From Thermoanaerobaculia bacterium (lineage in GTDB: Bacteria; Acidobacteriota; Thermoanaerobaculia; UBA5066), in NCBI GenBank assembly GCA_022071945.1, contig JAJVIN010000029.1, positions 126,390 to 190,389 of the forward strand: 64,000 nucleotides of DNA, read 5' to 3'. The number at the start of each line of letters is the position of its first letter. The first letter of the stretch is position 1. The position numbers were made by a program, and so were the translations under genes. The notes beneath the pieces were generated by a model that was given only the letters and a program-made list of their open reading frames with translations, did no database searches and was not told where the DNA came from. Shown here piece by piece: positions 1 to 64,000 of this stretch.

Positions 1-980
1 AGTACACGACCGCCAGCATGTCGCTGAGCTACCCCTCCGACGACGCCAACACCTTCGCCGTGGCCGCGCTCGACGCCAAGAGCCCCTACAACCTCGAGTC
101 CTACTCGTCGGCCGGCCCGACCGCCGGTTCGGGTGGGTCGATCTCGGGGGGCCGGCGCAAGCCCGACATCGCCGGGTTCGCGAACGTCTCCACGGCTTCC
201 TACCAGTCCCTCTTCAACGGCACGTCCGCCGCCACACCCCACGTCGCGGGCGCGTCTGCCTTGACATGGTCCGCCAACCCGGGCTGGACCGCAACACAGG
301 TCCGGTCCTTCCTCGAGGGCCGCGTGGTCGACATGGGTACCGCGGGTGCCGACAACGACTACGGCTATGGACGCCTGTGGCTCGGCTCGCCTTCCGCCAC
401 CACCACGCGCACCTTGACGGTCTCGAAAGGCGGTTCGGGCTCCGGAACGGTCTCCAGCAGCCCGGCCGGGATCAGCTGCGGCGGAACATGCAGCGCCAGT
501 TTCTCGGACGGCACCGCCGTCACCCTGACGGCAACTTCATCCTCGGGTTCCACCTTCGCGGGCTGGGGCGGCGCCTGCTCGGGAACCGGCAGCTGCCAGG
601 TTTCCATGACCAGCGACCGGACGGTCACGGCCACCTTCAACGCCTCGGGTGGCGGCGGCCAGGAGATGTTCCTCTCTCAGGACCGCGTGGCCATCAGCCT
701 GACATGGCGCAACCACTACAACGGCGCCAGCGGAAACGGGACGCCCGTCAAGCAAATGGACCAGTACGGGTACTTCTGGTTCGACTCGGCGACCAACCCG
801 GAGGTCTTCGTCAAGGTCCTCGACTTCGGCGGGACGAACTATCTGGTCTTCCACAGCGCCCTGTCGGACCTCGAGTACACGGTGAACTTCAGGGTGATCC
901 GGACGGGCCAGGTCTACTCGTTCAACCGGCCCCCGGGCTCCGTCTGCGGCCTTGCGAACGGCGACACGGTCCGCAAGTGA
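1..980 (+). CDS. Secreted subtilisin-like (S8) serine protease, 3' part only
   Basis: The frame is open from the first bases of the window, so the start, Asp and His parts of the catalytic triad lie outside. What remains carries the S8 serine motif NGTSAATPHVAG (Ser codon at 225-227), so this is the C-terminal part of the peptidase domain. After it come an InlB-type bacterial repeat (LTVSKGGSGSGTV to VTATFN, roughly 400-640) with GGTC and GACSG cysteine pairs, then a C-terminal beta-rich module (about 660-980) with a YFWFDSATNPEVFVKVLDF stretch. By family knowledge it is an exported endopeptidase acting outside the cytoplasm; the InlB-like repeat and tail are probably for surface retention or substrate contact (inference). 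A strong terminator follows seven bases after the stop. Confidence 0.9.
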   Translation, partial: YTTASMSLSYPSDDANTFAVAALDAKSPYNLESYSSAGPTAGSGGSISGGRRKPDIAGFANVSTASYQSLFNGTSAATPHVAGASALTWSANPGWTATQVRSFLEGRVVDMGTAGADNDYGYGRLWLGSPSATTTRTLTVSKGGSGSGTVSSSPAGISCGGTCSASFSDGTAVTLTATSSSGSTFAGWGGACSGTGSCQVSMTSDRTVTATFNASGGGGQEMFLSQDRVAISLTWRNHYNGASGNGTPVKQMDQYGYFWFDSATNPEVFVKVLDFGGTNYLVFHSALSDLEYTVNFRVIRTGQVYSFNRPPGSVCGLANGDTVRK

Positions 981-986
981 ATTCGT

Positions 987-1015
987 GGCCCGGGCGGAAA
1001 CGCCCGGGCCTTTTC
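987..1015 (+). terminator. Rho-independent terminator of the subtilase gene
   Basis: A perfect 10-bp GC stem (987-996 with 1001-1010) closed by a GAAA tetraloop and followed by TTTT. It sits just after the protease stop and before the convergent msrB gene, so it may serve both strands. Confidence 0.85.
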
Positions 1016-1027
1016 CCTCGAGGCGGT

Positions 1028-1546
1028 CTACTTCGACGGTATCAGCTTCAGCGAGGCGGAGTTCATGCAGTAGCGGAGCCCCGTGGGCTGCGGCCCATCC
1101 GGGAAGACGTGGCCGAGGTGGGCGTCACACCGGGCGCAGAGGACCTCGGTCCTCTTCATCCACAGCATGCTGTCGTCCTCTTCCTTCACATTGAGAGCGT
1201 CGATGGGGGCCCAGAAGCTCGGCCAGCCGGTTCCCGAGTCGTACTTCGTCTTCGCGTCAAAGAGAGGGAGATCGCAGCAGACGCAGACATAGACACCCGG
1301 CGTCTTCGTGTGGGCGTACTCGCCCGAAAACGCCCGCTCCGTCCCCTTCTTGCGCGTCACCTGGTACTGGAGGGGCGTCAGCTGCTTCTTCCATTCCTCG
1401 TCGGTCTTCACTACTTTCTGCATGGTCCTGCTGCTTCCTTTTGCCGGAGCGGGGGTTTCCGCCGGAGCGGGGGCTGACTCGACGGGACCGGCACATCCCG
1501 CCATCACCAGGAACCCGCCCATCATCAGAGTCGCGAACCTTCTCAT
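1028..1546 (-). CDS. msrB: Peptide-methionine (R)-S-oxide reductase MsrB, lipoprotein form
   Basis: Reduces methionine-R-sulfoxide in damaged proteins. The ATG at 1546 is preferred over an upstream in-frame start (1651) because it has a GGAAGG ribosome site and begins a lipoprotein signal peptide: [18 protein letters not shown], lipobox cysteine 18. The 172-residue product then has a short Ala/Pro linker (about 20-38) and a full MsrB domain: zinc-binding CxxC pairs at C88/C91 and C137/C140, the GTGWPSF substrate loop, and catalytic C160 in RYCMNSASL. Lipidation would place the enzyme in the periplasm or on the outer membrane, where electrons must come from a membrane donor (inference). It is transcribed away from the YjbQ gene and converges with the protease. 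Confidence 0.95.
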
Positions 1547-1683
1547 ATCACCTTCCAGCGCCCGGGGGCGTCTTGGGGAGCTCCGGATCCCCGGTACCTG
1601 AAGGGATGGCGATCGGGGCTCATCGGTTACACGCCCGAAGCCTTCCTCCATCCCCGGAGGCTTCTTGCTACGATGACCGGGCC

Positions 1684-2121
1684 GTGACGGATCCCAGCCC
1701 CCTCTACCTCAGCCGGCGGTTGGATGTCACCACCCGGGGCCGCGGCCTGTACGAGATCACGTCCGACGTCGTTCGTTTCGTTTCCGACAGCGGGATCCGG
1801 ACAGGACTCTGCGTCGTGTTCTGCCGGCACACCTCCGCGAGTCTCCTGATCCAGGAAAACGCCGACCCCTCGGTGAAGACCGACCTCCTCGACTGGCTGG
1901 CCCGCGTGGCTCCGGACTCGGAATCTCTCTACCAGCATGACAGCGAGGGCCCGGACGACATGCCTTCGCACATCCGTTCCGCCATCACCCGGACGAGCGA
2001 GACGATCCCGATCGACAACGGGCGGCTCGTCCTGGGGACCTGGCAGGGGATCTACGTTCTCGAGCACCGGACCCTGCGGCACAGGAGAGAGGTCGCCCTT
2101 CATCTCCAGGGCCTCCCCTGA
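1684..2121 (+). CDS. YjbQ/UPF0047 family protein
   Basis: A 145-residue cytosolic protein matching the YjbQ (UPF0047) family in length and motifs: [33 protein letters not shown] and the family hallmark [12 protein letters not shown] near the C-terminus. Some databases call the family secondary thiamine-phosphate synthase because E. coli YjbQ can weakly replace ThiE; its main role is not settled. The GTG at 1684 gives the family-like start ([14 protein letters not shown]). The frame stays open upstream to 1441, but that part has no family similarity. It is divergent from msrB, with about 140 bp between the starts. Confidence 0.85.
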
Positions 2122-2195
2122 GGGCCACGAATGAGGGCCTCATCTGATTTGAGGGGCGAGACTCCGGCCCGGATCTGAAGCGACGCGATCCGGCC

Positions 2196-3650
2196 TCAGC
2201 GCAGGCCCTGAAAGCTCACGGTGACCCGCTCGCGTCCCGGGAACGACGCCAGGGTCTGGCGATCGGTGACCTTGCCCTCACCCGAGAAGAAGTAAGGCCG
2301 GAGAGTCTCCTCCCGGCCCGTGCCGAAGGCGAAGTGAAGCGTTCCCGGCTTTCCGTGCAGTTCCTGGGCCGTCAGGTACATCACGAGCGCGTGCTCCGCC
2401 GAGTGGTAGCCATTCTTCCAGAGGTGAGCCTTCCACCTCTTCTTCGAGGCGTCATAGGGGCTAGCCGAACCCCAGACCTCCCCGTGTTCGGGATCGACGA
2501 GGACCTCGAACCAGCACTCGGCCGTCCTCTCGAGATAGCCCGTGAAGGCGCGATCCTCCAGGGCGAGTGTCGCGGCAGCCTGATCGAGCTCCGCGAAGGT
2601 CCACCACGAGAGCCAGACGTCCAGGCTGCCGTCCCGCCTCAGTCCGGAAGCCCAGCAGCCGGTGTCGGGCATGTAAGCCTTCTCGAAAACGGCCGGAGCG
2701 TGGGCCCTGGCGAAGTCGACGAGGTCCTTCTGGCCCGTCAGGCGGCCCACCCGCTCCAGCATCCAGAGCGACTTGATCGTGTGGCCGAAATCCGTGTGGT
2801 GAGAGCCGAGGACACGGTCATCCGGATCGTGGAGGGACCCCCAGAAAAGACCGTGCTCGGGGGCAAAGAACCGGTCCTTGATGATGTGCGAGAGCCGCGC
2901 GAGATCCCGTCTCCACTCTGACTGGTGAGGCTCGGGGAGAATCGGGGTCAAGAGGAGCATGTAGGCGTTGATCTGGTCGAGCTGGGCGACGAGTTCTTGC
3001 CTCTTGACCTCCGTGGCCACGCCCTCGCGGGTCCATCGGAGCATTCCCCACTTCTCGTCCCAGAAGGTCTCGAAGATGTGCGTCTTCAGCCGGAGGATGT
3101 CCGAGAGGACCTCGGAATCGCGCGTCAGGTAATAGTAGAAGGCCATTCCGAGCTGGGCATAGGCGAGGTCCTGCGTCGTTCTCTCGAGAACGGGCGGTCC
3201 CCCAACGCCGTTCTTCCAGTAGGTCACGCTGCTGCCGGTGCCTCTCTCGAGGGCGTGAGTCCGGATGTAATCGACTCCGGCCCGTGCAAGCTCCAGCATC
3301 TTCTCGTCGCCGGTGAGGTGGTAGGCGACGCCATAGAAGAACGTCTGCCGCGACTTCATCCGGGTGTACTCGCGATCCATCTTCTGACTGATCCAGACCC
3401 CCGAATAGGCGAGGTCGGCGCAGGGCAGCTGGGGATCGACGAGGGTGCCGTCGTCGCAACGGAACGTGGGAAAGTTGCCGGCGGGCGACCCGAGAGCGTT
3501 TTCCTGAGTCCAGAAGGGAACGAGATCCTTCTCGAGGTGCGCAACCCAGCGCTCCCCGGCAAGGACGGGACCGGCACGCAGGGGCTCCTTTTTCTTGCAA
3601 GCCCAGGGCGCGAGGACGAGGACCAGGAGAATCGGGACGAACCGCCTCAT
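2196..3650 (-). CDS. Epimerase-fold (AGE-like) secreted protein, putative lipoprotein
   Basis: A 484-residue protein with an N-terminal signal (MRRFVPILLVLVLAPWAC) ending in a possible, non-ideal lipobox (PWAC), then a charged KKKE tail. The body looks like an alpha6/alpha6-barrel of the N-acylglucosamine/cellobiose 2-epimerase superfamily: repeated helical pairs, DFGHTIKSLWMLERVG (His-rich helix as in AGE enzymes), LSWWTFAELDQAA and the C-terminal WKNGYHSAEHAL motif. By family it would isomerise or bind a sugar; the substrate is unknown. Export is unusual because most AGE enzymes are cytosolic, so glycan processing at the envelope is an inference. It is a single gene convergent with the YjbQ gene and divergent from the esterase. 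Confidence 0.7.
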   Translation of the reverse strand: MRRFVPILLVLVLAPWACKKKEPLRAGPVLAGERWVAHLEKDLVPFWTQENALGSPAGNFPTFRCDDGTLVDPQLPCADLAYSGVWISQKMDREYTRMKSRQTFFYGVAYHLTGDEKMLELARAGVDYIRTHALERGTGSSVTYWKNGVGGPPVLERTTQDLAYAQLGMAFYYYLTRDSEVLSDILRLKTHIFETFWDEKWGMLRWTREGVATEVKRQELVAQLDQINAYMLLLTPILPEPHQSEWRRDLARLSHIIKDRFFAPEHGLFWGSLHDPDDRVLGSHHTDFGHTIKSLWMLERVGRLTGQKDLVDFARAHAPAVFEKAYMPDTGCWASGLRRDGSLDVWLSWWTFAELDQAAATLALEDRAFTGYLERTAECWFEVLVDPEHGEVWGSASPYDASKKRWKAHLWKNGYHSAEHALVMYLTAQELHGKPGTLHFAFGTGREETLRPYFFSGEGKVTDRQTLASFPGRERVTVSFQGLR

Positions 3651-3835
3651 CGGGGAACGATTCTAGGCCGGCCCGGAGCCGGCCCCGGCGGCCCCAGCCT
3701 TATAAGGCTTCCAAAAAGCGCCGCCCCCTTCTCGTTGGCGTGCCATGTGGCTGCCGGACCCGGGGATAATGGTCGGGAACCGCCGGCGCCGCGCGAGCGG
3801 CTCCACCCGGTCGATCCCACTGCCGGAGATTCCTG

Positions 3836-4891
3836 ATGCGGACCCTTCTCGGCGCCCTTGCCGGCCTCGCCCTGTTCCTGCCCGCGATGGCCCAGGAAAC
3901 CTCGCCCTACACGCGGACCTTTCACTTCGAGATCAAGGCCCCGGCCGCGAGCTCCGTCGTTCTCAAGGGAAAGGCGGCCGGTGCTCCCGTCGAGATCCCG
4001 CTCCGCAAAACGCGAGGCGGCGACTGGTTCGTCAACGCCGACCTCCCTGTGGGCCGGCTCGAATACGTCTTCGTGGTCGACGGTTCTCCCGTCCTGGACG
4101 AGCAATCGCCGGCCGAGGACGACGGGAAGGGCGGGCTGCGCTCCTTCTTCCTGATCGACGACGACCGCGATGCCCAGCCGCTGGACTCCGGCACCGGCGG
4201 GCGCGTGGAGCGAAGAGAGGTTCCGAGCAAGGCTCTGGGACGAAATGTCCCGGTGAACGTCTACACGCCGCCCGGCTACGAGACGAAGTATGGCTATCCG
4301 GTCCTCCTGCTCCTCCACGGCTTCGAGATGAACGAGTCCCAGTGGCTGACGGGGGGCATCGCGAACTACCTGGACCGCTTCATCCTGTCCGGCGAGTTCC
4401 CGCCCGCGGTGGCCGTCATGCCCGGAGTGCCGAGCGACTTCTACACGGGCAAGACCGAGGAGTTCATCACGAAAGAGCTCTTCAAGTGGCTTCGAAAGAA
4501 CTACTCGCTCCAGAAGGCGGCGACCCAGAACGCCGTGGGAGGGATGTCGATGGGGGGCTTCGGGGCCTTCTCTCTCGCCTACCGGCACCCGGAGCTCTTC
4601 GGACACGCCATGATCCTCAGTCCGGGGACTCGCGACACCACGTTCCTCGACCAGCTCGACCGCGACCTGCGAGACCGACGGAAAATCGAAGCCACCCTGG
4701 ACATCCGCTGCGGAAAGGGCGACACACTCGTCCTGCCTTTTGCACAGGGTCTGGAAGCGGTCCTGGCGGCACGCAAGGTGCCCCACCGCTACGAGGTCAC
4801 GCGGGGGGGACACGACTGGGACTACTGGAGGAGCGTCCTGAAGCCAGCTCTGTCCGAGGTCGCGAAGTCCTTCAAGAAGCCGATTCTCTGA
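3836..4891 (+). CDS. Secreted esterase with N-terminal E-set/CBM48-like domain (Fes/IroE-type)
   Basis: A 351-residue exported alpha/beta hydrolase. Signal peptide residues 1-19 (cut near AMA/Q). Residues about 24-110 resemble an AMPK/CBM48-type beta-sandwich (FEIKAPAASSVVLKG, DLPVGRLEYVFVVDG). The D-family esterase domain follows, with LLLLHGFEMNESQW, nucleophile Ser238 in GGMSMGGFGA, an acidic residue near 295 and catalytic His326 in GGHDWDYW. Relatives include enterochelin esterases, feruloyl esterases and mycolyltransferase-like proteins, so an ester of a sugar, siderophore or lipid is possible; the substrate cannot be read from the sequence. Its stop is followed by two hairpins shared with the convergent ribBA gene. 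Confidence 0.85.
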   Translation: MRTLLGALAGLALFLPAMAQETSPYTRTFHFEIKAPAASSVVLKGKAAGAPVEIPLRKTRGGDWFVNADLPVGRLEYVFVVDGSPVLDEQSPAEDDGKGGLRSFFLIDDDRDAQPLDSGTGGRVERREVPSKALGRNVPVNVYTPPGYETKYGYPVLLLLHGFEMNESQWLTGGIANYLDRFILSGEFPPAVAVMPGVPSDFYTGKTEEFITKELFKWLRKNYSLQKAATQNAVGGMSMGGFGAFSLAYRHPELFGHAMILSPGTRDTTFLDQLDRDLRDRRKIEATLDIRCGKGDTLVLPFAQGLEAVLAARKVPHRYEVTRGGHDWDYWRSVLKPALSEVAKSFKKPIL

Positions 4892-4898
4892 AGGTGAC

Positions 4899-4935
4899 GG
4901 CTCGCAAGCACGCGAGCCACTCGCCAGTTGGCGAG
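4899..4935. terminator. Paired hairpins between convergent esterase and ribBA genes
   Basis: Two adjacent inverted repeats: a 7-bp stem (4899-4905 with 4912-4918) and a 6-bp stem with an AGTT loop (4920-4925 with 4930-4935). There is no T-tract, so this is a possible weak bidirectional terminator. Confidence 0.4.
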
Positions 4936-4967
4936 CCGTCGAGTCACGCGGGCGGGAATCAGCCTCC

Positions 4968-6170
4968 TCAGACGAGCTTGAGGAGGTGTCCCATCTTGGA
5001 CTTCTTGGTGGCCAGGTACTTCCGGGAGGTCTCCGTGGGGGGGATCTCGATCGCGACGCGCCCGACGATCTCGAGACCGAACCCGTCGAGGGCGACGTAC
5101 TTCGCGGGGTTGTTCGTCAGGAGCTTCATCTTCCTGACTCCGAGATCCCTGAGGATCTGGCAGCCGATCCCGTAGTCGCGGACATCCGCCTTGAAGCCGA
5201 GCTTCTCGTTTGCCGCCACGGTGTCGAGCCCCTGCTCCTGGAGTTCGTAGGCCCGGAGCTTGTTGAAGAGGCCGATCCCGCGCCCTTCCTGGAGGAGGTA
5301 GAGAAGGACGCCGCGCCCTTCCTTGTCGATCATTTCCAGGGCCTTCTGGAGCTGCTTGCCGCAGTCGCACCGGTCGGAGCCGAAGACATCGCCGGTCAGG
5401 CACGAGGAGTGGACCCTCACGAGGATCGGTTCGTCCTCGGGGATCTCTCCCTTCACCAGGGCCACGTGTTCCTCGTTTGTCACTTCCGAGCGGTACCCGA
5501 CGACGCGGAACTCGCCGAATCGCGTTGGGAGCTTGGGCGCGGCCACGCGGAAGACGAGGCGCTCCGTCCTCATCCTGTACCGGATGATGTCCGCGACGGA
5601 GACGATCGGGATCCCGTGCTTTTCGGAGTACTTGAGGAGATCGGGCACCCGGGCCATGGTGCCGTCCTCGTTGAGGATCTCGCAGATGACGGCGCCCGGG
5701 TAGAGGCCCGCGATCTTGGCCAGATCGACGGAGGCTTCCGTCTGCCCGGCCCTCTTCAAGACACCCCCGCGGCGGGCCCGGAGCGGGAAGATGTGGCCAG
5801 GCTTCAGAAGGTCGTACGGCTTCGCCTTGGGGTCGACGAGAGTCCGGACGGTGGCGGCCCTGTCCGAGGCGGAGATGCCGGTCGTCGTCTTGCCGCGCGC
5901 CTCCACGGAGACGGTGAACGCCGTTCCATAGTTGGACGTGTTCTGTTCGACCATGGGGTGCAGATCGAGGTCAGCGCACCGCTCCTCGGTGAGCGGGACG
6001 CAGATGAGACCTCGTCCCTCTCGCGCCATGAAGTTGATGGCATCGGCGGTCGTGTGTTCGGCCGCCATGCAGAGGTCACCCTCGTTCTCCCTGTCTTCGT
6101 CGTCGACGATGATGACAAATTTCCCCTGCCGGTAGAACTCGGCAGCCTCGGGAACAGTGACAAAGCCCAC
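4968..6170 (-). CDS. ribBA: Bifunctional 3,4-dihydroxy-2-butanone-4-phosphate synthase / GTP cyclohydrolase II
   Basis: Performs both entry reactions of riboflavin synthesis: ribulose-5-phosphate to dihydroxybutanone phosphate, and GTP to the diaminopyrimidine precursor. The 400-residue length is that of the fused enzyme. RibB half (about 1-200): [11 protein letters not shown] acidic metal/substrate loop, [21 protein letters not shown] and the [11 protein letters not shown] segment. RibA half (about 205-400): zinc triad in [20 protein letters not shown] and the QEGRGIGL active-site strand, plus TNNPAKY. Both active sites look intact. It lies 45 bp downstream of the helical protein gene on the same strand, so they may be co-transcribed. 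No FMN riboswitch was seen in that 45-bp gap. Confidence 0.97.
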
Positions 6171-6215
6171 GTGTCTTACCCCCGGAACCCCCGGGCGGGA
6201 GCTCCAGCGTCGATT

Positions 6216-7595
6216 CTACCGGCTCGCGTCCTCGCCGGCTGGCGGTGGGACGTCACGGATCGGTTTTGTGTCCACGTCGGGAGGCTTCGGTCCGGGCGGA
6301 TTGAGGACGGAACGCTTGTTGACCTCTCGCACGAGCGTTCTGAGGAACACCTCGAACTGGTTGGCGGCGGGGAGAAAGGCTCTCGGAGCCCGGTCGCGGG
6401 CGAATCCGCTGTGGAACCGCTCGAAGAGCGACCAATCCTTGAACATCAGGAACTTCATCGACCCGCGCCTGAAGGAGTCGAGGGCATCGAGCGTCTCTTT
6501 CAACGACTTTTTCTGGGGGTCCCGCTGGAAGTTCCCGACGATCTCGATGAGGCTCCAGAGGTCCTCGCGCAGCTTGAGGCTCTGGTCCCGTCGGGTGCTG
6601 TAGTCGGGAAAGAGCGCGCGGCCGTCCACCTCCGTCGAGAACGTCTCGGCCAGCCCGATGATGTTCTGCTGGAAGAGGTCCTTCAGGATGCCGGCGGCGT
6701 CCTCCATCCGCGAGAAGATCAGTTTCGGGTCCTTCATCAGGGCGACGTCGACGAGGCCGAGCTCCATGACCTTCCGGACTTCCATCTCCGTCGAGAACAC
6801 GAGCCGCTCGAGGCTCTCGTACATCCCCGAGTTCTCTGGAAACCGCGGCAGGAGCCGGCGCCTGATGAACCGGCAGAGGCTGTCGGCCTCGCTCTTCATC
6901 AGGCTGAAGACGAGCAGGGCGCGCTTGGCCGACGCGGGGGAGGCGATGGCCTCCTTGATCTTCTCCGTGTACCTGAGGTTCCTGAGGAGTTGAACGAAGA
7001 GAGCCGCGAGCGTGCTCTTTTGCGCCGGTTCCGGCACGTTCCCGAGAACTCTCGAGAACGTCTGCTTGGAGTTCCTGTCGAGAACGGGTTTGAGATTCTC
7101 CCGGAAGAGGACGCCCAGATTCGAGTCGCTCTTCAGCGTGCTGATCAGGATCCGGCCCGTCGAGAGATAGGTCTGCAGGGCCAGGAACGGAACGCGCGAG
7201 AGCTCGTCGAGGACTCTGGAGAAGTCGTCCAGCTTCTCGATCGCGAGGGCCATCTCGGCCTCGGCCGTCGTCCTGCGTCTTTGGGGATCGGCCTCGCCGG
7301 GGCGGGCGACCTGGGACTCGAGGTAGACGAGGAAGGAGCCGAGATCTTCCTTCCCCTCGCCCAGAAGGTGGGTCGTCAAGAGACCGAGGTGGGCCACTCC
7401 GAGCCTCACCACCGCCAGCTCCTCGACGAAGTTCTTCAGCGACGCATGCGTCCTCTCGAACGGGGAGAGTGGAAGGCAGTCGAGCACGAAAAAGCGCTCG
7501 ATTCCCTTCAGCCACATCTCCATCTCGAACAGGTAGTCGTACTTCATCCGGTTCGAGAACAGGGCTGAACTCTCGAGAACACTGAAGCGGGACAT
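6216..7595 (-). CDS. Uncharacterised helical cytosolic protein, 459 aa
   Basis: I do not recognise this gene. The product has no signal peptide and no obvious membrane segment. It reads as mostly alpha-helical and rich in Leu, Arg, Glu and Phe, with stretches such as IGLAETFSTEVDG and RDQSLKLREDLWSLIEIVG, and ends in a proline-rich, probably disordered tail (NPPGPKPPDVDTK to the end). It begins near MSRFSVLESSALFSNRMKYDYLF. It lies between tamA (203 bp upstream on the same strand, a gap with only GC-rich sequence) and ribBA. Codon and base use match the neighbours. Without a database search no function should be given. Confidence 0.8.
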   Translation of the reverse strand: MSRFSVLESSALFSNRMKYDYLFEMEMWLKGIERFFVLDCLPLSPFERTHASLKNFVEELAVVRLGVAHLGLLTTHLLGEGKEDLGSFLVYLESQVARPGEADPQRRRTTAEAEMALAIEKLDDFSRVLDELSRVPFLALQTYLSTGRILISTLKSDSNLGVLFRENLKPVLDRNSKQTFSRVLGNVPEPAQKSTLAALFVQLLRNLRYTEKIKEAIASPASAKRALLVFSLMKSEADSLCRFIRRRLLPRFPENSGMYESLERLVFSTEMEVRKVMELGLVDVALMKDPKLIFSRMEDAAGILKDLFQQNIIGLAETFSTEVDGRALFPDYSTRRDQSLKLREDLWSLIEIVGNFQRDPQKKSLKETLDALDSFRRGSMKFLMFKDWSLFERFHSGFARDRAPRAFLPAANQFEVFLRTLVREVNKRSVLNPPGPKPPDVDTKPIRDVPPPAGEDASR

Positions 7596-7798
7596 CTGGG
7601 GTCAGTCTAGCGCTTCGGACCGCCTATCTCCAGCCGGGATGCCAGAGTCCTCTCACCCGGTGCCACGCGCCAGACCCTCCCCGCTCTCGCGGGGCGAGGG
7701 CCCCCCACCACCATTCAGCCGCGCACCCGCCAGGAGGGCGGCCTGTCTTCGATGCCGGATTCAAGATCCCCGGGACGCCGGCCCGCCGGCCCTGCCGT

Positions 7799-10609
7799 TC
7801 AGAACGGATACCCGATGCTGAAGTTGACCGCGCCCGCGTCTTCCTCCGGTCTGCGGTCGAGCTTGAAGCCGTACTCGAGCCTGACCGGCCCGACGGGGCT
7901 CATGTAGAAGAGACCGGCTCCCGCTCCGTACCGGATGTCGCCGAACCTCACCGCTCGAGGCGAAAGGAACGAGTTGCCCGCGTCGGCGAAGAAGGTGAGG
8001 CCGAGGCCCCCAAAGACCGGGACCCGAAGCTCCACGTTGCCCAGAACGAGAGCATTGCCACCGATTCCCTGACCCTCCGAGAGCGTCTCGCCCTCGATCC
8101 CGAGATCGTCGAGCGGGAAGGCCCTGTGGGTCGAGCGTCCGCCCGCGAAGAACCGCTCGATGACGGGGACCTCGAGGTTCGGAAGGCACTGAGGATTCGT
8201 CTCGGCAGTGCAGGCCTTGAAGTTCCAGAGAGTACCGACCCTGAGGGCGCCGGCCAGCCTGAGCTTCCCGAGCGGGTGAACGTAGGTCGCCATGCCGTAC
8301 ACCTTGAAGAAGTCGGCATCGGTGTTCAGGATGGGGACGGCCAGCTTGACGTCGGCCGCCAGAAGCCCTCCCCGGCTGGGGTCGATCGCGTCGTCCCTCC
8401 TGTCGAAGGTCACCGAGCTGCCGACGGACGAGATCTTGGCGGGACGGTCCTGTTTCTCCAGCGAGGGGTCGTCCTGCAACGGGTTGACGATCTCCCACTG
8501 AAGGCGGGCCGTCGCCTTCACGGAAGGGCCGAATCTCCTCTCCACCTCGACGAAGGTTCCCCGTCTCTCGATCTCGAACTGGGAGCGGAAGTATCGGGAC
8601 CAGAAGACCGCGAGCGAGACGGGAAGCTGGCTTCCGAATATCGCACGTTCCTGGAAGCGGGCGAGCAGCCGGCTGTCCCGGAGCGAGTAGCGGCCCTCGA
8701 TCGTGCCGAGGAGCGCCCTGCCGAAGAGGTTCCCATCCGAGATCGAGAGCGAGATTCTGGGCGTCAGCTCCCGGTCGGAGGCGGCCGTGTTGTATTCGGC
8801 ACCGATTCCGTACAGGAGGCTCCAGGGCTTCGATTCGGCCAGGTCGATCAGAACGGTCCGGGAGCTGGCGCCCGGATCCGGCGGCAAGCTCGCCATGTCG
8901 ATCCGCTCGAAGATGCCGAGGCGAGCCAGGTTCTGTTCTGTGGCCGTCAGCTTCGAGAAGGTGAACGGCTTGTTTTCCTGGTGAGCGAACTGGTCCCGGA
9001 TCACCGTGTCGACCGTCGAGGCCGTTCCTCGAACGACCGTCTTGCCGAAGGTGAGGGGGGATCCCTCGAAGATCCGGTAAACGACATCCACGAGGAGGCC
9101 AGCCTCGTTCTCGCCCGCGGGCTCCGACACGCCATCGATCCGGGCATCGACGAACCCCTTCTCGGCGTAGACGGAGCGGATGAGGGCGACATCCGCATCG
9201 ACGGTGCCGGGGTCGAAGGGCCGTCCCGGGATGGCGGAAAGGCCTGGGTTTTCAAGGACACCGGGAATGGTGATCGCCCCCTCGAACCGGCGGTTGCGAA
9301 TCGTGGCCTTCTTGCCTTCCTCGATCGGGAAGACGACGTCGAGAAGGAATGGGTGGCGCGAATCCGTCACCTCGGGGGCAAGGATCCGGGCATTCGCGTA
9401 GCCCTTTTCCCGGTACAGAGACGAAAGCGCGTTCTGATCCGAGGCCAGCTGCCGGTTCAGAAAGCGGCCCGACGTCAGGAGGCCCCGGGGACGCGTCTCG
9501 ATGACGGCCAAGAGCTCACTGTGTGACAGGGCCGCATGGCCCCGAAAACCAATGCTTGCGATCGCGTAGCGTTCTCCCCGGGAGACCTCGAACCTCACCT
9601 TCTCTTCTCCCGGCTCGTTGCTGAACGTCACGTCGACTCTCGCCCGCGCGTACCCGCTGGCCTGGAACTCCTCCGTGAGGCTCGCCGCGAAGCCTTGCAG
9701 GGAGTCCTCGTCGACCAGAGCTTCCTGGCGCCAGGGAGCGGACGGGTGATCGCGGATCTCCCCCTCCTCGATTCCCACGATCTCGAGCGTGACCTTCGGC
9801 CCCGCGAAGACCCAGTAGACCGGGGTCGCAATCGCCGATGCCGGGTCGTAGGCCACACGCTCGTACCGGACTTCCGCGCGCAGGTATCCGCTCTCGCGCA
9901 TCACACGGGAAAACAGAGAGGCACTCTCCCGCGCTCGCTGCTCCCTGAAGGGCTTCCCAGGCGACAGACGCCCCGCCTTCACAAGGGCGGGAACGGAGAT
10001 GTCCTTGAGATCTCCCTCGAACCGTGGCGCCGCGGAGACGGCTCTTGGCCCAGCCACGACCTCGAAGTCGACGTCGACCTCGTCCTCGGACGGACCCGCC
10101 CCCACGAGTGTCCGGATCCTGGGCTCGAGGTATCCCCGGTCCTTCAAGACCCGCTCGATTCGCCGCTCGGAGAGAAGCCCGGAATCCGGTCCCCAGAACG
10201 AACCTTTACGGACCGCTATGGCCTCCCGGAGCCTTCCCGCGGAGGGAACATCCGGACCCGTGATGCGGACCTCGTGGACCCTCGGAGCCGGAAAGAAGGC
10301 GATGACGACGTCGGACTCATCCCCAGAAACGGCCGTCTCGATCCAGAGATCCGAGAACCGCTGGGTGGCAAAGAGATTTCTGAGCGATGTGCGAACGGCT
10401 TCCTCGGTCAGGGTCTGCCCGGGCGTGAGGTCCGTGAGCGCCGCAAGCCCGCGAGTATCCAGGCGGCCCTCGCCCCGGAAGTCGAGAGACACGATCCGCG
10501 TCCCATAGGCCGCCTCGCGCCTCATGGAAGCCTCGGTGAAAAGTGGCTGAAGACACGCGAGCAAGAGGACGAGGACGATGCGGCACGGGATTCTCGAGGG
10601 AGGCTTCAT
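7799..10609 (-). CDS. tamA: TamA/BamA-family outer-membrane protein with about seven POTRA repeats
   Basis: An Omp85-family protein that inserts or assembles proteins in the outer membrane. Residues 1-27 are a signal peptide. I count seven POTRA-like units between about 36 and 590, each starting with a beta-strand/FEG- or FRG-type turn and containing a GY-type helix end (for example MRESGYLRAEVRY, LYREKGYANARI, VYAEKGFVDARI). The C-terminal third is a 16-strand-like barrel (Bac_surface_Ag) with LLYGIGAEYNTAA, VTFDRRDDAIDPSRGGLLAADV, FFAGGRSTHRAF and the terminal VNFSIGYPF, which ends in an aromatic. E. coli TamA has three POTRAs and BamA five. It overlaps the tamB stop by 4 bp (ATGA), supporting a TamA-TamB pair rather than BamA. 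Confidence 0.9.
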   Translation of the reverse strand: MKPPSRIPCRIVLVLLLACLQPLFTEASMRREAAYGTRIVSLDFRGEGRLDTRGLAALTDLTPGQTLTEEAVRTSLRNLFATQRFSDLWIETAVSGDESDVVIAFFPAPRVHEVRITGPDVPSAGRLREAIAVRKGSFWGPDSGLLSERRIERVLKDRGYLEPRIRTLVGAGPSEDEVDVDFEVVAGPRAVSAAPRFEGDLKDISVPALVKAGRLSPGKPFREQRARESASLFSRVMRESGYLRAEVRYERVAYDPASAIATPVYWVFAGPKVTLEIVGIEEGEIRDHPSAPWRQEALVDEDSLQGFAASLTEEFQASGYARARVDVTFSNEPGEEKVRFEVSRGERYAIASIGFRGHAALSHSELLAVIETRPRGLLTSGRFLNRQLASDQNALSSLYREKGYANARILAPEVTDSRHPFLLDVVFPIEEGKKATIRNRRFEGAITIPGVLENPGLSAIPGRPFDPGTVDADVALIRSVYAEKGFVDARIDGVSEPAGENEAGLLVDVVYRIFEGSPLTFGKTVVRGTASTVDTVIRDQFAHQENKPFTFSKLTATEQNLARLGIFERIDMASLPPDPGASSRTVLIDLAESKPWSLLYGIGAEYNTAASDRELTPRISLSISDGNLFGRALLGTIEGRYSLRDSRLLARFQERAIFGSQLPVSLAVFWSRYFRSQFEIERRGTFVEVERRFGPSVKATARLQWEIVNPLQDDPSLEKQDRPAKISSVGSSVTFDRRDDAIDPSRGGLLAADVKLAVPILNTDADFFKVYGMATYVHPLGKLRLAGALRVGTLWNFKACTAETNPQCLPNLEVPVIERFFAGGRSTHRAFPLDDLGIEGETLSEGQGIGGNALVLGNVELRVPVFGGLGLTFFADAGNSFLSPRAVRFGDIRYGAGAGLFYMSPVGPVRLEYGFKLDRRPEEDAGAVNFSIGYPF

Positions 10610-13600
10610 TTCAGCCGCTGCCTGATCTTCAGCTCGCCGGAGTAGATCCCGGCCTCGTCCCTGATGAACTGCAGAAAGGCATCCCGGGAAACCTGGTACT
10701 CGAGCAGGATGATCTGCTCGGCGTTGGTCGAGGACTTGAACGAGTAGGTGACGGTCAGATCCTTGGCGATCGTCTTGGCGACCGTGAGACGCGTCGCCTC
10801 GAAAGTGCTCCCGGCGAAGACGGGGTCGATCTGGAGCCGGTCGAGCTTGAAGAGCTCCTTCGTTCGAGTGGCGGCGACGTCGGTGGCGAGCCCGGCGATG
10901 AGGTTGCGGGCGGCGGTCGCGATCGACTCGTCGCTCGAGACCGGACTCGCACCCCCCGGAGGCACATAGGAGGCCGAGTCCGGAGGCTTGCCCGTCATCA
11001 TCGTCGAGACGACTTGCGCCTCGGACATCGGCGGGTCGGAGAGGAAGCGCGGCGTGAAGCGGTTCAGCGTTCCCGTCAGCCCCAGCGTCAACTGATAGGA
11101 GCCGACCTGGGTTCGAGCCTCCAGCTCGAAGTTCGGGTCGATCTTGTAGGGGTTCGAGAAGAGGAGCTTGGCCGACACCAGGTCGTACCGGAGCCCGCGC
11201 AACAGGAGCTTGCCCCCCTCCTCGGCCTCGACCTGACCGAAGAGAAGAGGCCTCCCGAACGTGCCTCGCGCCGTCAGATCTCCGCTGGCCCGAAAGCGCG
11301 CCACGTTGTTTCGCACCTCGATCACCGAGGCCGGGACGGCGATCCTGATGTCCAGGTCGATCGAGTCGAAACGGGTCGGGGTGCGGCTCGTCAGCCCGGA
11401 GGGCCCGAAGGCGCTGAACACACGCTGCAAGGAAAGATCGAGGTCCTCGTCGTAGAGGCCGGAGTCGATCTTCAGGTCTCCCCGCGCGGAGCGGAGCGCC
11501 CCCTCTTCACCCAGGAGGGCCAGGTCGCCTGAGACGACGCAGCGGAATCCCGGAAACGGCTGGGCCTTCATCCGGGAAATATTCGCGTTGATCCGGATGG
11601 TGGAAGGAACCAGGCCCAGAAGGCCCATCGATCCCGAAAGGCGGACGGCACCGTCGTAGTAGAGCTCCAGGTCTTCGGTCGACAGACGTCCGGGCTGAAA
11701 GAGGAGAGTCCCCGTGATCGCCTTCACCGGAGTCGCCCCGGGGCCGGCCGAGTACTCCAGACCCTTGAGGTAGACCCGGCCCTCGACCTCTGGCCGCGTG
11801 GTTGTCCCCCCGACGGCCAAGTTGAGGCCGACGGGGCCCGCGATCGACACATCGGGGGCCACGACTTGCAGATAGGCGGCATCGAAATCTGCCTTCAGGT
11901 CGAGGTCGATGGGTCCCTCGCCATCCGTCGCGACCGTTCCCGACAGGCTCGCCTGCACGGGAACGAACCCGGGCCGGGCACCCTGGCCCCGGTCAGCCAT
12001 CCGGACTTCTGCGATCTTCAAGACGCTGTCGCGCCAGTCGAACGACGCAGGCTTGACGAGCTCGACGGCGCGTCCGGCGATGACAACGCGTCCCGCGTCC
12101 AGGGAACCCGTCAGCCACGAATCCTCCTCCGCCGCCTCCGGGACGAAGATGTCCGCGTGGCCGCTGACGGAGCCGTCGAAGCGCATGGCTGGATCCGTCA
12201 GGCCAAACAACCTCTTGAAGGACCCCAGAGAGTCGATCCTTCCCTCGAGACGGTACGGAACGCTTGCGGGCGCACCCCCGGTGCGGCTGAGCGTGAAAGC
12301 ATAGAGCCCCGGAGCCGAGAGGTTCCCCCGAGCCCCCGAACGCGGGTCCAGTTCGAAGGTGAGCCTCGCAGGCTGAGCCACGCGTGTGAGGCCGGTTCCG
12401 TCGTACGTGGGCTTCTCGAAGGTGAGATCCAGGGAGAGGCCGGGCTTCTCGAGCGTCCCCTCACCGGCCACCTTCCCGTCACCGTAAGCCTCGAGTCCCG
12501 AAATCGATCGGGCCAGGAGGGCGAGATGGTGAGCGGGGAAATGACACATCTCGGAGCTGAACTCGTACCCCCCGTCATATCGGTAGACGCCGGCTCCCCT
12601 CACGGAGCCTCCGCCCAGGGAAGCCTCCACGTCCGAGAACCGCATCCGGGTCCCCTCGAACCCGAGGACTCCCCGGATCGTGTCAAAGGGCTGGCCCCAG
12701 AGGCTGGCAGTCTCGAAGGTGAGGTTCCCGGCCCCGTGAACGGCGGGAGTGACCCCGCTGAGGGGGAGCGTTCCGCTCACTTTTCCCTCGATCGGGAGAT
12801 CAAAGGTGAGGAACTGGAGGATCCTCTCCACGGGCCAGCGTGACGTCACGAGGCTCAGGTCCTCGAGACGGTATTCATCGGCCAGGGCGCCTCCCCACCC
12901 GACCTTGCCCGTGAGATGGAGGGTGCCTCCGTCGTCCTGCGACTCGAAGGGCTCGAGGGTGAGGACGTTCCGATCGACGGTGAAGCGGGCGCTCGCGTCG
13001 CCGAAGCGGACCTTTCTGAGGACGAAGTTCTTCGCCGAGAACGAGCCCGTGACGAGGGGATCACCGAAGCTCCGCTCGATGCGGCCCACCAGTCTGCCGC
13101 TTCCCCCGAGAAAGAGAGGAGGAGCCAGGGGGCGTTTCTGGATCGCTGGATACCAGTTTTCGGCCAGACGTTCGGCCTCTTTGAGGTCTGGCGCGTCGAT
13201 GACGAGGTCGAGGCTCGGGGCCCAGTTCGAGAACGGCAGGGTGCCGTCGATCGTCAGGTGGAGTCCGGCCTGCGTCTGCATCGGAAGGGACGGGAAGACG
13301 ATCCGCCCGGCTCGAACCAGGAGGGGCCCGCCTCCGCCGAGCGGGATTGCGTGCCTCCCGGCCACGGCGGACCGCCGGGAAAGGTCGGGGCTCAACTCCA
13401 GGCGCGCCACGCCATCGGCGTTCTCGATCCCCCCCTTCTCGAACGAGAGGACGGCCTCGAGGTTCCCGTGGGCCATGAGACCCGTTCCGGCCAGGCCGAG
13501 GTCGGCGAAGAAGCGCTCGAAGTCGATCCCTTCCCCGCTGACGGTGAACCGGATCGGGAGAGGAGGTCTGTTGAGACGAGCGACCCGGATCGTGGAGTGA

Positions 13601-14682
13601 AGGACTCCGCCCGCGTACTCGGCCCGATCGACCCTGACGAGGACCCCGTCGGGCCGGATCCTCACGTGTCCGGACCCCTTCATCGGGAAGGGACCGAGCA
13701 TGGCATCCGGGACCTCGAAGCCGGCCAGGACTTCATACGGCCGGCCGAAGGGCAGCCGGAACGTACCCTGAGCTCGGATGAGGCCGTCGACGGGGAGACC
13801 GGCCCCGAAGTAGCGATCAAGAGCCTCGGCCGTGAAGGAAGCCCCGAACGCCAGCTTGAGCTCGGGCCGGCTCAGGTCTTCGATGCCGCCGATCGCCTCG
13901 AGCCCGAGATCCGGCGCCCGGATGGCGACTCTCTTGAGCGCCAGGTGCCCGGGAGCGATGAGGACGTCGAGGCCGACTCCGAACTCGAGGATGTCGTGGT
14001 CCCCGATCTTGAGGCGGAGATGACGGCAGAGGAAGGAGCCCTTCGTTCGCGCGGAGAAGGCCGGGGAGTTCGCCGTCGCCGCCACATTCCTCATCTCGAG
14101 GTCGAGACGCGCCCGGAACTCGCGAAACCTGAAGACGCCGTTCTGCAAGACGAGTTCTCTCAACCTGAGGTCGGCGCCGCCGGATTTCTCGTTCTTCTTC
14201 GGCAGCCGTTCGAGAATCGACGAGAAATTCGTTCGCCCGTCCGGAAAGACCTCGAAAACGATTCGAGGTGCGCGGATCCGGAGCTTCGGGAGGTCGATCT
14301 CGTCCTCACTGATCCTGGGAATGCCCCGCAGTTCGATCTGGGCGGCCGAGAAAGCGGGCTGAGGCAGCCCCTCGGGATCGTTCGAGACGCTGACGTCGTG
14401 AACGAGAAACGCCGGCGGTACGAGAGCCAGGTCGAAGCGGCCGATCTGCACCTTCCGGCCCGTGAGGGCCTCGAGCGTCCGCTGCGATTTCTTCCGCAGG
14501 ACCTCCTGAAAGCGCTCCGAGCGAAACACCGCGTAGAGCGTCAGGCAGGAGAACACCGCGAGGAGCCCGAAGAGCCGAAGCAGCCGGACCTGCTTGAGGG
14601 TCAGGTGAGGGAGCTTCGGGGCCGGTATCCGGCGGAGAGTCCGCTGGACGGCCCCTTCACGACCCTTCTCGTTCGCCTCCAA
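10606..14682 (-). CDS. tamB: TamB-like translocation/assembly module (AsmA/DUF490), 1358 aa
   Basis: A periplasm-spanning protein anchored in the inner membrane by one N-terminal helix (about 32-52, LLRLFGLLAVFSCLTLYAVF). It is built mostly of long repetitive beta-strands, as in TamB/AsmA-like lipid-transfer bridges, with an AsmA-type N-terminal part (DVSVSNDPEGLPQPAFSAAQ) and a TamB C-terminal domain around 990-1358 (RLSGSMGLLGLVPSTIRIN, LLFGQVEAEEGGKLLLRG). The start is a TTG: no in-frame ATG or GTG lies before the membrane helix, and a GGAGAAG ribosome site sits at proper spacing inside the end of nadK, giving a 26-bp overlap. Known role: with TamA it helps autotransporter assembly and/or phospholipid transport to the outer membrane. 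Its stop overlaps the tamA start. Confidence 0.9.
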   Translation of the reverse strand: MEANEKGREGAVQRTLRRIPAPKLPHLTLKQVRLLRLFGLLAVFSCLTLYAVFRSERFQEVLRKKSQRTLEALTGRKVQIGRFDLALVPPAFLVHDVSVSNDPEGLPQPAFSAAQIELRGIPRISEDEIDLPKLRIRAPRIVFEVFPDGRTNFSSILERLPKKNEKSGGADLRLRELVLQNGVFRFREFRARLDLEMRNVAATANSPAFSARTKGSFLCRHLRLKIGDHDILEFGVGLDVLIAPGHLALKRVAIRAPDLGLEAIGGIEDLSRPELKLAFGASFTAEALDRYFGAGLPVDGLIRAQGTFRLPFGRPYEVLAGFEVPDAMLGPFPMKGSGHVRIRPDGVLVRVDRAEYAGGVLHSTIRVARLNRPPLPIRFTVSGEGIDFERFFADLGLAGTGLMAHGNLEAVLSFEKGGIENADGVARLELSPDLSRRSAVAGRHAIPLGGGGPLLVRAGRIVFPSLPMQTQAGLHLTIDGTLPFSNWAPSLDLVIDAPDLKEAERLAENWYPAIQKRPLAPPLFLGGSGRLVGRIERSFGDPLVTGSFSAKNFVLRKVRFGDASARFTVDRNVLTLEPFESQDDGGTLHLTGKVGWGGALADEYRLEDLSLVTSRWPVERILQFLTFDLPIEGKVSGTLPLSGVTPAVHGAGNLTFETASLWGQPFDTIRGVLGFEGTRMRFSDVEASLGGGSVRGAGVYRYDGGYEFSSEMCHFPAHHLALLARSISGLEAYGDGKVAGEGTLEKPGLSLDLTFEKPTYDGTGLTRVAQPARLTFELDPRSGARGNLSAPGLYAFTLSRTGGAPASVPYRLEGRIDSLGSFKRLFGLTDPAMRFDGSVSGHADIFVPEAAEEDSWLTGSLDAGRVVIAGRAVELVKPASFDWRDSVLKIAEVRMADRGQGARPGFVPVQASLSGTVATDGEGPIDLDLKADFDAAYLQVVAPDVSIAGPVGLNLAVGGTTTRPEVEGRVYLKGLEYSAGPGATPVKAITGTLLFQPGRLSTEDLELYYDGAVRLSGSMGLLGLVPSTIRINANISRMKAQPFPGFRCVVSGDLALLGEEGALRSARGDLKIDSGLYDEDLDLSLQRVFSAFGPSGLTSRTPTRFDSIDLDIRIAVPASVIEVRNNVARFRASGDLTARGTFGRPLLFGQVEAEEGGKLLLRGLRYDLVSAKLLFSNPYKIDPNFELEARTQVGSYQLTLGLTGTLNRFTPRFLSDPPMSEAQVVSTMMTGKPPDSASYVPPGGASPVSSDESIATAARNLIAGLATDVAATRTKELFKLDRLQIDPVFAGSTFEATRLTVAKTIAKDLTVTYSFKSSTNAEQIILLEYQVSRDAFLQFIRDEAGIYSGELKIRQRLK

Positions 14683-15547
14683 ACGACAGCTTCTCCGCTA
14701 GGACGTCATAGAACGTCATCTGTTTTTGACGGACGAGATAGACCACATCGGGAGACCGGGCGATCAAGACCCCGGTCGCCGGGGTCACGGGAAGGCCCTC
14801 CTGACCGTCCAGCGTCAGGAAGACATCCATCAGATCGCCCTCGAGGGCGAGCCTCAGCTTGACCGTGTCCGGGATGACGAGAGGACGGACGGTCAGCGTG
14901 TGGGGGCAGATGGGCGAAAGGATGATGCCGGGCATCGTCGGCTCGAGGATCGGACCTCCGGCGGAGAGGTTGTAGGCGGTGGAACCAGTGGGCGTCGACA
15001 CGATCAGGCCGTCGCCCCGGTAGCGGGAAACCGTCCGCCCATTCACGTCGACCCGGATGGTCGCGATCCGCGACAGGTGCGATTTCGAGAGAACCGCGTC
15101 GTTGACGACCCGGAATCTCCGGGGGGGACGTTCTTCCTCCACGACGGTGACCACCAAGAGCCGCCTCTTCTCCAGTCTCGCCGTGCCCGCGAGGCAGTCC
15201 TCCAGAACGGGCTCGTAAGCATCGGGCGGGCAGGAGGTCAGAAAGCCCAGGGTGCCGATGTCGATTCCCAGAATCGGGACCCCGGCGCTCGGGAAACGGG
15301 CCACGGACAGAAGCGTTCCATCCCCGCCGAGGGTGATGACGAGATCGACGACTTGTGAGATCTGCGACCTGGGGACGCCCGTCTTCGAATTCCGGGCTCC
15401 GGCGGACTCCAGGTCGTGGACGACCTCGTATCCGCGCCTCGTCAGATCCCGGTCGAGCCGCTTGGAGAGAACGATCGCCGCCCGGTGGCTGTACCGGGTC
15501 ACCAGTCCGATCCTCTTGACGGCCGAAAGGGGCTTCTTCCTCGGCAT
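14657..15547 (-). CDS. nadK: NAD+ kinase
   Basis: Phosphorylates NAD to NADP. The ATG at 15547 (MPRKKPLSAVKRIGLVTRYSH) is used because an upstream in-frame start would run through the tlyA stop. The 296-residue product has the LGGDGTLLSVAR diphosphate/catalytic motif, GTLGFLTSC, RVVNDAVLSK, the SRYRGDGLIVSTPTGSTAYN loop and SAGGPI, all hallmarks of bacterial NadK. It is 10 bp downstream of tlyA and its end overlaps tamB by 26 bp. tlyA-nadK adjacency is common in bacteria; linkage to tamBA is less usual. Confidence 0.96.
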   Translation of the reverse strand: MPRKKPLSAVKRIGLVTRYSHRAAIVLSKRLDRDLTRRGYEVVHDLESAGARNSKTGVPRSQISQVVDLVITLGGDGTLLSVARFPSAGVPILGIDIGTLGFLTSCPPDAYEPVLEDCLAGTARLEKRRLLVVTVVEEERPPRRFRVVNDAVLSKSHLSRIATIRVDVNGRTVSRYRGDGLIVSTPTGSTAYNLSAGGPILEPTMPGIILSPICPHTLTVRPLVIPDTVKLRLALEGDLMDVFLTLDGQEGLPVTPATGVLIARSPDVVYLVRQKQMTFYDVLAEKLSFGGEREGS

Positions 15548-15557
15548 CCGCGTCAGT

Positions 15558-16313
15558 CTAGCCGTTTTCGGAGGCAAAGCCCGCGAGGAACTCGACATTC
15601 CCGTCGGCTCCCGTGATCGGACTTTCACGCTCTCCCAAAAGCCGCAGCCGGAGTGATTCGGCGGCCGCCAGAACCCGCCGCCTGGCCCGCTCGCGGACTT
15701 CCGGGTCCCTCACGATCCCGCCCCGGCCAACCTCGCCCCGAAGCGACTCGAACTGCGGCTTGATCAGAAGGACGACTCGCGCTCCGTGAGCCAGAAGGGG
15801 GACGATGGCGGGCAAGATCAGGGTCACGGAAATGAACGAGAGGTCGCTGACGGCGAGCTCGATGGGTTCCGGGATCTCCTCTCGGGAAAGGAACCGCGCG
15901 TTGACCCTTTCCCTGAGAACGACCCGAGGATCGGACCGGAGCCTGGCGTGGAGTTGCCCGTAGCCCACATCCACGGCGTACACCCGGGCAGCCCCGCGCG
16001 TGAGCAGGACGTCGGTGAAGCCTCCCGTCGATGCCCCGACGTCGAGGCAGACGAGGCCGTTCGGATCGATCCCGAAGGTGTCGAGTGCCGCGGCGAGCTT
16101 GAGGCCCCCCCGTGACACCCAGGGATGCTCGGGCTCGGAGAGCTCGATTCGGACCTCGGGATCGACGAGGCTCCCCGGCTTGACGGTCTCGATGCCTTCG
16201 ACCCGGACTCTCCTCGCCAGGATCAGGGCTTCCGCCCGCGTTCGCGACTCGACCAGACCCCGCTCGACAAGGAGCCGGTCGAGCCTTTCCCGGGTCGGCC
16301 TCGAGGCCTTCAA
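15558..16313 (-). CDS. tlyA: TlyA-family rRNA 2'-O-methyltransferase
   Basis: 251 residues. An S4 RNA-binding domain (about 9-65, RLDRLLVERGLVESRTRAEA) joined to an FtsJ-type SAM methyltransferase. Motif I is LDVGASTGGFTDVLL. SRGGLKLAAALD precedes it, and ELAVSDLSFISVTLILPAI and VLLIKPQFES follow, with the expected Lys/Asp/Lys pattern. Mycobacterial TlyA methylates C1409 of 16S and C1920 of 23S rRNA and sets capreomycin susceptibility; some homologues act as membrane haemolysins. The rRNA function is the better guess here. The start ATG overlaps the preceding dehydrogenase stop by 4 bp. Confidence 0.93.
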   Translation of the reverse strand: MKASRPTRERLDRLLVERGLVESRTRAEALILARRVRVEGIETVKPGSLVDPEVRIELSEPEHPWVSRGGLKLAAALDTFGIDPNGLVCLDVGASTGGFTDVLLTRGAARVYAVDVGYGQLHARLRSDPRVVLRERVNARFLSREEIPEPIELAVSDLSFISVTLILPAIVPLLAHGARVVLLIKPQFESLRGEVGRGGIVRDPEVRERARRRVLAAAESLRLRLLGERESPITGADGNVEFLAGFASENG

Positions 16314-17332
16314 GGCAAGACCATGACCTTCAACACAGCCCCTCCCGCCGCTGCCATGGCGAAGGCACGGGCCGTCTCCGATAGCGGAAGCCGGTGCGTG
16401 ACGAGAGTCTCGGCCCGGATCAGTCCGCGCTCGATAACCGAGAGCGCCCGCCGAGTCTCGCCGGGACCGGAGGAATAGCTGAATCGCAGGGTCAGATCCT
16501 TGAAGTACGGGGTCGAGGGGGTGATGCGCCAGATCTTCTCGGGAGCGATCGGGGAATAGAACACGACGGTCCCGCCGGGGCCGGTCGCCTCGATGGCCGA
16601 AAGGACCGCGTCCTCGGCCGTCGGAATGACGATCGAGGAATGGACGCCCCTTCCCCCGGTCAGGGCCCGGACTGTTCCGGCGACGTTCTCCGACGCCGGA
16701 TCGATGACGGCATCGAATCCGAGGCAGCGGGCGTAGTCGCGCCGCGCGGGATCGGGGTCACTCCCGATCACCAGCGTGGCCCCCGCGTCGCGCGCGAGAA
16801 GCGCGAGCAGGATCCCGTTCGAACCCGTCCCCGAGATGAAGACCGTGTCGCCCGTCCGGATCGAGGCCCGATCCACGGCCTTGATCCCGCAAGCCACGGG
16901 TTCCACGAGGGCGCCATCCTCGAAAGTCAGGCTGTCCGGGAGCCTCAGGGTATCGCGCGAAACGGTCCCCTTCCCCACACGGACGCGTTCGGCGAGGCCA
17001 CCGGGGAAGAGCTGGTTCGGCTTCCATTCAGGACACATCACGTCATCACCCCGATGGCACGCCGGACACGCGCCGCAGGGTGCGTGGTGATGAACGAAGA
17101 CCCTGTCGCCGGGACTCAGGTGAGTGACACCCGCTCCCGTCGTCACGACGACTCCGGCGGTCTCGTGTCCCAGAACGGCCGGCGCCTTTGTAGCGACGTA
17201 CCAGGGAGCGATGTCACTCCCACACAGGCCGATCGCCTTCATCGCGACGACGATTTCTCCGGGGCCAGGCTCGGGTTCGGGAAGCTCGATGATTCGAATG
17301 TCTGAGAGAGTGTGGACCTGTGCGGCCTTCAT
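16310..17332 (-). CDS. Zinc-dependent medium-chain alcohol dehydrogenase (second of pair)
   Basis: 340 residues, MDR superfamily, cytosolic. Catalytic zinc ligands in CGSDIAPWY, GHETAGVV and EPVACGIKAV; structural zinc site in CGACPACHRGDDVMC; NAD(P)-binding Rossmann segment ISGTGSNGILLALLARDAG followed by GSDPDPARR. It therefore looks fully active on an alcohol, polyol or amino-alcohol; sorbitol- and threonine-dehydrogenase-like enzymes share this layout. It overlaps both neighbours by 4 bp, so it should be translated with its paralogue and tlyA. The substrate cannot be decided. Confidence 0.88.
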   Translation of the reverse strand: MKAAQVHTLSDIRIIELPEPEPGPGEIVVAMKAIGLCGSDIAPWYVATKAPAVLGHETAGVVVTTGAGVTHLSPGDRVFVHHHAPCGACPACHRGDDVMCPEWKPNQLFPGGLAERVRVGKGTVSRDTLRLPDSLTFEDGALVEPVACGIKAVDRASIRTGDTVFISGTGSNGILLALLARDAGATLVIGSDPDPARRDYARCLGFDAVIDPASENVAGTVRALTGGRGVHSSIVIPTAEDAVLSAIEATGPGGTVVFYSPIAPEKIWRITPSTPYFKDLTLRFSYSSGPGETRRALSVIERGLIRAETLVTHRLPLSETARAFAMAAAGGAVLKVMVLP

Positions 17333-18321
17333 GGGATCAGGGCCGTTTTTAGCACGGTCCCCGCCGTCACCTCGGAAAAGGCGGCCTCGTATTCGTGAAG
17401 CGGCCGGAAGACCGTCACGATCTCGTCGAACGGAATCGTCCGCTCGGAAAGGAGTGTCAGGGCCCGGGCGGCTTCCGCGGGGCGGTAGTGGAAGGACCCC
17501 ATGACGTTCACTTCCTCGTAGTGGAGCACGAAGGCGGGAAAGACGACGTTGACGTCGCGCGCCATTCCGGCGAAGAGCTGGAGGGTCCCTCCGCGAGCGA
17601 CCCGAGCGAGGAGATCGGAACAGAGGTGAGGCGACCCGGTCGTGTCGATGACGGCGTCGAAAAGCCCCTTGCCCGCGCCATCCTCGAGGGTCCGCGTGGT
17701 GAAGCCGTGTCGCGCGAACGGCTCGAGGCGAGACGTCCGGCGGCCCCGGATCTCGATGTGAGACCCGGGGAACTCGTGCCGGACGACAAATGCCATGAGA
17801 AAGGCAACCGGACCTGTCCCGGCGATGAGGAAAGTCCCGCTGGACGAAGGAAGCCTGTTGACTCCCCTCACGACCGACGCGAGGGGATCGAGCAAGGCGG
17901 CCGCGTGGAGGGGCAGGCCGTCCGGGATTTCGTAGAGGCTGCGCCCGGTGGCCCTGGCCGAGACCTTGATGAACTCGGCGAAGGCTCCCCAGACAGGAGT
18001 CTCGAAACCGAAGGGACAGAGGTTCTCACGTCCCGCCCGGCACTCCCCGCACTCGCCGCACGGAGCCGAGACCGCCGCGGTGACGAGGTCGCCTGGCTGC
18101 CACGAGGCGTCTTCGCCCACGGCGACGACCTCCCCGGCGAATTCATGCCCGAGGATCACGGGGAACGGGAACTTGGGGTGTCCGCGCCGAAGAAGCTTCA
18201 AGTCCGTGCCGCACGTCAAGGCGACCCTCACACGCACCACGACCTCTCCCGTTCCGGGCCGGGGATCCGGCAGGTCGGTCAGCCTCGCGACCCCCGGCTC
18301 GGTTGCAAGAAGGGCTTTCAT
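17329..18321 (-). CDS. Zinc-dependent medium-chain alcohol dehydrogenase (first of pair)
   Basis: 330 residues from ATG 18321 (MKALLATEPGVARL), chosen because it makes the ATGA overlap with the upstream gene; the frame stays open further upstream without family similarity. Catalytic zinc ligands CGTDLKLLRRGH, GHEFAGEVV and DPLASV; structural zinc CGECGECRAGRENLC; Rossmann segment IAGTGPVAFLMAFV. Clearly diverged from the dehydrogenase that follows it, so not a recent duplicate. Two MDR enzymes in tandem could handle successive steps on one substrate or form a hetero-oligomer (both inference). Confidence 0.88.
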   Translation of the reverse strand: MKALLATEPGVARLTDLPDPRPGTGEVVVRVRVALTCGTDLKLLRRGHPKFPFPVILGHEFAGEVVAVGEDASWQPGDLVTAAVSAPCGECGECRAGRENLCPFGFETPVWGAFAEFIKVSARATGRSLYEIPDGLPLHAAALLDPLASVVRGVNRLPSSSGTFLIAGTGPVAFLMAFVVRHEFPGSHIEIRGRRTSRLEPFARHGFTTRTLEDGAGKGLFDAVIDTTGSPHLCSDLLARVARGGTLQLFAGMARDVNVVFPAFVLHYEEVNVMGSFHYRPAEAARALTLLSERTIPFDEIVTVFRPLHEYEAAFSEVTAGTVLKTALIP

Positions 18322-19613
18322 CCCAGGAAGAAGAGCGGGACGACTCCGCAGACCGCCAGGACCGCGGTCACGATCGAGACGTCCTTGGCAAGCGGCCGAC
18401 TGCCGAAAGCCAGGCAGAAGCCCCACTTCACGAGGGTGTTCGAGAGGGCCGCGACAATGATGCAGATGGCGGCCGTGTGCTCAGCGGTACCCGCCTTGGC
18501 AAGCCCGGCGATGGAGAGGGTGATGGCGTCGACATCCGTGAGCCCGGCTAGGAGCGAGATTGCGTAGAGCCCCTGGCCCGCGAAATACGTCTCGCCCACC
18601 CGAACGATCAGCAGGATGAGAGCGAAAAACAGTGCGAACTTGATCGCGGAGGAGAGCGAGAACGGGTTTTTGAGGGGAACTTCGCTCGCTCCGGTGGATG
18701 CCTCGCCAGACTTCCGGCGCTTCCACCAGCCCATCCCGACAAAGAGGAGCACGGCGAGTCCCATCCCGCCAATCGAGGGCAGGGTCATGAGGAGAAGCGG
18801 CGGATGGATGACGGCCACCATGGCCGCGACCCGGACAAACATGACGGTCCAGGCGAGGAGCACTCCGGAGGCGAGGGCTTGGTCCGAGCCGGGGTGAGCG
18901 GCGTCGTGCCCCTCGCGGCTCTGCTTGGCAAGGGAAAGGGTGACGGCCGTCGAGGAAACGAGTCCCCCCGAGAGGGCGGTGATGGCCGTTCCTTTTTCGG
19001 TCCCGAGCCACCGGACGGCCACATAACCGATGAGCGAGAGACTCGAGACCATGATGACGAGGAGCCAGAGCTTGTAAGGGTTCCAGGCTGCGAAGGGCCC
19101 CAGCTTCTTGTCAGGCAGGAGTGGCAGGACGATGAAGGTTGCGATCAAGAGCTTGAGTCCGGCGAGGATGTCGTCGTTGCCGAGCTTCTCGACCAGCGTG
19201 TGCAGGGGCCGCTTCAGCGCCAGGACGGCGGACGTGACGACAGCGAGGGCAACGGGAACCTCGGGAGGGCCCACCATCGTCAAACCCCCGAGCAGGCAGA
19301 CGCCGATCGCCGCCATTTCCGACGTCAGCCCAATGGAACCCCGGTGGGTCGTGACGTGCAAGACATAACCGGCCACGACGGTCAGGGCGACAGCCAGGAC
19401 AGTCACCGCGAAGATCCAGGGGGTCTGGAGTTCCTGTGAGATGTGGGCCGAGACGGCTCCAGTCATCGCGTAGAGGATGAAGGTCCGGAGACCTCCTGTT
19501 GATCCTTCCGGCTCGGACAGTTTCTTCTTCTCGCGTTCAACCCCCACGAGGGCGCCAATGAGGAGGGCGATCCCGAGATTCCGCACGAGAAGCGGGTCGA
19601 GTGCGGCAGGCAT
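18318..19613 (-). CDS. MgtC/SapB-family, DUF4010-type integral membrane protein
   Basis: 431 residues with about 12 predicted membrane helices. The MgtC/SapB-like N-terminus (LGIALLIGALVGVEREKK, GLRTFILYAMTGAVSAHIS) is followed by a DUF4010 region (LSGGLVSSTAVTLSLAKQS, AISLLAGLTDVDAITLSIAGL, SNTLVKWGFCLAFG). The start ATG at 19613 gives MPAALDPLLVRNLG; the longer open frame upstream is unlikely to be coding. MgtC relatives are tied to Mg2+ limitation, but DUF4010 proteins have no established substrate. It begins the long chain of overlapping genes down to tamA, which would make it the promoter-proximal gene. Confidence 0.85.
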   Translation of the reverse strand: MPAALDPLLVRNLGIALLIGALVGVEREKKKLSEPEGSTGGLRTFILYAMTGAVSAHISQELQTPWIFAVTVLAVALTVVAGYVLHVTTHRGSIGLTSEMAAIGVCLLGGLTMVGPPEVPVALAVVTSAVLALKRPLHTLVEKLGNDDILAGLKLLIATFIVLPLLPDKKLGPFAAWNPYKLWLLVIMVSSLSLIGYVAVRWLGTEKGTAITALSGGLVSSTAVTLSLAKQSREGHDAAHPGSDQALASGVLLAWTVMFVRVAAMVAVIHPPLLLMTLPSIGGMGLAVLLFVGMGWWKRRKSGEASTGASEVPLKNPFSLSSAIKFALFFALILLIVRVGETYFAGQGLYAISLLAGLTDVDAITLSIAGLAKAGTAEHTAAICIIVAALSNTLVKWGFCLAFGSRPLAKDVSIVTAVLAVCGVVPLFFLG

Positions 19614-19729
19614 GGTGCGGGGATTGTAGACGCCCGATGCGGCTGATGGCAGGACGGCAATGTGAATCTTGGGACTGTGGAATCCCGGACCGGATCTCCT
19701 GACGAAGAAGAAGCGCGCTCTGCCAGGCT

Positions 19730-20701
19730 TCAGTCTGGCGCTGCCTGGAGAAGCCCCAGGGAACCCGTGTCCGAGAGGAATCGACCCGGCTGCCGGGTGT
19801 TCGCTCGGTCTCCGAATCGCCATCGGTTCCTGTCGAGCCAACGGTCGATGAAGGCACGGCTCCCCAGGATCACGCCTTCAGAGAGGTACCGGATCCGGTG
19901 CCGGAGGGCGGCTCCCGCGGGCAGATGTCCCTCTTTCGCCTCGACTTCGGCCGCCTCCTGCCGGGTGAATCCCTTCCGGATCGGGCTCTCCTCTCCCGTC
20001 GAGTAGAGAAGCCGCCGGTACTCCGCCTGGATGGCCTTCCAGGGTCCCGTCTTCCACGAGATGAGGGTTGAGAGCCCCGCCCGGGCGGCCTCTCCGCCTC
20101 CGACGGCCTCCCCGTATCCGCAGAAGCGGTACTCCGCCGGGTCCGAGACGAGTCCGGCCCGTATGGGGTTCAGGTCGATGTAGAGGGCCATGGTGAGGAG
20201 GGCGCGGTCCTCTCCCTCGACGATGATGCTTCTGAACCGCTCTTCCCACAGGGTTCCCGTGCGCTCGTGGTTCCTGTTGTAGAAGCTCGAGAAGCGCTGT
20301 TTGAGCGACTTCATGAAGTTGGAAAGGCTCCACATCCTCCGGGTGAAGGAGTCGAGGAGATCCTGGGCGAAAGAGTCGAGGCCGGCCTTCCGGAAGGTGT
20401 CGAGGTCGTTCCGGAGTCCGGTGACGAACTTCTGGGGGTAGAGGGCGGAAACCCGCCGCAGCACTTCCTCCTCGGTCAGGACCTGAGGTTCGGGGACCTC
20501 GACGAGGATGTGGAAGTGGTTGGACATGAGGCAGTAAGTCAAGACCCTGACGCCGTAGAAGATCTCGCACTGGCGGAGGATCCTGCGGAAGGTCTCCTTT
20601 TCGGGATCGCCGAGGATGAACCTCCGGTCGACCACCCGCGACAGGCAGTGAAAGAACCCCGCCTGCGACCCCTCCTCCAGAAACGCCCTCGCCCGCCTCA
20701 C
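19730..20701 (-). mobile_element. RAYT (REP-associated tyrosine transposase, IS200/IS605-like Y1)
   Basis: 323 residues. HUH motif SNHFHILVEV (His62, His64), preceded by YGVRVLTYCLM, and the likely nucleophile Tyr141 in FYNRNHERTGTLWEERFRS, a RAYT signature. A C-terminal extension (about 230-323) is rich in Arg and lacks a clear domain. GTG start at 20701 with an upstream GGATGAGGGG ribosome site. RAYTs are single-copy, vertically inherited transposases thought to move or maintain REP-like palindromes, so this is probably domesticated rather than an active IS; no terminal inverted repeats or target duplications were found. A GACGGGGACAGACAATTTT-type motif lies 27 bp upstream of the start codon. 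Confidence 0.88.
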
Positions 20702-20727
20702 CCCCTCATCCTACCACCTCACCAAAG

Positions 20728-20745
20728 AAAATTGTCTGTCCCCGT
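20728..20745 (-). repeat. GGGGACAGAC-type motif upstream of the RAYT gene
   Basis: On the minus strand this reads ACGGGGACAGACAATTTT, directly upstream of the transposase start. GGGGACAGAC/T-rich boxes next to RAYT genes are widespread in soil and sediment bacteria (from memory), and a diverged copy in the same orientation occurs at 54511-54528. It may be a recognition site or the RAYT promoter. Confidence 0.55.
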
Positions 20746-20775
20746 CTCAGAGGAAGGTAGACTTCGGAGCCGGAC

Positions 20776-23679
20776 ATGGGAAGCGCTGAGAGAAGTCCGC
20801 GGGCACTCCGCCCCGGTTCGGTAGACATCCTGATTCTCATCGCCGGTCTCTATTTCCTCGTGCTCGCCATTCTTTCTGCCTGGGTTCTGAGCAGATACAG
20901 CGGTGAGACCAAACAGCCGGGCTACTCGGTGGTCTACTCTTCAGACGGCGTGAGGATTCGCGCCCTGGCATCCCCCCGATTCGGAGAAATCCTCCGGGAA
21001 GGCGACAGAGTCCTGGCCGTAGACAACGACCCCCGCGCAGCGGTGATCGGACCCTTCTTTCGCCTCTATGACCTCGCCCCGGGAGCTCCCTACGCTCTCA
21101 GCATCGTCCGATCCGGCCAGCTTCACGGCTCCACCATCTTCGTCCAAGTCCAGTCCCAGGAAGGGCCTGGACTCTGGTACCGCCTATCCCTTCTTCTTGC
21201 CGCCGTGGCCTTCGCCGGGACGTCGATGGTCCTCGTCGTCCTCGCTCCCAAGAATCGGCTCGTCAGGCTGGGTGCCGTTGCCAACCTCAGCGGCGCCCTC
21301 CTTCTCACCCGGACGGCTCTCACCGCAGTCAAGTACAGCCTTTCCGGCTGGGAGCATTGGATCTACTTCGCCACCACGAACATCAGCCCGGTCCACCTGG
21401 CCATCGGCTTCAGTTTCTTCTCCCGGTTCCCCCGCGGCCGGCAATCGCTGCGCTTTGCCCGCTGGGCAGAACTCCTTCTGTACGGCACCGCCGTGCCGCT
21501 CGCCCTGAGCGCGGATCTCCTCGAACGCGCCACGACCCAGCCCGGCCTCGCCGGTTCTCCCCTCCTTCTCTGGAGCCGGGTCCTACAGCCCGTCTACATG
21601 GCTTCGATCGAGGCTGTCAGCCTGACGGCGTTCGTCCTCATCTGCCTGACGCTCCTCTTCAACTACCGGAGGATCGGGGAACCCATGGAGAAGCGTCGCG
21701 CGCAGTGGGTTGTTTTCGGATGCATCTTCGGCCTCGCGCCGTGGGCCCTGTGGGAAGCGGCCGTCCTGCTGCTTCGCCTGACGACCGGGGAGAACGAAAT
21801 CCCCCCCGGGTTCTTCCGTGTCTCCGGTCAGCTTTCGAGCCTCGCGATCGGCGTTATCCCGATCGTCATCGGAATCGCGATCGCCAAGGACAGGCTTCTC
21901 GAGGTCAACACCGTGGTCCGGCAGGGACTTCAGTACCTTCTGGCCAAGAGTGTGCTGCAGGCCGCTCTCGCGACTCCGGTGGCCGTCCTCTCGGTCCTCG
22001 TTTACCTCGGCCGGCACCGGACTCTCTTCGAAATCATCTTTCAGAACTCGGCTCTCTTCTACATCTCGGCGTCCAGCGCCCTCGGCCTTCTCTTTCGCAA
22101 ACAACTGCAGGACTGGCTCGACCGGCGCTTCTTCCGGTCCTCCTACGACCGGGAAAAACTGATCACGTCGCTCGCGGAAGACATTCGTGACGCCGGCTCC
22201 CCCGAGCTCGTCGCGGACCTCGTCATCCGGAGACTCGACGAGGCCCTGCATCCTGCCGAGGTCCTGGTGCTCGTCGCTCCGGTCAAGGAAGCGGAGCCGC
22301 GAATCTTCTCCTCAGCAGGTATCGTGAGGCCCAACCCGGCGATCGCCCGGCTTCTCTTGTCGTTCGAGAAGGTCGAGGGACCCATGTTCATCACGGCGGG
22401 ACGGCGCCCCGATGGCGAAGAGGACCCATGGCTGTCGCGCAACTCCATCGAGCTCGCCGTCCCTCTTCGCCCTTCCCGGACCAGGCTCTCGGGACTGCTC
22501 CTGCTGGGGCCGCGCCTCTCCGACGAACCCTATGGTGAGAGCGATCGGGAACTCCTGGAGGTCCTCGGAACCCAGATGGCCATGGTGTTCGAGAACCTCG
22601 CTCTCAAACAGGACGTCGAGCTCGAGCGCACGGCCAAGCTCCGCCTGATCCAGCAATTCACCGAGCGGGGAGACGTGGTCAAGGAGTGCCCTCGTTGCGG
22701 CCGGTGCTTCGACGCCGACGGCGCCATCTGCTCCTTCGATGGATCTCCCCTGCAACTCTCGCTGCCGGTCAGCCGCCTCATCGACAAGAGGTACCGTCTG
22801 GACAGGCTCATCGGCAGGGGCGGCATGGGAGCTGTCTACGAAGCGACCGACCACCGCCTGGACCGGTCCGTCGCCATCAAGGTGGCGGTCGGCGACGCCT
22901 TCACCAAGCGCGAGGTTCAGGGCCGGTTCGAGCGCGAGGCCCGGGCCTGCGCCCGTCTCAACCACCCCAACATCACAGCCGTCTTCGACTACGGAACCAT
23001 CGCCGGACGCGGCGCTTACCTCGTCATGGAGCTCGTCAACGGCCGCACACTCCGAACCGAACTTTCGGAGCGAGGTCTCCTTCCGCCGGCGGAGACATCA
23101 AGACTCCTCGAGCAGCTCCTTTCGGGGCTCCTCGCGGCCCACACCAACGGCGTCATCCATCGCGACCTCAAACCCGAGAACATCATCCTCTCCCCGGACC
23201 CAGAAGGCCGCACTGCCCTGAAGATCCTCGATTTCGGCCTCGCGAAAACGTCCTTCTTCGATTTCACGCAGCCCGCGAGCCTGACGACTCCGGGGATGGC
23301 GGTCGGCACCGCAGGCTACATGTCTCCCGAACAGATCTACGGCGAGGAAGTCGACCTGAGGACCGACCTCTTCTCGGCCGGCGTCCTCGCCTTCGAGATG
23401 CTGACCGGACGGCTCCCCTTCCGCGGCACGACGGTCAGAGAACTCATGATGGCCACTCTCACCGACAGCTTCCAGCTGCCCGCAAAGGGCCCCTCCATTG
23501 TGAGGCTGACCACCGTCTTCGAACGGGCTCTCGCCCGCGAACGGGACGAGCGCTACTCGTCCTCGAAGGAAATGCAGGACCAGATGGTGCCCGCCATTTC
23601 CGCAGTGCCGGAAGGCCTCATTCCCCTGCCAGAAAGATGGAATCCCGTTCCGACGAAAATCACCCTCAAGATCCCGTGA
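20776..23679 (+). CDS. Membrane receptor-like Ser/Thr protein kinase (PDZ-TM-GAF-zinc ribbon-kinase)
   Basis: 967 residues in an uncommon order. TM helix about 17-39; a PDZ-like extracytoplasmic domain about 47-125 (GEILREGDRVLAVDNDP); about seven further membrane helices about 133-410; a degenerate GAF-like region about 450-610 ending in GTQMAMVFENLALKQDVELE; a Cys-rich ribbon about 637-660 (CPRCGRCFDADGAICSFDG); then a Hanks-type kinase about 672-945. Kinase motifs are complete: GRGGMGAVYEA, VAIK (Lys702), HRDLKPEN (Asp797), DFG (Asp819), GTAGYMSPEQ. The PDZ-7TM-GAF front resembles sensor histidine kinases, so this looks like a Ser/Thr kinase attached to a histidine-kinase-like sensor. Signal and targets are unknown; it is convergent with a CNBD-MscS channel 15 bp away. 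Confidence 0.9.
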   Translation: MGSAERSPRALRPGSVDILILIAGLYFLVLAILSAWVLSRYSGETKQPGYSVVYSSDGVRIRALASPRFGEILREGDRVLAVDNDPRAAVIGPFFRLYDLAPGAPYALSIVRSGQLHGSTIFVQVQSQEGPGLWYRLSLLLAAVAFAGTSMVLVVLAPKNRLVRLGAVANLSGALLLTRTALTAVKYSLSGWEHWIYFATTNISPVHLAIGFSFFSRFPRGRQSLRFARWAELLLYGTAVPLALSADLLERATTQPGLAGSPLLLWSRVLQPVYMASIEAVSLTAFVLICLTLLFNYRRIGEPMEKRRAQWVVFGCIFGLAPWALWEAAVLLLRLTTGENEIPPGFFRVSGQLSSLAIGVIPIVIGIAIAKDRLLEVNTVVRQGLQYLLAKSVLQAALATPVAVLSVLVYLGRHRTLFEIIFQNSALFYISASSALGLLFRKQLQDWLDRRFFRSSYDREKLITSLAEDIRDAGSPELVADLVIRRLDEALHPAEVLVLVAPVKEAEPRIFSSAGIVRPNPAIARLLLSFEKVEGPMFITAGRRPDGEEDPWLSRNSIELAVPLRPSRTRLSGLLLLGPRLSDEPYGESDRELLEVLGTQMAMVFENLALKQDVELERTAKLRLIQQFTERGDVVKECPRCGRCFDADGAICSFDGSPLQLSLPVSRLIDKRYRLDRLIGRGGMGAVYEATDHRLDRSVAIKVAVGDAFTKREVQGRFEREARACARLNHPNITAVFDYGTIAGRGAYLVMELVNGRTLRTELSERGLLPPAETSRLLEQLLSGLLAAHTNGVIHRDLKPENIILSPDPEGRTALKILDFGLAKTSFFDFTQPASLTTPGMAVGTAGYMSPEQIYGEEVDLRTDLFSAGVLAFEMLTGRLPFRGTTVRELMMATLTDSFQLPAKGPSIVRLTTVFERALARERDERYSSSKEMQDQMVPAISAVPEGLIPLPERWNPVPTKITLKIP

Positions 23680-23694
23680 CCCACTGAAGGGCTC

Positions 23695-25230
23695 TCAGGT
23701 GAGCCCGAAGAAAACCCGGATCTTCTCCGTCAGCGAACCGTGCTCCGCATTGATCCGGCGAAGACGAGCCTCTTCCGACAGCCCCTCCTTGGCAGCCAGC
23801 AGATTCACGGTCCTCGTCGCGAGGATGGCCGAGATCTCACTCGCCAGCTCCGGACGCGTCGTCATGACTTGCTGAAACCGCTCCTTCTCCAGCCGCCAAC
23901 AATCGACTTCCGTCACCGCAAGGACCGTCGCCCTCCGCGGCTCGCCCGTCAGCATCCCCATCTCGCCGAAGAAGTCCGGGGACGTCATCCGCGTGACGAT
24001 CCGCGGCTCGGCCCCTTCCACGGCGACCCTCACAATCGCCTCACCCCGGCTCATGATGTAGAGATGGTGAACGGCGTACCCCTGCACGACCATTGCCTCC
24101 CCGGGAGCAAAGGGCGCGTAGATGAGTCCATCGGCCAGGTACTCCCTCTCCTCCGAGGTGAGGGACGCAAAGAGAGGGACGCTCTCGAGAGCCCGAATTC
24201 GCGCCTGACGGTCCCTTTCTGAGTGCCGCTGGCGCTTGTCCATGTCGTCGGACGCCTCCGTGAAGATCGTGGCCGCCGGGATCGACATCGGGATTCCAGC
24301 CCGCTTCAGCGAGTAGAAGATGCGGGCCCTCACGATCGAATCGGTCGGATCGTCCTGAGCGATGTCCGTCAGCCAGTACTGGACTCCGTACTGGATCCAG
24401 CTGTCCCGGAAGTCCGTCACGAGGGCGCGCGGCGCGGGTTCGAGGGCCACGTAGGGCATCGGCTCCCGCGTGAGCGCGGTGTTCACCGCATCGATCACGG
24501 ATGCCGGGGTCGCTCTCATGTCGACATTGAAATAGATCCACCGCCTCTCCTTCATCGACCCGTCTGGCTGTTTGCCGCGAAGGAGCGCGAAGTTCTTCAT
24601 CAAGAGGCCGTTCGGGATGACGACCGTGTCGCCATTCCGCTTCAGGATCGAAACGGAGCGCCACGAGATCTCTTGCACCTTGCCGCTGTGCTCTCCGAAC
24701 TGGACCCAGTCGCCCGGCTCGATGGAGCGATCGAGCTGCAGAGCGATCCCCCCCATGACGTTGACCAGGGTGTCCTGAAGCGAAAACCCGATCACCGCCG
24801 TGATGACGGCCGATGTCGCCACGATCCCGCTGACGTCGACCCGGTACCTCGAGAAGAGATACATGACGAGCACCAGGAGCAGGAGGGTCCTCGCGAGCTG
24901 CTTGAGGATGCGGGGCGCCTCCAGCCGCACCACCCTGAGGAGTCCCTCGAAGAAGAAAACCGCCAACAGATTCAGGATGGCGATGCCCTGGAAGAGAAGC
25001 GCCAGGAAATGGACCGTGTTGGCGATCGAGTGCATCGGCACGGAGAGGAAGACGAACTCCGCGCCCCTCAGGAGGACTGAGAACGCGTAGAGGAGGATCA
25101 GGGCGGTGATGTGCCGCCGCTCCTTGCGCACGAAGGCCAGGGCCGTGAAGGCAACCACGACGAACCCGGCCAGCTGCAAGAGCGCTTCCTGGTCGAGGAT
25201 CGACATCTCGGGCGGAAGAGATGGGGCCAT
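23695..25230 (-). CDS. MscS-family channel with C-terminal cyclic-nucleotide-binding domain
   Basis: 511 residues from the ATG at 25230, preferred over the in-frame ATG at 25275 because only it has a GGAGGA site six bases upstream. Several N-terminal helices, then the MscS pore and beta domain (SAVITAVIGFSLQDTLVNVMGGI, DWVQFGEHSGKVQEISWRSV, VVIPNGLLMKNF), then a cAMP/cGMP-binding fold in the last 150 residues (FAPGEAMVVQGYAVHHLYIM, FFGEMGMLTGEPRRATVLA; the PRRAT phosphate cassette is intact). This matches the bCNG subclass, in which ligand rather than tension may gate the pore. It acts in the inner membrane. It is 85 bp downstream of rseP and may be the last gene of that operon. Confidence 0.92.
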   Translation of the reverse strand: MAPSLPPEMSILDQEALLQLAGFVVVAFTALAFVRKERRHITALILLYAFSVLLRGAEFVFLSVPMHSIANTVHFLALLFQGIAILNLLAVFFFEGLLRVVRLEAPRILKQLARTLLLLVLVMYLFSRYRVDVSGIVATSAVITAVIGFSLQDTLVNVMGGIALQLDRSIEPGDWVQFGEHSGKVQEISWRSVSILKRNGDTVVIPNGLLMKNFALLRGKQPDGSMKERRWIYFNVDMRATPASVIDAVNTALTREPMPYVALEPAPRALVTDFRDSWIQYGVQYWLTDIAQDDPTDSIVRARIFYSLKRAGIPMSIPAATIFTEASDDMDKRQRHSERDRQARIRALESVPLFASLTSEEREYLADGLIYAPFAPGEAMVVQGYAVHHLYIMSRGEAIVRVAVEGAEPRIVTRMTSPDFFGEMGMLTGEPRRATVLAVTEVDCWRLEKERFQQVMTTRPELASEISAILATRTVNLLAAKEGLSEEARLRRINAEHGSLTEKIRVFFGLT

Positions 25231-25315
25231 CTCGAGTCCTCCCTCTCGAGGGGAGTTTCCGAATCCTCCCCCCATTCTGCGCGCAAACGGCGGACGGGAC
25301 GAGGGGGATCCGCCC

Positions 25316-26650
25316 TTAGAAGCTGATGTTCTTCACCACGTCGAGCGCCAGGACGGTCGCCATCAGGAGGACGAGGAACACGAACCCGGCCTGCAGCAGC
25401 CGCTCCTTGACCTTCAGGGAAAAGTCACGGCGAGCCACCGATTCCAGGAGGAGGATCGTGATCTGCCCTCCGTCGAGCATCGGAATCGGCAGGAGGTTCA
25501 GAAGCCCCAGCTGCAAGGACAACATGCCCATCAGGCTTAGAAGGGCTGCCAGTCCCGTTCGCGCCGCCTCTCCCGAGAACTTCGCGATGTCGATCGGTCC
25601 AGAGAGCTGCCTCATCGAGCCCCCGCCCGTGACCAGGCGGCCGACCGTCGCGAAGGTCGTTCGAGTCTGACGCCAGGTCTCGTCCACCGAGGCGGCAATC
25701 GCCTGCCCGAACGGCAGGGATTTCTTGATCGTCTCGGTCTTGGGGGCAAAGCCGATCTTCCAGGAGTTCCCTTCCTTGCGGGGGGTGATGAGGAGCTTGA
25801 TTTCCTGCCCGCCGCGGCCCACCACGACCTCGACAGGCCTGGCGCCCGTCGTGTCGAAGTCCGCTGCCGCCTCTCGCAGCTTTCTGACGATGTCGTAGTA
25901 GCCGCTCACCGGCTTGCCGCCAACCGAGAGCACCTTGTCTCCCTGCTTCAGGCCCGCCTTCTCGCCGGGATACCCCGAGACGACCCGAGCCACGACCGGC
26001 GGGAGATCCGGGTTGAGGCCCGTATAGCCGATGTCGTACTTCGTTCTCGGCTCCGGCCGGACGACGAGCTCCATGGGCTGGCCCTGACGGAGGATCCCAA
26101 CCTTGATCTCGTCGCGAGGCGCCATCCCGAGATCGAGCTCCACGTCGCGCCAGGTCGAGACCGGACGGCCCGCGATGGAGACGATCTCGTCCTCGACCTT
26201 TACCCCCGCCTGTTCCGCCGGACTTCCGGAGTCGATGTGCTTGACGACAGGTTTCTCTTCCTGGTACTTCGCAACCTCGATCCCCGCCATGAACGAGCCC
26301 GCGGTCAAGAGGATCGCCAGCACGATATTGAAGGCCGGCCCCGCGAACAAGATCAGGAGCCTCTGCCATCTCGCCCCGACCTGAGCCGCCTGCTGGGCCG
26401 TCCCGTCCACCATGTCGGACTCGTCCGGGCCAAGGCCGGCAACCTTGACGTAGCCGCCGAGCGGGATCAGGGAGACCCGGTAGTCGGTCTCGCGCCACTT
26501 GAAGCCAAAGAGCCGCTTGCCGAAGCCGACCGAGAAGACCTCCACGGGAAACCGGAACAGTTTCGCCAGGAGGTAGTGGCCCCCCTCGTGGAAGACGATG
26601 AGGACCGACAAGACCAAGATCAGGGCAAGGATGTTGACCGGAATATCCAT
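25316..26650 (-). CDS. rseP: RseP-family site-2 intramembrane zinc metalloprotease
   Basis: 444 residues. Zinc motif HEGGH (His21-His25) in the first membrane helix, two PDZ domains in the middle (GSPAEQAGVKVEDEIVSI and YPGEKAGLKQGDKVLSVGG), and the second motif NLLPIPMLDGGQ in a later helix. It cleaves membrane-spanning anti-sigma factors or signal-peptide remnants within the inner membrane; its substrate here is unknown because no RseA-like gene is present. It follows dxr by 9 bp, the frequent uppS-cdsA-dxr-rseP order. Confidence 0.96.
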   Translation of the reverse strand: MDIPVNILALILVLSVLIVFHEGGHYLLAKLFRFPVEVFSVGFGKRLFGFKWRETDYRVSLIPLGGYVKVAGLGPDESDMVDGTAQQAAQVGARWQRLLILFAGPAFNIVLAILLTAGSFMAGIEVAKYQEEKPVVKHIDSGSPAEQAGVKVEDEIVSIAGRPVSTWRDVELDLGMAPRDEIKVGILRQGQPMELVVRPEPRTKYDIGYTGLNPDLPPVVARVVSGYPGEKAGLKQGDKVLSVGGKPVSGYYDIVRKLREAAADFDTTGARPVEVVVGRGGQEIKLLITPRKEGNSWKIGFAPKTETIKKSLPFGQAIAASVDETWRQTRTTFATVGRLVTGGGSMRQLSGPIDIAKFSGEAARTGLAALLSLMGMLSLQLGLLNLLPIPMLDGGQITILLLESVARRDFSLKVKERLLQAGFVFLVLLMATVLALDVVKNISF

Positions 26651-26659
26651 TCAGCTCTC

Positions 26660-27868
26660 TTACGCCGGGGCAGAGGACAGGGTTGTCATCGGTTTTGGTT
26701 TCTCCATCGAGGGCAAGATCATCTGCGCTTCCTGTCGCGCCCAGAGGTCCGCTTCAAATGCCTTGCCAAGGTGATCGATGGGCCGGACGTCGTGATGAGA
26801 CAAGACGCGCGCCGAGATCTCGACGACGGCGTTGTAGCTGATCCGGCGTTCCAGGAAGGCCTGGACGGCCACTTCATTGGCGGCGTTCAGAACAGCCGGC
26901 GCCGTCCCCCCGGCATTGAGCGCCGCGTAGGCCAGCCGCAGAGCGGGGTACCGCGCGTTGTCCATCGGCGAAAACTCCAGCTTCTGCAAAGCGGCCAGAT
27001 CGAGCCGGGGCATGGGAGTCGCGATCCTCTCCGGATAGGTGAGGGCATACAGGATCGGGAAGCGCATGTCGTTGGGCGACATCTGCGCGATCATCGATCC
27101 GTCCACGTACTCGACGATCGAGTGGACGATGGATTGCGGGTGCAAGACCACGTCGATCTGTCGCGCCGGCACGCCAAACAGCCAGTGCGCCTCGATCACT
27201 TCGAGCCCCTTGTTCATCATCGTGGCCGAATCGACGCTGATCTTCTGCCCCATCTTCCAGGTCGGATGCGCAAGGGCGTCCTCCACACGAATGGAAGAGA
27301 ACGTGTCGAGCGGCCGGTTCCTGAACGGCCCGCCCGAGGCGGTCAGGATGAGACGGTGGACCTCGCTCCGGGCTCCGCAACGAAGTGCCTGGTGAAGCGC
27401 GCAGTGCTCCGAGTCGACCGGGATGATCCGGGCCCCCGACCGTTGAGCCTCTCCCATCAAGAGCTCCCCCGCCACGACGAGGACCTCCTTGTTGGCCAAG
27501 GCCAGCGTCTTTCCACGCTTGACGGCCTCGTACGCGGGGGCCAGTCCCACCGACCCCACGATGCCGCCGAGGACGGTCGTGACCTCGGGCAGGATGACGG
27601 CCTCTACCAGGCCTTCGACCCCGAACCCCACCATCAGCCACGGGAACCGCCTCTTCAGGCTCTCCGCGTCGCGACGCGAAGCGACGCTGACGAGCTTCGG
27701 ATGAAATCTCTCGATCGCTTCGACCAGACGCTGAATGTTCGAACCGGCCGTCATCGAGATGATCCGGAATTTCTCCGGGAACATCTCCACCACCGAGAGC
27801 GCGGACTGGCCAATCGACCCCGTCGCGCCCAGAAGCGCGATGTTCTTGGGACTTCCCGCCATGTTCAT
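26660..27868 (-). CDS. dxr: 1-deoxy-D-xylulose-5-phosphate reductoisomerase
   Basis: Second step of the MEP isoprenoid pathway (DXP to MEP, NADPH-dependent). 402 residues: NADPH-binding GATGSIGQSALSVV, metal/substrate loop DSEHCALHQAL, flexible-loop region SGGPFRNRPLDTF, and VDSATMMNKGLEVIEAHWLF. The start ATG overlaps the cdsA stop (ATGA); a second in-frame ATG two codons later is also possible. It supplies isoprenoid units for the UppS product encoded upstream. Confidence 0.97.
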   Translation of the reverse strand: MNMAGSPKNIALLGATGSIGQSALSVVEMFPEKFRIISMTAGSNIQRLVEAIERFHPKLVSVASRRDAESLKRRFPWLMVGFGVEGLVEAVILPEVTTVLGGIVGSVGLAPAYEAVKRGKTLALANKEVLVVAGELLMGEAQRSGARIIPVDSEHCALHQALRCGARSEVHRLILTASGGPFRNRPLDTFSSIRVEDALAHPTWKMGQKISVDSATMMNKGLEVIEAHWLFGVPARQIDVVLHPQSIVHSIVEYVDGSMIAQMSPNDMRFPILYALTYPERIATPMPRLDLAALQKLEFSPMDNARYPALRLAYAALNAGGTAPAVLNAANEVAVQAFLERRISYNAVVEISARVLSHHDVRPIDHLGKAFEADLWARQEAQMILPSMEKPKPMTTLSSAPA

Positions 27869-28671
27869 CTCAGGAATTCTGAAGGAAGAACGAGGAACAT
27901 GGCAAAGGTGAAGGGCGCCGAATAAAGCAGGGAATCGAGGCGGTCCAGCATCCCTCCGTGCCCCGGGAGGAGGCCCCCGGAGTCCTTGATCCCGATCGAT
28001 CGCTTGAACGTCGACTCAACGAGGTCCCCGACAACCGCCACCACCGACAGGACGAGGCCAACAGGCAACGCCCAGAGGGCGTCGACCGGCCGGGACAGGG
28101 CCAAAGCGACCAGAGCCGCTCCAACCGTCCCCCCCGCGAGCTGCCCCCAGAATCCCTCCCAGCTCTTCTTCGGGCTCACCACCGGAGCGAGCTTTCGCTT
28201 TCCCCACTTCTTCCCCGTGTAGTAGGCGGCGGAGTCCCCCGCCCAGACCACGACGAGCAGGAGCACGACGGGCTTCCAGCTCTCGTATCGCAACGCCAGG
28301 ATCGAGGCGGCGCCCAGGCCCACATAAAGGGACGCGAAGGACGCACCGGCAGCCGATGGCAGCATGACCGCCTCGGGCGGCGACGAGAAGAGAACGATCG
28401 TCGGCATCAGAAGAACGGCCACGGCGGCGGAGACCACCCCGATGGTGAGGTTCTTGAAGTACGCGGAGGCCACGATGCCGAGAAAGACCAGGAGACCAGC
28501 TAGCCTGGAAACGCACCAGCCGGCGGTCTGCATCATCGAAAAGAACTCGAGGAGCGCAAGGCCGCCCGCGAGAGCCGCGAGGAGGGCCCACGCCCAGAGG
28601 GGCGCGGCCACCAGGATGGCTAGGACAGCCGGAATCAACACGGCCGCAGTCAGTTCTCGTTGATACTTCAC
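27865..28671 (-). CDS. cdsA: Phosphatidate cytidylyltransferase
   Basis: Makes CDP-diacylglycerol from phosphatidic acid and CTP in the inner membrane, the branch point of phospholipid synthesis. 268 residues, about seven to eight membrane helices, with the family signature near the C-terminus (STFKRSIGIKDSGGLLPGHG then GMLDRLDS). 27 bp after uppS and overlapping dxr by 4 bp. Confidence 0.96.
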   Translation of the reverse strand: MKYQRELTAAVLIPAVLAILVAAPLWAWALLAALAGGLALLEFFSMMQTAGWCVSRLAGLLVFLGIVASAYFKNLTIGVVSAAVAVLLMPTIVLFSSPPEAVMLPSAAGASFASLYVGLGAASILALRYESWKPVVLLLVVVWAGDSAAYYTGKKWGKRKLAPVVSPKKSWEGFWGQLAGGTVGAALVALALSRPVDALWALPVGLVLSVVAVVGDLVESTFKRSIGIKDSGGLLPGHGGMLDRLDSLLYSAPFTFAMFLVLPSEFLR

Positions 28672-28698
28672 GGTTTTGGGAGTCCCGTCCTCTCGCGC

Positions 28699-29538
28699 TT
28701 ATCTCGAGCCCACGGCCGACCGGACCGAGCCGGGCAGGTCGGCAGGCTCGACCGGGTCCGGCCCCTCGTCGAGCACCCCGCCGTACCGCCTCTCCCGTCT
28801 CTGGAATTCGGCGATGGCCTCGACGAGATCCCGTGCCCGGAAATCCGGCCACAGGACCGGCGTCACGTGGATCTCGGCGTACGCGATCTGCCAAAGCAGG
28901 AAATTCGAGACCCTCAGCTCACCGCTCGTGCGGATCAGGAGGTCGGGATCAGGAACGGCCGAGGTGTACAGCCGGGCGGCGATGGCGGCCTCGTCGACCT
29001 CGTCGAGCCTGAGCGCGCCCGAGCGGACCTCGGCGGCGAGCCTTCGCGCGGCATCGGCGATCTCGGCCCGTCCCGAGTAGTTAAGGGCCACGTTGAAGAG
29101 CATTCCGCGGCACTTGCCGGTTGCATCGATGGCTTCCTGAAGGGCTCGCTGCACGCTCGGATCGAGTCCACTCATCCTTCCGATGACCTGGAACCGGATG
29201 TCGTGCGAAAGAAGAGTCGCGAGCTCCTTCTTGAGGTACTCCTTCAGGAGCGCCATGAGGGTCATAACTTCCAGACGGGGCCGCTTCCAGTTCTCGACGG
29301 AAAAGGCGTAGAGCGTCAGGACCTCGAGCTCCAGCCTGGCGGCCGTCTCCACGGTCGATCTCACCGAGGCGATCCCGGCCCGGTGCCCCTCCACCCTCGG
29401 GAGGTGGCGCTTCTTGGCCCAGCGCCCGTTGCCGTCCATGATGATGGCGACGTGACGGGGCAGACGCGCCGGGTCCAGCGAGTCCAGGAGGGCCCGCTCC
29501 GGCGTGTCCGGTCTCGCGATCTCGTCCTTCTCTTTCAT
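28699..29538 (-). CDS. uppS: Isoprenyl transferase (undecaprenyl diphosphate synthase)
   Basis: Builds the C55 carrier for peptidoglycan and surface glycans by cis-condensation of IPP. 279 residues from the ATG at 29538, which overlaps the truA stop (ATGA). Motifs: IIMDGNGRWAKKRHLPRVEG (catalytic Asp), TLYAFSVENWKRP, and DLLIRTSGELRVSNFLLWQ with the AYAEI end. The frame is open far upstream, but that is out-of-frame truA sequence. No strong ribosome site, consistent with coupling to truA. Confidence 0.95.
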   Translation of the reverse strand: MKEKDEIARPDTPERALLDSLDPARLPRHVAIIMDGNGRWAKKRHLPRVEGHRAGIASVRSTVETAARLELEVLTLYAFSVENWKRPRLEVMTLMALLKEYLKKELATLLSHDIRFQVIGRMSGLDPSVQRALQEAIDATGKCRGMLFNVALNYSGRAEIADAARRLAAEVRSGALRLDEVDEAAIAARLYTSAVPDPDLLIRTSGELRVSNFLLWQIAYAEIHVTPVLWPDFRARDLVEAIAEFQRRERRYGGVLDEGPDPVEPADLPGSVRSAVGSR

Positions 29539-30326
29539 TCCGAAAGCCCGGGGAACTCGGAATTGTAGCGTGATCCCTCGGGGCCTTCCGGAGCCCCCGT
29601 CCACGGCCCATAGAAGACCTCTTCCAGGGTTAGTCCGCGCGCCTCGGCTGTCGGACCGGGCCGCCGCCAGACCTCCTCCGGCGCGATGAAGCGCCTCCCC
29701 ACGTCCCGCAAGGTGCCGGCCAGCCGCCTGACCATCCCTCGCAAGAAGCCGTCCGCTTCGGCGACGATCTCGATGACGGCCCCTGCCTCGAGAACATCGA
29801 GCCTCGTCAGCGTGCGCTCGAACGCCGTCGCCGCCCCGCCAGTCAGGGCAAACGGCCTGAAGTCGTGCGTGCCAGTGAGGAATCCCGCCGCCCGGTGCAT
29901 CAGCTCGACGTCGACGGGCTCGGGCAACAGCGCCTCGACGAGCCCCGAATGGGGTGGCAGGAACGAACCCCGGCGGTACCTGTAGCGATACCGTTTCCCC
30001 ACCGCGTCGAACCTCGCGTGCCAGGCAGGGGGCACGAGCGAGGCTGCGGTGACTCGGATGTCCTCGGGTAACCGGGTGTTGAGCCCCATCTGGACTCCCC
30101 TCGGCGGGATCACCGGGCTCCCCTCCGGAAGATCGAAGTGGGCAACCTGTCCCTCCGCGTGAACGCCCGTGTCCGTCCGGCCCGAGCCGTGAGGAACCGT
30201 CCCCGCCCGAAAGAGCGCCGAGAGCGCCCGAGCCACCTCTCCCTGTACCGTCGGCTTTTCGCCCGGCTGGATCTGCCAGCCCGCGAACCGGGTCCCCAGG
30301 TACGCGATGTCGAGCCGGTACCTCAC
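29535..30326 (-). CDS. truA: tRNA pseudouridine(38-40) synthase TruA
   Basis: Isomerises U38-U40 of the tRNA anticodon arm. 263 residues from a GTG start that overlaps the TGA stop of the upstream phosphatase gene (GTGA). Catalytic Asp in GSGRTDTGVHAEGQVAHF, with YLGTRFAGWQIQP at the N-terminus, KRYRYRYRRG and GFLRGMVRRLAGTL. A bacterial TruA is normally about 245-270 residues, so the start is right. Confidence 0.95.
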   Translation of the reverse strand: MRYRLDIAYLGTRFAGWQIQPGEKPTVQGEVARALSALFRAGTVPHGSGRTDTGVHAEGQVAHFDLPEGSPVIPPRGVQMGLNTRLPEDIRVTAASLVPPAWHARFDAVGKRYRYRYRRGSFLPPHSGLVEALLPEPVDVELMHRAAGFLTGTHDFRPFALTGGAATAFERTLTRLDVLEAGAVIEIVAEADGFLRGMVRRLAGTLRDVGRRFIAPEEVWRRPGPTAEARGLTLEEVFYGPWTGAPEGPEGSRYNSEFPGLSE

Positions 30327-32452
30327 GCCGCCGCATCCGGCGGGATCTTCGCGGTCCCCGCGCGAGCCGGATCCGCCACCGCGTTTTCTGGCAAGGGTGG
30401 GAGGATCTTCAGAACGACGAGCGTCCTGTCGTCGGCCGGCTCGTCGGCGAGAGTGAAGGCGCGCCACTCGGAGAGGATCGTCTGCTTGACCTCCTCTGCG
30501 TTCCTGCCGCCGCACTTTCCGAGGAGCGACTCCATCTTCTCGAATCCGAACACCTCCCCGGAAGGAGACTGGGCTTCCACGATGCCGTCGGAGATCAGGA
30601 CCCAGAGATCCCCGGTCGAGAGCGGAACTTCCACCGTCTTGAACATGGCGTTCAGCGCGACCCCGAGCGGTCTTGCGGGATTGGGAATCGAGGTCACCCG
30701 CCCTTCCGGATCGATCCGGTAGGGGTAGATGTGCCCGGCGTTGGTGTACTCGACGACCCGCCGGTCGAGCCGGAACCTCAGGTACGCGAGCGTCACGAAG
30801 GTCCGGGAATCCGTCGTCCTCCGGATCTCCTCGTCGAGGCTCTTCAACATCTCGATCGTTTCGGCCCCGCTTCTGGCCAGAGACGAGAGCGAGGCCTTGG
30901 CGGAGGCCATCACGATCCCGGTCGGGAGGCCGTGCCCCGACACGTCCGCGATGACGACCGCGAGGCACCTCTCCCCCTCCGCGATCAGGTGGTAGAAGTC
31001 CCCGCCTATGGCCGCCGCGGGACGGAAGTCGACCGCGATCTCGACACCCGGAAACGTGAAGCCAGGGGGCGGCAGGAGCCTTTTCTGAAGGTCCCGCGCG
31101 ACGGCGAGCTCGTGCTCGACCGCCTCCTGCCTCGCCTTCGACTCCACGCTCTCCTCGAGATGGGCCGCCATCTGATTGAAGCTCCCGATCAGGTTCGCGA
31201 GCTGATCCCGCCCCCCCAGCTTGAGCCTGAACGAGAAGTCCCCCTTCTCGATCGCGTCGAAGCCATGCGAGAGCCTCCGGGTCGCCCGGGCTATCCGGAA
31301 AACCAGGATGGCGGCGATGAGCGACGCAATGAAATAGACGCTGACGGTCAGGAGGGCAAGGACTTTCATCACCACCCAGACGATCCGCCCCGTCCGGCTG
31401 TCCTGATCGGCCCCCCCGTCCTCCAGCCACAAGACCGTGCTGAGCTCCTGCGCGACGGAAGACGCCACCGTGAGCAGCACCCGCCGGTCCGGGTCGAAGG
31501 CCGCCTTGTCCCAATCGAGAACGGGAACGTCCAGGAGAGCGAACCAGTGAATCCACTTCCCCCTCACCGGATCGCCGCCAGCGGGTTCCTTCTGCCGCTT
31601 CGATTCCGCCCGCGGGGTGGGAGTCGGCTTCGCCTTGCCCACCCGAACCCGGACCGGCTTCTTCTCTTCACCGGTCTCGATCAGGAGCCCAGCCCCGGAA
31701 GACTCTTGCGAGGCGCCGTCGGATTCCATTTGCGAGACAGAAGCGGGCGCCACCCACACATCGATCCCGGTCTTCTTCTCGACCCGGTCGAGAACCGCAT
31801 CGGACAGGGGGGAGAGGAGAAGGAGCGTCCCGGAAGGGACGGCCCCAGCCGCCGCAAAGAAAATCCGGTTCTCGCGAAAGACGAAGAACGAGGGCTGCCC
31901 TGTTTCGGCCAGGGCTTTCGCCAACGGCTCGGAAACCACGGCGGCTTCGCCCCACGCCCGCGAGCGTCCACCCGGCCGGATCAGGACGGCATCGATCCGC
32001 TCGCCCGAAAGGGTGGTCGCCTTCAGGAACGAATCGACGAGAACCTCCTGTTCTCCCTCGCCACTCCGGTCTCTCAACGCGAAGGAGATCTTGTCGGCCA
32101 GGATGCGCAGCTCTCTCCTCGGTTCCTGCAGCGACCGCGCCGAACGCGTGGCCGCCATCTGGCCACAGAGCGCCATCACCCCCGCATACAGAAACCCGAG
32201 GAAGAAGGGGATCGGCACCACCCCGATCAGGACGTACGAGATGAAGAGCCGCGATCCGACGCGCCAGAGGAGCCCGCGAAGAAGATGCCGGATGGCGCTG
32301 ACCGTGAACACGGGAGACGCCACGACGAGGAGCAAGACCGCGATGGCCTTGATGAACCCATCGCTCTGCGAAATGACCGCAAGGGCGATTCCCACGACGA
32401 AGAGAATCCCCGAGATCTTGAAAGTCCGGGAGAACTCGAAGCGCTTTCTCAT
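30323..32452 (-). CDS. Membrane PP2C-type (SpoIIE/RsbU) Ser/Thr phosphatase with HAMP domain
   Basis: 709 residues. Three N-terminal membrane helices (about 12-95), an extracytoplasmic sensor region about 100-360 with a KP-rich disordered stretch, another membrane helix about 365-390, a HAMP domain (ATRRLSHGFDAIEKGDFSFR), a short coiled linker (VEHELAVARDLQKRLLPP) and the PP2C domain with GGDFYHL, IADVSGHGLPTGIVMA, NAGHIYPYRI and ISDGIVEAQSPSGEVFG. The metal-binding aspartates are present. By family it dephosphorylates an anti-sigma-factor antagonist in a partner-switching pathway; no STAS or RsbW-like gene is in the window. Coupled to truA by overlap; 48 bp downstream of the CaiB-family gene. 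Confidence 0.92.
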   Translation of the reverse strand: MRKRFEFSRTFKISGILFVVGIALAVISQSDGFIKAIAVLLLVVASPVFTVSAIRHLLRGLLWRVGSRLFISYVLIGVVPIPFFLGFLYAGVMALCGQMAATRSARSLQEPRRELRILADKISFALRDRSGEGEQEVLVDSFLKATTLSGERIDAVLIRPGGRSRAWGEAAVVSEPLAKALAETGQPSFFVFRENRIFFAAAGAVPSGTLLLLSPLSDAVLDRVEKKTGIDVWVAPASVSQMESDGASQESSGAGLLIETGEEKKPVRVRVGKAKPTPTPRAESKRQKEPAGGDPVRGKWIHWFALLDVPVLDWDKAAFDPDRRVLLTVASSVAQELSTVLWLEDGGADQDSRTGRIVWVVMKVLALLTVSVYFIASLIAAILVFRIARATRRLSHGFDAIEKGDFSFRLKLGGRDQLANLIGSFNQMAAHLEESVESKARQEAVEHELAVARDLQKRLLPPPGFTFPGVEIAVDFRPAAAIGGDFYHLIAEGERCLAVVIADVSGHGLPTGIVMASAKASLSSLARSGAETIEMLKSLDEEIRRTTDSRTFVTLAYLRFRLDRRVVEYTNAGHIYPYRIDPEGRVTSIPNPARPLGVALNAMFKTVEVPLSTGDLWVLISDGIVEAQSPSGEVFGFEKMESLLGKCGGRNAEEVKQTILSEWRAFTLADEPADDRTLVVLKILPPLPENAVADPARAGTAKIPPDAAA

Positions 32453-32500
32453 GTGAGCTTTCCGGTCAGGATACGGCGGGCCGGGCGCAACTGTTCCGGC

Positions 32501-33646
32501 TCACCCCTCAGTCAGGCCGAATTCCGAAAGAACGGAGGCTTGATTCTCTCCGAGGGCAGGAGCCCGCGCCGGCGCGCGACGAAAAGGCGAAACAAAGCAA
32601 GCCGGTGCCTCGAGACGAGCTGCCCCCCCCGTCGGGACCTCCCTCAGTCGCCCGGTCTCGCGGAAGTACGGGGTGGTCAACACCTCCTCGAGGGATCGAA
32701 CAGGCGCGATCGGGAGCCCTTCCCGCTCTCCGAGCGCCACCCAGTGGCTCGCGGGCTCTTTCGACAGCTTCTCCTCGACGCGAAGGAAGGCGGGCTTCCC
32801 CGCCTCTCCCACCAGGAGTCCATCACCCGCCAGCTCCGGCAGGCCGAGGAGATCGACGAACCGGCTCCAGAACTTCGGCTCGAGCGCCCCGAGGGCGATC
32901 TCCGTGCCCTCCGCGCAGCGGTATCGCCGGTAACACGGACTCTCCCCCGCAAGAACCCGGGCCATGAACGGGGAACCCTTTGCCGAGGCCTCGGCGAGGT
33001 TCCAGGCCACGAACGGAAGGACAGACGCGGCCAGAGGCTGGTCGATGTGGAGTCCGCGGCCCGACTTCTGCCGGACGAGGAGGGCGCCGAGAATCGAGGA
33101 GACCGAGAGGAGGCCGGCCGCAACGTCCGCGAACTGGATGGGCGGTACCCCGCCGGGCGGTACCCCTTCGCTCCCGAGCTGACCGAGGAGCCCGGCCCCT
33201 GCCGTGAAATTCAGATCGTGGCCAACGTGGCGCGCCCAGGGCTCCGACGGGCCGTAGCTCGAGAGCGAGACCGTGATCAGACCGGGATTGACGGCACGGA
33301 GCTTCTCGAGGCCGAGGTTCCAGCCTTCCAGCGTGCCAGGCCGGAAACTCTCGACAAACACGTCCGCGTGCCTCGACAGCTTCAACACCGTTTCCTGGGA
33401 TGCCGGATCACGCAGGTCGAACGTGACCGACTCCACCCCGTGAAAGAACGTGTGGAACCCCACGCCCAAGCCATCGATGATCGGAGGGGTGGAGCGCATC
33501 GGGTCGCCACCTTCGGGATCCTCCACCTTGATCACCCGGGCGCCCAGATCGATCAGGCTCCGCACGAGGACCGCTCCCGGAAGCATGCGGGACACATCCA
33601 CCACGAGCGTCCCCGAAAGCGGCAGCGTCGAGGGGTCCACGCTCAC
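32501..33646 (-). CDS. CaiB/BaiF-family enzyme, AMACR (alpha-methylacyl-CoA racemase)-like
   Basis: 381 residues of the class III CoA-transferase fold. The segment RHVGHDLNFTAGAG has the histidine, and FADVAAG the aspartate, that match the His/Asp pair of alpha-methylacyl-CoA racemase. The family's usual GYD-type CoA-transferase motif is not seen, so a racemase or AMACR-like reaction is more likely than CoA transfer. Start ATG overlaps the acyl-CoA dehydrogenase stop (ATGA). Together they suggest branched-chain or methyl-branched acyl-CoA breakdown (inference). Confidence 0.85.
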   Translation of the reverse strand: MSVDPSTLPLSGTLVVDVSRMLPGAVLVRSLIDLGARVIKVEDPEGGDPMRSTPPIIDGLGVGFHTFFHGVESVTFDLRDPASQETVLKLSRHADVFVESFRPGTLEGWNLGLEKLRAVNPGLITVSLSSYGPSEPWARHVGHDLNFTAGAGLLGQLGSEGVPPGGVPPIQFADVAAGLLSVSSILGALLVRQKSGRGLHIDQPLAASVLPFVAWNLAEASAKGSPFMARVLAGESPCYRRYRCAEGTEIALGALEPKFWSRFVDLLGLPELAGDGLLVGEAGKPAFLRVEEKLSKEPASHWVALGEREGLPIAPVRSLEEVLTTPYFRETGRLREVPTGGAARLEAPACFVSPFRRAPARAPALGENQASVLSEFGLTEG

Positions 33647-35208
33647 CCCCCGATCCGCCTGAAGGCTTTCAGAAACCTCATCATCTCGTTCAGATTCGAC
33701 ACGGTGACCTTCCCTTCGAAGAACGCCGATTCCGCCCTGACGCGGCCCGTCTCGATCCCGAGATAGGTCTCCTCATCGGTGGAAACGACACAGGTCGGCT
33801 TCCCTTCCAGCCCCTCCGAGACGGCACAGCTCCCGTTCTCCACGACGACCGTCCACTTCGATCCGGAACGAAAGTCGAAATGGACCCGGGCGGACCACCC
33901 CTCCACCTTCTCGGGACGGAGGCGGGCTGGGATCGTGGCGAAAAGCTCCGCGATCGTGGCTGGGACCGTCACGGCGCCTTCGGCGGCGCGAGCGCGTCTC
34001 TGCTGCGAGACCGGAGCCTCGCCCGCATCGGAGGCCGGCTCCTCGGACGGGACCGAGAATGCGAGCCCGTCGATGTCGGTCTTCGCGATGATCTCGCGCA
34101 TGATCTCGCTCGTTCCCGCGACGATGGTGGAAACCCGGGCATCTCGGTAGAAGCGAGCCATCGGGTATTCCTCGGAGTATCCGAACCCACCGTAGAACTG
34201 CAAGCACTCGTCGACGATCCGCTTGTTCAACTCGGTCGCCAGGAGCTTCGACATCGACGACTCGCGAACCGCGGGCTGCCCCTCCGAAACGAGCCAGGCG
34301 GTGTGGTAGACGAGCTGGCGGGCCGCCGCAAGCTCGGTTGCCAGATCCGCGAGCCGGTGGCGCAGCGCCTGAAACGCGCTGAGGGGCTTGCCGAACGCCT
34401 TCCGGCTCGCCATGTAGCCGAGCGTTTCCTCCAGGGCGACGGCGGAGCCCCCTATCGCGATGGCCGCGCTGACGAGCCGCTCGAGGGCGAACGTCTCCAT
34501 CAAGTAGTAGAAGCCCCGGTTCTCGCCTCCGATGAGGTTCGAGATCGGGACCTTGAGGTCCTCGAAATGGAGCTCTCCCGTGTCCGAGGAATGCCACCCC
34601 ATCTTCCGGAGCTTGTTGGTCCTGATGCCAGGGGAAGAGGCGTCCGCGGCGATCAGACTGATGCCGCCCGCGCCCGCATCCGGAGCGGTCTTGGCGGCAA
34701 TGACGTAGAAGTCGCCGTGGACCCCGTTGGTGATCCAGGTCTTCGCGCCGTTGATCACCCAGCTCTCCCCTTCCCGGACGGCCGTCGTTCGAATGGCGGC
34801 GACGTCCGAGCCCGTGTCGGGCTCGGTGATGCAGATCGCCCCGACCTTGTCCCCCGTGATCGAGGGCTTGAGGAACTGGTCCTTCAGCGCGGCCGAGCCC
34901 CGCTTGTGGAGAGCCCCCGTCGCGATGAACTGCTGCACGCCGACCGCGGCACAGAAGCCCCCCATCCTGGAGCGCGGCAGTTCCTCCAGGAATGCCAGGG
35001 CGTAGAAAATGTCGGCTCCGCCCCCTCCAAGTTCTTCGGGAAAGAGGATCCCGAGGAGACCTTCCTCGCCCAGCCGCTTCCAGGCCGAACGCGGAATCCG
35101 CTGATTTCGCTCCCACTCATCGGCGTTGGGGGCGATCTCGGTCTCGACGAATTTCCGCACCTGCTGCCGGAACATCTCGTGCTGCTCGGAGAAATAGATC
35201 GATCGCAT
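33643..35208 (-). CDS. Acyl-CoA dehydrogenase fused to a C-terminal SCP2 sterol-carrier domain
   Basis: 521 residues. Residues about 1-385 are a full acyl-CoA dehydrogenase: AICITEPDTGSDVAAI, INGAKTWITNG, ERLVSAAIAIGG, YGGFGYSEEYPMARFYRDAR. At the MCAD catalytic-base position the sequence is VAGTSEIM (no Glu), whereas ALERLV supplies a glutamate at the isovaleryl/long-chain-ACAD position, so branched or long acyl chains are favoured. Residues about 415-521 form an SCP2-like lipid-binding domain (VHFDFRSGSKWTVVVENG, FFEGKVTVSNLNEMMRF). The fusion may tether hydrophobic acyl-CoA at the active site (inference). A ribosome site AGGGG precedes the ATG. Confidence 0.93.
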   Translation of the reverse strand: MRSIYFSEQHEMFRQQVRKFVETEIAPNADEWERNQRIPRSAWKRLGEEGLLGILFPEELGGGGADIFYALAFLEELPRSRMGGFCAAVGVQQFIATGALHKRGSAALKDQFLKPSITGDKVGAICITEPDTGSDVAAIRTTAVREGESWVINGAKTWITNGVHGDFYVIAAKTAPDAGAGGISLIAADASSPGIRTNKLRKMGWHSSDTGELHFEDLKVPISNLIGGENRGFYYLMETFALERLVSAAIAIGGSAVALEETLGYMASRKAFGKPLSAFQALRHRLADLATELAAARQLVYHTAWLVSEGQPAVRESSMSKLLATELNKRIVDECLQFYGGFGYSEEYPMARFYRDARVSTIVAGTSEIMREIIAKTDIDGLAFSVPSEEPASDAGEAPVSQQRRARAAEGAVTVPATIAELFATIPARLRPEKVEGWSARVHFDFRSGSKWTVVVENGSCAVSEGLEGKPTCVVSTDEETYLGIETGRVRAESAFFEGKVTVSNLNEMMRFLKAFRRIGG

Positions 35209-35277
35209 GGCCCCTGGAGATTAGGCCCGCGCGCCGCCGATGGGAAGGACTCGCCGGGGCGTCCGAACCCGGTCTGC

Positions 35278-35342
35278 GGGCGACCGGCTCCGGGCGATCG
35301 GCCCCGGCGACCGGCTCCGGGCGACCGGCCCCGGGCGACCGG
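35278..35342. repeat. GC-rich 14-bp tandem repeat
   Basis: Almost five copies of a 14-bp unit (GGGCGACCGGCTCC and variants, CTCC/CCCC alternating, one copy 13 bp) in the region between the acyl-CoA dehydrogenase start and the small membrane-protein gene. Probably replication slippage; it could also affect transcription of the divergent genes. Confidence 0.75.
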
Positions 35343-35466
35343 CATAATCTCGCCTGACGATCGAGCGGAGCCCCGGCGTACCGGGTGTCAGACTTCGTGC
35401 ATCCCGTCGCCTGGCTCATGGACACTCCGGACTTCCCATCGAAAGTCGCACCGCGGGAGGGCTGTC

Positions 35467-35901
35467 ATGGAAAAACAGGGCAACTCAGAGATCACGAACT
35501 TCTTGCTCATCGCGGCGGGCGCCCTCGCGGCTGTCTCCTGTCTCTTCTCGCTCTTTTCCATCATCAGCAACCTGGCGCTTCTGCAGCGTTTCGGTTCCGG
35601 CCCCATCGTCGAGAACCTCCTCCGGTCGGTCCCGTGGATCCTCCTCTGGGTCGCCCTCGCCGTGGCGGGATTCATCCGGTGGCGACCCACGTTGCCGATC
35701 GTCGCCCTGCTCTCCCCGATGTTCCTGATCTTCGCTGTTCGTCCCTTCTTCTACCGCTCCGTCTTCCACAACCGGACCCTCGTGATCACCCTCCTGGCAG
35801 GCGCTGTCCTCAAGCTCGCCCTCGCAAGTGTCGGGATCTACGGGACGTTCCTGTGGTGGAAAGAGACCCGCGCCAAGACCGAGCCGGGAAACCCCGGGTA
35901 G
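35467..35901 (+). CDS. Small four-helix membrane protein of unknown function
   Basis: 144 residues from the ATG at 35467, with a GGGAGGG ribosome site. About four membrane helices: FLLIAAGALAAVSCLFSLFS, an aliphatic helix around VPWILLWVALAVAGFI, LPIVALLSPMFLIFAV, and TLVITLLAGAVLKLALASVG. Short charged ends, no catalytic motif. I do not recognise a family. Divergent from the acyl-CoA dehydrogenase; the open frame upstream is a shadow of that gene. Confidence 0.75.
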   Translation: MEKQGNSEITNFLLIAAGALAAVSCLFSLFSIISNLALLQRFGSGPIVENLLRSVPWILLWVALAVAGFIRWRPTLPIVALLSPMFLIFAVRPFFYRSVFHNRTLVITLLAGAVLKLALASVGIYGTFLWWKETRAKTEPGNPG

Positions 35902-36026
35902 AGCGACGCCTCGTCGACGCTCAGCCTGCAGGGTTCACGCGCAGGGAACTGACCCGCGACAGCACGTCGTCGTCGCGATCCCGGCGCAGGACCACGCAGT
36001 CGTGACGGATCGTCTCGGGTCCCGGC

Positions 36027-37229
36027 TCACTCCGCGCGTAGCGCGCTGACCGGGTCGAGGGCAGCCGCGCGGCGGGCGGGCAGGACCCCCGCGAGGATTC
36101 CGGCGAGAAGGCAAAACAGAGGGGCTCCCACCACCATCTCCGCCGGGGTCCTGAACGGCAGGCCAGGCACGAGGGCCTTCAGCCCTTCCGAGAGACCGAA
36201 GGCGAGCCCCACGCCGAGTACGCCGCCGGCGAGCGCCAGAAGGGCTGACTCCAGAAGGAAGAGGGCCACGATCTGCCCCTTCTGCCCCCCGAGAGCCAGA
36301 ATGAGTCCGATCTCGGACGTCCGCTCCCCCACCGAGATCCACATGATCGTGAGGATTCCGATGGCGCCGACGAGGAGCGAGATCCCGCCGATTCCGGCAA
36401 CGGCGACGCCCACGACCGACAGAACGCGATCGAGAACACCCAGCATTTCGGTTTGCGTCAGGATCGTGAAGTCCTCTTCACCGCGGTGCCGGTCGAGAAG
36501 AAGGCGACGAATCCCGGTGACGACCTCCTCGACGGGCACGCGCGGATCGAACTTGACGTCGATCCCGGCGAGCTCGTCGCGGGCAAACAGACGCTGCGCG
36601 GATGCGGTCGGAATGTAGACGACGTCATCCACGTCGAAGCCCAGCATGTTCCCCTTCGCTTCCATGACTCCCACGACGAGGAACCGCTGATCCGCGATCC
36701 GGAGCCTCTGTCCAAGCGGGCTGCCATCGAAGAGCTCCTCCGCGACCTTGGTCCCGATGGCGGCCACCTGCTGCGGCCGCTCGGGGTCCCCGGGCGGCAG
36801 GAACCTCCCCACCCTCGCCCGCCTCAGGCTCCAGACTTCCTGCATCTCCGCCGTCACTCCCATCACGAAGATGCTCCGCGCCCGGATCCCCGCCTGCACC
36901 CGCGCCATTCCGAACAGGACCGGAACGAGGGACTGCACTCCGGGCACGCGCCGCAGCGCCTCGGAATCCGCAATCGTCAACCGCCGGATGGTCCCCCCGG
37001 CCTGCGTCGGGAGCCCCGTCGTCCGGAACTTCCCGGGCTGGATGCTGATGATGTTCGTTCCGAACGAGGTGAACTCGGACATCACCGTGGCCCGCGTTCC
37101 TTCCCCCAGAGACGTCAGGAGAACGACCGAGGTGATCCCGACGACGATTCCCAGAACGCTCAAAAACGACCGGAGCCGGTGAGCGAGGATGGCCGAGCTC
37201 GCGAGCGAGAGGAGATCGAATCCCCGCAC
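36027..37229 (-). CDS. ABC transporter permease, MacB/FtsX-type (second)
   Basis: 400 residues. N-terminal helix and MacB periplasmic core (RLRSFLSVLGIVVGITSVVL, FTSFGTNIISIQPGKF), then three C-terminal helices of the FtsX domain (GGISLLVGAIGILTIMWISV, ERTSEIGLILALGGQKGQI) and an RRAAALDPVSALRAE ending. GTG start (37229), 3 bp after the first permease stop. It probably pairs with the other permease as a heterodimer, since neither contains an ATPase domain. Confidence 0.9.
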   Translation of the reverse strand: MRGFDLLSLASSAILAHRLRSFLSVLGIVVGITSVVLLTSLGEGTRATVMSEFTSFGTNIISIQPGKFRTTGLPTQAGGTIRRLTIADSEALRRVPGVQSLVPVLFGMARVQAGIRARSIFVMGVTAEMQEVWSLRRARVGRFLPPGDPERPQQVAAIGTKVAEELFDGSPLGQRLRIADQRFLVVGVMEAKGNMLGFDVDDVVYIPTASAQRLFARDELAGIDVKFDPRVPVEEVVTGIRRLLLDRHRGEEDFTILTQTEMLGVLDRVLSVVGVAVAGIGGISLLVGAIGILTIMWISVGERTSEIGLILALGGQKGQIVALFLLESALLALAGGVLGVGLAFGLSEGLKALVPGLPFRTPAEMVVGAPLFCLLAGILAGVLPARRAAALDPVSALRAE

Positions 37230-37232
37230 CTC

Positions 37233-38438
37233 TCACCTCCCCGAAAGGGCCGCGACCGGGTCGAGGCGGGAGGCGCGGCGCGCCGGCAAGAGACCGAAGA
37301 CGATTCCGACGGCAAGGGAGACACCGAGAGCCCCCCAGATCGCCCAGGGCGGGGGTTCGGCGGGGAAGGCCGGATAGAAAACCCTCAGCGTCCGGACCGC
37401 CAGAAAGCCCGCGACGAGGCCCGCGACCCCGCCCAGCGTCGACAGGATGGAGGCTTCCGCGAGGAACGCCCGCAGGACTTGCCCCGTTGTCGCCCCCAGG
37501 GCCTTCAGGAGCCCGATCTCCCTCACTCTTTCGGAGACCGAGACGAGCATGACGTTCATGACTCCGATCCCAGCGACGGTGAGCGAGATCGCGGTGATTC
37601 CGACGAGGGCCGCGGTGAGGACCCCGAGAATCTTCCCGAATCCGGCCAGGACGGCATCCTGGGTGAGGATGGTGACGTCGTCCTCGCCGGCGTGGCGCTC
37701 CCTGATCACTTCGATGATCCGGCTCTTGGCGGGCAGGATCTCCGCCTCCGAGCGCACCTCGAGAAGCGCGCGGAAGACGCCGCGCCGGTTGAACATCCTC
37801 AGGGCGTGGGCGGCCGGGACGTGAATGAGGTCGTCGAGCCTCAGACCGACCGTGATCCCGCGCGGGCCCGCGACACCAATGATCTGGAACCGCTCGGTGC
37901 CCACCCTGACGAATCGTCCAAGCGGGTTCTCCTTCGGGAAGAGCTCCTTCCAGGCGTCGTAACCCAGGACACAGACATGGGGCGGACGGTCGGACTGACC
38001 TCGGGGAAGGTACTGCCCCATGATGATCGGGACCTTCCGGACGGGCAGCATCTCCCAGGTCGTCCCGGCGATGATGACGTCCCGCGTGCGCCCCTCCGTT
38101 TCGGCCTTGACGGTACCCGTCACGATGGGCGCGGCGTATCGGACCGCGGGGACTCGCCTCTTGATCGCCTCGAGGTCCTCGAGGGTGAGGTCGTGAGCCA
38201 CCCCTCCGACGACCGGGAGCGAGCCCGTCGTCTCGGTCTTTCCGGGAAGGATGATGAGGAGGTTCGTCCCGAGGCTCTGGAACTCCTGCGTGACGAAGAG
38301 ACGGGCCCCCTCCGCCAGGCTCGTCAACATGATGACGGCGGCGACCCCGATCGCGACGCCAAGGAGGGAGAGCCCGGTCCGGAGCCTGTGTCCGCGAAGG
38401 GCCCCGAACGCGAACGTCACGAGGTCCGTGAAGCTCAC
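37233..38438 (-). CDS. ABC transporter permease, MacB/FtsX-type (first)
   Basis: 401 residues with the MacB layout: N-terminal helix (GHRLRTGLSLLGVAIGVAAV), periplasmic core (FQSLGTNLLIILPGK, RYAAPIVTGTV), and FtsX helices (AGIGVMNVMLVSVSERVREI, GLVAGFLAV) ending RRASRLDPVAALSGR. Start overlaps the ATPase stop by 4 bp (ATGA). Similar in length and plan to the second permease, but distinct in sequence. Confidence 0.9.
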   Translation of the reverse strand: MSFTDLVTFAFGALRGHRLRTGLSLLGVAIGVAAVIMLTSLAEGARLFVTQEFQSLGTNLLIILPGKTETTGSLPVVGGVAHDLTLEDLEAIKRRVPAVRYAAPIVTGTVKAETEGRTRDVIIAGTTWEMLPVRKVPIIMGQYLPRGQSDRPPHVCVLGYDAWKELFPKENPLGRFVRVGTERFQIIGVAGPRGITVGLRLDDLIHVPAAHALRMFNRRGVFRALLEVRSEAEILPAKSRIIEVIRERHAGEDDVTILTQDAVLAGFGKILGVLTAALVGITAISLTVAGIGVMNVMLVSVSERVREIGLLKALGATTGQVLRAFLAEASILSTLGGVAGLVAGFLAVRTLRVFYPAFPAEPPPWAIWGALGVSLAVGIVFGLLPARRASRLDPVAALSGR

Positions 38439-39103
38439 GCTCCCTCCGCGATCGCCCCATCACGGAGCCTGATGCACCGCCGGGCCCGCGAGCCGATCGC
38501 AGGGTCGTGAGTCACGACGATCACCGTCAGCCCCGAGGCGTTCATCTTCTCGATGAGAGCCACGACTTCCTTCCCCGAGGCGGCGTCGAGGTTGCCCGTG
38601 GGCTCGTCCGCCAGGAGGATCGAGGGCCCCATCACCACCGAGCGAGCGATGGCAACCCGCTGCCTCTCGCCTCCCGAGAGCTGATCGGGCCGGTGGTCCG
38701 CTCTCGCCTCCAGACCGACCGCGCGCAAGGCATCCAGAACGCGCCGGGCCCGCTCGGCGCGTGGGACGGCCGCGAAGATCATCGGAAGCTCGACATTACC
38801 GGCCGCCGAGAGCCTCGGAACGAGATGGAACGCCTGGAAGACGAACCCGATCTTCAGCTGCCGGATCCGGGCGAGCGACGCATCGGCAAGCCGGCCCGCG
38901 TCCTCGCCATCGAGCAGAAAGCTCCCCGACGTCGGCCGGTCGAGGCAGCCCAGGATGTGCAGGAGCGTCGACTTGCCCGATCCGGAAGGCCCCATCACCG
39001 AGACGTATTCCCCTTTCTCGATGACGAGGTCGATCCCGCGCAGGGCGTGCACGGGCCGCCCCCCGACCTCGTACTGCCGCGTCACGCCCCGGAGCTCGAT
39101 CAT
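38435..39103 (-). CDS. ABC transporter ATPase, MacB/LolD-type
   Basis: 222 residues from the ATG at 39103, chosen because it gives an ATGA overlap with the membrane-fusion gene and the usual [11 protein letters not shown] start. Walker [11 protein letters not shown]-loop [12 protein letters not shown], signature [13 protein letters not shown], Walker [13 protein letters not shown], His switch VVTHD. Energises the two downstream permeases. The MacB/LolD class is mechanotransmissive and does not take substrate through the membrane bilayer (family knowledge). Confidence 0.93.
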
Positions 39104-40260
39104 GGCTTCCCGGCTGGCTCGGCGGTCGCGCGGGCGCCGGCCTTCACCTCGGGCCGGTCGAGAGAAACGACGACGGCCTCTCCTTCCGAAAGGCCGCCGA
39201 GCACCTCGACCCACTCCCAGTTCATGAGCCCGGTCTTGACCACGCGACTCTGGAGCTGATCTCCGTCAAGCACGAGGACGCGAGTCCCCTCGATGAGGGC
39301 CGTCCGGGGGAAGCGCGGAACGGACTTCCGCGTGTCCAGGATGACCTCGACATCCGCGGAGGAGCCGGGTGAAAGGGAGCGGGCCAAGGCGGCATCCGAC
39401 AGCTCGACCTCGATCTCGAAGGTGCGGTTCTGTTCGACTCTGTCGAGGACGTAGGAGGCGACGCGGCTGATGGAGCCGGCGAAGGACTTGCCGGGGAAGG
39501 CATCGAAGGTCACCCGCACCGGCTGCCCCGCCTTCACGCGGCCGACGTCCGCCTCGTCGAGAGGAACGCTGATGTAGAGAGCGTCGGGGTCGAAGAGCTC
39601 GAGGACGGGCGGGATCGGGATCGCGGGTGGAGAGGGAGTCACCCACTCGCCGACCTCGGCCGAAATCTCGGCGACGACGCCGTCGAAGGGAGCGCGGAGC
39701 GTCATCTTCTCGAGAGAGACGCGGGCCGCGTCGAGGGCGGCGCGAGCCTCCCCGATGCGGGCGCCTGCCGCCTCGCAGGCGGCCCGGGCGCTATCCTTCC
39801 TGGCGGCGGCCTGATCCAGAAGACTGGCGGAAAGGACTTGGTCGTTCGCGAGGTTCTTCGAGCGGTCGAACTCGCGGCTCGCCAGGGTCGCGGCCGTGCA
39901 GGCCTCGCGCTCGGCGGCGAGCGCGGCCTGAAGAGTCCGCTCCCGGAGCGTCACCTGGGCCGCGAGATCCTCGCTCGCCAGACGAAGAAGGACATCCCCT
40001 TTCTTGACCCGCTGGCCTTTCTTTGCCGGGAGCTCGACGAGGCGTCCGCCAGTCTCCGGTGAGAGGGTCGCGCGCCGCCGCGACTTGACGGTCCCGGCCT
40101 TGCTGTTGGAGACCGTTTCCTCGACTTCCCCTCTTTCCACCCGGAAGACCGTGACCGGGACTGGGCGAGACCGGAAGAGAGTCAGCCGCAGAAGGAAGAC
40201 GACAGCGAAGACGGCCGCCACGGCGAGGAGCAGGCGGACCGGGCGCGGAAACGTCGTCAT
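39100..40260 (-). CDS. Periplasmic membrane-fusion (HlyD/MacA-like) subunit
   Basis: 386 residues from ATG 40260 with a GAGG site upstream; a GTG 18 bp further upstream is less likely. N-terminal anchor (VRLLLAVAAVFAVVFLLRL), lipoyl-like half (GRLVELPAKKGQRVKKGDVL), a long alpha-hairpin (LAAQVTLRERTLQAALAAER to ALDAARVSLEKMTL), lipoyl half (APFDGVVAEISAEVGEWV) and barrel domains. The hairpin should contact an outer-membrane TolC-like channel, which is not in this window. Promoter-proximal gene of the exporter operon; an antibiotic or lipoprotein/peptide export role is inference. Confidence 0.9.
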   Translation of the reverse strand: MTTFPRPVRLLLAVAAVFAVVFLLRLTLFRSRPVPVTVFRVERGEVEETVSNSKAGTVKSRRRATLSPETGGRLVELPAKKGQRVKKGDVLLRLASEDLAAQVTLRERTLQAALAAEREACTAATLASREFDRSKNLANDQVLSASLLDQAAARKDSARAACEAAGARIGEARAALDAARVSLEKMTLRAPFDGVVAEISAEVGEWVTPSPPAIPIPPVLELFDPDALYISVPLDEADVGRVKAGQPVRVTFDAFPGKSFAGSISRVASYVLDRVEQNRTFEIEVELSDAALARSLSPGSSADVEVILDTRKSVPRFPRTALIEGTRVLVLDGDQLQSRVVKTGLMNWEWVEVLGGLSEGEAVVVSLDRPEVKAGARATAEPAGKP

Positions 40261-40280
40261 GGAAGAGGCCCTCGACACGA

Positions 40281-40286
40281 ACTATA
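40281..40286 (-). promoter_or_regulatory. Possible -10 element of the exporter operon
   Basis: On the minus strand TATAGT, 5 of 6 matches to TATAAT, about 20 bp before the ATG of the membrane-fusion gene. No convincing -35 hexamer, so low confidence; transcription from here would start about 40274, which argues against the upstream GTG at 40278. Confidence 0.3.
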
Positions 40287-40429
40287 GACTCAGCGGGGGA
40301 AGCGCCGGTTACACCCACCCCGCGGGGCCGGGAGAAGGAGAAGCGGCGGAGAAGGACGCACCGGGGAGGCCCGATTGGAAGCCGGACCGTCTATCCTTGG
40401 GTCATCGTTCCTGAAAGGTGAGACCGACG

Positions 40430-43400
40430 ATGACGCGACGTGCCGTCCTCTCGAGTTCGTTCCTGGCGGCCTTCTTCCTCTCTTGCGGCCTGCCGCTCTT
40501 GGGCCAGAGGTTTCCGGAGAAGGATCTCCCCCCCGTTCTGAAACCCTGGGTTCCCTGGGTTCTCGACGAGAAGAAGGATGCGGTGTGTCCGGCTGTCGAC
40601 GGCTCGGCCGTCTGCCTCTGGCCCGGTCAGCTGGACCTGACGGTCGGCGGCTCCGGAGGGACCTTTTCGTTCGAGGTCCATCTGGACCGGCCGCTCTTCG
40701 TCCCGCTGCCCGGGGATGAGAAGGTCTGGCCGCAGGACGTCAAGGCCGCCGGAGCGGCCGTCCCCGTCGTCGCTCGGGACGGCCACCCCGCCGTCTCGTT
40801 GCCGGCCGGCGACCACCGGATCGAGGGCCGCCTCATCTGGAAGGAGCTGCCCGATTCCCTTCAGGTTCCCCAGCAGGTCGCTCTCGTCGGCCTCTCCATC
40901 GGCGCCAAGAAGATCGGGTTCCCCAGGCGAGAAGAGAACGGGCTCCTCCTTTTGCGAGAAGCCTCCGACGGCGAAGTCTCGGCCGACGACATCCGCTTGA
41001 AGGTCTTTCGAAGACTGTCCGACGGCGTGCCGATGTCGGTCGAGACGCGAATCGAGTTCGAGGTCTCGGGCAAGGCCCGAGAAGTGAGGCTCGATGGAGT
41101 CACCCTCCCAACAGGTGTTCCCGTGTCGGTCGGCGGGGACCTCCCGGCACGTCTCGACAAGGGGATCCTGCTCGTCCAGGTCCGCTCCGGCCGGTTCAAG
41201 ATCACCGTCCTCGAGCGAATCGACGGGCCCGTCACCTCCTTCAAGAGAAAACCCTCGCAGGAACCGTGGCCTTTCGAAGAGGTGTGGCTCTTTTCACCGA
41301 ACGAGGACATCCGGCAGATCGAGCTCAGCGGCGCCAACGCGGTCGATCCCGTAAGGGCCGAGGTCCCGGGAGAGTGGCAGAAGCTCGCCGCCTTCCAGAT
41401 GACGCTCGAGTCCGAGCTCCAGGTGAAGGAGACACGTCGAGGCAAGCCCGAGGCCGCTCCCGACCAGGTCGCCCTTTCACGAGCCTACTGGCTCGACCTG
41501 GACGGCAAGAACTTCACGATCAGAGACACGTTCAAGGGTTCGCTCGGGAGAACCTCTCGGTTCAACGCCATCCCCCCCACCGAGCTGGGCCGGGCCTCGA
41601 GCGATGGGGCAGACCAACTCATCACCCTGGACCCTTCGGGAGGTGCGAGGGGATTCGAGGTGCGAAGAACCGCCGTTTCGATCGAGACGGACTCGAGACT
41701 TCCCAGGAGCGGCAGGATCCCGGCGGTGGGGTGGAGCGTGAACGTGCAGTCCCTCTCCGCCACTCTCTACTTGCCACCCGGCTGGACCCTCATCGCGGCC
41801 CCCGGCGTCGACCGTGTGCCGGGCGGCTGGTTCGGCCGCTTCACCCTCTTCAGCTTCTTCGTCGTCCTCCTCATCACGATCGCGACCGCCAAGCTCTTCG
41901 GCCCGAAGTGGGGGGGCGTCGCTCTCTTGACCCTCGTGGTGTGCCACGGCGAGCCCGGCGCCCCGGAGTTCATCTGGTTGAGTCTTCTGGGCGCCCTGGC
42001 GCTGCTCGGGCTCGTCCCCGCCGGCAAGGCCCGGGTCGGGGTCCAGATCTGGTGGTGGCTCTCGGCCATCGTCCTGGCCGTCATCGCGATTCCGTTCTTC
42101 ATCAAGCAGATCCGCGTGGGGCTCTTCCCTCAGGCCGGACCCGCATGGGTGAGCTCGGCAAGAGGGGGCGGCGGATTCCTGGGCGGGATGGCGAAGGACG
42201 CCGCGCCACCGCCTCCGAGCTCGGCTCCCGAGTCGCCAGCGATGGAGGAACAAGCCCCGGCTCCGCAGGACATGGTGGCGAGCGCTCCCGATCAGAAGGC
42301 CCGCCAGGAGGTCCAGGCGCGCAAGCCCGTCGCGAAGAAGAAGGCGTACACGTCCTACGACGCCTACCAGCAGGATCCGCACTCGGTCATCCAGACCGGG
42401 ACGGGGGTTCCGAACTGGAGCTGGCGGGCCGAGTCCCTGCAATGGACCGGCCCCGTCAGCTCGGACCACACGATGCGGCTCGTCCTGCTCTCTCCGGCGG
42501 CCAACCTTCTCCTGGCGCTCGTCAGGGTCCTCCTCGTCGCGCTCTTTGCGGCGAGGCTCCTGAACGATGATCGGACGCGGCCGCTGTGGAAGAGGTCCGG
42601 GGCCCCACTCCCGGGCGCACCCGTCCTCGCATCCGTCGCCTTCGTTTTCCTGGTTGCCGCGCCCGCGCGGGCGGAAACGCCCCCGGTGCCGAACGTGAAC
42701 CAGCAGGAGTCGAACGCGGCGCCGAATCAGGAGGTCACGATCCCGGCTCCCGGCTCCTGGGTTCTCGACGAGATGAGAGATCGCCTCACGAGGGACCCGG
42801 AGTGCGCCCCGGAATGCACGTCGACCGCGTGGGCCGTCCTCTCGCTGAAGGGGGGCACGCTCACCCTGGAGTTCGAGGTGCACGCGGCCGTGGCAGCCGG
42901 GTGGCCGATCCCCGGTCCCGCGAACTCCTGGGTCCCCGCGCGAGTGAGCCTGGCCGGCAAGCCCTCCGGAGCCCTCGTTCGAGGAGAGAACGGCTTCCTC
43001 TTCTTGCGGGTTCCGCAAGGAGTCCACCGGGTCACGGTCGAGGGCCCCCTGCCGCCGCGCGACAGCCTTGTTCTCCAGTTCGCGAGCAAGCCGAGGCGGA
43101 TTCAGGGCTCGGCGGATGGCTGGCAGGTCGACGGCATCCGGGAGGACGGAACGACCGAAGGCTCCGTGCAGTTGACGCGGAAGCTCGAGCAGGCCGGGAG
43201 CACCGCCATCCAGGGTGGAGGTCTCTACGAGCCCTGGCTCGAGGTGGTCCGAGTGCTCGATATCGGCGTCACGTGGAAGGTGACGACGATCGTGAGACGG
43301 ATCTCGCCGGCGGGGGCCCCCGTCCTCGTCAAGGTCCCGGTCTTGCCCGGAATGCTCATCACGGACAGCGACCGTCCCGTGAAGGACGGAGAGATCGAGG

Positions 43401-44737
43401 TCAGCCTCGGCCGGGACGACCTGGAAACGCAGGTCAACGCCTCGCTCGAGATCGGAGACAAACCCGTCATTCTGAAGGCCGCCGAGGGGAAGTCCTTCTC
43501 GGAAATCTGGACCCTGCGCTGCGGCAACGTCTGGCAGTGCGAGGTGAAGGGGAGCGTCCCGCCCGTCGAGCACCAGCGCGATGGGTATCTCTCCCGGGAA
43601 TACAGACCGTGGCCCGGGGAGTCGGTGGAAGTCCACTTCAGAAAGCCAGCCGGCGCGCCGGGCCAGGCCCTCACCATCGACGAAGCCTCTCTGAATGTCG
43701 TTCCCGGCATCCGGCTCCAGGACGCCATCCTGACGTTTCGCGTCCGCTCGAGCCGCGCCGGCCCGCTCGTCGTGACCCTTCCAGAAGGAGCGGACGTGAG
43801 GTCCGTGAAAGCGAATGGGAGCGACCGGGCAGTCCGTCCGGAGGGGCAGAAGCTGACGCTCTCTGTGGCGCCCGGAAGCCAGTCGTTCGAGATCATGTGG
43901 CGCCAGCAGGGCGGGATGTCGCTCTTTTACCGCTCTCCCGCGGTCGCCATCGGGAGCTCGGCCGTCAATGCATCCCTCGATGTCACGATTCCACCGGACC
44001 GCTGGCTCCTTTACGCGCGGGGGCCGAAGTGGGGCCCCGCGATCCTCTTCTGGGGATACCTCCTGTTCGTCTCGCTCGCCGCCCTCATGCTGGGAAAGGT
44101 GAAGGCGAGCCCGCTCTCGAGCCTCGAGTGGTTCGTCCTGGGCCTTGGCATGGCGCAGCTTCCCGCCCCCGTACTCCTGATCGTGGCCGGCTGGTTCCTG
44201 GCCCTCGGGTGGCGGCGCCAGAGGACCGACCTGAAGCCGGCGCTCTTCGATCTCAGGCAGCTCCTGCTTCTGGGCTGGACCCTGGTCTTCTTCGGCTGCC
44301 TGTACGGCGCCGTCCACCAGGGTCTCCTGCTCCGGCCAGACATGCAGGTCGCGGGCAACCAGAGCAGCGAGACCCTCTTGAAGTGGTACGCCGACCGGAT
44401 CGATGGAACGATGCCTCGGGCCTGGGTGGCAAGCGCTCCCATGTGGATGTACCGGATCCTGATGCTGGCCTGGGCGCTCTGGCTTGCGATCAGGCTGATC
44501 CGGTGGCTCGGCTGGGCGTGGGAGTCGTGGACCGAGGGCGGCTCTTGGAAGAGGCTCCGCCCCCTGCCCCCGCCGGCTGACGAGAAGCCGGCAAAGGCCG
44601 TGCCACACGTTGCGACGCCGCACACTGCCGCCCCGCACATTGCAGCCCCGCCCCCGCCCCCACCGCCCGCCCCATCGGCGCCCCCGCCTCCGCCTCCGCC
44701 GAAGCCGGAGACCGAGGACGATCCCTTCGGAAGTTGA
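40430..44737 (+). CDS. Large membrane protein with internal duplication, uncharacterised (1435 aa)
   Basis: I do not recognise a named family. The ATG at 40430 has a GGTGA ribosome site and begins a signal peptide (MTRRAVLSSSFLAAFFLSCG). The protein contains two related halves. The first, from about residue 36, opens KPWVPWVLDEKKDAVCP; the second, from about 770, opens PAPGSWVLDEMRDRLTRDP. Each has a cysteine pair, a GGxxxFEVHxxxxxPxPG strand, then beta-rich sequence and membrane helices. Near 470-550 and 690-705 are hydrophobic helices; a Pro/Ala/Lys stretch (about 580-650, ending with SYDAYQQDPHSVIQTG) separates the halves. A second, internal signal-like segment (VLASVAFVFLVAAPARAE, about 732) precedes the second half, as if two ancestral genes fused. 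The last 50 residues are Pro-rich (APPPPPPPAPSAPPPPPPP). Two small secreted-protein genes follow 7 and 69 bp downstream. Confidence 0.85.
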   Translation: MTRRAVLSSSFLAAFFLSCGLPLLGQRFPEKDLPPVLKPWVPWVLDEKKDAVCPAVDGSAVCLWPGQLDLTVGGSGGTFSFEVHLDRPLFVPLPGDEKVWPQDVKAAGAAVPVVARDGHPAVSLPAGDHRIEGRLIWKELPDSLQVPQQVALVGLSIGAKKIGFPRREENGLLLLREASDGEVSADDIRLKVFRRLSDGVPMSVETRIEFEVSGKAREVRLDGVTLPTGVPVSVGGDLPARLDKGILLVQVRSGRFKITVLERIDGPVTSFKRKPSQEPWPFEEVWLFSPNEDIRQIELSGANAVDPVRAEVPGEWQKLAAFQMTLESELQVKETRRGKPEAAPDQVALSRAYWLDLDGKNFTIRDTFKGSLGRTSRFNAIPPTELGRASSDGADQLITLDPSGGARGFEVRRTAVSIETDSRLPRSGRIPAVGWSVNVQSLSATLYLPPGWTLIAAPGVDRVPGGWFGRFTLFSFFVVLLITIATAKLFGPKWGGVALLTLVVCHGEPGAPEFIWLSLLGALALLGLVPAGKARVGVQIWWWLSAIVLAVIAIPFFIKQIRVGLFPQAGPAWVSSARGGGGFLGGMAKDAAPPPPSSAPESPAMEEQAPAPQDMVASAPDQKARQEVQARKPVAKKKAYTSYDAYQQDPHSVIQTGTGVPNWSWRAESLQWTGPVSSDHTMRLVLLSPAANLLLALVRVLLVALFAARLLNDDRTRPLWKRSGAPLPGAPVLASVAFVFLVAAPARAETPPVPNVNQQESNAAPNQEVTIPAPGSWVLDEMRDRLTRDPECAPECTSTAWAVLSLKGGTLTLEFEVHAAVAAGWPIPGPANSWVPARVSLAGKPSGALVRGENGFLFLRVPQGVHRVTVEGPLPPRDSLVLQFASKPRRIQGSADGWQVDGIREDGTTEGSVQLTRKLEQAGSTAIQGGGLYEPWLEVVRVLDIGVTWKVTTIVRRISPAGAPVLVKVPVLPGMLITDSDRPVKDGEIEVSLGRDDLETQVNASLEIGDKPVILKAAEGKSFSEIWTLRCGNVWQCEVKGSVPPVEHQRDGYLSREYRPWPGESVEVHFRKPAGAPGQALTIDEASLNVVPGIRLQDAILTFRVRSSRAGPLVVTLPEGADVRSVKANGSDRAVRPEGQKLTLSVAPGSQSFEIMWRQQGGMSLFYRSPAVAIGSSAVNASLDVTIPPDRWLLYARGPKWGPAILFWGYLLFVSLAALMLGKVKASPLSSLEWFVLGLGMAQLPAPVLLIVAGWFLALGWRRQRTDLKPALFDLRQLLLLGWTLVFFGCLYGAVHQGLLLRPDMQVAGNQSSETLLKWYADRIDGTMPRAWVASAPMWMYRILMLAWALWLAIRLIRWLGWAWESWTEGGSWKRLRPLPPPADEKPAKAVPHVATPHTAAPHIAAPPPPPPPAPSAPPPPPPPKPETEDDPFGS

Positions 44738-44744
44738 GGACGAA

Positions 44745-45356
44745 ATGAAGCAGCACAGAGCCTTCCTGACGATCGGCGTTTTCCTCTCGGCAACCCTCGT
44801 ATTGGCTTGTTCCGGTTCGCCCGCTCCCAAGAGTGCTCCGGGCGCCGCGTCCTCCCGGCCCCTCCGCGTCGTTCTGGTCGAGGCGACCGGCCCCGGACCC
44901 GAGCTCGAGGCGTTTCTGGACCGCTTCCAGGCAGAGGCGATCGACTCTGGACGGCTTTCGATCGTGGATGCCCGGCTCTCGGGCGCCACATTCACGGGCC
45001 TCTCCACGGCGGGAGCGGAGACTTCGCGGACGGAGTTCCAAAGGACGTTCCCGGGCGACCTTCTTCTTTCGGTCTCCCTTCCCCAGTGCGATCCGAAGGT
45101 CTCGAGCTTCTCTTATCAGGACACGACGGTCGACGGTTACCGGGTCCAGCGGACGATCTCCTCCGCGTCGATCTCGTGCACGGCCCAGCTCGAAACCTTT
45201 CGCCTCCCGGATGGACAGAAGCCCGAGACCCACACAATCAAGGCCGAGACCCCCTACACGAACCCTGGGGCGGAGGGTCAACAGGACGAACCCATGATCA
45301 AGGCCGCGAGAGAAGCCGGGAGGAAGGCCGCCCGGCAGCTCGCCAAGAAGCTCTGA
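44745..45356 (+). CDS. Putative lipoprotein of unknown function
   Basis: 203 residues, 7 bp after the large duplicated membrane protein with a GAGGA ribosome site, so surely co-transcribed. The N-terminus (MKQHRAFLTIGVFLSATLVLAC) is a lipoprotein signal with cysteine 22. Beta-strands and helices about 35-200 contain SFSYQDTTVDGYRVQRTISS and SISCTAQLETF with Cys residues, and it ends with a basic helix (REAGRKAARQLAKKL). No family recognised; the basic C-terminal helix could bind nucleic acid, lipid or a partner (inference). Confidence 0.8.
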   Translation: MKQHRAFLTIGVFLSATLVLACSGSPAPKSAPGAASSRPLRVVLVEATGPGPELEAFLDRFQAEAIDSGRLSIVDARLSGATFTGLSTAGAETSRTEFQRTFPGDLLLSVSLPQCDPKVSSFSYQDTTVDGYRVQRTISSASISCTAQLETFRLPDGQKPETHTIKAETPYTNPGAEGQQDEPMIKAAREAGRKAARQLAKKL

Positions 45357-45425
45357 AGGCTTCCCCCCACGGGGCCCGGAGGCCATCCGTCTCGAAGAAA
45401 GACCGGCACGAACCCGGAGGTCCAG

Positions 45426-45938
45426 ATGGTCACTCTCATCCTGCTCGCCCAGATCGCGACGGCCACGCCGGCGCCACGGCCAGCTGCCGTCGCGAGCCCC
45501 TCCCCAGCCGTCAGGCCGAGACCCGTCGTAGCCGTTCCGCAAGGCGGGACATCGCTTTCGGACATTGCCCGGGGACGGAAGATCGACACGAAGGCCTTCG
45601 CGACACCCCCGGCACGGGCCGAGGAAGGAACGACCACGGCAAATGCCGGCGCGAGCACATCGTCTTCGCTGGAATCGATGTCCGAGGAGGAGCGCCTCTG
45701 GCGAGGCAAGGCGGAGAAAATCCACCGGGAGATCGCGGAAGCCCGCTCCGAGGCCGAGGAGGAGAAAAGTAGGACCAGGCTTCCGACACCTGGCATGCGC
45801 GATCCACAGCTCGAGCTCCTGCGCGACGCCGCCGCTGAGAAGGAGCTCAGGAAGATAGAGAAACTGGAAAAGCAGCTGGCCCGCCTGACCGAGGAGTGCC
45901 GCAAGACGCCCGGCTGCCAGCCAGGCTGGGTCCGATGA
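45426..45938 (+). CDS. Secreted proline-rich protein with C-terminal coiled coil
   Basis: 170 residues with a GGAGG ribosome site. A short hydrophobic start (MVTLILLAQIATATPA) may be an uncleaved anchor or signal. Residues about 18-60 are Pro/Ala-rich (PRPAAVASPSPAVRP), then a linker and a charged helical segment about 85-160 (IHREIAEARSEAEEEKSRTR and ELRKIEKLEKQLARLTEECR) with a Cys-x-Cys-like pair near the end (ECRKTPGCQPG). No known family. Third gene of a cassette with the duplicated membrane protein. Confidence 0.7.
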   Translation: MVTLILLAQIATATPAPRPAAVASPSPAVRPRPVVAVPQGGTSLSDIARGRKIDTKAFATPPARAEEGTTTANAGASTSSSLESMSEEERLWRGKAEKIHREIAEARSEAEEEKSRTRLPTPGMRDPQLELLRDAAAEKELRKIEKLEKQLARLTEECRKTPGCQPGWVR

Positions 45939-45944
45939 GCCGGA

Positions 45945-45974
45945 AGGTCCTCACCCGGGGTCACGGGCGGACCT
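45945..45974 (+). terminator. Hairpin after the duplicated-protein cassette
   Basis: A nested inverted repeat: outer 6-bp arms AGGTCC (45945-45950) and GGACCT (45969-45974), inner CCCG (45954-45957) and CGGG (45964-45967). No T-tract, so a weak terminator or an RNA end-processing hairpin. The stretch 45975-46089 shows nothing else. Confidence 0.4.
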
Positions 45975-46089
45975 GAAGACAGGTTCACACGGGTCAATTC
46001 CAGACCCCCTCCGGGAGGCCCGCTGACCCTCCCACCCTCCGGATCCACAACAAGTAGCTCATTTTCAACAACTTACGGTCAGACGGCCC

Positions 46090-46105
46090 GGGCACGCGAC
46101 TTGCT
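46090..46105 (+). promoter_or_regulatory. Sigma-54-like promoter of the PHP-domain secreted protein gene
   Basis: GGGCACGCGACTTGCT matches the RpoN consensus TGGCACG-N4-TTGCW in 14 of the 15 usual positions, with the invariant GG and GC 10 bp apart. The predicted start is about 46116 and leaves a 52-nt leader before the ATG. An AT-rich stretch with potential bend (TAGCTCATTTTCAACAACTTA) lies upstream. No enhancer-binding activator gene is in the window. Confidence 0.6.
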
Positions 46106-46167
46106 TCTTTTTCAGGGGGTCCCCAAGCGATGTTTTTTCGCGGACGACTCCACAAAGAGAGCAAGAA

Positions 46168-48924
46168 ATGAATCAAAGACGGCTCACTCTCCTCTTCGGG
46201 ATTCTTCTCGGAGTCCTCATGGTGTCGCTCCTCCCGGCACAGCCGGCGCTCGCGGTATCCGCCGGGGACAAGGATCATCGGGACGCTCATGACGACTGTG
46301 ATGCGGCCAAGGGCATCACGGTGATGAGGGACCAGGTGGAGTGGTGGGCCCGCGAGGGCGGGGCTTCGGCGCTGGCGGCCGAGTTCTGGGTGAGTCCCGA
46401 GGCGGAACTCCAGACACCGGCCCGGCTCGACTGGACGCTCGTGATCACGAAGCTCGACCGCACCGTGATCGACCGCATCACCGGTTCAACGATCCTCAGA
46501 GACGGCAAGGGATTCGCCCTGGTCAACTTCGAGGGCAGGACATCAGACGGCAAGCCGCTCGAGGCGGGGCTCTACGTCTACCGCTACGAGGTTCCCGGGT
46601 TCGAGTCGTCCGGAGGCTTCCTGAGGGTTTACGCATCGGACGAGCAACCGGAGCCGAAACGGAACGACGAATACGTGCCTGATGCGAGCACTCTCAACCC
46701 GAGCGTTCCCTACAACTTCTACTTCGGCACGCCGCACTCGCACACGATCTTCTCGGATGGAGGAATCCCCGTTGCGACCTGCAACGGTTCTATCTCTTCC
46801 CCGCATACCGGGGCGAAGCCCGCGGACGCCTACGCCTACGCGAAAACGAGTGGTGGAGTCGACTGGGCAGCCATCAACGAGCACAACCACCTCATCGACG
46901 ATGCGTGCGGCTCAGGGTGCACGACGGCAACTCTGCGGGCGCGTTACCAGGAAGGTCTGACGGCGGCTGCCTCGGCGACGACCTCGACCTTCGTTGGCCT
47001 CTACGGCATGGAGTGGGGCGTCATCAGCGGCGGCGGGCACATCGCCCTGTACGACATCACGAAGATCTTCGGCTGGGAAGCCTACGCGGACGTCACGACG
47101 CCGAAGTCCGACTACCTCACGCTCTACACGACGGCGAACAACGCGGCCTACCAGGGCCCGGCCGGAGCGGCCGCGGGTTTCTGCCACCCGGGGACGAGTG
47201 ACTTCGGGAGCTTCGCGAAGAACGCGGCCGGGGTCAACGTGATGACGGGCCTCGCCGTCATCTCCGGGCCATCCGATTCCAAGCTGACGACGTTCGCCGA
47301 CGCCGGCTCCCGCTACTCGGGCCCGAAGCGGGGCGGCACCGACATGTACCAGTACGCCCTGCAGCGCGGCTGGAAGGTCGGCCCCGAGGCTCACCAGGAC
47401 AACCACTGCTGGAACTACGGCACGTCCACGCGCAACCGGACGGTCGTCCTCGCGACCTCCCTCTCCCGGGCCTCCGTCGTCTCGGCTCTGAAGGCCCGCC
47501 GCTTCTACGCTTCCTCGGACCTCAACGCCCAGATGTTCTTCGGCACCGCCGACTACACCAAGGTCATGGGCCAGACCTTCACGGTCTCGACTTCGACCGT
47601 GAACCTGCTCCTCTGGGTGAAGGATCCGGATGGCGCGACGGTTTCTTCCGTGACGCTGTATCAGGGCAATCCGGCCGCGGGCTCCGGCTCCCCCTCGACG
47701 GTGGCGATGACGAACGCGGGGAACGGCACCTACACGGCCACGGTCACCCTCCCGGCCACGGGCGAGAACTACTTCTACACCTACGCGGCCCTCTCGAGCG
47801 GCGCGGAGCTCTTCTCGGCCCCGATGTGGATCAGCCGTTCCGGCGGCTGCTCCGACACCACGGCCCCGGCGGCCTCCATCACGGCTCCCTCCGCGACCAC
47901 GGTCACCGGGACGGTCACCGTCAGCGCGACGGCCACCGACAACGTCGGAGTCACGGGGATGACCCTGAAGATCGACGGCGCGACGGTCGCGACCTCGACC
48001 TCCGGTTCCGTCTCGTACTCCTGGAACACGTCGTCCCTGACGGCTGGCTCTTCTCACTCGATCACCGTGACGGCCACGGACGCCTGCGGGAACGTCAGCC
48101 CCACCGCCACGAAGACCGTCACGATCGGCTCGACCGGCTGCTCCGACACCACCGCCCCATCGGCCACCATCACCGCTCCCACGGCCAGCAGCGTGACCGG
48201 GACCGTGACGGTCTCCGCCACCGGCTCCGACAACGTGGGCGTCACCGGAATGACCCTCAAGATCGACGGAACGACGGTCGCCAGCTCGACCTCCGGCTCC
48301 GTCTCGTACTCCTGGAACACCTCGTCACTCGCGGCGGGGTCTTCTCACTCGATCACGGCCACCTCGACGGATGCCTGCGGGAACGTCAGCCCGACGGCCA
48401 CGAAGACGGTCACCATCGGGACGACGCCCACGAACCCGATCGTCAACCCGGGGTTCGAGTCGGGCGTTCCGCCCACCCCCTGGGTCGAGACCGGGAGCTA
48501 CGAGCAGATCACGGGCACGACGACGTCCTCGGCCAACACCTCCGTGTCCCCGCACGGCGGGACCAAGATGGCGTACATGGCGGGGTATGACAGCGCCGAC
48601 GACTACCTTTACCAGAACTTCACGGTCCCCAACACGACCTCGAACGTGAACCTCTCGTTCTGGTACCGGATCGTCACGACGGATGGCACGACGACGGCGT
48701 ACGACTCCCTGTACCTCGACGTTTACAACTCGACGGGGACGACGCGTCTCGGCACGCTCGCGACGTTCTCCAACAAGAACGCGAACTCCGGCTGGACGCA
48801 GAAGACGGCCCTGTCCCTGAACAGCTGGAAGGGGCAGACGATCCGTTTGAGGCTCCACGCCACGAGCGACTCATCCAACCCGACGGACTTCTTCGTCGAC
48901 GATTTCAACGTGACGATGCCGTAA
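46168..48924 (+). CDS. Secreted PHP-domain protein with Ig-like repeats
   Basis: 918 residues with an N-terminal signal (LLFGILLGVLMVSLLPAQPALA). The main domain is a PHP/CehA-type metallohydrolase: TPHSHTIFSDGG (His190, His192, Asp197), WAAINEHNHLIDD and FCHPGTSDFG, residues usual for a di- or trinuclear metal site. Residues about 495-565 form a beta-sandwich, then two nearly identical Ig-like repeats (97 residues each), and the last about 150 residues form a jelly-roll, carbohydrate-binding-like domain (FESGVPPTPWVETGSYEQI). Function probably phosphoesterase or related hydrolase outside the cell (inference from the fold). It has its own sigma-54-like promoter and a terminator; the next gene is another large surface protein. 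Confidence 0.85.
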   Translation: MNQRRLTLLFGILLGVLMVSLLPAQPALAVSAGDKDHRDAHDDCDAAKGITVMRDQVEWWAREGGASALAAEFWVSPEAELQTPARLDWTLVITKLDRTVIDRITGSTILRDGKGFALVNFEGRTSDGKPLEAGLYVYRYEVPGFESSGGFLRVYASDEQPEPKRNDEYVPDASTLNPSVPYNFYFGTPHSHTIFSDGGIPVATCNGSISSPHTGAKPADAYAYAKTSGGVDWAAINEHNHLIDDACGSGCTTATLRARYQEGLTAAASATTSTFVGLYGMEWGVISGGGHIALYDITKIFGWEAYADVTTPKSDYLTLYTTANNAAYQGPAGAAAGFCHPGTSDFGSFAKNAAGVNVMTGLAVISGPSDSKLTTFADAGSRYSGPKRGGTDMYQYALQRGWKVGPEAHQDNHCWNYGTSTRNRTVVLATSLSRASVVSALKARRFYASSDLNAQMFFGTADYTKVMGQTFTVSTSTVNLLLWVKDPDGATVSSVTLYQGNPAAGSGSPSTVAMTNAGNGTYTATVTLPATGENYFYTYAALSSGAELFSAPMWISRSGGCSDTTAPAASITAPSATTVTGTVTVSATATDNVGVTGMTLKIDGATVATSTSGSVSYSWNTSSLTAGSSHSITVTATDACGNVSPTATKTVTIGSTGCSDTTAPSATITAPTASSVTGTVTVSATGSDNVGVTGMTLKIDGTTVASSTSGSVSYSWNTSSLAAGSSHSITATSTDACGNVSPTATKTVTIGTTPTNPIVNPGFESGVPPTPWVETGSYEQITGTTTSSANTSVSPHGGTKMAYMAGYDSADDYLYQNFTVPNTTSNVNLSFWYRIVTTDGTTTAYDSLYLDVYNSTGTTRLGTLATFSNKNANSGWTQKTALSLNSWKGQTIRLRLHATSDSSNPTDFFVDDFNVTMP
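47845..48426 (+). repeat. Two tandem 291-bp in-frame repeats (Ig-like domains)
   Basis: Two adjacent copies, period 291 bp, first near 47845 and second near 48136, both opening GCSDTTAP and sharing DNVGVTGMTLKIDG and STSGSVSYSWNTSSL. They encode the Ig-like modules of the PHP-domain protein and are a natural site for recombination-driven length change. Confidence 0.9.
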
Positions 48925-48950
48925 GCCCCGCAGGTATCCTGGAACTCGAG

Positions 48951-48977
48951 AAGGCGGTGGCGACGAGCCGCCGCCTT
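48951..48977 (+). terminator. Terminator of the PHP-domain protein gene
   Basis: An 11-bp stem (48951-48961 with 48967-48977, one G-U pair) with a GACGA loop, followed by CTTGCTT. It lies 26 bp after the stop codon. Confidence 0.7.
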
Positions 48978-49340
48978 CTTGCTTGGGGAGTTCGCTTCTC
49001 CGCGGGTCTTGCCCGCGCCCGGCCAGGCTTCGGCACCCTGATTCTCCCCCGGGGATCTCTCATCCTATACACTACCGTTCCAAATGGAAGCGGCGCATAT
49101 CCGGCCTAGCGGCCAGAATTGGAAGTCTCCGTCACGGCCGGCTCCCCCGGGAGCCGGGGCTCGTGGCATCTTCCCGCGGGTTCTGTTTCCGCTCCCGGAG
49201 GCCTCGAGAGGCCTTCGGGGGGGGGCCCTCCGTTCTTTCCAGTCAAGACCGTGGCTTGCCGTGAGATCACGCATTCGGCATTGTTCGATTGGACCCATCA
49301 ACCCCTCCAAACCACATCCGAGAGGAGAAGGAAGAAGCCT
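48978..49340 (+). promoter_or_regulatory. Long leader of the kelch/SLH surface-protein gene
   Basis: 363 bp without a gene. A possible -10 element TATACA (49066-49071) gives a start near 49078 and an untranslated leader of about 260 nt; no good -35 is seen. The leader holds GC hairpins, for example an 8-bp stem with CCCG loop (49138-49157) and an AGGCCT-CGAG-AGGCCT palindrome near 49200. A frame from a TTG at 49119 is open into the gene but has no ribosome site; the true start has GAGGAGAAGG upstream. Long leaders often stabilise surface-layer mRNAs (inference). Confidence 0.45.
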
Positions 49341-52300
49341 ATGAAATTCCGTCGATTCCTTTCCCCGGTCTCGCTTTTGGCGCTGGTGACCGCTTTCGCG
49401 GTTCCGGCGTCGGCAGCGAAGCCCCCGCAGATCGATCTGTCTCAGCCTGTGAAACCGGCGAGCGTGAAAACGCCCCTCAAGGCCGACTGGTCCCCTGAAC
49501 TCCGCAGCATCACCCCCCGGGTGAACGCCGGTTCCGGACCGGCCCGAGAGGCGCCGGCTCCCAAGAGTCCGCCGTACTTCAAGGCGGGAGCACCCGCGAC
49601 GGACGCCGTGGTGCAGTCGGCCCCCGGCGCCGAGGGCGTGATGCCGGCCCCGGCCCTCACCTTCGAGGGCGGGAGCAACGCCGAGAACGGAGCGCTCTTC
49701 GGCTTCATCTACGCTCCGCCCGACACCAACGGGGACGTCGGGCCGAACCACTACGTCCAGACCGTCAACACCCACTTCTCCGTGTACAGCAAGGCCGGGG
49801 CGCGGCTCTACGGGCCGGCTCCGATCAACACCTTGTGGACCGGCTTCGGCGGCGGGTGCGAGAACACCAACGACGGCGACCCGATCGTCGTGTACGACGG
49901 ACTTGCCGACCGCTGGCTGATCTCCCAGTTCGGGAACGCCTCCGTGGGCGCTCCCTTCCTGCAGTGCATGGCCGTGTCTCAGACCGGCGATCCGCTCGGC
50001 GCGTACTTCAGGTACGCCTACAGCTTCGACGGCGTCTTCAACGACTACCCGAAGATGGGCATCTGGACGAACGCCTACACGCTGACCGTGAACCAGTTTG
50101 GCTTCCCGGGCACGTTCTACGCCGGCGGAGTCCTCCTCTTCCAGCGTGACCTGATGCTCGTCGGTCTGCCGAATCCCCGGGTCGTCCGCTTCGACCTCCC
50201 GACTTTCGGCACCGAATTCTGGAGCTTCTTGCCCGTCGACCTCGACGGGAACGTTCCTCCTCCGGCAGGTGCGCCCCCGATGTTCCTCAACGTCTCGGAC
50301 GATACCGAGACGATCTTCGGAGCCGACTCGATGCTGGGCTGGAGGGCCTTCGTCGACTGGACGACTCCCGAGACGAGCTTCATGCTCGGGAACCTCTTTG
50401 CCGTTCCCAGCTTCAACACTCTCTGCCCGGGCAACCGCAATTGCATCCCGCAGCCGGGTACGGCCCAGAAGGTCGATGCGCTCGCGCCGCGCCTGATGCA
50501 CCGGGCGGCCTACCGTAACTTCGGCACCCACCAGTCGATCGTCGCGAGCCACACGGTCGACGCCGGCGGCGGCGTTGCCGGCGTCCGCTGGTACGAGCTC
50601 CGGCAGTCCAACGGTCTCCCCTGGTCCGGCTTTAACGCGGGCAACATCTACCAGGCTTCGACATATGCTCCGGCGGACACCGTGAATCGTTGGATGGGCA
50701 GTATCGCGATGGACCGCGAGGGCGGCATCGCTCTCGGCTACTCCGTCTCCAACGGCTCCGTCTACCCGGGCATTCGCTACGCGGGCCGCCTGGCGAACGA
50801 CACTCTCAACACTTTTGGGCAGACCGAGACGACGATGTACGCCGGCACGGGCTCTCAGCTCGGCGTCAACCGTTGGGGCGACTACTCGTCGATGCACGTC
50901 GACCCGGTCGACGACTGCACCTTCTGGTACACGCAGCAGTACGTCGCATCAACCGCGAGCTTCTCCTGGAACACGCGCATTGGCGCGTTCAAGTTCCCGA
51001 CCTGTGTTTCCGCCGCAGCCGTGAACGGCGCGATCCAGGGCACGGTCACCGCGAGCGGTATGCCCGTCCAGGGCGCGCTCGTGAAGGTTGGTGCCTTCAC
51101 CACCTCGACGGACGCGGCTGGCTTCTACAGCCTTCCGAGCATCCCTGCCGGCACCTACGCCGCCTCCGCGGCCAAGTACGGCTACAACACCGCGACCGCG
51201 AACCCCGTCGTCACCGCGGGCGCCACCACCATCCAGAACTTCGCTCTCACGGCCGCGACGACGGTCCGGCTCGAGGGCTACGTGACGGACGGTACGGCTC
51301 ACGTTTACGGGCTCTATGCCAGGCTGTCGGTCACGGCCGGAGGGCTCTTCCCAGGCCTGCTGACGACCTACACCGATCCCCTGACCGGCTACTACAAGAT
51401 TGACCTCGTTCCGGCTGTTCCGGGCTACCCGTACACGCTCGTCTACGAGTCCGTCTACCCCGGCTACAACTCCCGGACGTTCACCCCGGTCGCTCTCGCG
51501 GCGAACACGGTCCTCAACGTTCCGCTCACCGCGCAGACCGGAATGTGCCAGACCCCGGGCTACCAGAAGTCCCTCGTGACGTCGGTCTTCTCCGAGAACT
51601 GGGATACGACGCTCCCGAGCGGCATCCCGGCCGGCTTCTTCGCCACCTCGGACGATCCGTCCTACCCATGGGCCGTGGCGGACGCGACCTACGCGAACGC
51701 CCAGAACAACTCATGTGGCGGCGGCGCCTATGCAGCCCCCACGCCGGTCTCCGGGTCCAACTACCTCTACTTCAACTCCTGGTGCGCCGGCACGGGTGAT
51801 ACCGCTCGCCTCTGGTACGCCACTCCGATGGACTTGGCGGGTGGCGGCGCGACCGTCTCCTTCTATATGTTCAAGTACAACTCCTGGGGCGAGCCGGTCA
51901 ACGCGACGGACTCCGTCCAGGTTCAGATCTCGCAGGATGGCGGCGCGACCTGGATCGACGCGGGACCGCGGGTCTACCGCAACGACGGCAGCCCGGACGG
52001 GTGGTACCTCCAGAACATCTCGATCGACCGCCCGGCCACCGGCCCCTCTCAGGTACTCGTCGCCCTGCAAGCCATCAGCGATTACGACGACTCCATCTAC
52101 ATCGATGACGTCGTCGTCACGCGGCACAACTGCAGCGCCATCCAGGGCGCAATGGTTGTTGGAAACGTCTATGACGCCAACACCGGCGCGGCTCTGAACG
52201 AGGCCATCGTCAGCCACGACCTCGGCGGGTCCACCTACACGTTCCCGACGACCGGGGACCCGGCGCAGGACGACGGCTTCTACTTCCTCTTCTCCCCGAT

Positions 52301-54344
52301 CCCGGGCGTCCCGCCCGCGGCTCGCAACCTCACCGCCTCCAAGGGCAGCTACAACACGGCCTCGGCCACGGTCATCCTCCCGGCCGATGGTGTCTACCGC
52401 CAGAACTTTGCTCTGACGGCGGGCGCCTTCACCATCTCTCCGGACATGATCAAGATCCGCACGAACGCGGGCACGACGGCCTCCGCGCCGCTCACCCTGC
52501 AGAACGGCGGAACGGCCTCGGCCTCCTTCAACATCACCGAGCGGATCCTCCCGCCGGCGACCTACTTCCCCGGCGTTCGCCCGTACGGTGCCTCGAGCTT
52601 CCGTGCACCTGGCCGCGCGCCCCTCGCCAAGTCCGAGTTCGCCTCCGCACGCGCTTTCCAGCAGACTCCGGCGAAGGCCCAACCGGTCCTCAACGCCGTG
52701 GGCGTTGGTCCTGTCTTCCCGGGCACACCTCGTGAGCAGGCGCTCGCGGTGGCATGCGACGAGTTCAGCTATTACGTGTTCGGCGGTCTGGATAACTCCA
52801 CCACCCAGAATGACGCCTACGAGTACGACGTGACATCCGGGACGTGGACATCTCTCCCGGCAATGCCGGTCCGGCTGTTCCAGCACGCTGGCGGCTGCAT
52901 CAACGGCATGATCTACATCGCCGGTGGGCTCGACGAGAACTTCGACACGACGAACGCCTTCCTCATCTTCGACACGATCACCCACAAGTGGACGACCCTC
53001 ACGCTCCCGGCTCTCCGCTGGGGCATCGAGGCGGCCGTTGTCGATGGGAAGCTCTACCTCGTCGGTGGCGTGGACGAGACGTTCACCTTCCAGACGGGTG
53101 TCTGGATGTACGACCCGTCGACCGGAACCTTCAGCGTCAAGGCGGCCATGCCGGCAGCCCGTTACAAGGGCAGCGCCGTCGCGATCGGCCAGTACATCTA
53201 CTTCACCGGCGGCGGCTTCGCGGATGTCTACCGCTACGACACGGTTGCCAACTCCTGGTCGAGCGGCCCGGCAATGCCCGAGTTCCGTCAGTGGCACGGG
53301 GTCTACGCCTACGGCGGCTACCTCTACGTCGTCGGTGGCTACAACCCCGGCGGCATCGCGGCAACCACCCTTCGGTACAACCCGTCAAGCTGGCCGGCCG
53401 GAACCTGGTCCGTCGTCCCGACCGCAGCGGTCTCCCTCCCGGTCGTCGCCTTCGGTCGCGCCGCCACCAACAACAAGCTGTTCCTCGTCGGCGGCTGGAC
53501 CGGAAGCGGCTACACGGCCGTTCACCAGTTCATCGACGACACGCTGTCCACGTCCCAGCCCACCGACGATCTGCCGTACATGACCGAGTCCCCGGCTTCC
53601 GGGACGGTCGGCGCCGGCTCCTCGCAGGTGGTCTCCGTCAACTTCGACACGACGGCGTCGACCAAGTTCGGTCTCCACGCGGCGCAGCTCGTCGTCAACA
53701 ACAGCACCCCGTACGGGCCGCAGGCCGTCGGGACGCTCCTCACCAAGGCGTTCCTCGACGTGGCCGAGGGCGCGTTCGGCGACCGCGAAATCCACGGCCT
53801 CGCCGGCGCCCGCATCACCTACGGCGTCCCGGGCGACAACTACGCTCCGAATTCCTCCGTCTCTCGCGCCGAAATGGCGATCTTCCTGACCCGTTCGACG
53901 CAGGGCTACGCTTTCATCCCGCCCTTCCCGGGCCCCGGACTGAACAGCTTCGCCGACGTGACGTACGATCACTGGGCCGCCAACTACATCGAGTTCATCT
54001 ATGACCCGGCCTCCTACGGCGCGATCAACCCCATTCCTGCCCTGACGAATGGCTGCTCCGCGGCTCCCCTGAACTACTGCCCGGATCAGCCGACGACTCG
54101 TGGCGAGATGGCGATCTTCATCACCCGCGCGGCCTTCGGCGGCACGCAGTACCTGGCTCCGTCCCCGGTCTTCGGCGACGTCCCGGCGGGTCACCCCTAC
54201 CGCGGATACATCGAGAAGATCTACCTCGAGGGCGTCACCAGCGGCTGCGGCGGCGGGAACTTCTGCCCGGATCGCGCGATCACTCGCGCCGAGATGGCGA
54301 TCTTCATCGTCCGCGCCTTCAACATCCCGTACCTGCACCACTGA
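49341..54344 (+). CDS. Giant surface protein with kelch propeller and C-terminal SLH domains (1667 aa)
   Basis: Signal peptide residues 1-25 (FLSPVSLLALVTAFAVPASA). Residues about 100-550 form a large unknown beta-rich domain with GPNHYVQTVNTHFSVYSKAG and Cys-rich loops. Then carboxypeptidase-regulatory-like Ig domains about 560-730 and 940-1030, a jelly-roll (about 735-935, DSVQVQISQDGGATWIDAG), a kelch propeller (about 1130-1400; five or six blades with YVFGGLD, IYIAGGLDE, LYLVGGVDE, LYVVGGYNP) and three SLH-like domains at about 1471, 1537 and 1611 (FADVTYDHWAANYIEF, FGDVPAGHPYRGYIEKIYLEG, TRAEMAIFIVRAF). SLH domains normally bind secondary cell-wall polymers in Gram-positives; a few diderm groups use them for peptidoglycan or outer-membrane attachment. 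The ATG has a strong ribosome site; a two-hairpin terminator follows. Confidence 0.92.
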   Translation: MKFRRFLSPVSLLALVTAFAVPASAAKPPQIDLSQPVKPASVKTPLKADWSPELRSITPRVNAGSGPAREAPAPKSPPYFKAGAPATDAVVQSAPGAEGVMPAPALTFEGGSNAENGALFGFIYAPPDTNGDVGPNHYVQTVNTHFSVYSKAGARLYGPAPINTLWTGFGGGCENTNDGDPIVVYDGLADRWLISQFGNASVGAPFLQCMAVSQTGDPLGAYFRYAYSFDGVFNDYPKMGIWTNAYTLTVNQFGFPGTFYAGGVLLFQRDLMLVGLPNPRVVRFDLPTFGTEFWSFLPVDLDGNVPPPAGAPPMFLNVSDDTETIFGADSMLGWRAFVDWTTPETSFMLGNLFAVPSFNTLCPGNRNCIPQPGTAQKVDALAPRLMHRAAYRNFGTHQSIVASHTVDAGGGVAGVRWYELRQSNGLPWSGFNAGNIYQASTYAPADTVNRWMGSIAMDREGGIALGYSVSNGSVYPGIRYAGRLANDTLNTFGQTETTMYAGTGSQLGVNRWGDYSSMHVDPVDDCTFWYTQQYVASTASFSWNTRIGAFKFPTCVSAAAVNGAIQGTVTASGMPVQGALVKVGAFTTSTDAAGFYSLPSIPAGTYAASAAKYGYNTATANPVVTAGATTIQNFALTAATTVRLEGYVTDGTAHVYGLYARLSVTAGGLFPGLLTTYTDPLTGYYKIDLVPAVPGYPYTLVYESVYPGYNSRTFTPVALAANTVLNVPLTAQTGMCQTPGYQKSLVTSVFSENWDTTLPSGIPAGFFATSDDPSYPWAVADATYANAQNNSCGGGAYAAPTPVSGSNYLYFNSWCAGTGDTARLWYATPMDLAGGGATVSFYMFKYNSWGEPVNATDSVQVQISQDGGATWIDAGPRVYRNDGSPDGWYLQNISIDRPATGPSQVLVALQAISDYDDSIYIDDVVVTRHNCSAIQGAMVVGNVYDANTGAALNEAIVSHDLGGSTYTFPTTGDPAQDDGFYFLFSPIPGVPPAARNLTASKGSYNTASATVILPADGVYRQNFALTAGAFTISPDMIKIRTNAGTTASAPLTLQNGGTASASFNITERILPPATYFPGVRPYGASSFRAPGRAPLAKSEFASARAFQQTPAKAQPVLNAVGVGPVFPGTPREQALAVACDEFSYYVFGGLDNSTTQNDAYEYDVTSGTWTSLPAMPVRLFQHAGGCINGMIYIAGGLDENFDTTNAFLIFDTITHKWTTLTLPALRWGIEAAVVDGKLYLVGGVDETFTFQTGVWMYDPSTGTFSVKAAMPAARYKGSAVAIGQYIYFTGGGFADVYRYDTVANSWSSGPAMPEFRQWHGVYAYGGYLYVVGGYNPGGIAATTLRYNPSSWPAGTWSVVPTAAVSLPVVAFGRAATNNKLFLVGGWTGSGYTAVHQFIDDTLSTSQPTDDLPYMTESPASGTVGAGSSQVVSVNFDTTASTKFGLHAAQLVVNNSTPYGPQAVGTLLTKAFLDVAEGAFGDREIHGLAGARITYGVPGDNYAPNSSVSRAEMAIFLTRSTQGYAFIPPFPGPGLNSFADVTYDHWAANYIEFIYDPASYGAINPIPALTNGCSAAPLNYCPDQPTTRGEMAIFITRAAFGGTQYLAPSPVFGDVPAGHPYRGYIEKIYLEGVTSGCGGGNFCPDRAITRAEMAIFIVRAFNIPYLHH

Positions 54345-54354
54345 TCCATCAACC

Positions 54355-54424
54355 GAGGGCGTCCCCTCCGGACGCCCTCCCCGAAACCTCGAACGGCCCG
54401 GCGGCAACGCCGGGCCGTTCCCTT
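54355..54424 (+). terminator. Double-hairpin terminator of the surface-protein gene
   Basis: First hairpin: 10-bp stem GAGGGCGTCC with a 5-nt loop (54355-54379). Second: perfect 12-bp stem with a GCAA tetraloop (54392-54419), followed by CCCTTT. The second matches the style of the terminator after the subtilase gene (GNRA loop). Confidence 0.8.
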
Positions 54425-54510
54425 TGGACCGAGCCGTCCTGGCCTCGTGCCTGGCCATCGCCGGTCCGGACTCTCGAACGCCGGCCATGCCAACGCCAGA
54501 ACTGTCCATC

Positions 54511-54528
54511 AAAAAAGCCTGTCCCTGG
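54511..54528 (-). repeat. Orphan copy of the RAYT-associated motif
   Basis: AAAAAAGCCTGTCCCTGG on the plus strand aligns with AAAATTGTCTGTCCCCGT upstream of the RAYT gene with 13 of 18 matches, in the same orientation. It is in the gap between the surface-protein terminator and the hemerythrin gene, with no transposase nearby. Confidence 0.4.
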
Positions 54529-54609
54529 TAGTGCGGTGTTTCGCGCCCGTACCTTGCCCGGCCGAGGCAACGGGTTGCACCGTCATCACCTCCGGTCTAG
54601 CCTGGTCCC

Positions 54610-55266
54610 ATGCGGCTGATCGACGAACTTCGCTCCGAACACGAACTGATAGAGAAGGTGGCCGGCTCGCTCCGAACCTTTGTTTCGCAACGCGTCCGGG
54701 ACGAAGGAGATCACAGGGACGGCGAACGCTTCCTCTCCTTCTTCCGGCACTACGCCGGGACCTTCCACCACGCGCGCGAGGAGGACATCCTCCTTCCCGT
54801 CCTCGTCCGGGAGCTGGAGCTTCCCGAGACGTCCGGCCCGATCCGTTCCCTCATCGATCAGCACCACTCGATGGCGGCGACCCTCGCCAGCGTCGCCACG
54901 CTCGTTTCCCAGGAGCACCTCGACGACCAGGAAAAGGCCCGACTCGTCTCGGGCTCAAACGACTACGTCCGGAGTCTCTGGCAGCACATCGACGCCGAAA
55001 ACTCGGTCCTTCTCCCCGAGGCCGAGGAACGCCTGAAATGGGCCGGTGTCCACGAACTCCCGGACCGGGAGATCACCGAGGAGGAGGCACGCGCGCGGGA
55101 CTGGGGACCGGATCTCCTCTCCCTCTACCCTCCTCTCCCCGACCCGGAGGCGATCCGCGGAGAAGGCTGCGTCATCTGCCCATCCCACGGCGTCAGCTGC
55201 GAGGGCCTGGAACGAGAATGGTGGACGGGCTCGGAGTGGGAGACCTTCGAGGGCCGGTCCGGATAG
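54610..55266 (+). CDS. Hemerythrin-like protein with cysteine-rich C-terminal tail
   Basis: 218 residues. The first about 150 are a four-helix HHE bundle with the di-iron ligand pattern: LRSEHELIEK, FHHAREEDILLPVL, DQHHSMAATL and HIDAENSVLLPEAE. Known relatives bind O2 or nitric oxide or act in iron repair. The tail (about 165-218) adds GCVICPSHGVSCEG with three Cys and one His, and GSEWETFEG; this may be a metal or redox site, or a membrane-partner contact (inference). Convergent with the pirin gene, 15 bp apart. Confidence 0.85.
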   Translation: MRLIDELRSEHELIEKVAGSLRTFVSQRVRDEGDHRDGERFLSFFRHYAGTFHHAREEDILLPVLVRELELPETSGPIRSLIDQHHSMAATLASVATLVSQEHLDDQEKARLVSGSNDYVRSLWQHIDAENSVLLPEAEERLKWAGVHELPDREITEEEARARDWGPDLLSLYPPLPDPEAIRGEGCVICPSHGVSCEGLEREWWTGSEWETFEGRSG

Positions 55267-55281
55267 ACGCGGTTCCCGTTC

Positions 55282-56157
55282 TCAGGCTCGTTCGGCCGGA
55301 ATCGTTCCCATCTTCCCTGACTGGAAGTCCGCAAACGCCTGCGCGATCTCGTCCTTCGTGTTCATCACGAAGGGCCCATACCTGACGACGGGCTCCCTGA
55401 GGGGCACACCCCCGATCAACAGGAAGTCGAGAGAGGAGCCGGCCTCGACGAAGACGTCGGCTCCGTGCGGGCCGAAGAGGACGGCGGTTCCCTCCGTCAC
55501 GACACGGCGCTCGGCGCCGAAGCGTCCGCGCCCGCCCGTCACGTAGGCGAACACGTTGTGGTCGTAGGGTACCGGGAGCTGCAACCGCGCGGCCGGCGCC
55601 ATCGTGACATGGAAGTAGAGAAGCGGTGTCCGCGTCTCGATGACGGCCCGCACGTCGAAGGCCTCGCCCGCGATGACTCTCACGACCGAACGGTCCACCT
55701 GCACCTTCGGGATCCGCTCCGTCGGAATCTCCTGGTAGCGCGGCCGCATCATCTTGTCCTTTTTCGGGAGGTTCACCCAGAGCTGGAATCCGTGCATCCA
55801 GCCGCCCTTCTCCAGGAGTTCCTTGGCCGGCATTTCCGAGTGAACGACACCAGCTCCAGCGGTCATCCACTGGACATCCCCCGGTCCGATCGAACCCTGG
55901 TTGCCCTGGGAGTCCCTATGGTCCATGCGACCGGCCAGCATGTATGTCACGGTCTCGAAGCCCCGATGCGGGTGATCGGGCGCCCCCTTCGCCTCGCCCG
56001 GCGCCAGGCTCATCGGTCCCATCTCGTCGAGGAGGAGGAACGGATCGAAGTCCGCCAGAGCGGGAGTCGGAAAGGGTCTTCGGACCTGGAAGCCCTCCCC
56101 TTCATGGGTGACGACTCCATTCACGACGCGCACCACGGAACGAAGACTCTCGACCAT
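55282..56157 (-). CDS. Pirin-family protein
   Basis: 291 residues, two cupin-like halves. The N-terminal metal site is complete: HPHRGFETVTYMLAG (His-x-His and Glu) with DHRDS and VVHSEMP. Pirins bind Fe(II) and can act as quercetin dioxygenases or transcription cofactors; the role here is not clear. Divergent from the MFS transporter, 145 bp between starts. Beside the hemerythrin gene it makes an oxygen/iron-linked pair (inference). Confidence 0.93.
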   Translation of the reverse strand: MVESLRSVVRVVNGVVTHEGEGFQVRRPFPTPALADFDPFLLLDEMGPMSLAPGEAKGAPDHPHRGFETVTYMLAGRMDHRDSQGNQGSIGPGDVQWMTAGAGVVHSEMPAKELLEKGGWMHGFQLWVNLPKKDKMMRPRYQEIPTERIPKVQVDRSVVRVIAGEAFDVRAVIETRTPLLYFHVTMAPAARLQLPVPYDHNVFAYVTGGRGRFGAERRVVTEGTAVLFGPHGADVFVEAGSSLDFLLIGGVPLREPVVRYGPFVMNTKDEIAQAFADFQSGKMGTIPAERA

Positions 56158-56302
56158 TGCCAGTCTCCTCTCCGGGCTCTGCCGCAGAGCCCGCTTCTTC
56201 TCCTACGCCCGGGACCGTATCGCGGGTTCCAAAGCCCCAAAACCTGGCCGCCCCTCTGAACTCCCGCTCCGTTCTCTTCTCGAGCAGTCCAGAATCACCG
56301 GG

Positions 56303-57472
56303 ATGGCGAGCTCCACGCCTCGATCCTCGACGGCCTCCGTCGCGCTCTTTTCCGGAGGCTTCGTCACGTTCTCGCTTCTCTACTCGGTCCAGCCGCTGCT
56401 TCCGACGCTTTCTTCGGAGTTCGGCGTCCATCCAGCGACCTCGAGCCTGGCGCTCTCGGTCACGACCGGGGCGCTGGCGGTCTCGATGGTGGGCGCGGCC
56501 GCTTTCGCCGACCGGACAGGCCGCCGGCCCGTCATGGTCCTCTCCGTCCTCTCCTCCTCGGTGGTCGGGCTCACTGTTCCGCTCTTTCACGATTTCCCGG
56601 CGCTCCTGGCGGCGCGGCTTCTCCTCGGAATCCTTCTCGCCGGTCTTCCCGCCGTGGCCATGGCTTACCTCGCCGAGGAAGTCCACCCGTCCCGCCTGGG
56701 AGCCGCGATGGGGGTCTACATTGCCGGAAACGCCGTCGGGGGAATGAGCGGCCGCCTCACGATCGGACTCCTCACCGACGCCGTTTCGTGGCGGCGGGCT
56801 CTTGCGATCCAGGCGGCCCTCTGTCTCGCCGTCAGTCTCTGGTTCGCCCTGAAGCTCCCTCCTTCCAGGAACTTCAAGCCGGTCCCGGTCGACCTCGGAA
56901 CCGTCCGGGCGAGCTTTCGCAGGGCCCTGACGGATCCTGCCCTCTTACCGATTTTCGGAGTGGCCTTCATCCTGATGGCGAGCTTCGCCAGTCTCTACAA
57001 CTACATCGCCTTCCTTTTAATGCGAGAGCCGTACTCCCTGTCTCATTCCGCCGTCGGCTGGATCTTCCTGCTCTACCTCGTCGGCACCGTCAGTTCCGCC
57101 ACGATGGGCCGCATGGCGGACCGGATGGGCAAGGGAACCGTTCTCGCCATCGGGATCGCCTTGCAGGCGGCCGGGGCCCTGGTCACGCTTTCTCCTCTCC
57201 TTCCGGTCATGATTCTGGGCCTCGCCCTTTTCACATTCGGGTTCTTCGGCGCCCACGCGACCGCGTCAGGATGGGTCGGGGCGCGATCCGGCGCCGTCAA
57301 GGCCACGGCCGCGACCGTCTATCTCCTTTCCTATTACTGCGGGTCGAGCCTCGGCGGTTACCTCGGCGGGTTCTTCTGGACTCGGCTTCACTGGAGAGGA
57401 GTCGTGCTCATGAGCCTCCTCCTTCTGGGCACCGGGCTCTTTCTTGCCAGGAAGGCGAGTCAGACGGACTGA
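56303..57472 (+). CDS. MFS transporter, YnfM/arabinose-efflux-like
   Basis: 389 residues, 12 membrane helices, from ATG 56303; no strong ribosome site, and the longer upstream frame overlaps the pirin gene on the other strand. MFS signatures: loop 2-3 ADRTGRRPVMVLSVL, the Pro-rich helix LLLGILLAGLPAVAMAYLAE, and MADRMGKGTVLA between helices 8 and 9. Similar to drug or sugar efflux carriers of the YnfM group; the substrate is unknown. Confidence 0.85.
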   Translation: MASSTPRSSTASVALFSGGFVTFSLLYSVQPLLPTLSSEFGVHPATSSLALSVTTGALAVSMVGAAAFADRTGRRPVMVLSVLSSSVVGLTVPLFHDFPALLAARLLLGILLAGLPAVAMAYLAEEVHPSRLGAAMGVYIAGNAVGGMSGRLTIGLLTDAVSWRRALAIQAALCLAVSLWFALKLPPSRNFKPVPVDLGTVRASFRRALTDPALLPIFGVAFILMASFASLYNYIAFLLMREPYSLSHSAVGWIFLLYLVGTVSSATMGRMADRMGKGTVLAIGIALQAAGALVTLSPLLPVMILGLALFTFGFFGAHATASGWVGARSGAVKATAATVYLLSYYCGSSLGGYLGGFFWTRLHWRGVVLMSLLLLGTGLFLARKASQTD

Positions 57473-57549
57473 AGGCTCCCTCGGACACGGTCCGCGTCCT
57501 TTCGCGACGGTCGCCTCGCGGGAACGGCCGCCGTAGACTGAGACCCGCC

Positions 57550-58401
57550 ATGACTGATGCCGCTTCTGAAACTCCCGCCCATGGCCCCCTGCCGGTAGCG
57601 ACCCTGGCACGGCTCCAGGCCTTCGACGGGTCGATCTGGCTCGTCTTACTCCTCGCTGATCTCGGCTTTCTGACGCTCGCGGTTCTCGAGGGAGAGCTCG
57701 GCGCCGAGATCAGTCTCGAGGTCGTCCTCTGGGCCCTCCTTCCGCCCATCGTTCTCGGGAGCTTCGCCGCCGGTCACCTCCTCTGTGCCCACGGCCTTCG
57801 AAAGGGACAGACAATTGGGATCCGCCTTCTCCGCGTCTTCTCGTGGATCGGCCTCCTGAGGTTCCCCTTCGGAAGCGTCTCGTCCTTTCTGACGCTTCGC
57901 GCCCTGCGCCCGTCCGCATCCGGCAGTCCAGCGCGCGCGAGGGGCCCCTTGATCGCAACCTTCTGGGTGCTCTGGCAGCTCGAGGTCGTCCTGTTCCTCG
58001 TCTTCCTCACCGACGCTCCGTCATTCGGTACCGCATCCCGGGCAAGGGCGAAGCGGACCATGGGAGACATTCGCTCGATTGCCACGGCTGTGGAGTCCTA
58101 CGCGACCGATTTCGACACCTATCCGAAGGCGGCATCCCTGGAGGAGCTCGCCCGGATCATCTCCCCGGACTACATCAGGCAACTCCCGCTCAAGGATGGC
58201 TGGGAGAACCCCCTCGTCTACCGCGTCACGCCGGATCTGAAGTCTTACGCGATCGCCTCTCCCGGCAAGGACGGGAAGTTCGAAGAGACGGACCTCTGGA
58301 AGTACACCGAAGCCTTCACGGACAAGGTCGAAGCGGACATCGTCTTCCGGGACGGAAAGTTCATCCGCGCCTACGACCCAGGCCACGCCGCGCACCCGTA
58401 G
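57550..58401 (+). CDS. Multi-pass membrane protein with C-terminal GspG-like (type II secretion pseudopilin) domain
   Basis: 283 residues. Four N-terminal helices (for example DGSIWLVLLLADLGFLTLAV, LEVVLWALLPPIVLGSF, LIATFWVLWQLEVVLFLVFL). The fourth leads directly into a segment usually found after the pilin helix of GspG: RAKRTMGDIRSIATAVESYA and DFDTYPKAASLEEL, then PLKDGWENPLVYRV. There is no prepilin-peptidase motif (G/FTLIEL), so it is not a pilin that could be processed; the globular part seems to have been joined to a new membrane anchor. It may present this domain to the periplasm. No other T2SS gene is close. Confidence 0.8.
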   Translation: MTDAASETPAHGPLPVATLARLQAFDGSIWLVLLLADLGFLTLAVLEGELGAEISLEVVLWALLPPIVLGSFAAGHLLCAHGLRKGQTIGIRLLRVFSWIGLLRFPFGSVSSFLTLRALRPSASGSPARARGPLIATFWVLWQLEVVLFLVFLTDAPSFGTASRARAKRTMGDIRSIATAVESYATDFDTYPKAASLEELARIISPDYIRQLPLKDGWENPLVYRVTPDLKSYAIASPGKDGKFEETDLWKYTEAFTDKVEADIVFRDGKFIRAYDPGHAAHP

Positions 58402-58593
58402 GAACACGCTCGAGCGGGACCAGCCGGGGGGAGACCCCTCCCCCGCCTGCCGACCCTCTCCCCGCTTGCGCCCGCATACGGCCGCTTACGCGGGCGAGGG
58501 AAAGAGAGGGACTGGAAGGTCCCAGGCTCTCAAGGCTGTCCGCATGCCATAATCCCCGGCCCCGGGGAGCACCACCCCCAAAAGGAGCCGCCG

Positions 58594-58992
58594 ATGTATC
58601 GATCTCTCGCCCCCGCGATGGCTCTCGCTCTCCTCATCACCGCGGGATGCGCGAAGCCGGGCGAGAAGAACCCTCTCGCCGGCAAGTGGACCCTCGTGAC
58701 CGTCAGCAAGGAGAAGCTCGAGAAGATCGAGCCATCCGGCATCATGACGGGCTCCATGACGTTCGGAGCGGACGGAACCTGCGAGGCCGAGCTCGCATGG
58801 CCCGACAAACCGCAGGTCGCCCCGATGAAGTTCAAGGGAACCTACAAGGTCGAAGGCGAAGAGATCCACATCACCAACGCGGAAAATGGCAACGTGATGC
58901 CCTCGAGCTTCTCGTTTTCGGGCGAGTACCTCGCCCTGAAGGCCCGGGGAGAGAACACGTACACCTACTACTACAAGCGCGAGCGAAGCTGA
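58594..58992 (+). CDS. Small lipoprotein, lipocalin-like
   Basis: 132 residues with a canonical lipobox (LLITAGC, Cys19). The rest reads as a beta-barrel-like fold: GKWTLVTVSKEKLEKIEPSG, MTFGADGTCEAELAW, FKGTYKVEGEEIHITN. The pattern resembles small lipocalin-like domains of acidobacterial lipoproteins. A GGAG ribosome site (AAAGGAGCCGCCG) precedes the ATG. Substrate unknown. Confidence 0.8.
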   Translation: MYRSLAPAMALALLITAGCAKPGEKNPLAGKWTLVTVSKEKLEKIEPSGIMTGSMTFGADGTCEAELAWPDKPQVAPMKFKGTYKVEGEEIHITNAENGNVMPSSFSFSGEYLALKARGENTYTYYYKRERS

Positions 58993-59070
58993 GCCCCGGC
59001 CGGCTCCCGGAGATTGCGGCACAGGCCTTGGGTGCCGGACGTAAACTCCTGGGAATCGGAAAGGGGAAAC

Positions 59071-59328
59071 ATGGGCTGCTTCAGCATCATCTGGTCGGTC
59101 CTCACGGGATTCTTCATCGGGCTTCTGGCTCGGGCCCTCATGCCGGGATCCGACAAGCTCGGATTCATCATGACGGTGGTTCTCGGGGTTGTCGGCTCCC
59201 TTGTCGGCGGATTCCTGGGGGGCCTCATCTCCAAGCCCAAGGAAGGGGCAAAGTTCCACCCTGCCGGCTTCATCATGTCGGTGATCGGCGCCATGGTCAT
59301 CCTGCTGATCTGGAAGTTCATCCGGTAA
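59071..59328 (+). CDS. GlsB/YeaQ/YmgE-family membrane protein
   Basis: 85 residues with three membrane helices: IIWSVLTGFFIGLLARALMP, FIMTVVLGVVGSLVGGFLGG, and IMSVIGAMVILLIWKFI. Pattern and length match the transglycosylase-associated protein family, linked to general stress. The ATG at 59071 has GGGGA upstream; an upstream in-frame start at 59014 is weaker. Confidence 0.88.
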   Translation: MGCFSIIWSVLTGFFIGLLARALMPGSDKLGFIMTVVLGVVGSLVGGFLGGLISKPKEGAKFHPAGFIMSVIGAMVILLIWKFIR

Positions 59329-59335
59329 ACGCACT

Positions 59336-59360
59336 CCCCGTTTCGCGGGGCTCGCTTTTT
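59336..59360 (+). terminator. Terminator of the GlsB/YeaQ-like gene
   Basis: A 5-bp CCCCG/CGGGG stem (59336-59340 with 59346-59350), TTTCG loop, then CTCGCTTTTT. Confidence 0.55.
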
Positions 59361-59390
59361 CTGGCTGGATCTCTGCCTTATCCTCGCGCC

Positions 59391-59846
59391 ATGTGGAACG
59401 TGTTAAAGCGCCTGCCCCGCACGGGTCTCAGGCTTCTGTCTCTCGCCGGTTTTTCTCTCCTCCTCCCGGCGGCGCCGCTCGCCGCGACAAAGCCCTGCCC
59501 TCCGCCGCCCTGTGAGGTCCAGGGCGGGAAGGTGGATCAGACCAAGTGTCAGGAGCTGGCGGACTGGGCCGCGACCGGGACCATCACGGACGTGGTCCAT
59601 CACGAGGTCAAGAAGAACTACATGAAGGACTTCGCCGAGTTCACCTTCACGGTCGACAAGGTCGAGAAGGGCTCGGTGAAACCAGGACAGAAGATCCGAT
59701 TCCAGGTCGGCTGGTGCCAGAACGCGCGCGAGCTCCCGAAAGACACCAGCGGAACCTGGCGGATGTTCGGCCTGAATTTGCCGAAGGACCCCAACGACGG
59801 GAACGAGTTCCTCGACTACGCCAAGGTGGAAACGAAGGCGAAGTAG
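59391..59846 (+). CDS. Secreted hypothetical protein
   Basis: 151 residues with a signal peptide (RTGLRLLSLAGFSLLLPAAPLAA) and a compact domain with paired cysteines (PCPPPPCEVQ, KCQELADW, GWCQNAR). Contains FAEFTFTVDKVEKGSVKPGQ followed by KIRFQVGWC, typical of small beta-sandwich proteins that read like an NTF2- or OB-like insert, but no family is recognised. Convergent with the toxin gene, 3 bp apart. Confidence 0.75.
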   Translation: MWNVLKRLPRTGLRLLSLAGFSLLLPAAPLAATKPCPPPPCEVQGGKVDQTKCQELADWAATGTITDVVHHEVKKNYMKDFAEFTFTVDKVEKGSVKPGQKIRFQVGWCQNARELPKDTSGTWRMFGLNLPKDPNDGNEFLDYAKVETKAK

Positions 59847-59849
59847 AGG

Positions 59850-60329
59850 TCAGGCGGGCGAGGACAGCTCCCGGATCAGGGCAGCGGAAGAGAGGACCCG
59901 GACAGGGTCACTGGCAGTGACCGGAAAGTGCCGGACGTTGTCCGTCACGAGGGTCGACGAACCAGCCCGCCGGGCAATCTCGGAGATGTGCGCGTCGTAG
60001 AGCCGCCCACCCACCACCCTCTGCCCTGCCACGCCCCGCAGGAACGGCAATCGTCCCGAGGCCGGCAGGTCGCAGATCTCCAGCCGCGCGAACACCTCTT
60101 CCTCGAGCAGCCGGAGGGCATCGCCGGGCGTCAGGCGAAGCTCCTCGGGCAGCCGCGTGGCTACCGCGTAGTACTCGAGACAACAGTGCCAGGCCGTGCG
60201 GACCTTCCCGAGCCGCCCCTCGGCCACAGCCGTCATCACGGTTTGCGCAGCCGCCACCGGCGCTCCCATGTCGATCGTGCCGCCGAGCAGGACGCTGGTG
60301 TCGAGGAATACCCCTTTCAACGGGGCCAC
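59850..60329 (-). CDS. PIN-domain toxin, VapC-like
   Basis: 159 residues with all four acidic PIN residues: FLDTSVLL, LEYYAV, LYDAHISEIA and VTDNVRHFP. By family it is a Mg-dependent RNase that cleaves specific RNA sites (often tRNA). Start choice is uncertain: GTG 60329 has a GGAG site 8 bases upstream and overlaps the antitoxin stop by 13 bp; TTG 60320 would overlap it by 4 (TTGA). Partner of the AbrB antitoxin. Confidence 0.85.
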   Translation of the reverse strand: MAPLKGVFLDTSVLLGGTIDMGAPVAAAQTVMTAVAEGRLGKVRTAWHCCLEYYAVATRLPEELRLTPGDALRLLEEEVFARLEICDLPASGRLPFLRGVAGQRVVGGRLYDAHISEIARRAGSSTLVTDNVRHFPVTASDPVRVLSSAALIRELSSPA

Positions 60330-60574
60330 CGGCTCCGCTCCTCCTCGATCAGGGCCGCGAGATCGACCTCTGGAAGCTCCGCGGGGTCCACCGAGGGACG
60401 CGCCACCAAACGTCCTCCCACTCGAGTGAGCTTGGGTCCCGGCACGCACCGGATCAGCCGGACCGAGACGTCGTCGAGAACGATGTCGACCTCGGTACCG
60501 GGCCTCAATCCGGCGCGGGCCCGGATGGCCGCCGGGATCACGATTCGCCCTGCCTTGTCAATGGCACTTTTCAT
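60317..60574 (-). CDS. AbrB/MazE-type antitoxin
   Basis: 85 residues. SpoVT-AbrB domain: KSAIDKAGRIVIPAAIRARA and GLRPGTEVDIVLDD, followed by a short acidic toxin-binding tail (DPAELPEVDLAALIEEE). The ATG at 60574 begins just before the domain; an ATG 21 bp upstream is also possible. A VapB-like regulator that would bind its own promoter; the region upstream has no clear palindrome. Confidence 0.85.
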   Translation of the reverse strand: MKSAIDKAGRIVIPAAIRARAGLRPGTEVDIVLDDVSVRLIRCVPGPKLTRVGGRLVARPSVDPAELPEVDLAALIEEERSRWPR

Positions 60575-60625
60575 GCCATCAGTATGCCACGCCATTGTCA
60601 GAGAAGCACCATGAGAGCACGCCCA

Positions 60626-60668
60626 GGCCGGGAGCGGGAACGGTTCCTCCTGCAAGCCGCTCCCGGCC
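60626..60668. terminator. Long inverted repeat after korB
   Basis: Perfect 12-bp arms (60626-60637 and 60657-60668) with a 19-nt loop, just after the korB stop on the minus strand. No T-tract. It probably ends the korAB transcript and insulates the toxin-antitoxin pair. Confidence 0.45.
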
Positions 60669-60676
60669 CTCGCCTC

Positions 60677-61717
60677 TTACCGGAGCGACTCCATGATCGC
60701 GTCGAGGGCCGCCTTCGGCGGGCGGACCTTCTCTAGAGGGATCTGGTGAAGCGGCTCGTCGGTCATGCCGAGAACGTCCGGCAGGCTCGGCTGCTCCGGC
60801 GCGAGGTAGAGGATCCCGGTCAGGAATTCCTTCTTCTGCCGGCTCTCGTGGAGCACGGCCAGGGCTTGCTCCCGATTCGTCGGGTCGTAGTCGCGCCCCA
60901 CGGAGTGGAAGCGCACGACGCTGCCGTCGGGGAAGGTCACATCCTTGACCTCTCCAGGGGGAATTTCCGCGAGGGTGTCCTCGAAGAACGGAACAAAGCC
61001 GATCTCGTGGAGCGGCTCCTCGTGGTCCTTGGCGTACTTGTAGCTCTTGGTGGAGCCCTCGTGGTCGTTGAAGGTCACACAGGGCGAGATGACGTCGAGG
61101 AGAGCCGTTCCCTTGTGGGCGATTGCGGCCTGCAGGATCGCCTGGAGCTGCTTCATGTCGCCGGAGAACGAGCGAGCGACGAAGGCGCAGCCGAGTTCGA
61201 CGGCGAGGGAGCAAAGATCAACGGCCGGCAGGTCGTTGACCGTGCCGTCTTTCAGCGTGGCGCCAAGATCCGCCGTGGCCGAGAACTGCCCCTTGGTGAG
61301 CCCGTAGACGCCGTTGTTCTCGACGATGTAGATGAGGGGCACGTTGCGCCGCAAGAGGTGCATGAACTGGCCGATCCCGATCGAGGCGGTATCGCCGTCT
61401 CCTGACACCCCGATCCCGACCAGGGACCGGTTCGCCAGGATGGCGCCCGTCGCCAGCGAGGGCATCCGGCCATGGACTCCATTGAAGCCCCAGGAGCGGT
61501 TCAGGAAGTAGTTCGGTGTCTTGGAGGAGCAGCCGATCCCCGAGAACTTCGCAACCCGGTGGGGTTCGACACCCATCTCGTAGAAGGCCGTGACGATCTG
61601 CTTCGTGATGACGTCGTGGCCGCAGCCGAGACAGAGGGTCGATTTCGCGCCCTCGTAGTCGCTCTTGGCGAGGCCGAGACGGTTGGTCTTGGGGGCGGAA
61701 GGCACCGTAGCGCTCAT
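60677..61717 (-). CDS. korB: 2-oxoacid:ferredoxin oxidoreductase, beta subunit (KorB-like)
   Basis: 346 residues. Beta subunit with a TPP site: GDGDTASIGIGQ and IVENNGVYGLTKGQFSA, plus the CLGCGHDVI cysteines for a [4Fe-4S] cluster and GIGCSSKTPNYF. With KorA it oxidises 2-oxoglutarate (or a related 2-oxoacid) to an acyl-CoA with reduction of ferredoxin. 3 bp after korA, with an AGGAGAGG ribosome site in the korA end. Confidence 0.94.
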   Translation of the reverse strand: MSATVPSAPKTNRLGLAKSDYEGAKSTLCLGCGHDVITKQIVTAFYEMGVEPHRVAKFSGIGCSSKTPNYFLNRSWGFNGVHGRMPSLATGAILANRSLVGIGVSGDGDTASIGIGQFMHLLRRNVPLIYIVENNGVYGLTKGQFSATADLGATLKDGTVNDLPAVDLCSLAVELGCAFVARSFSGDMKQLQAILQAAIAHKGTALLDVISPCVTFNDHEGSTKSYKYAKDHEEPLHEIGFVPFFEDTLAEIPPGEVKDVTFPDGSVVRFHSVGRDYDPTNREQALAVLHESRQKKEFLTGILYLAPEQPSLPDVLGMTDEPLHQIPLEKVRPPKAALDAIMESLR

Positions 61718-61720
61718 CGT

Positions 61721-63586
61721 TCACCTCTCCTTTCGCCCTGGGGCGGGCTGAGCATCGAGGACCCCGTTGACGACGGTGGTCGCATCGAGGGGAAGGCCGT
61801 TGTATTGGAGGACGGAAACGAATCGCGTCGCGAATTCGGGGTACTCGTCCTTGAGAATCGTCGCGAGCTGCCCATCCCTGTTCTGCTCCACCACGAAGAT
61901 CCGGTCGTGGCGTTGCATCCAGTCGCGGAAGGACGGCGGCGCGGGCAGCGCCGTGAGCCGGCAGTAGTCCAGCTCGACCCCGAACTCCTTCGACAGCCGG
62001 TCTCGCGCCTCGACCGTTCCCCAGTGAGACGTTCCGTAGGCGAGCACGCCGGCGACGGCCCTGGGCCGGTCCTCGAAGACGGGCCCCGGCACTAGCGTCC
62101 GGGCCGTTTCGAACTTCCGCTTCAACCTGTCGACGTTTCTGACGTAGTCCTCCGGCTTCTCCGAGTAGACGCCCGACTCGTTATGTCCCGAACCTCTTGT
62201 GAAGTAGGCCGCGAGCGGGTGCGGGGTGCCGGGAACGGTCCGGTACGGGATCCCGTCGCCCTCCACGTCGCGATAGCGGCCCCAGTCGCCCTTCAGGCGC
62301 TCGACGTCCTCGGCGGACAGGACCTTCCCCCTCGTGATCGCTCCTTCGGGATACGGGAAAGGATCGGACATCCAGTTGTTCATGCCGAGGTCGAGATCCG
62401 AGAGAACGAAGACGGGTGTCTGGAGTTGCTCGGCGAGGTCGAAGGCCTGCTGCGCCATGAGGTAGCACTCCTCCGGGGAGGAGGGGAACAGGACCGGGTG
62501 CCGGGTGTCGCCGTGCGAATTCGTGTAGACGAAGAGGACGTCGCCCTGCATGGTCCGGGTCGGGAGGCCCGTTGACGGTCCCGTCCGCTGGACGTCGATG
62601 ATGACGGACGGCACTTCCGTGTAGTAGCCGAGGCCGATGAACTCGGACATCAGGGAGATCCCGGGCCCGGACGTCGCGGTGAACGAGCGGGCTCCCGCCC
62701 ATCCGGCACCGATCACCATGCCGATCGCGGCGATCTCGTCCTCCGCTTGGACGATGGCGACGTTCATCTTCCCCGTCTCGGGGTCCTTCCTGTGGGTCTC
62801 GCAGTGGTCGATGAAGGACTCGCAAAGGGACGAGGAGGGTGTGATCGGGTACCAGGTACAGACCGTGGCCCCCGCGAAGAGGCAACCGATCGCGGCGGCG
62901 TTGTTCCCGTCGAGGATGATCTTCCCCGCGGTCGCGTTCATCCGTTCGACGCGGTACGGAGACTTCTCGGGAAAGGTCTTCTGGGAGTAGTCGAGTCCGA
63001 GGTGAAAGGCACCGAGGTTGAACTCGATCGCCTTGGTCTTGCCCTTGAGCTGGCGGCGAATTGCCTCCCCCACCTCGGCCGTCTCGATCCCCATCAGTTC
63101 GGCCGCGACGCCGACGTAGATCATGTTGACGATGAGCTTCCGGAGCTTGGCGAGTTCGCTGCCGGCCGTCACTTTCATGACGAGTTCCGAGAAGGGGACC
63201 GGGTAGAAGGTCAGGTCATCGCGGAGCTTCTCGACGCCGAGCTTCTTCTCGCAAATGACGACCGCTCCCGGCCTCACGTCGCGGACGTCGGCCGCGGCGG
63301 TGTCGGGGTTCATCAGGATGAGGACGTCGATTTCCCGCTTACGTGCGATGTACCCGGCTCCGCTCGCCCTGATCGTGAACCACGTTGGCAGGCCCTGGAT
63401 GTTCGACGGAAAGAGGTTCTTCCCCGACACCGGGATGCCCATCCGGAAGATGGCCCGCATCAGGACGTTGTTCGCCGTCTGCGAGCCGGAGCCGTTCGCC
63501 GTCGCCACCTGCAACGAGAAGTCGTTCGCCGAAACCGCCGACTGCGTTATCGCAGCCGGCATCTCCCCGGAAACACCTAAGGACAT
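61721..63586 (-). CDS. korA: 2-oxoacid:ferredoxin oxidoreductase, fused gamma-alpha subunit (KorA-like)
   Basis: 621 residues from the ATG at 63586, supported by GGAGGG with a 5-base spacer; a GTG 6 bp upstream lies on the ribosome site. N-terminal gamma domain (about 10-200: VATANGSGSQTANNVLMRAI, IDVLILMNPDTAAADVRDV) and alpha domain (about 220-610: GCLFAGATVCTWYPITPSSSL, QAEDEIAAIGMVIGAGWAGA, FTATSGPGISLMSEF). Acts with KorB, substrate probably 2-oxoglutarate. In anaerobic or reductive pathways the enzyme can run in the carboxylating direction. Confidence 0.94.
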   Translation of the reverse strand: MSLGVSGEMPAAITQSAVSANDFSLQVATANGSGSQTANNVLMRAIFRMGIPVSGKNLFPSNIQGLPTWFTIRASGAGYIARKREIDVLILMNPDTAAADVRDVRPGAVVICEKKLGVEKLRDDLTFYPVPFSELVMKVTAGSELAKLRKLIVNMIYVGVAAELMGIETAEVGEAIRRQLKGKTKAIEFNLGAFHLGLDYSQKTFPEKSPYRVERMNATAGKIILDGNNAAAIGCLFAGATVCTWYPITPSSSLCESFIDHCETHRKDPETGKMNVAIVQAEDEIAAIGMVIGAGWAGARSFTATSGPGISLMSEFIGLGYYTEVPSVIIDVQRTGPSTGLPTRTMQGDVLFVYTNSHGDTRHPVLFPSSPEECYLMAQQAFDLAEQLQTPVFVLSDLDLGMNNWMSDPFPYPEGAITRGKVLSAEDVERLKGDWGRYRDVEGDGIPYRTVPGTPHPLAAYFTRGSGHNESGVYSEKPEDYVRNVDRLKRKFETARTLVPGPVFEDRPRAVAGVLAYGTSHWGTVEARDRLSKEFGVELDYCRLTALPAPPSFRDWMQRHDRIFVVEQNRDGQLATILKDEYPEFATRFVSVLQYNGLPLDATTVVNGVLDAQPAPGRKER

Positions 63587-63649
63587 CAGCACCCTCCCTG
63601 CCGATCGTGATGTGTGGTTCGAACACTCTTGCTGAATCGAACGAGGCGG

Positions 63650-63682
63650 ATATTAACGCGCCGAGACGCGGATGAGTCTCAA
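63650..63682 (-). promoter_or_regulatory. Possible promoter of korAB
   Basis: Minus-strand TAATAT (63650-63655) and TTGAGA (63677-63682), but the spacer is 21 bp, longer than usual. About 60 nt before the korA start. Confidence 0.25.
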
Positions 63683-63762
63683 AAACGACAGCCTCCGCGT
63701 TCCAGGTCGCACCCCTCGCCTCTGCTCCCGCGATGCGAGGCCCTCTCTGAACGCCAGTCTCC

Positions 63763-63776
63763 ATGACGCACGTCAT
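63763..63776. promoter_or_regulatory. ATGACG-CA-CGTCAT palindrome, operator candidate
   Basis: A perfect 6-2-6 inverted repeat between the divergent korA and right-edge genes, about 66 bp before the latter and 177 bp before korA. Fits a dimeric regulator site; no regulator gene nearby. Confidence 0.4.
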
Positions 63777-63841
63777 AACGTCTCCCCGCCTGGCACGGAT
63801 AGCGTCCGGCCAGGTTCGATGTACAGTCCGGTTGTCAGCCG

Positions 63842-64000
63842 ATGAAGAAATGGATTCTCGTAATTCTGACGGTCTTGGTGAGCGCCGCTTTTGGCGCGCT
63901 CCTCGCCGCGGGCCGGTCCGAACGCGAGCGAGAGGCTCGCCGGGCCGCCGGTGAGACGGCCCTGGTTCTTCAGTCCGTCAAGGGAACCGAACTCGCTCTG
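63842..64000 (+). CDS. Partial gene with N-terminal signal anchor
   Basis: Only the first 53 codons are in the window. The N-terminus has a hydrophobic helix (WILVILTVLVSAAFGALLAA) then a charged Arg/Glu stretch (GRSERERERE-like), which suggests a signal anchor or lipoprotein-free export signal. No family can be given from this piece. Divergent from korA. Confidence 0.7.
   Translation, partial: MKKWILVILTVLVSAAFGALLAAGRSEREREARRAAGETALVLQSVKGTELAL

Follow-up and report, generated by a model that had tools for sequence, protein, structure and literature searches.

A 1435-residue reading frame in the 64,000-nucleotide stretch of Thermoanaerobaculia DNA that we analysed (the window) raises the question of what a large membrane protein with two seemingly related halves and a signal-like segment in its interior does in the bacterial envelope. 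The frame is intact on the forward strand, from an ATG at 40430 to a stop at 44737 (an in-frame GTG at 40418, if used as the start, would add four residues), and the gene is present as a single copy in its genome. An initial annotation, made by a model from the letters of the DNA, recognised no described function for the protein, and database searches agree: no Pfam or NCBIfam model and no PDB chain matches it by sequence. Pfam and PDB searches with 59 homologues of each half returned nothing convincing, an NCBIfam search for the C-terminal half added nothing, and a literature search found no description of the family. Weak Pfam matches to Hepar_II_III_C (best E 0.0049) and Phage_TTP_12 (0.0076) involved one or two members each and were dismissed.

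Two homologous halves in a single chain

We find that the protein is an internal tandem duplication with colinear halves. In each half, a signal peptide leads into a periplasmic beta ectodomain that holds a cysteine pair; four transmembrane (TM) helices follow, then a hairpin or the segment that stands in for it, and lastly TM helix five (Table 1). Comparing the halves by BLASTP recovers only 65 residues, at E 0.067, so that reading a single sequence and its motifs is in itself no proof of duplication. Profile comparison is more sensitive here: hhalign aligns the two half profiles over 472-491 columns at 98.4-98.6% probability (E about 1e-15 (6e-15)), while the reversed control and ten column-shuffled controls reach at most 11%. 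Domain by domain the match is again colinear (D1-D1 97.8%, D2-D2 67%, D3-D3 34%). Profiles also relate the third domain of half 2 to the first domain (85-90%), which points to repeats within the ectodomain itself. An HMM of the C-terminal half matches the N-terminal half of the same reading frame in more than 20 genomes (E 1e-7 to 1e-3), and an HMM of the N-terminal half matches the C-terminal half in two genomes. For the TM blocks and tails, compared alone between the halves, no sequence similarity is detectable and only the layout is alike. AlphaFold models (pLDDT 83.6 for the N-terminal and 84.0 for the C-terminal half) assign both halves the same fold class and TM layout.

Two related halves had been proposed in the initial annotation on the strength of three shared features, and these fared differently in the family. 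The cysteine pairs proved universal among the homologues (Table 1). A strand read as GGxxxFEVH lies in register in the profile alignment, but its letters are special to this sequence, the family having GxFxQxW in half 1 and LxxxxEV/I in half 2. The common WVLDE start is the weakest of the three: half 2 of the family reads L-[DEN]-[EQ]-L instead, and since the profile alignment does not reach this stretch, the halves probably share the word by coincidence. The poor BLASTP score and the non-corresponding WVLDE words are what would be expected if the similarity were fortuitous or the halves came from different families, but the 491-column profile match at 98.4%, set against its controls, and the common fold class and TM layout refute that explanation, to which we assign a negligible probability.

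Table 1. Coordinates of the protein and its features in the window (sidedness of membrane segments is predicted)
Feature	Residues	Position	Strand	Basis
Whole gene, duplicated envelope protein		40430..44737	+	ORF; homologues (~1300-1620 aa) from several phyla
N-terminal signal peptide	1-26	40430..40507	+	hydropathy; [AVSTGIL]xA after hydrophobic core in 68/73 homologues
Half 1 periplasmic beta ectodomain	27-465	40508..41824	+	AlphaFold model
Half 1 cysteine pair	C53/C62	40586..40615	+	both Cys in 74/74 homologues
Half 1 four-helix TM block	~466-567	41825..42130	+	hydropathy; model helices
Variable Pro/Ala/Gln-rich linker	~568-648	42131..42373	+	low pLDDT; unconserved in alignment
Half 1 segment with invariant TGxGxPxW and GxV	~649-679	42374..42466	+	invariant columns, 59 homologues
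Half 1 fifth TM helix	680-713	42467..42568	+	hydropathy; model helix
Cytoplasmic positive loop, n-region of internal signal	714-722	42569..42595	+	net positive in 90/91 homologues
Internal signal peptide; predicted cut after A748 (between ARA and E)	723-748	42596..42673	+	column make-up; strict motif in 57/74
Half 2 periplasmic beta ectodomain	749-1200	42674..44029	+	AlphaFold model
Half 2 cysteine pair	C792/C796	42803..42817	+	both Cys in 74/74 homologues
Half 2 four-helix TM block	~1201-1300	44030..44329	+	model helices
Half 2 PDMQxAGNGSxxxxLxWYxDR segment and beta hairpin	~1301-1337	44330..44440	+	model strands 671-692
Half 2 fifth TM helix	~1338-1368	44441..44533	+	model helix 693-723
Pro-rich C-terminal tail, predicted cytoplasmic		44534..44734	+	sequence; poorly conserved, unaligned in relatives

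Distribution of the family and persistence of the fusion

A scan of genome contigs with the single sequence found no relatives, and an alignment query was required. Relatives were detected first within the same class and next across the phylum; full-length relatives share 30-55% identity with the protein, and its whole length is conserved. Scanning the genome contigs with the alignment gave at least 550 matches, the best 80 of which were listed. Among these 80 are members from Acidobacteriota/Holophagales, Myxococcota, Gammaproteobacteria (Methylobacter, Thiomargarita, Oceanisphaera and Zobellella) and Desulfobacterota, with one example each from Nitrospirota and Elusimicrobia. Profile searches matched 114 of 379 Myxococcota genomes (nearly a third), 28 of 398 Pseudomonadota genomes and 13 of 396 Acidobacteriota genomes, counts that include a few fragments too short for judgement. 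Carriers that can be cultured include Methylobacter tundripaludum, Oceanisphaera arctica and Nannocystis exedens. One further match, in genome G045, was a chance hit to proline-rich sequence. In a tree of the family, the acidobacterial members split into separate groups, and the group of the 1435-residue protein is deep. The family thus spans several bacterial phyla and is large, while having no Pfam or NCBIfam model, assigned function or solved structure.

No phage carrier of the family was found, and one plasmid carrier was, in Azoarcus. On this plasmid (pAZKH, 738 kb, mobilizable), the homologue overlaps the next gene, which encodes an isoaspartyl peptidase/L-asparaginase, by 4 bases (L116 15936-16853).

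The initial annotation had called for a search for genomes in which the halves are separate genes. No such genome was found: leaving aside genes interrupted at contig ends or by a frameshift, all relatives are fused, and neither the best 80 of the at least 550 matches nor the genomes from the profile searches contain a convincing separate-half gene. Apparent split genes in G980, G938, G910, G701, G1176 and G1045 were rejected, as the pieces sit at contig edges, and one in the draft genome G404 reflects a frameshift inside a domain. Because the halves are fused in every untruncated relative across several phyla, the duplication is old, and a recent joining of unrelated genes is excluded as its origin. 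The suggestion that the gene joins two exported proteins survives, in the sense that the halves are homologous and each stands behind its own signal peptide.

Two minor observations concern these contigs. In G980, G938, G910 and G1176, contigs repeatedly end within the low-complexity stretch that surrounds the internal signal peptide, which mimics split genes. In G404, the gene downstream of the homologue (L035 2961-4118) may, by eye, encode a protein of the thiopeptide/lantibiotic dehydratase C-terminal type.

The internal signal peptide and its putative cleavage site

The signal-like segment at residues ~723-748 was already noted in the initial annotation, and the family alignment makes a stronger case for it than was claimed, since the segment ends in a conserved signal-peptidase-I-like site. 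This consensus, which had been missed, suggests cleavage. Across 88 homologues, P743 is kept in 73 and A748 in 64, position 746 is A/V/S/T/G, 747 is variable and 749 is E/D/Q. Read column by column, this is the pattern of a signal peptide: a Leu-rich core, Pro at about -6, a small residue at -3, a variable -2, Ala at -1 and an acidic +1. With the positive loop before it, the segment thus presents an n-region, a hydrophobic core and an AxA-type site that, as judged by motif, are conserved across relatives.

The specificity of the site was gauged by motif counts, in which homologues share ancestry and are not independent. A strict motif, [AVSTG]xA[DEQ], marks the internal segment of 57 of the 74 non-redundant homologues (about a fifth lack it); behind ten further TM segments of these proteins, periplasm-facing ones among them, it is seen in 0-7 of 74. 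A relaxed motif is found at the internal segment in 73 of 74, but two of the other TM segments show it in 67-70 of 74 homologues, and about half of random 16-mers contain it; being common by chance and elsewhere, it is unconvincing alone. N-terminal signals carry the strict motif in only 15 of 73 homologues owing to a different +1 residue, so the acidic +1 is peculiar to the internal site and not general to signal peptides. That the site has persisted in several phyla speaks for its being functional, and signal peptidase I most likely cuts after A748.

We consider it somewhat more likely than not that the gene encodes an inner-membrane precursor that signal peptidase I cuts into two related, non-catalytic membrane subunits, which pair and hold or present periplasmic substrates or partners. 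This reading combines computed elements (duplication, conserved fusion, cleavage consensus and fold class) with steps that we infer (cleavage, pairing and the scaffold role). Signal peptides and charges would place the ectodomains in the periplasm and the loop at 714-722 and the tail in the cytoplasm. Under this model, an old tandem duplication would have produced an inner-membrane precursor in which either half has all the parts of an exported protein. The second signal peptide, inside the chain, would enter from the cytoplasmic side, and signal peptidase I would cleave it on the C-terminal side of A748, so that one message would yield two homologous membrane proteins at a 1:1 ratio. The two subunits would then assemble as a pair on the outer face of the inner membrane and there hold or present periplasmic substrates or partner proteins.

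A precedent for such processing is FbcH, the cytochrome b-c1 precursor of Bradyrhizobium: a polytopic bacterial membrane precursor in which signal peptidase I cleaves at an internal signal peptide, releasing two subunits of one complex. The products of FbcH are unrelated respiratory subunits, whereas those of the 1435-residue protein would be homologous copies. If the internal signal is cut, the protein would be a rare bacterial membrane precursor of two homologous subunits, with a simple way of fixing their ratio at 1:1. What is new in any case is an unnamed, widespread duplicated family that is fused in all untruncated relatives and has a conserved internal signal-peptidase site.

The internal segment could instead be an ordinary sixth TM helix, leaving one uncut chain that forms an internal pseudo-dimer, with the AxA site a relic or out of reach of the peptidase. 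Topology also works for such a chain, and retention of the fusion in every untruncated genome would be natural if the link matters. A relic, however, would be expected to erode across phyla, yet the small -3/-1 residues and the proline persist while the core varies, and other TM segments of the same proteins lack the site. We regard the uncut chain as possible but rather unlikely.

Fold, genomic context and possible function

We asked what the ectodomains resemble. Among single domains, the N-terminal beta domain of M1 aminopeptidases gives the firmest match: half 2 superposes on it with Z 13.1 and an rmsd of 2.9 over 149 residues and half 1 (residues 184-335) with VIA Z 9.4 and an rmsd of 3.5 over 137 aa. 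In the model, half 2 residues 1078-1336, a stretch that runs across the four TM helices, are similar to the M1 N-domain and to a portion of Ost1. The half 2 hairpin joins the last ectodomain sheet, and its strands (model 671-692) align with the M1-N-like domain. The thermolysin-like catalytic domain and the HExxH motif of M1 aminopeptidases (PepN, LTA4H, ERAP) are missing from the family, and here the N-terminal-type beta domain is TM-anchored, its sheet completed by a hairpin after TM4. An identity as an M1 aminopeptidase was rejected: HExxH is absent from all 88 homologues examined, and there is no catalytic domain or Pfam peptidase match. Integrin and pilin entries in the Foldseek results, with TM-scores of at most 0.15, were taken as generic beta matches. 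CreD-type inner-membrane proteins likewise have a large periplasmic beta domain followed by a TM helix bundle; the family differs in having no Pfam match to CreD, and we know of no duplication or internal signal in CreD.

M1-N and Ost1-type domains are non-catalytic in the proteins where they are known. The fold match ties the family to such domains and favours a scaffold or substrate-presenting role, though a shared fold shows no function. The putative envelope scaffold of the initial annotation agrees with this prediction of M1-N-like and Ost1-like beta domains and with the missing HExxH motif.

An enzymatic function, for example as a membrane-bound transferase or hydrolase at the periplasmic face, would place the invariant membrane-proximal segments near an active site. 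TGPGxPxW in half 1 and PDMQxAGNGSxxxxLxWYxDR in half 2 indeed carry the polar residues with the strongest conservation, and they lie between TM4 and TM5 close to the membrane; the half 2 segment has invariant N, S, D and W across 59 homologues, and the half 1 segment takes the family form TGPGxPxW ... GPV. The latter lies outside the N-half model, so its role as counterpart of the half 2 hairpin is suggested by position, and a separate profile match between it and the half 2 tail was not significant. No catalytic motif was recognised, no enzyme family matches and the best fold matches are to non-catalytic domains, all of which make an enzyme improbable.

Both halves match Ost1/ribophorin I in fold, and for the C-terminal half it is the best Foldseek match (E 9e-10, prob 1.00). 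This raises the notion that the protein serves as a cofactor subunit, comparable to eukaryotic Ost1, in a machine for glycosylation or protein sorting that resembles oligosaccharyltransferase or the exosortase system. Across 49 acidobacterial genomes, however, the family does not co-occur with STT3 (7 of 18 carriers against 19 of 31 non-carriers) or with exosortase (at most 10 of 18 against at least 19 of 31), exosortase is absent from the genome of the 1435-residue gene itself, and no glycosylation genes recur beside family members. We consider such a cofactor very doubtful.

Similarly low is the probability that the family is a prokaryotic relative of the scaffold Ost1/ribophorin I, making a matched pair of homologous Ost1-like subunits from one signal-peptidase-cut precursor. 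Like Ost1, the family may carry M1-N-like beta domains in tandem over the membrane, ahead of TM sequence, and the C-terminal half reaches VIA Z 14.8 (range 13-15) against Ost1, but with an rmsd of ~22 over ~319 residues, so that the domain arrangement differs and the whole chains superpose poorly. Ost1, moreover, is a single copy with one TM helix and no internal signal peptide, and the family has no detectable sequence similarity to it. The ribophorin I family model (presumably PF04597) matched none of 59 members per half at E <= 0.01. A 2016 search for prokaryotic relatives of non-catalytic oligosaccharyltransferase subunits reported no promising candidates (PMC4973528).

For the favoured model of a cleaved, paired scaffold, gene context names no partner: no conserved neighbourhood or operon of the family was found. 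In some Methylococcales, but not elsewhere, mpl lies upstream of the homologue; a downstream OsmF-like gene is confined to the Oceanisphaera/Zobellella/Oceanimonas group. In the window, the reverse strand upstream of the gene (36027-40278) encodes a divergent MacA-like adaptor, a LolD/MacB-like ATPase and two MacB-type permeases, an ABC system of the efflux or lipoprotein/bacteriocin-export type; no such MacAB-like transporter recurs beside the genes of relatives.

Directly after the gene, a small lipoprotein-like reading frame (~44736-45356, forward strand; signal with LACS, no Pfam match) is possibly co-transcribed with it. Farther along the same strand, 46168-48924 encodes a 918-residue protein with bacterial Ig-like Big_7/Big_13 domains and weak similarity to the exoglucanase CbhB. 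On the reverse strand, the window also encodes an acyl-CoA dehydrogenase that carries a fused SCP2 sterol-carrier domain (33643-35208) and 2-oxoacid:ferredoxin oxidoreductase subunits, beta and a fused gamma/alpha (60677-63592).
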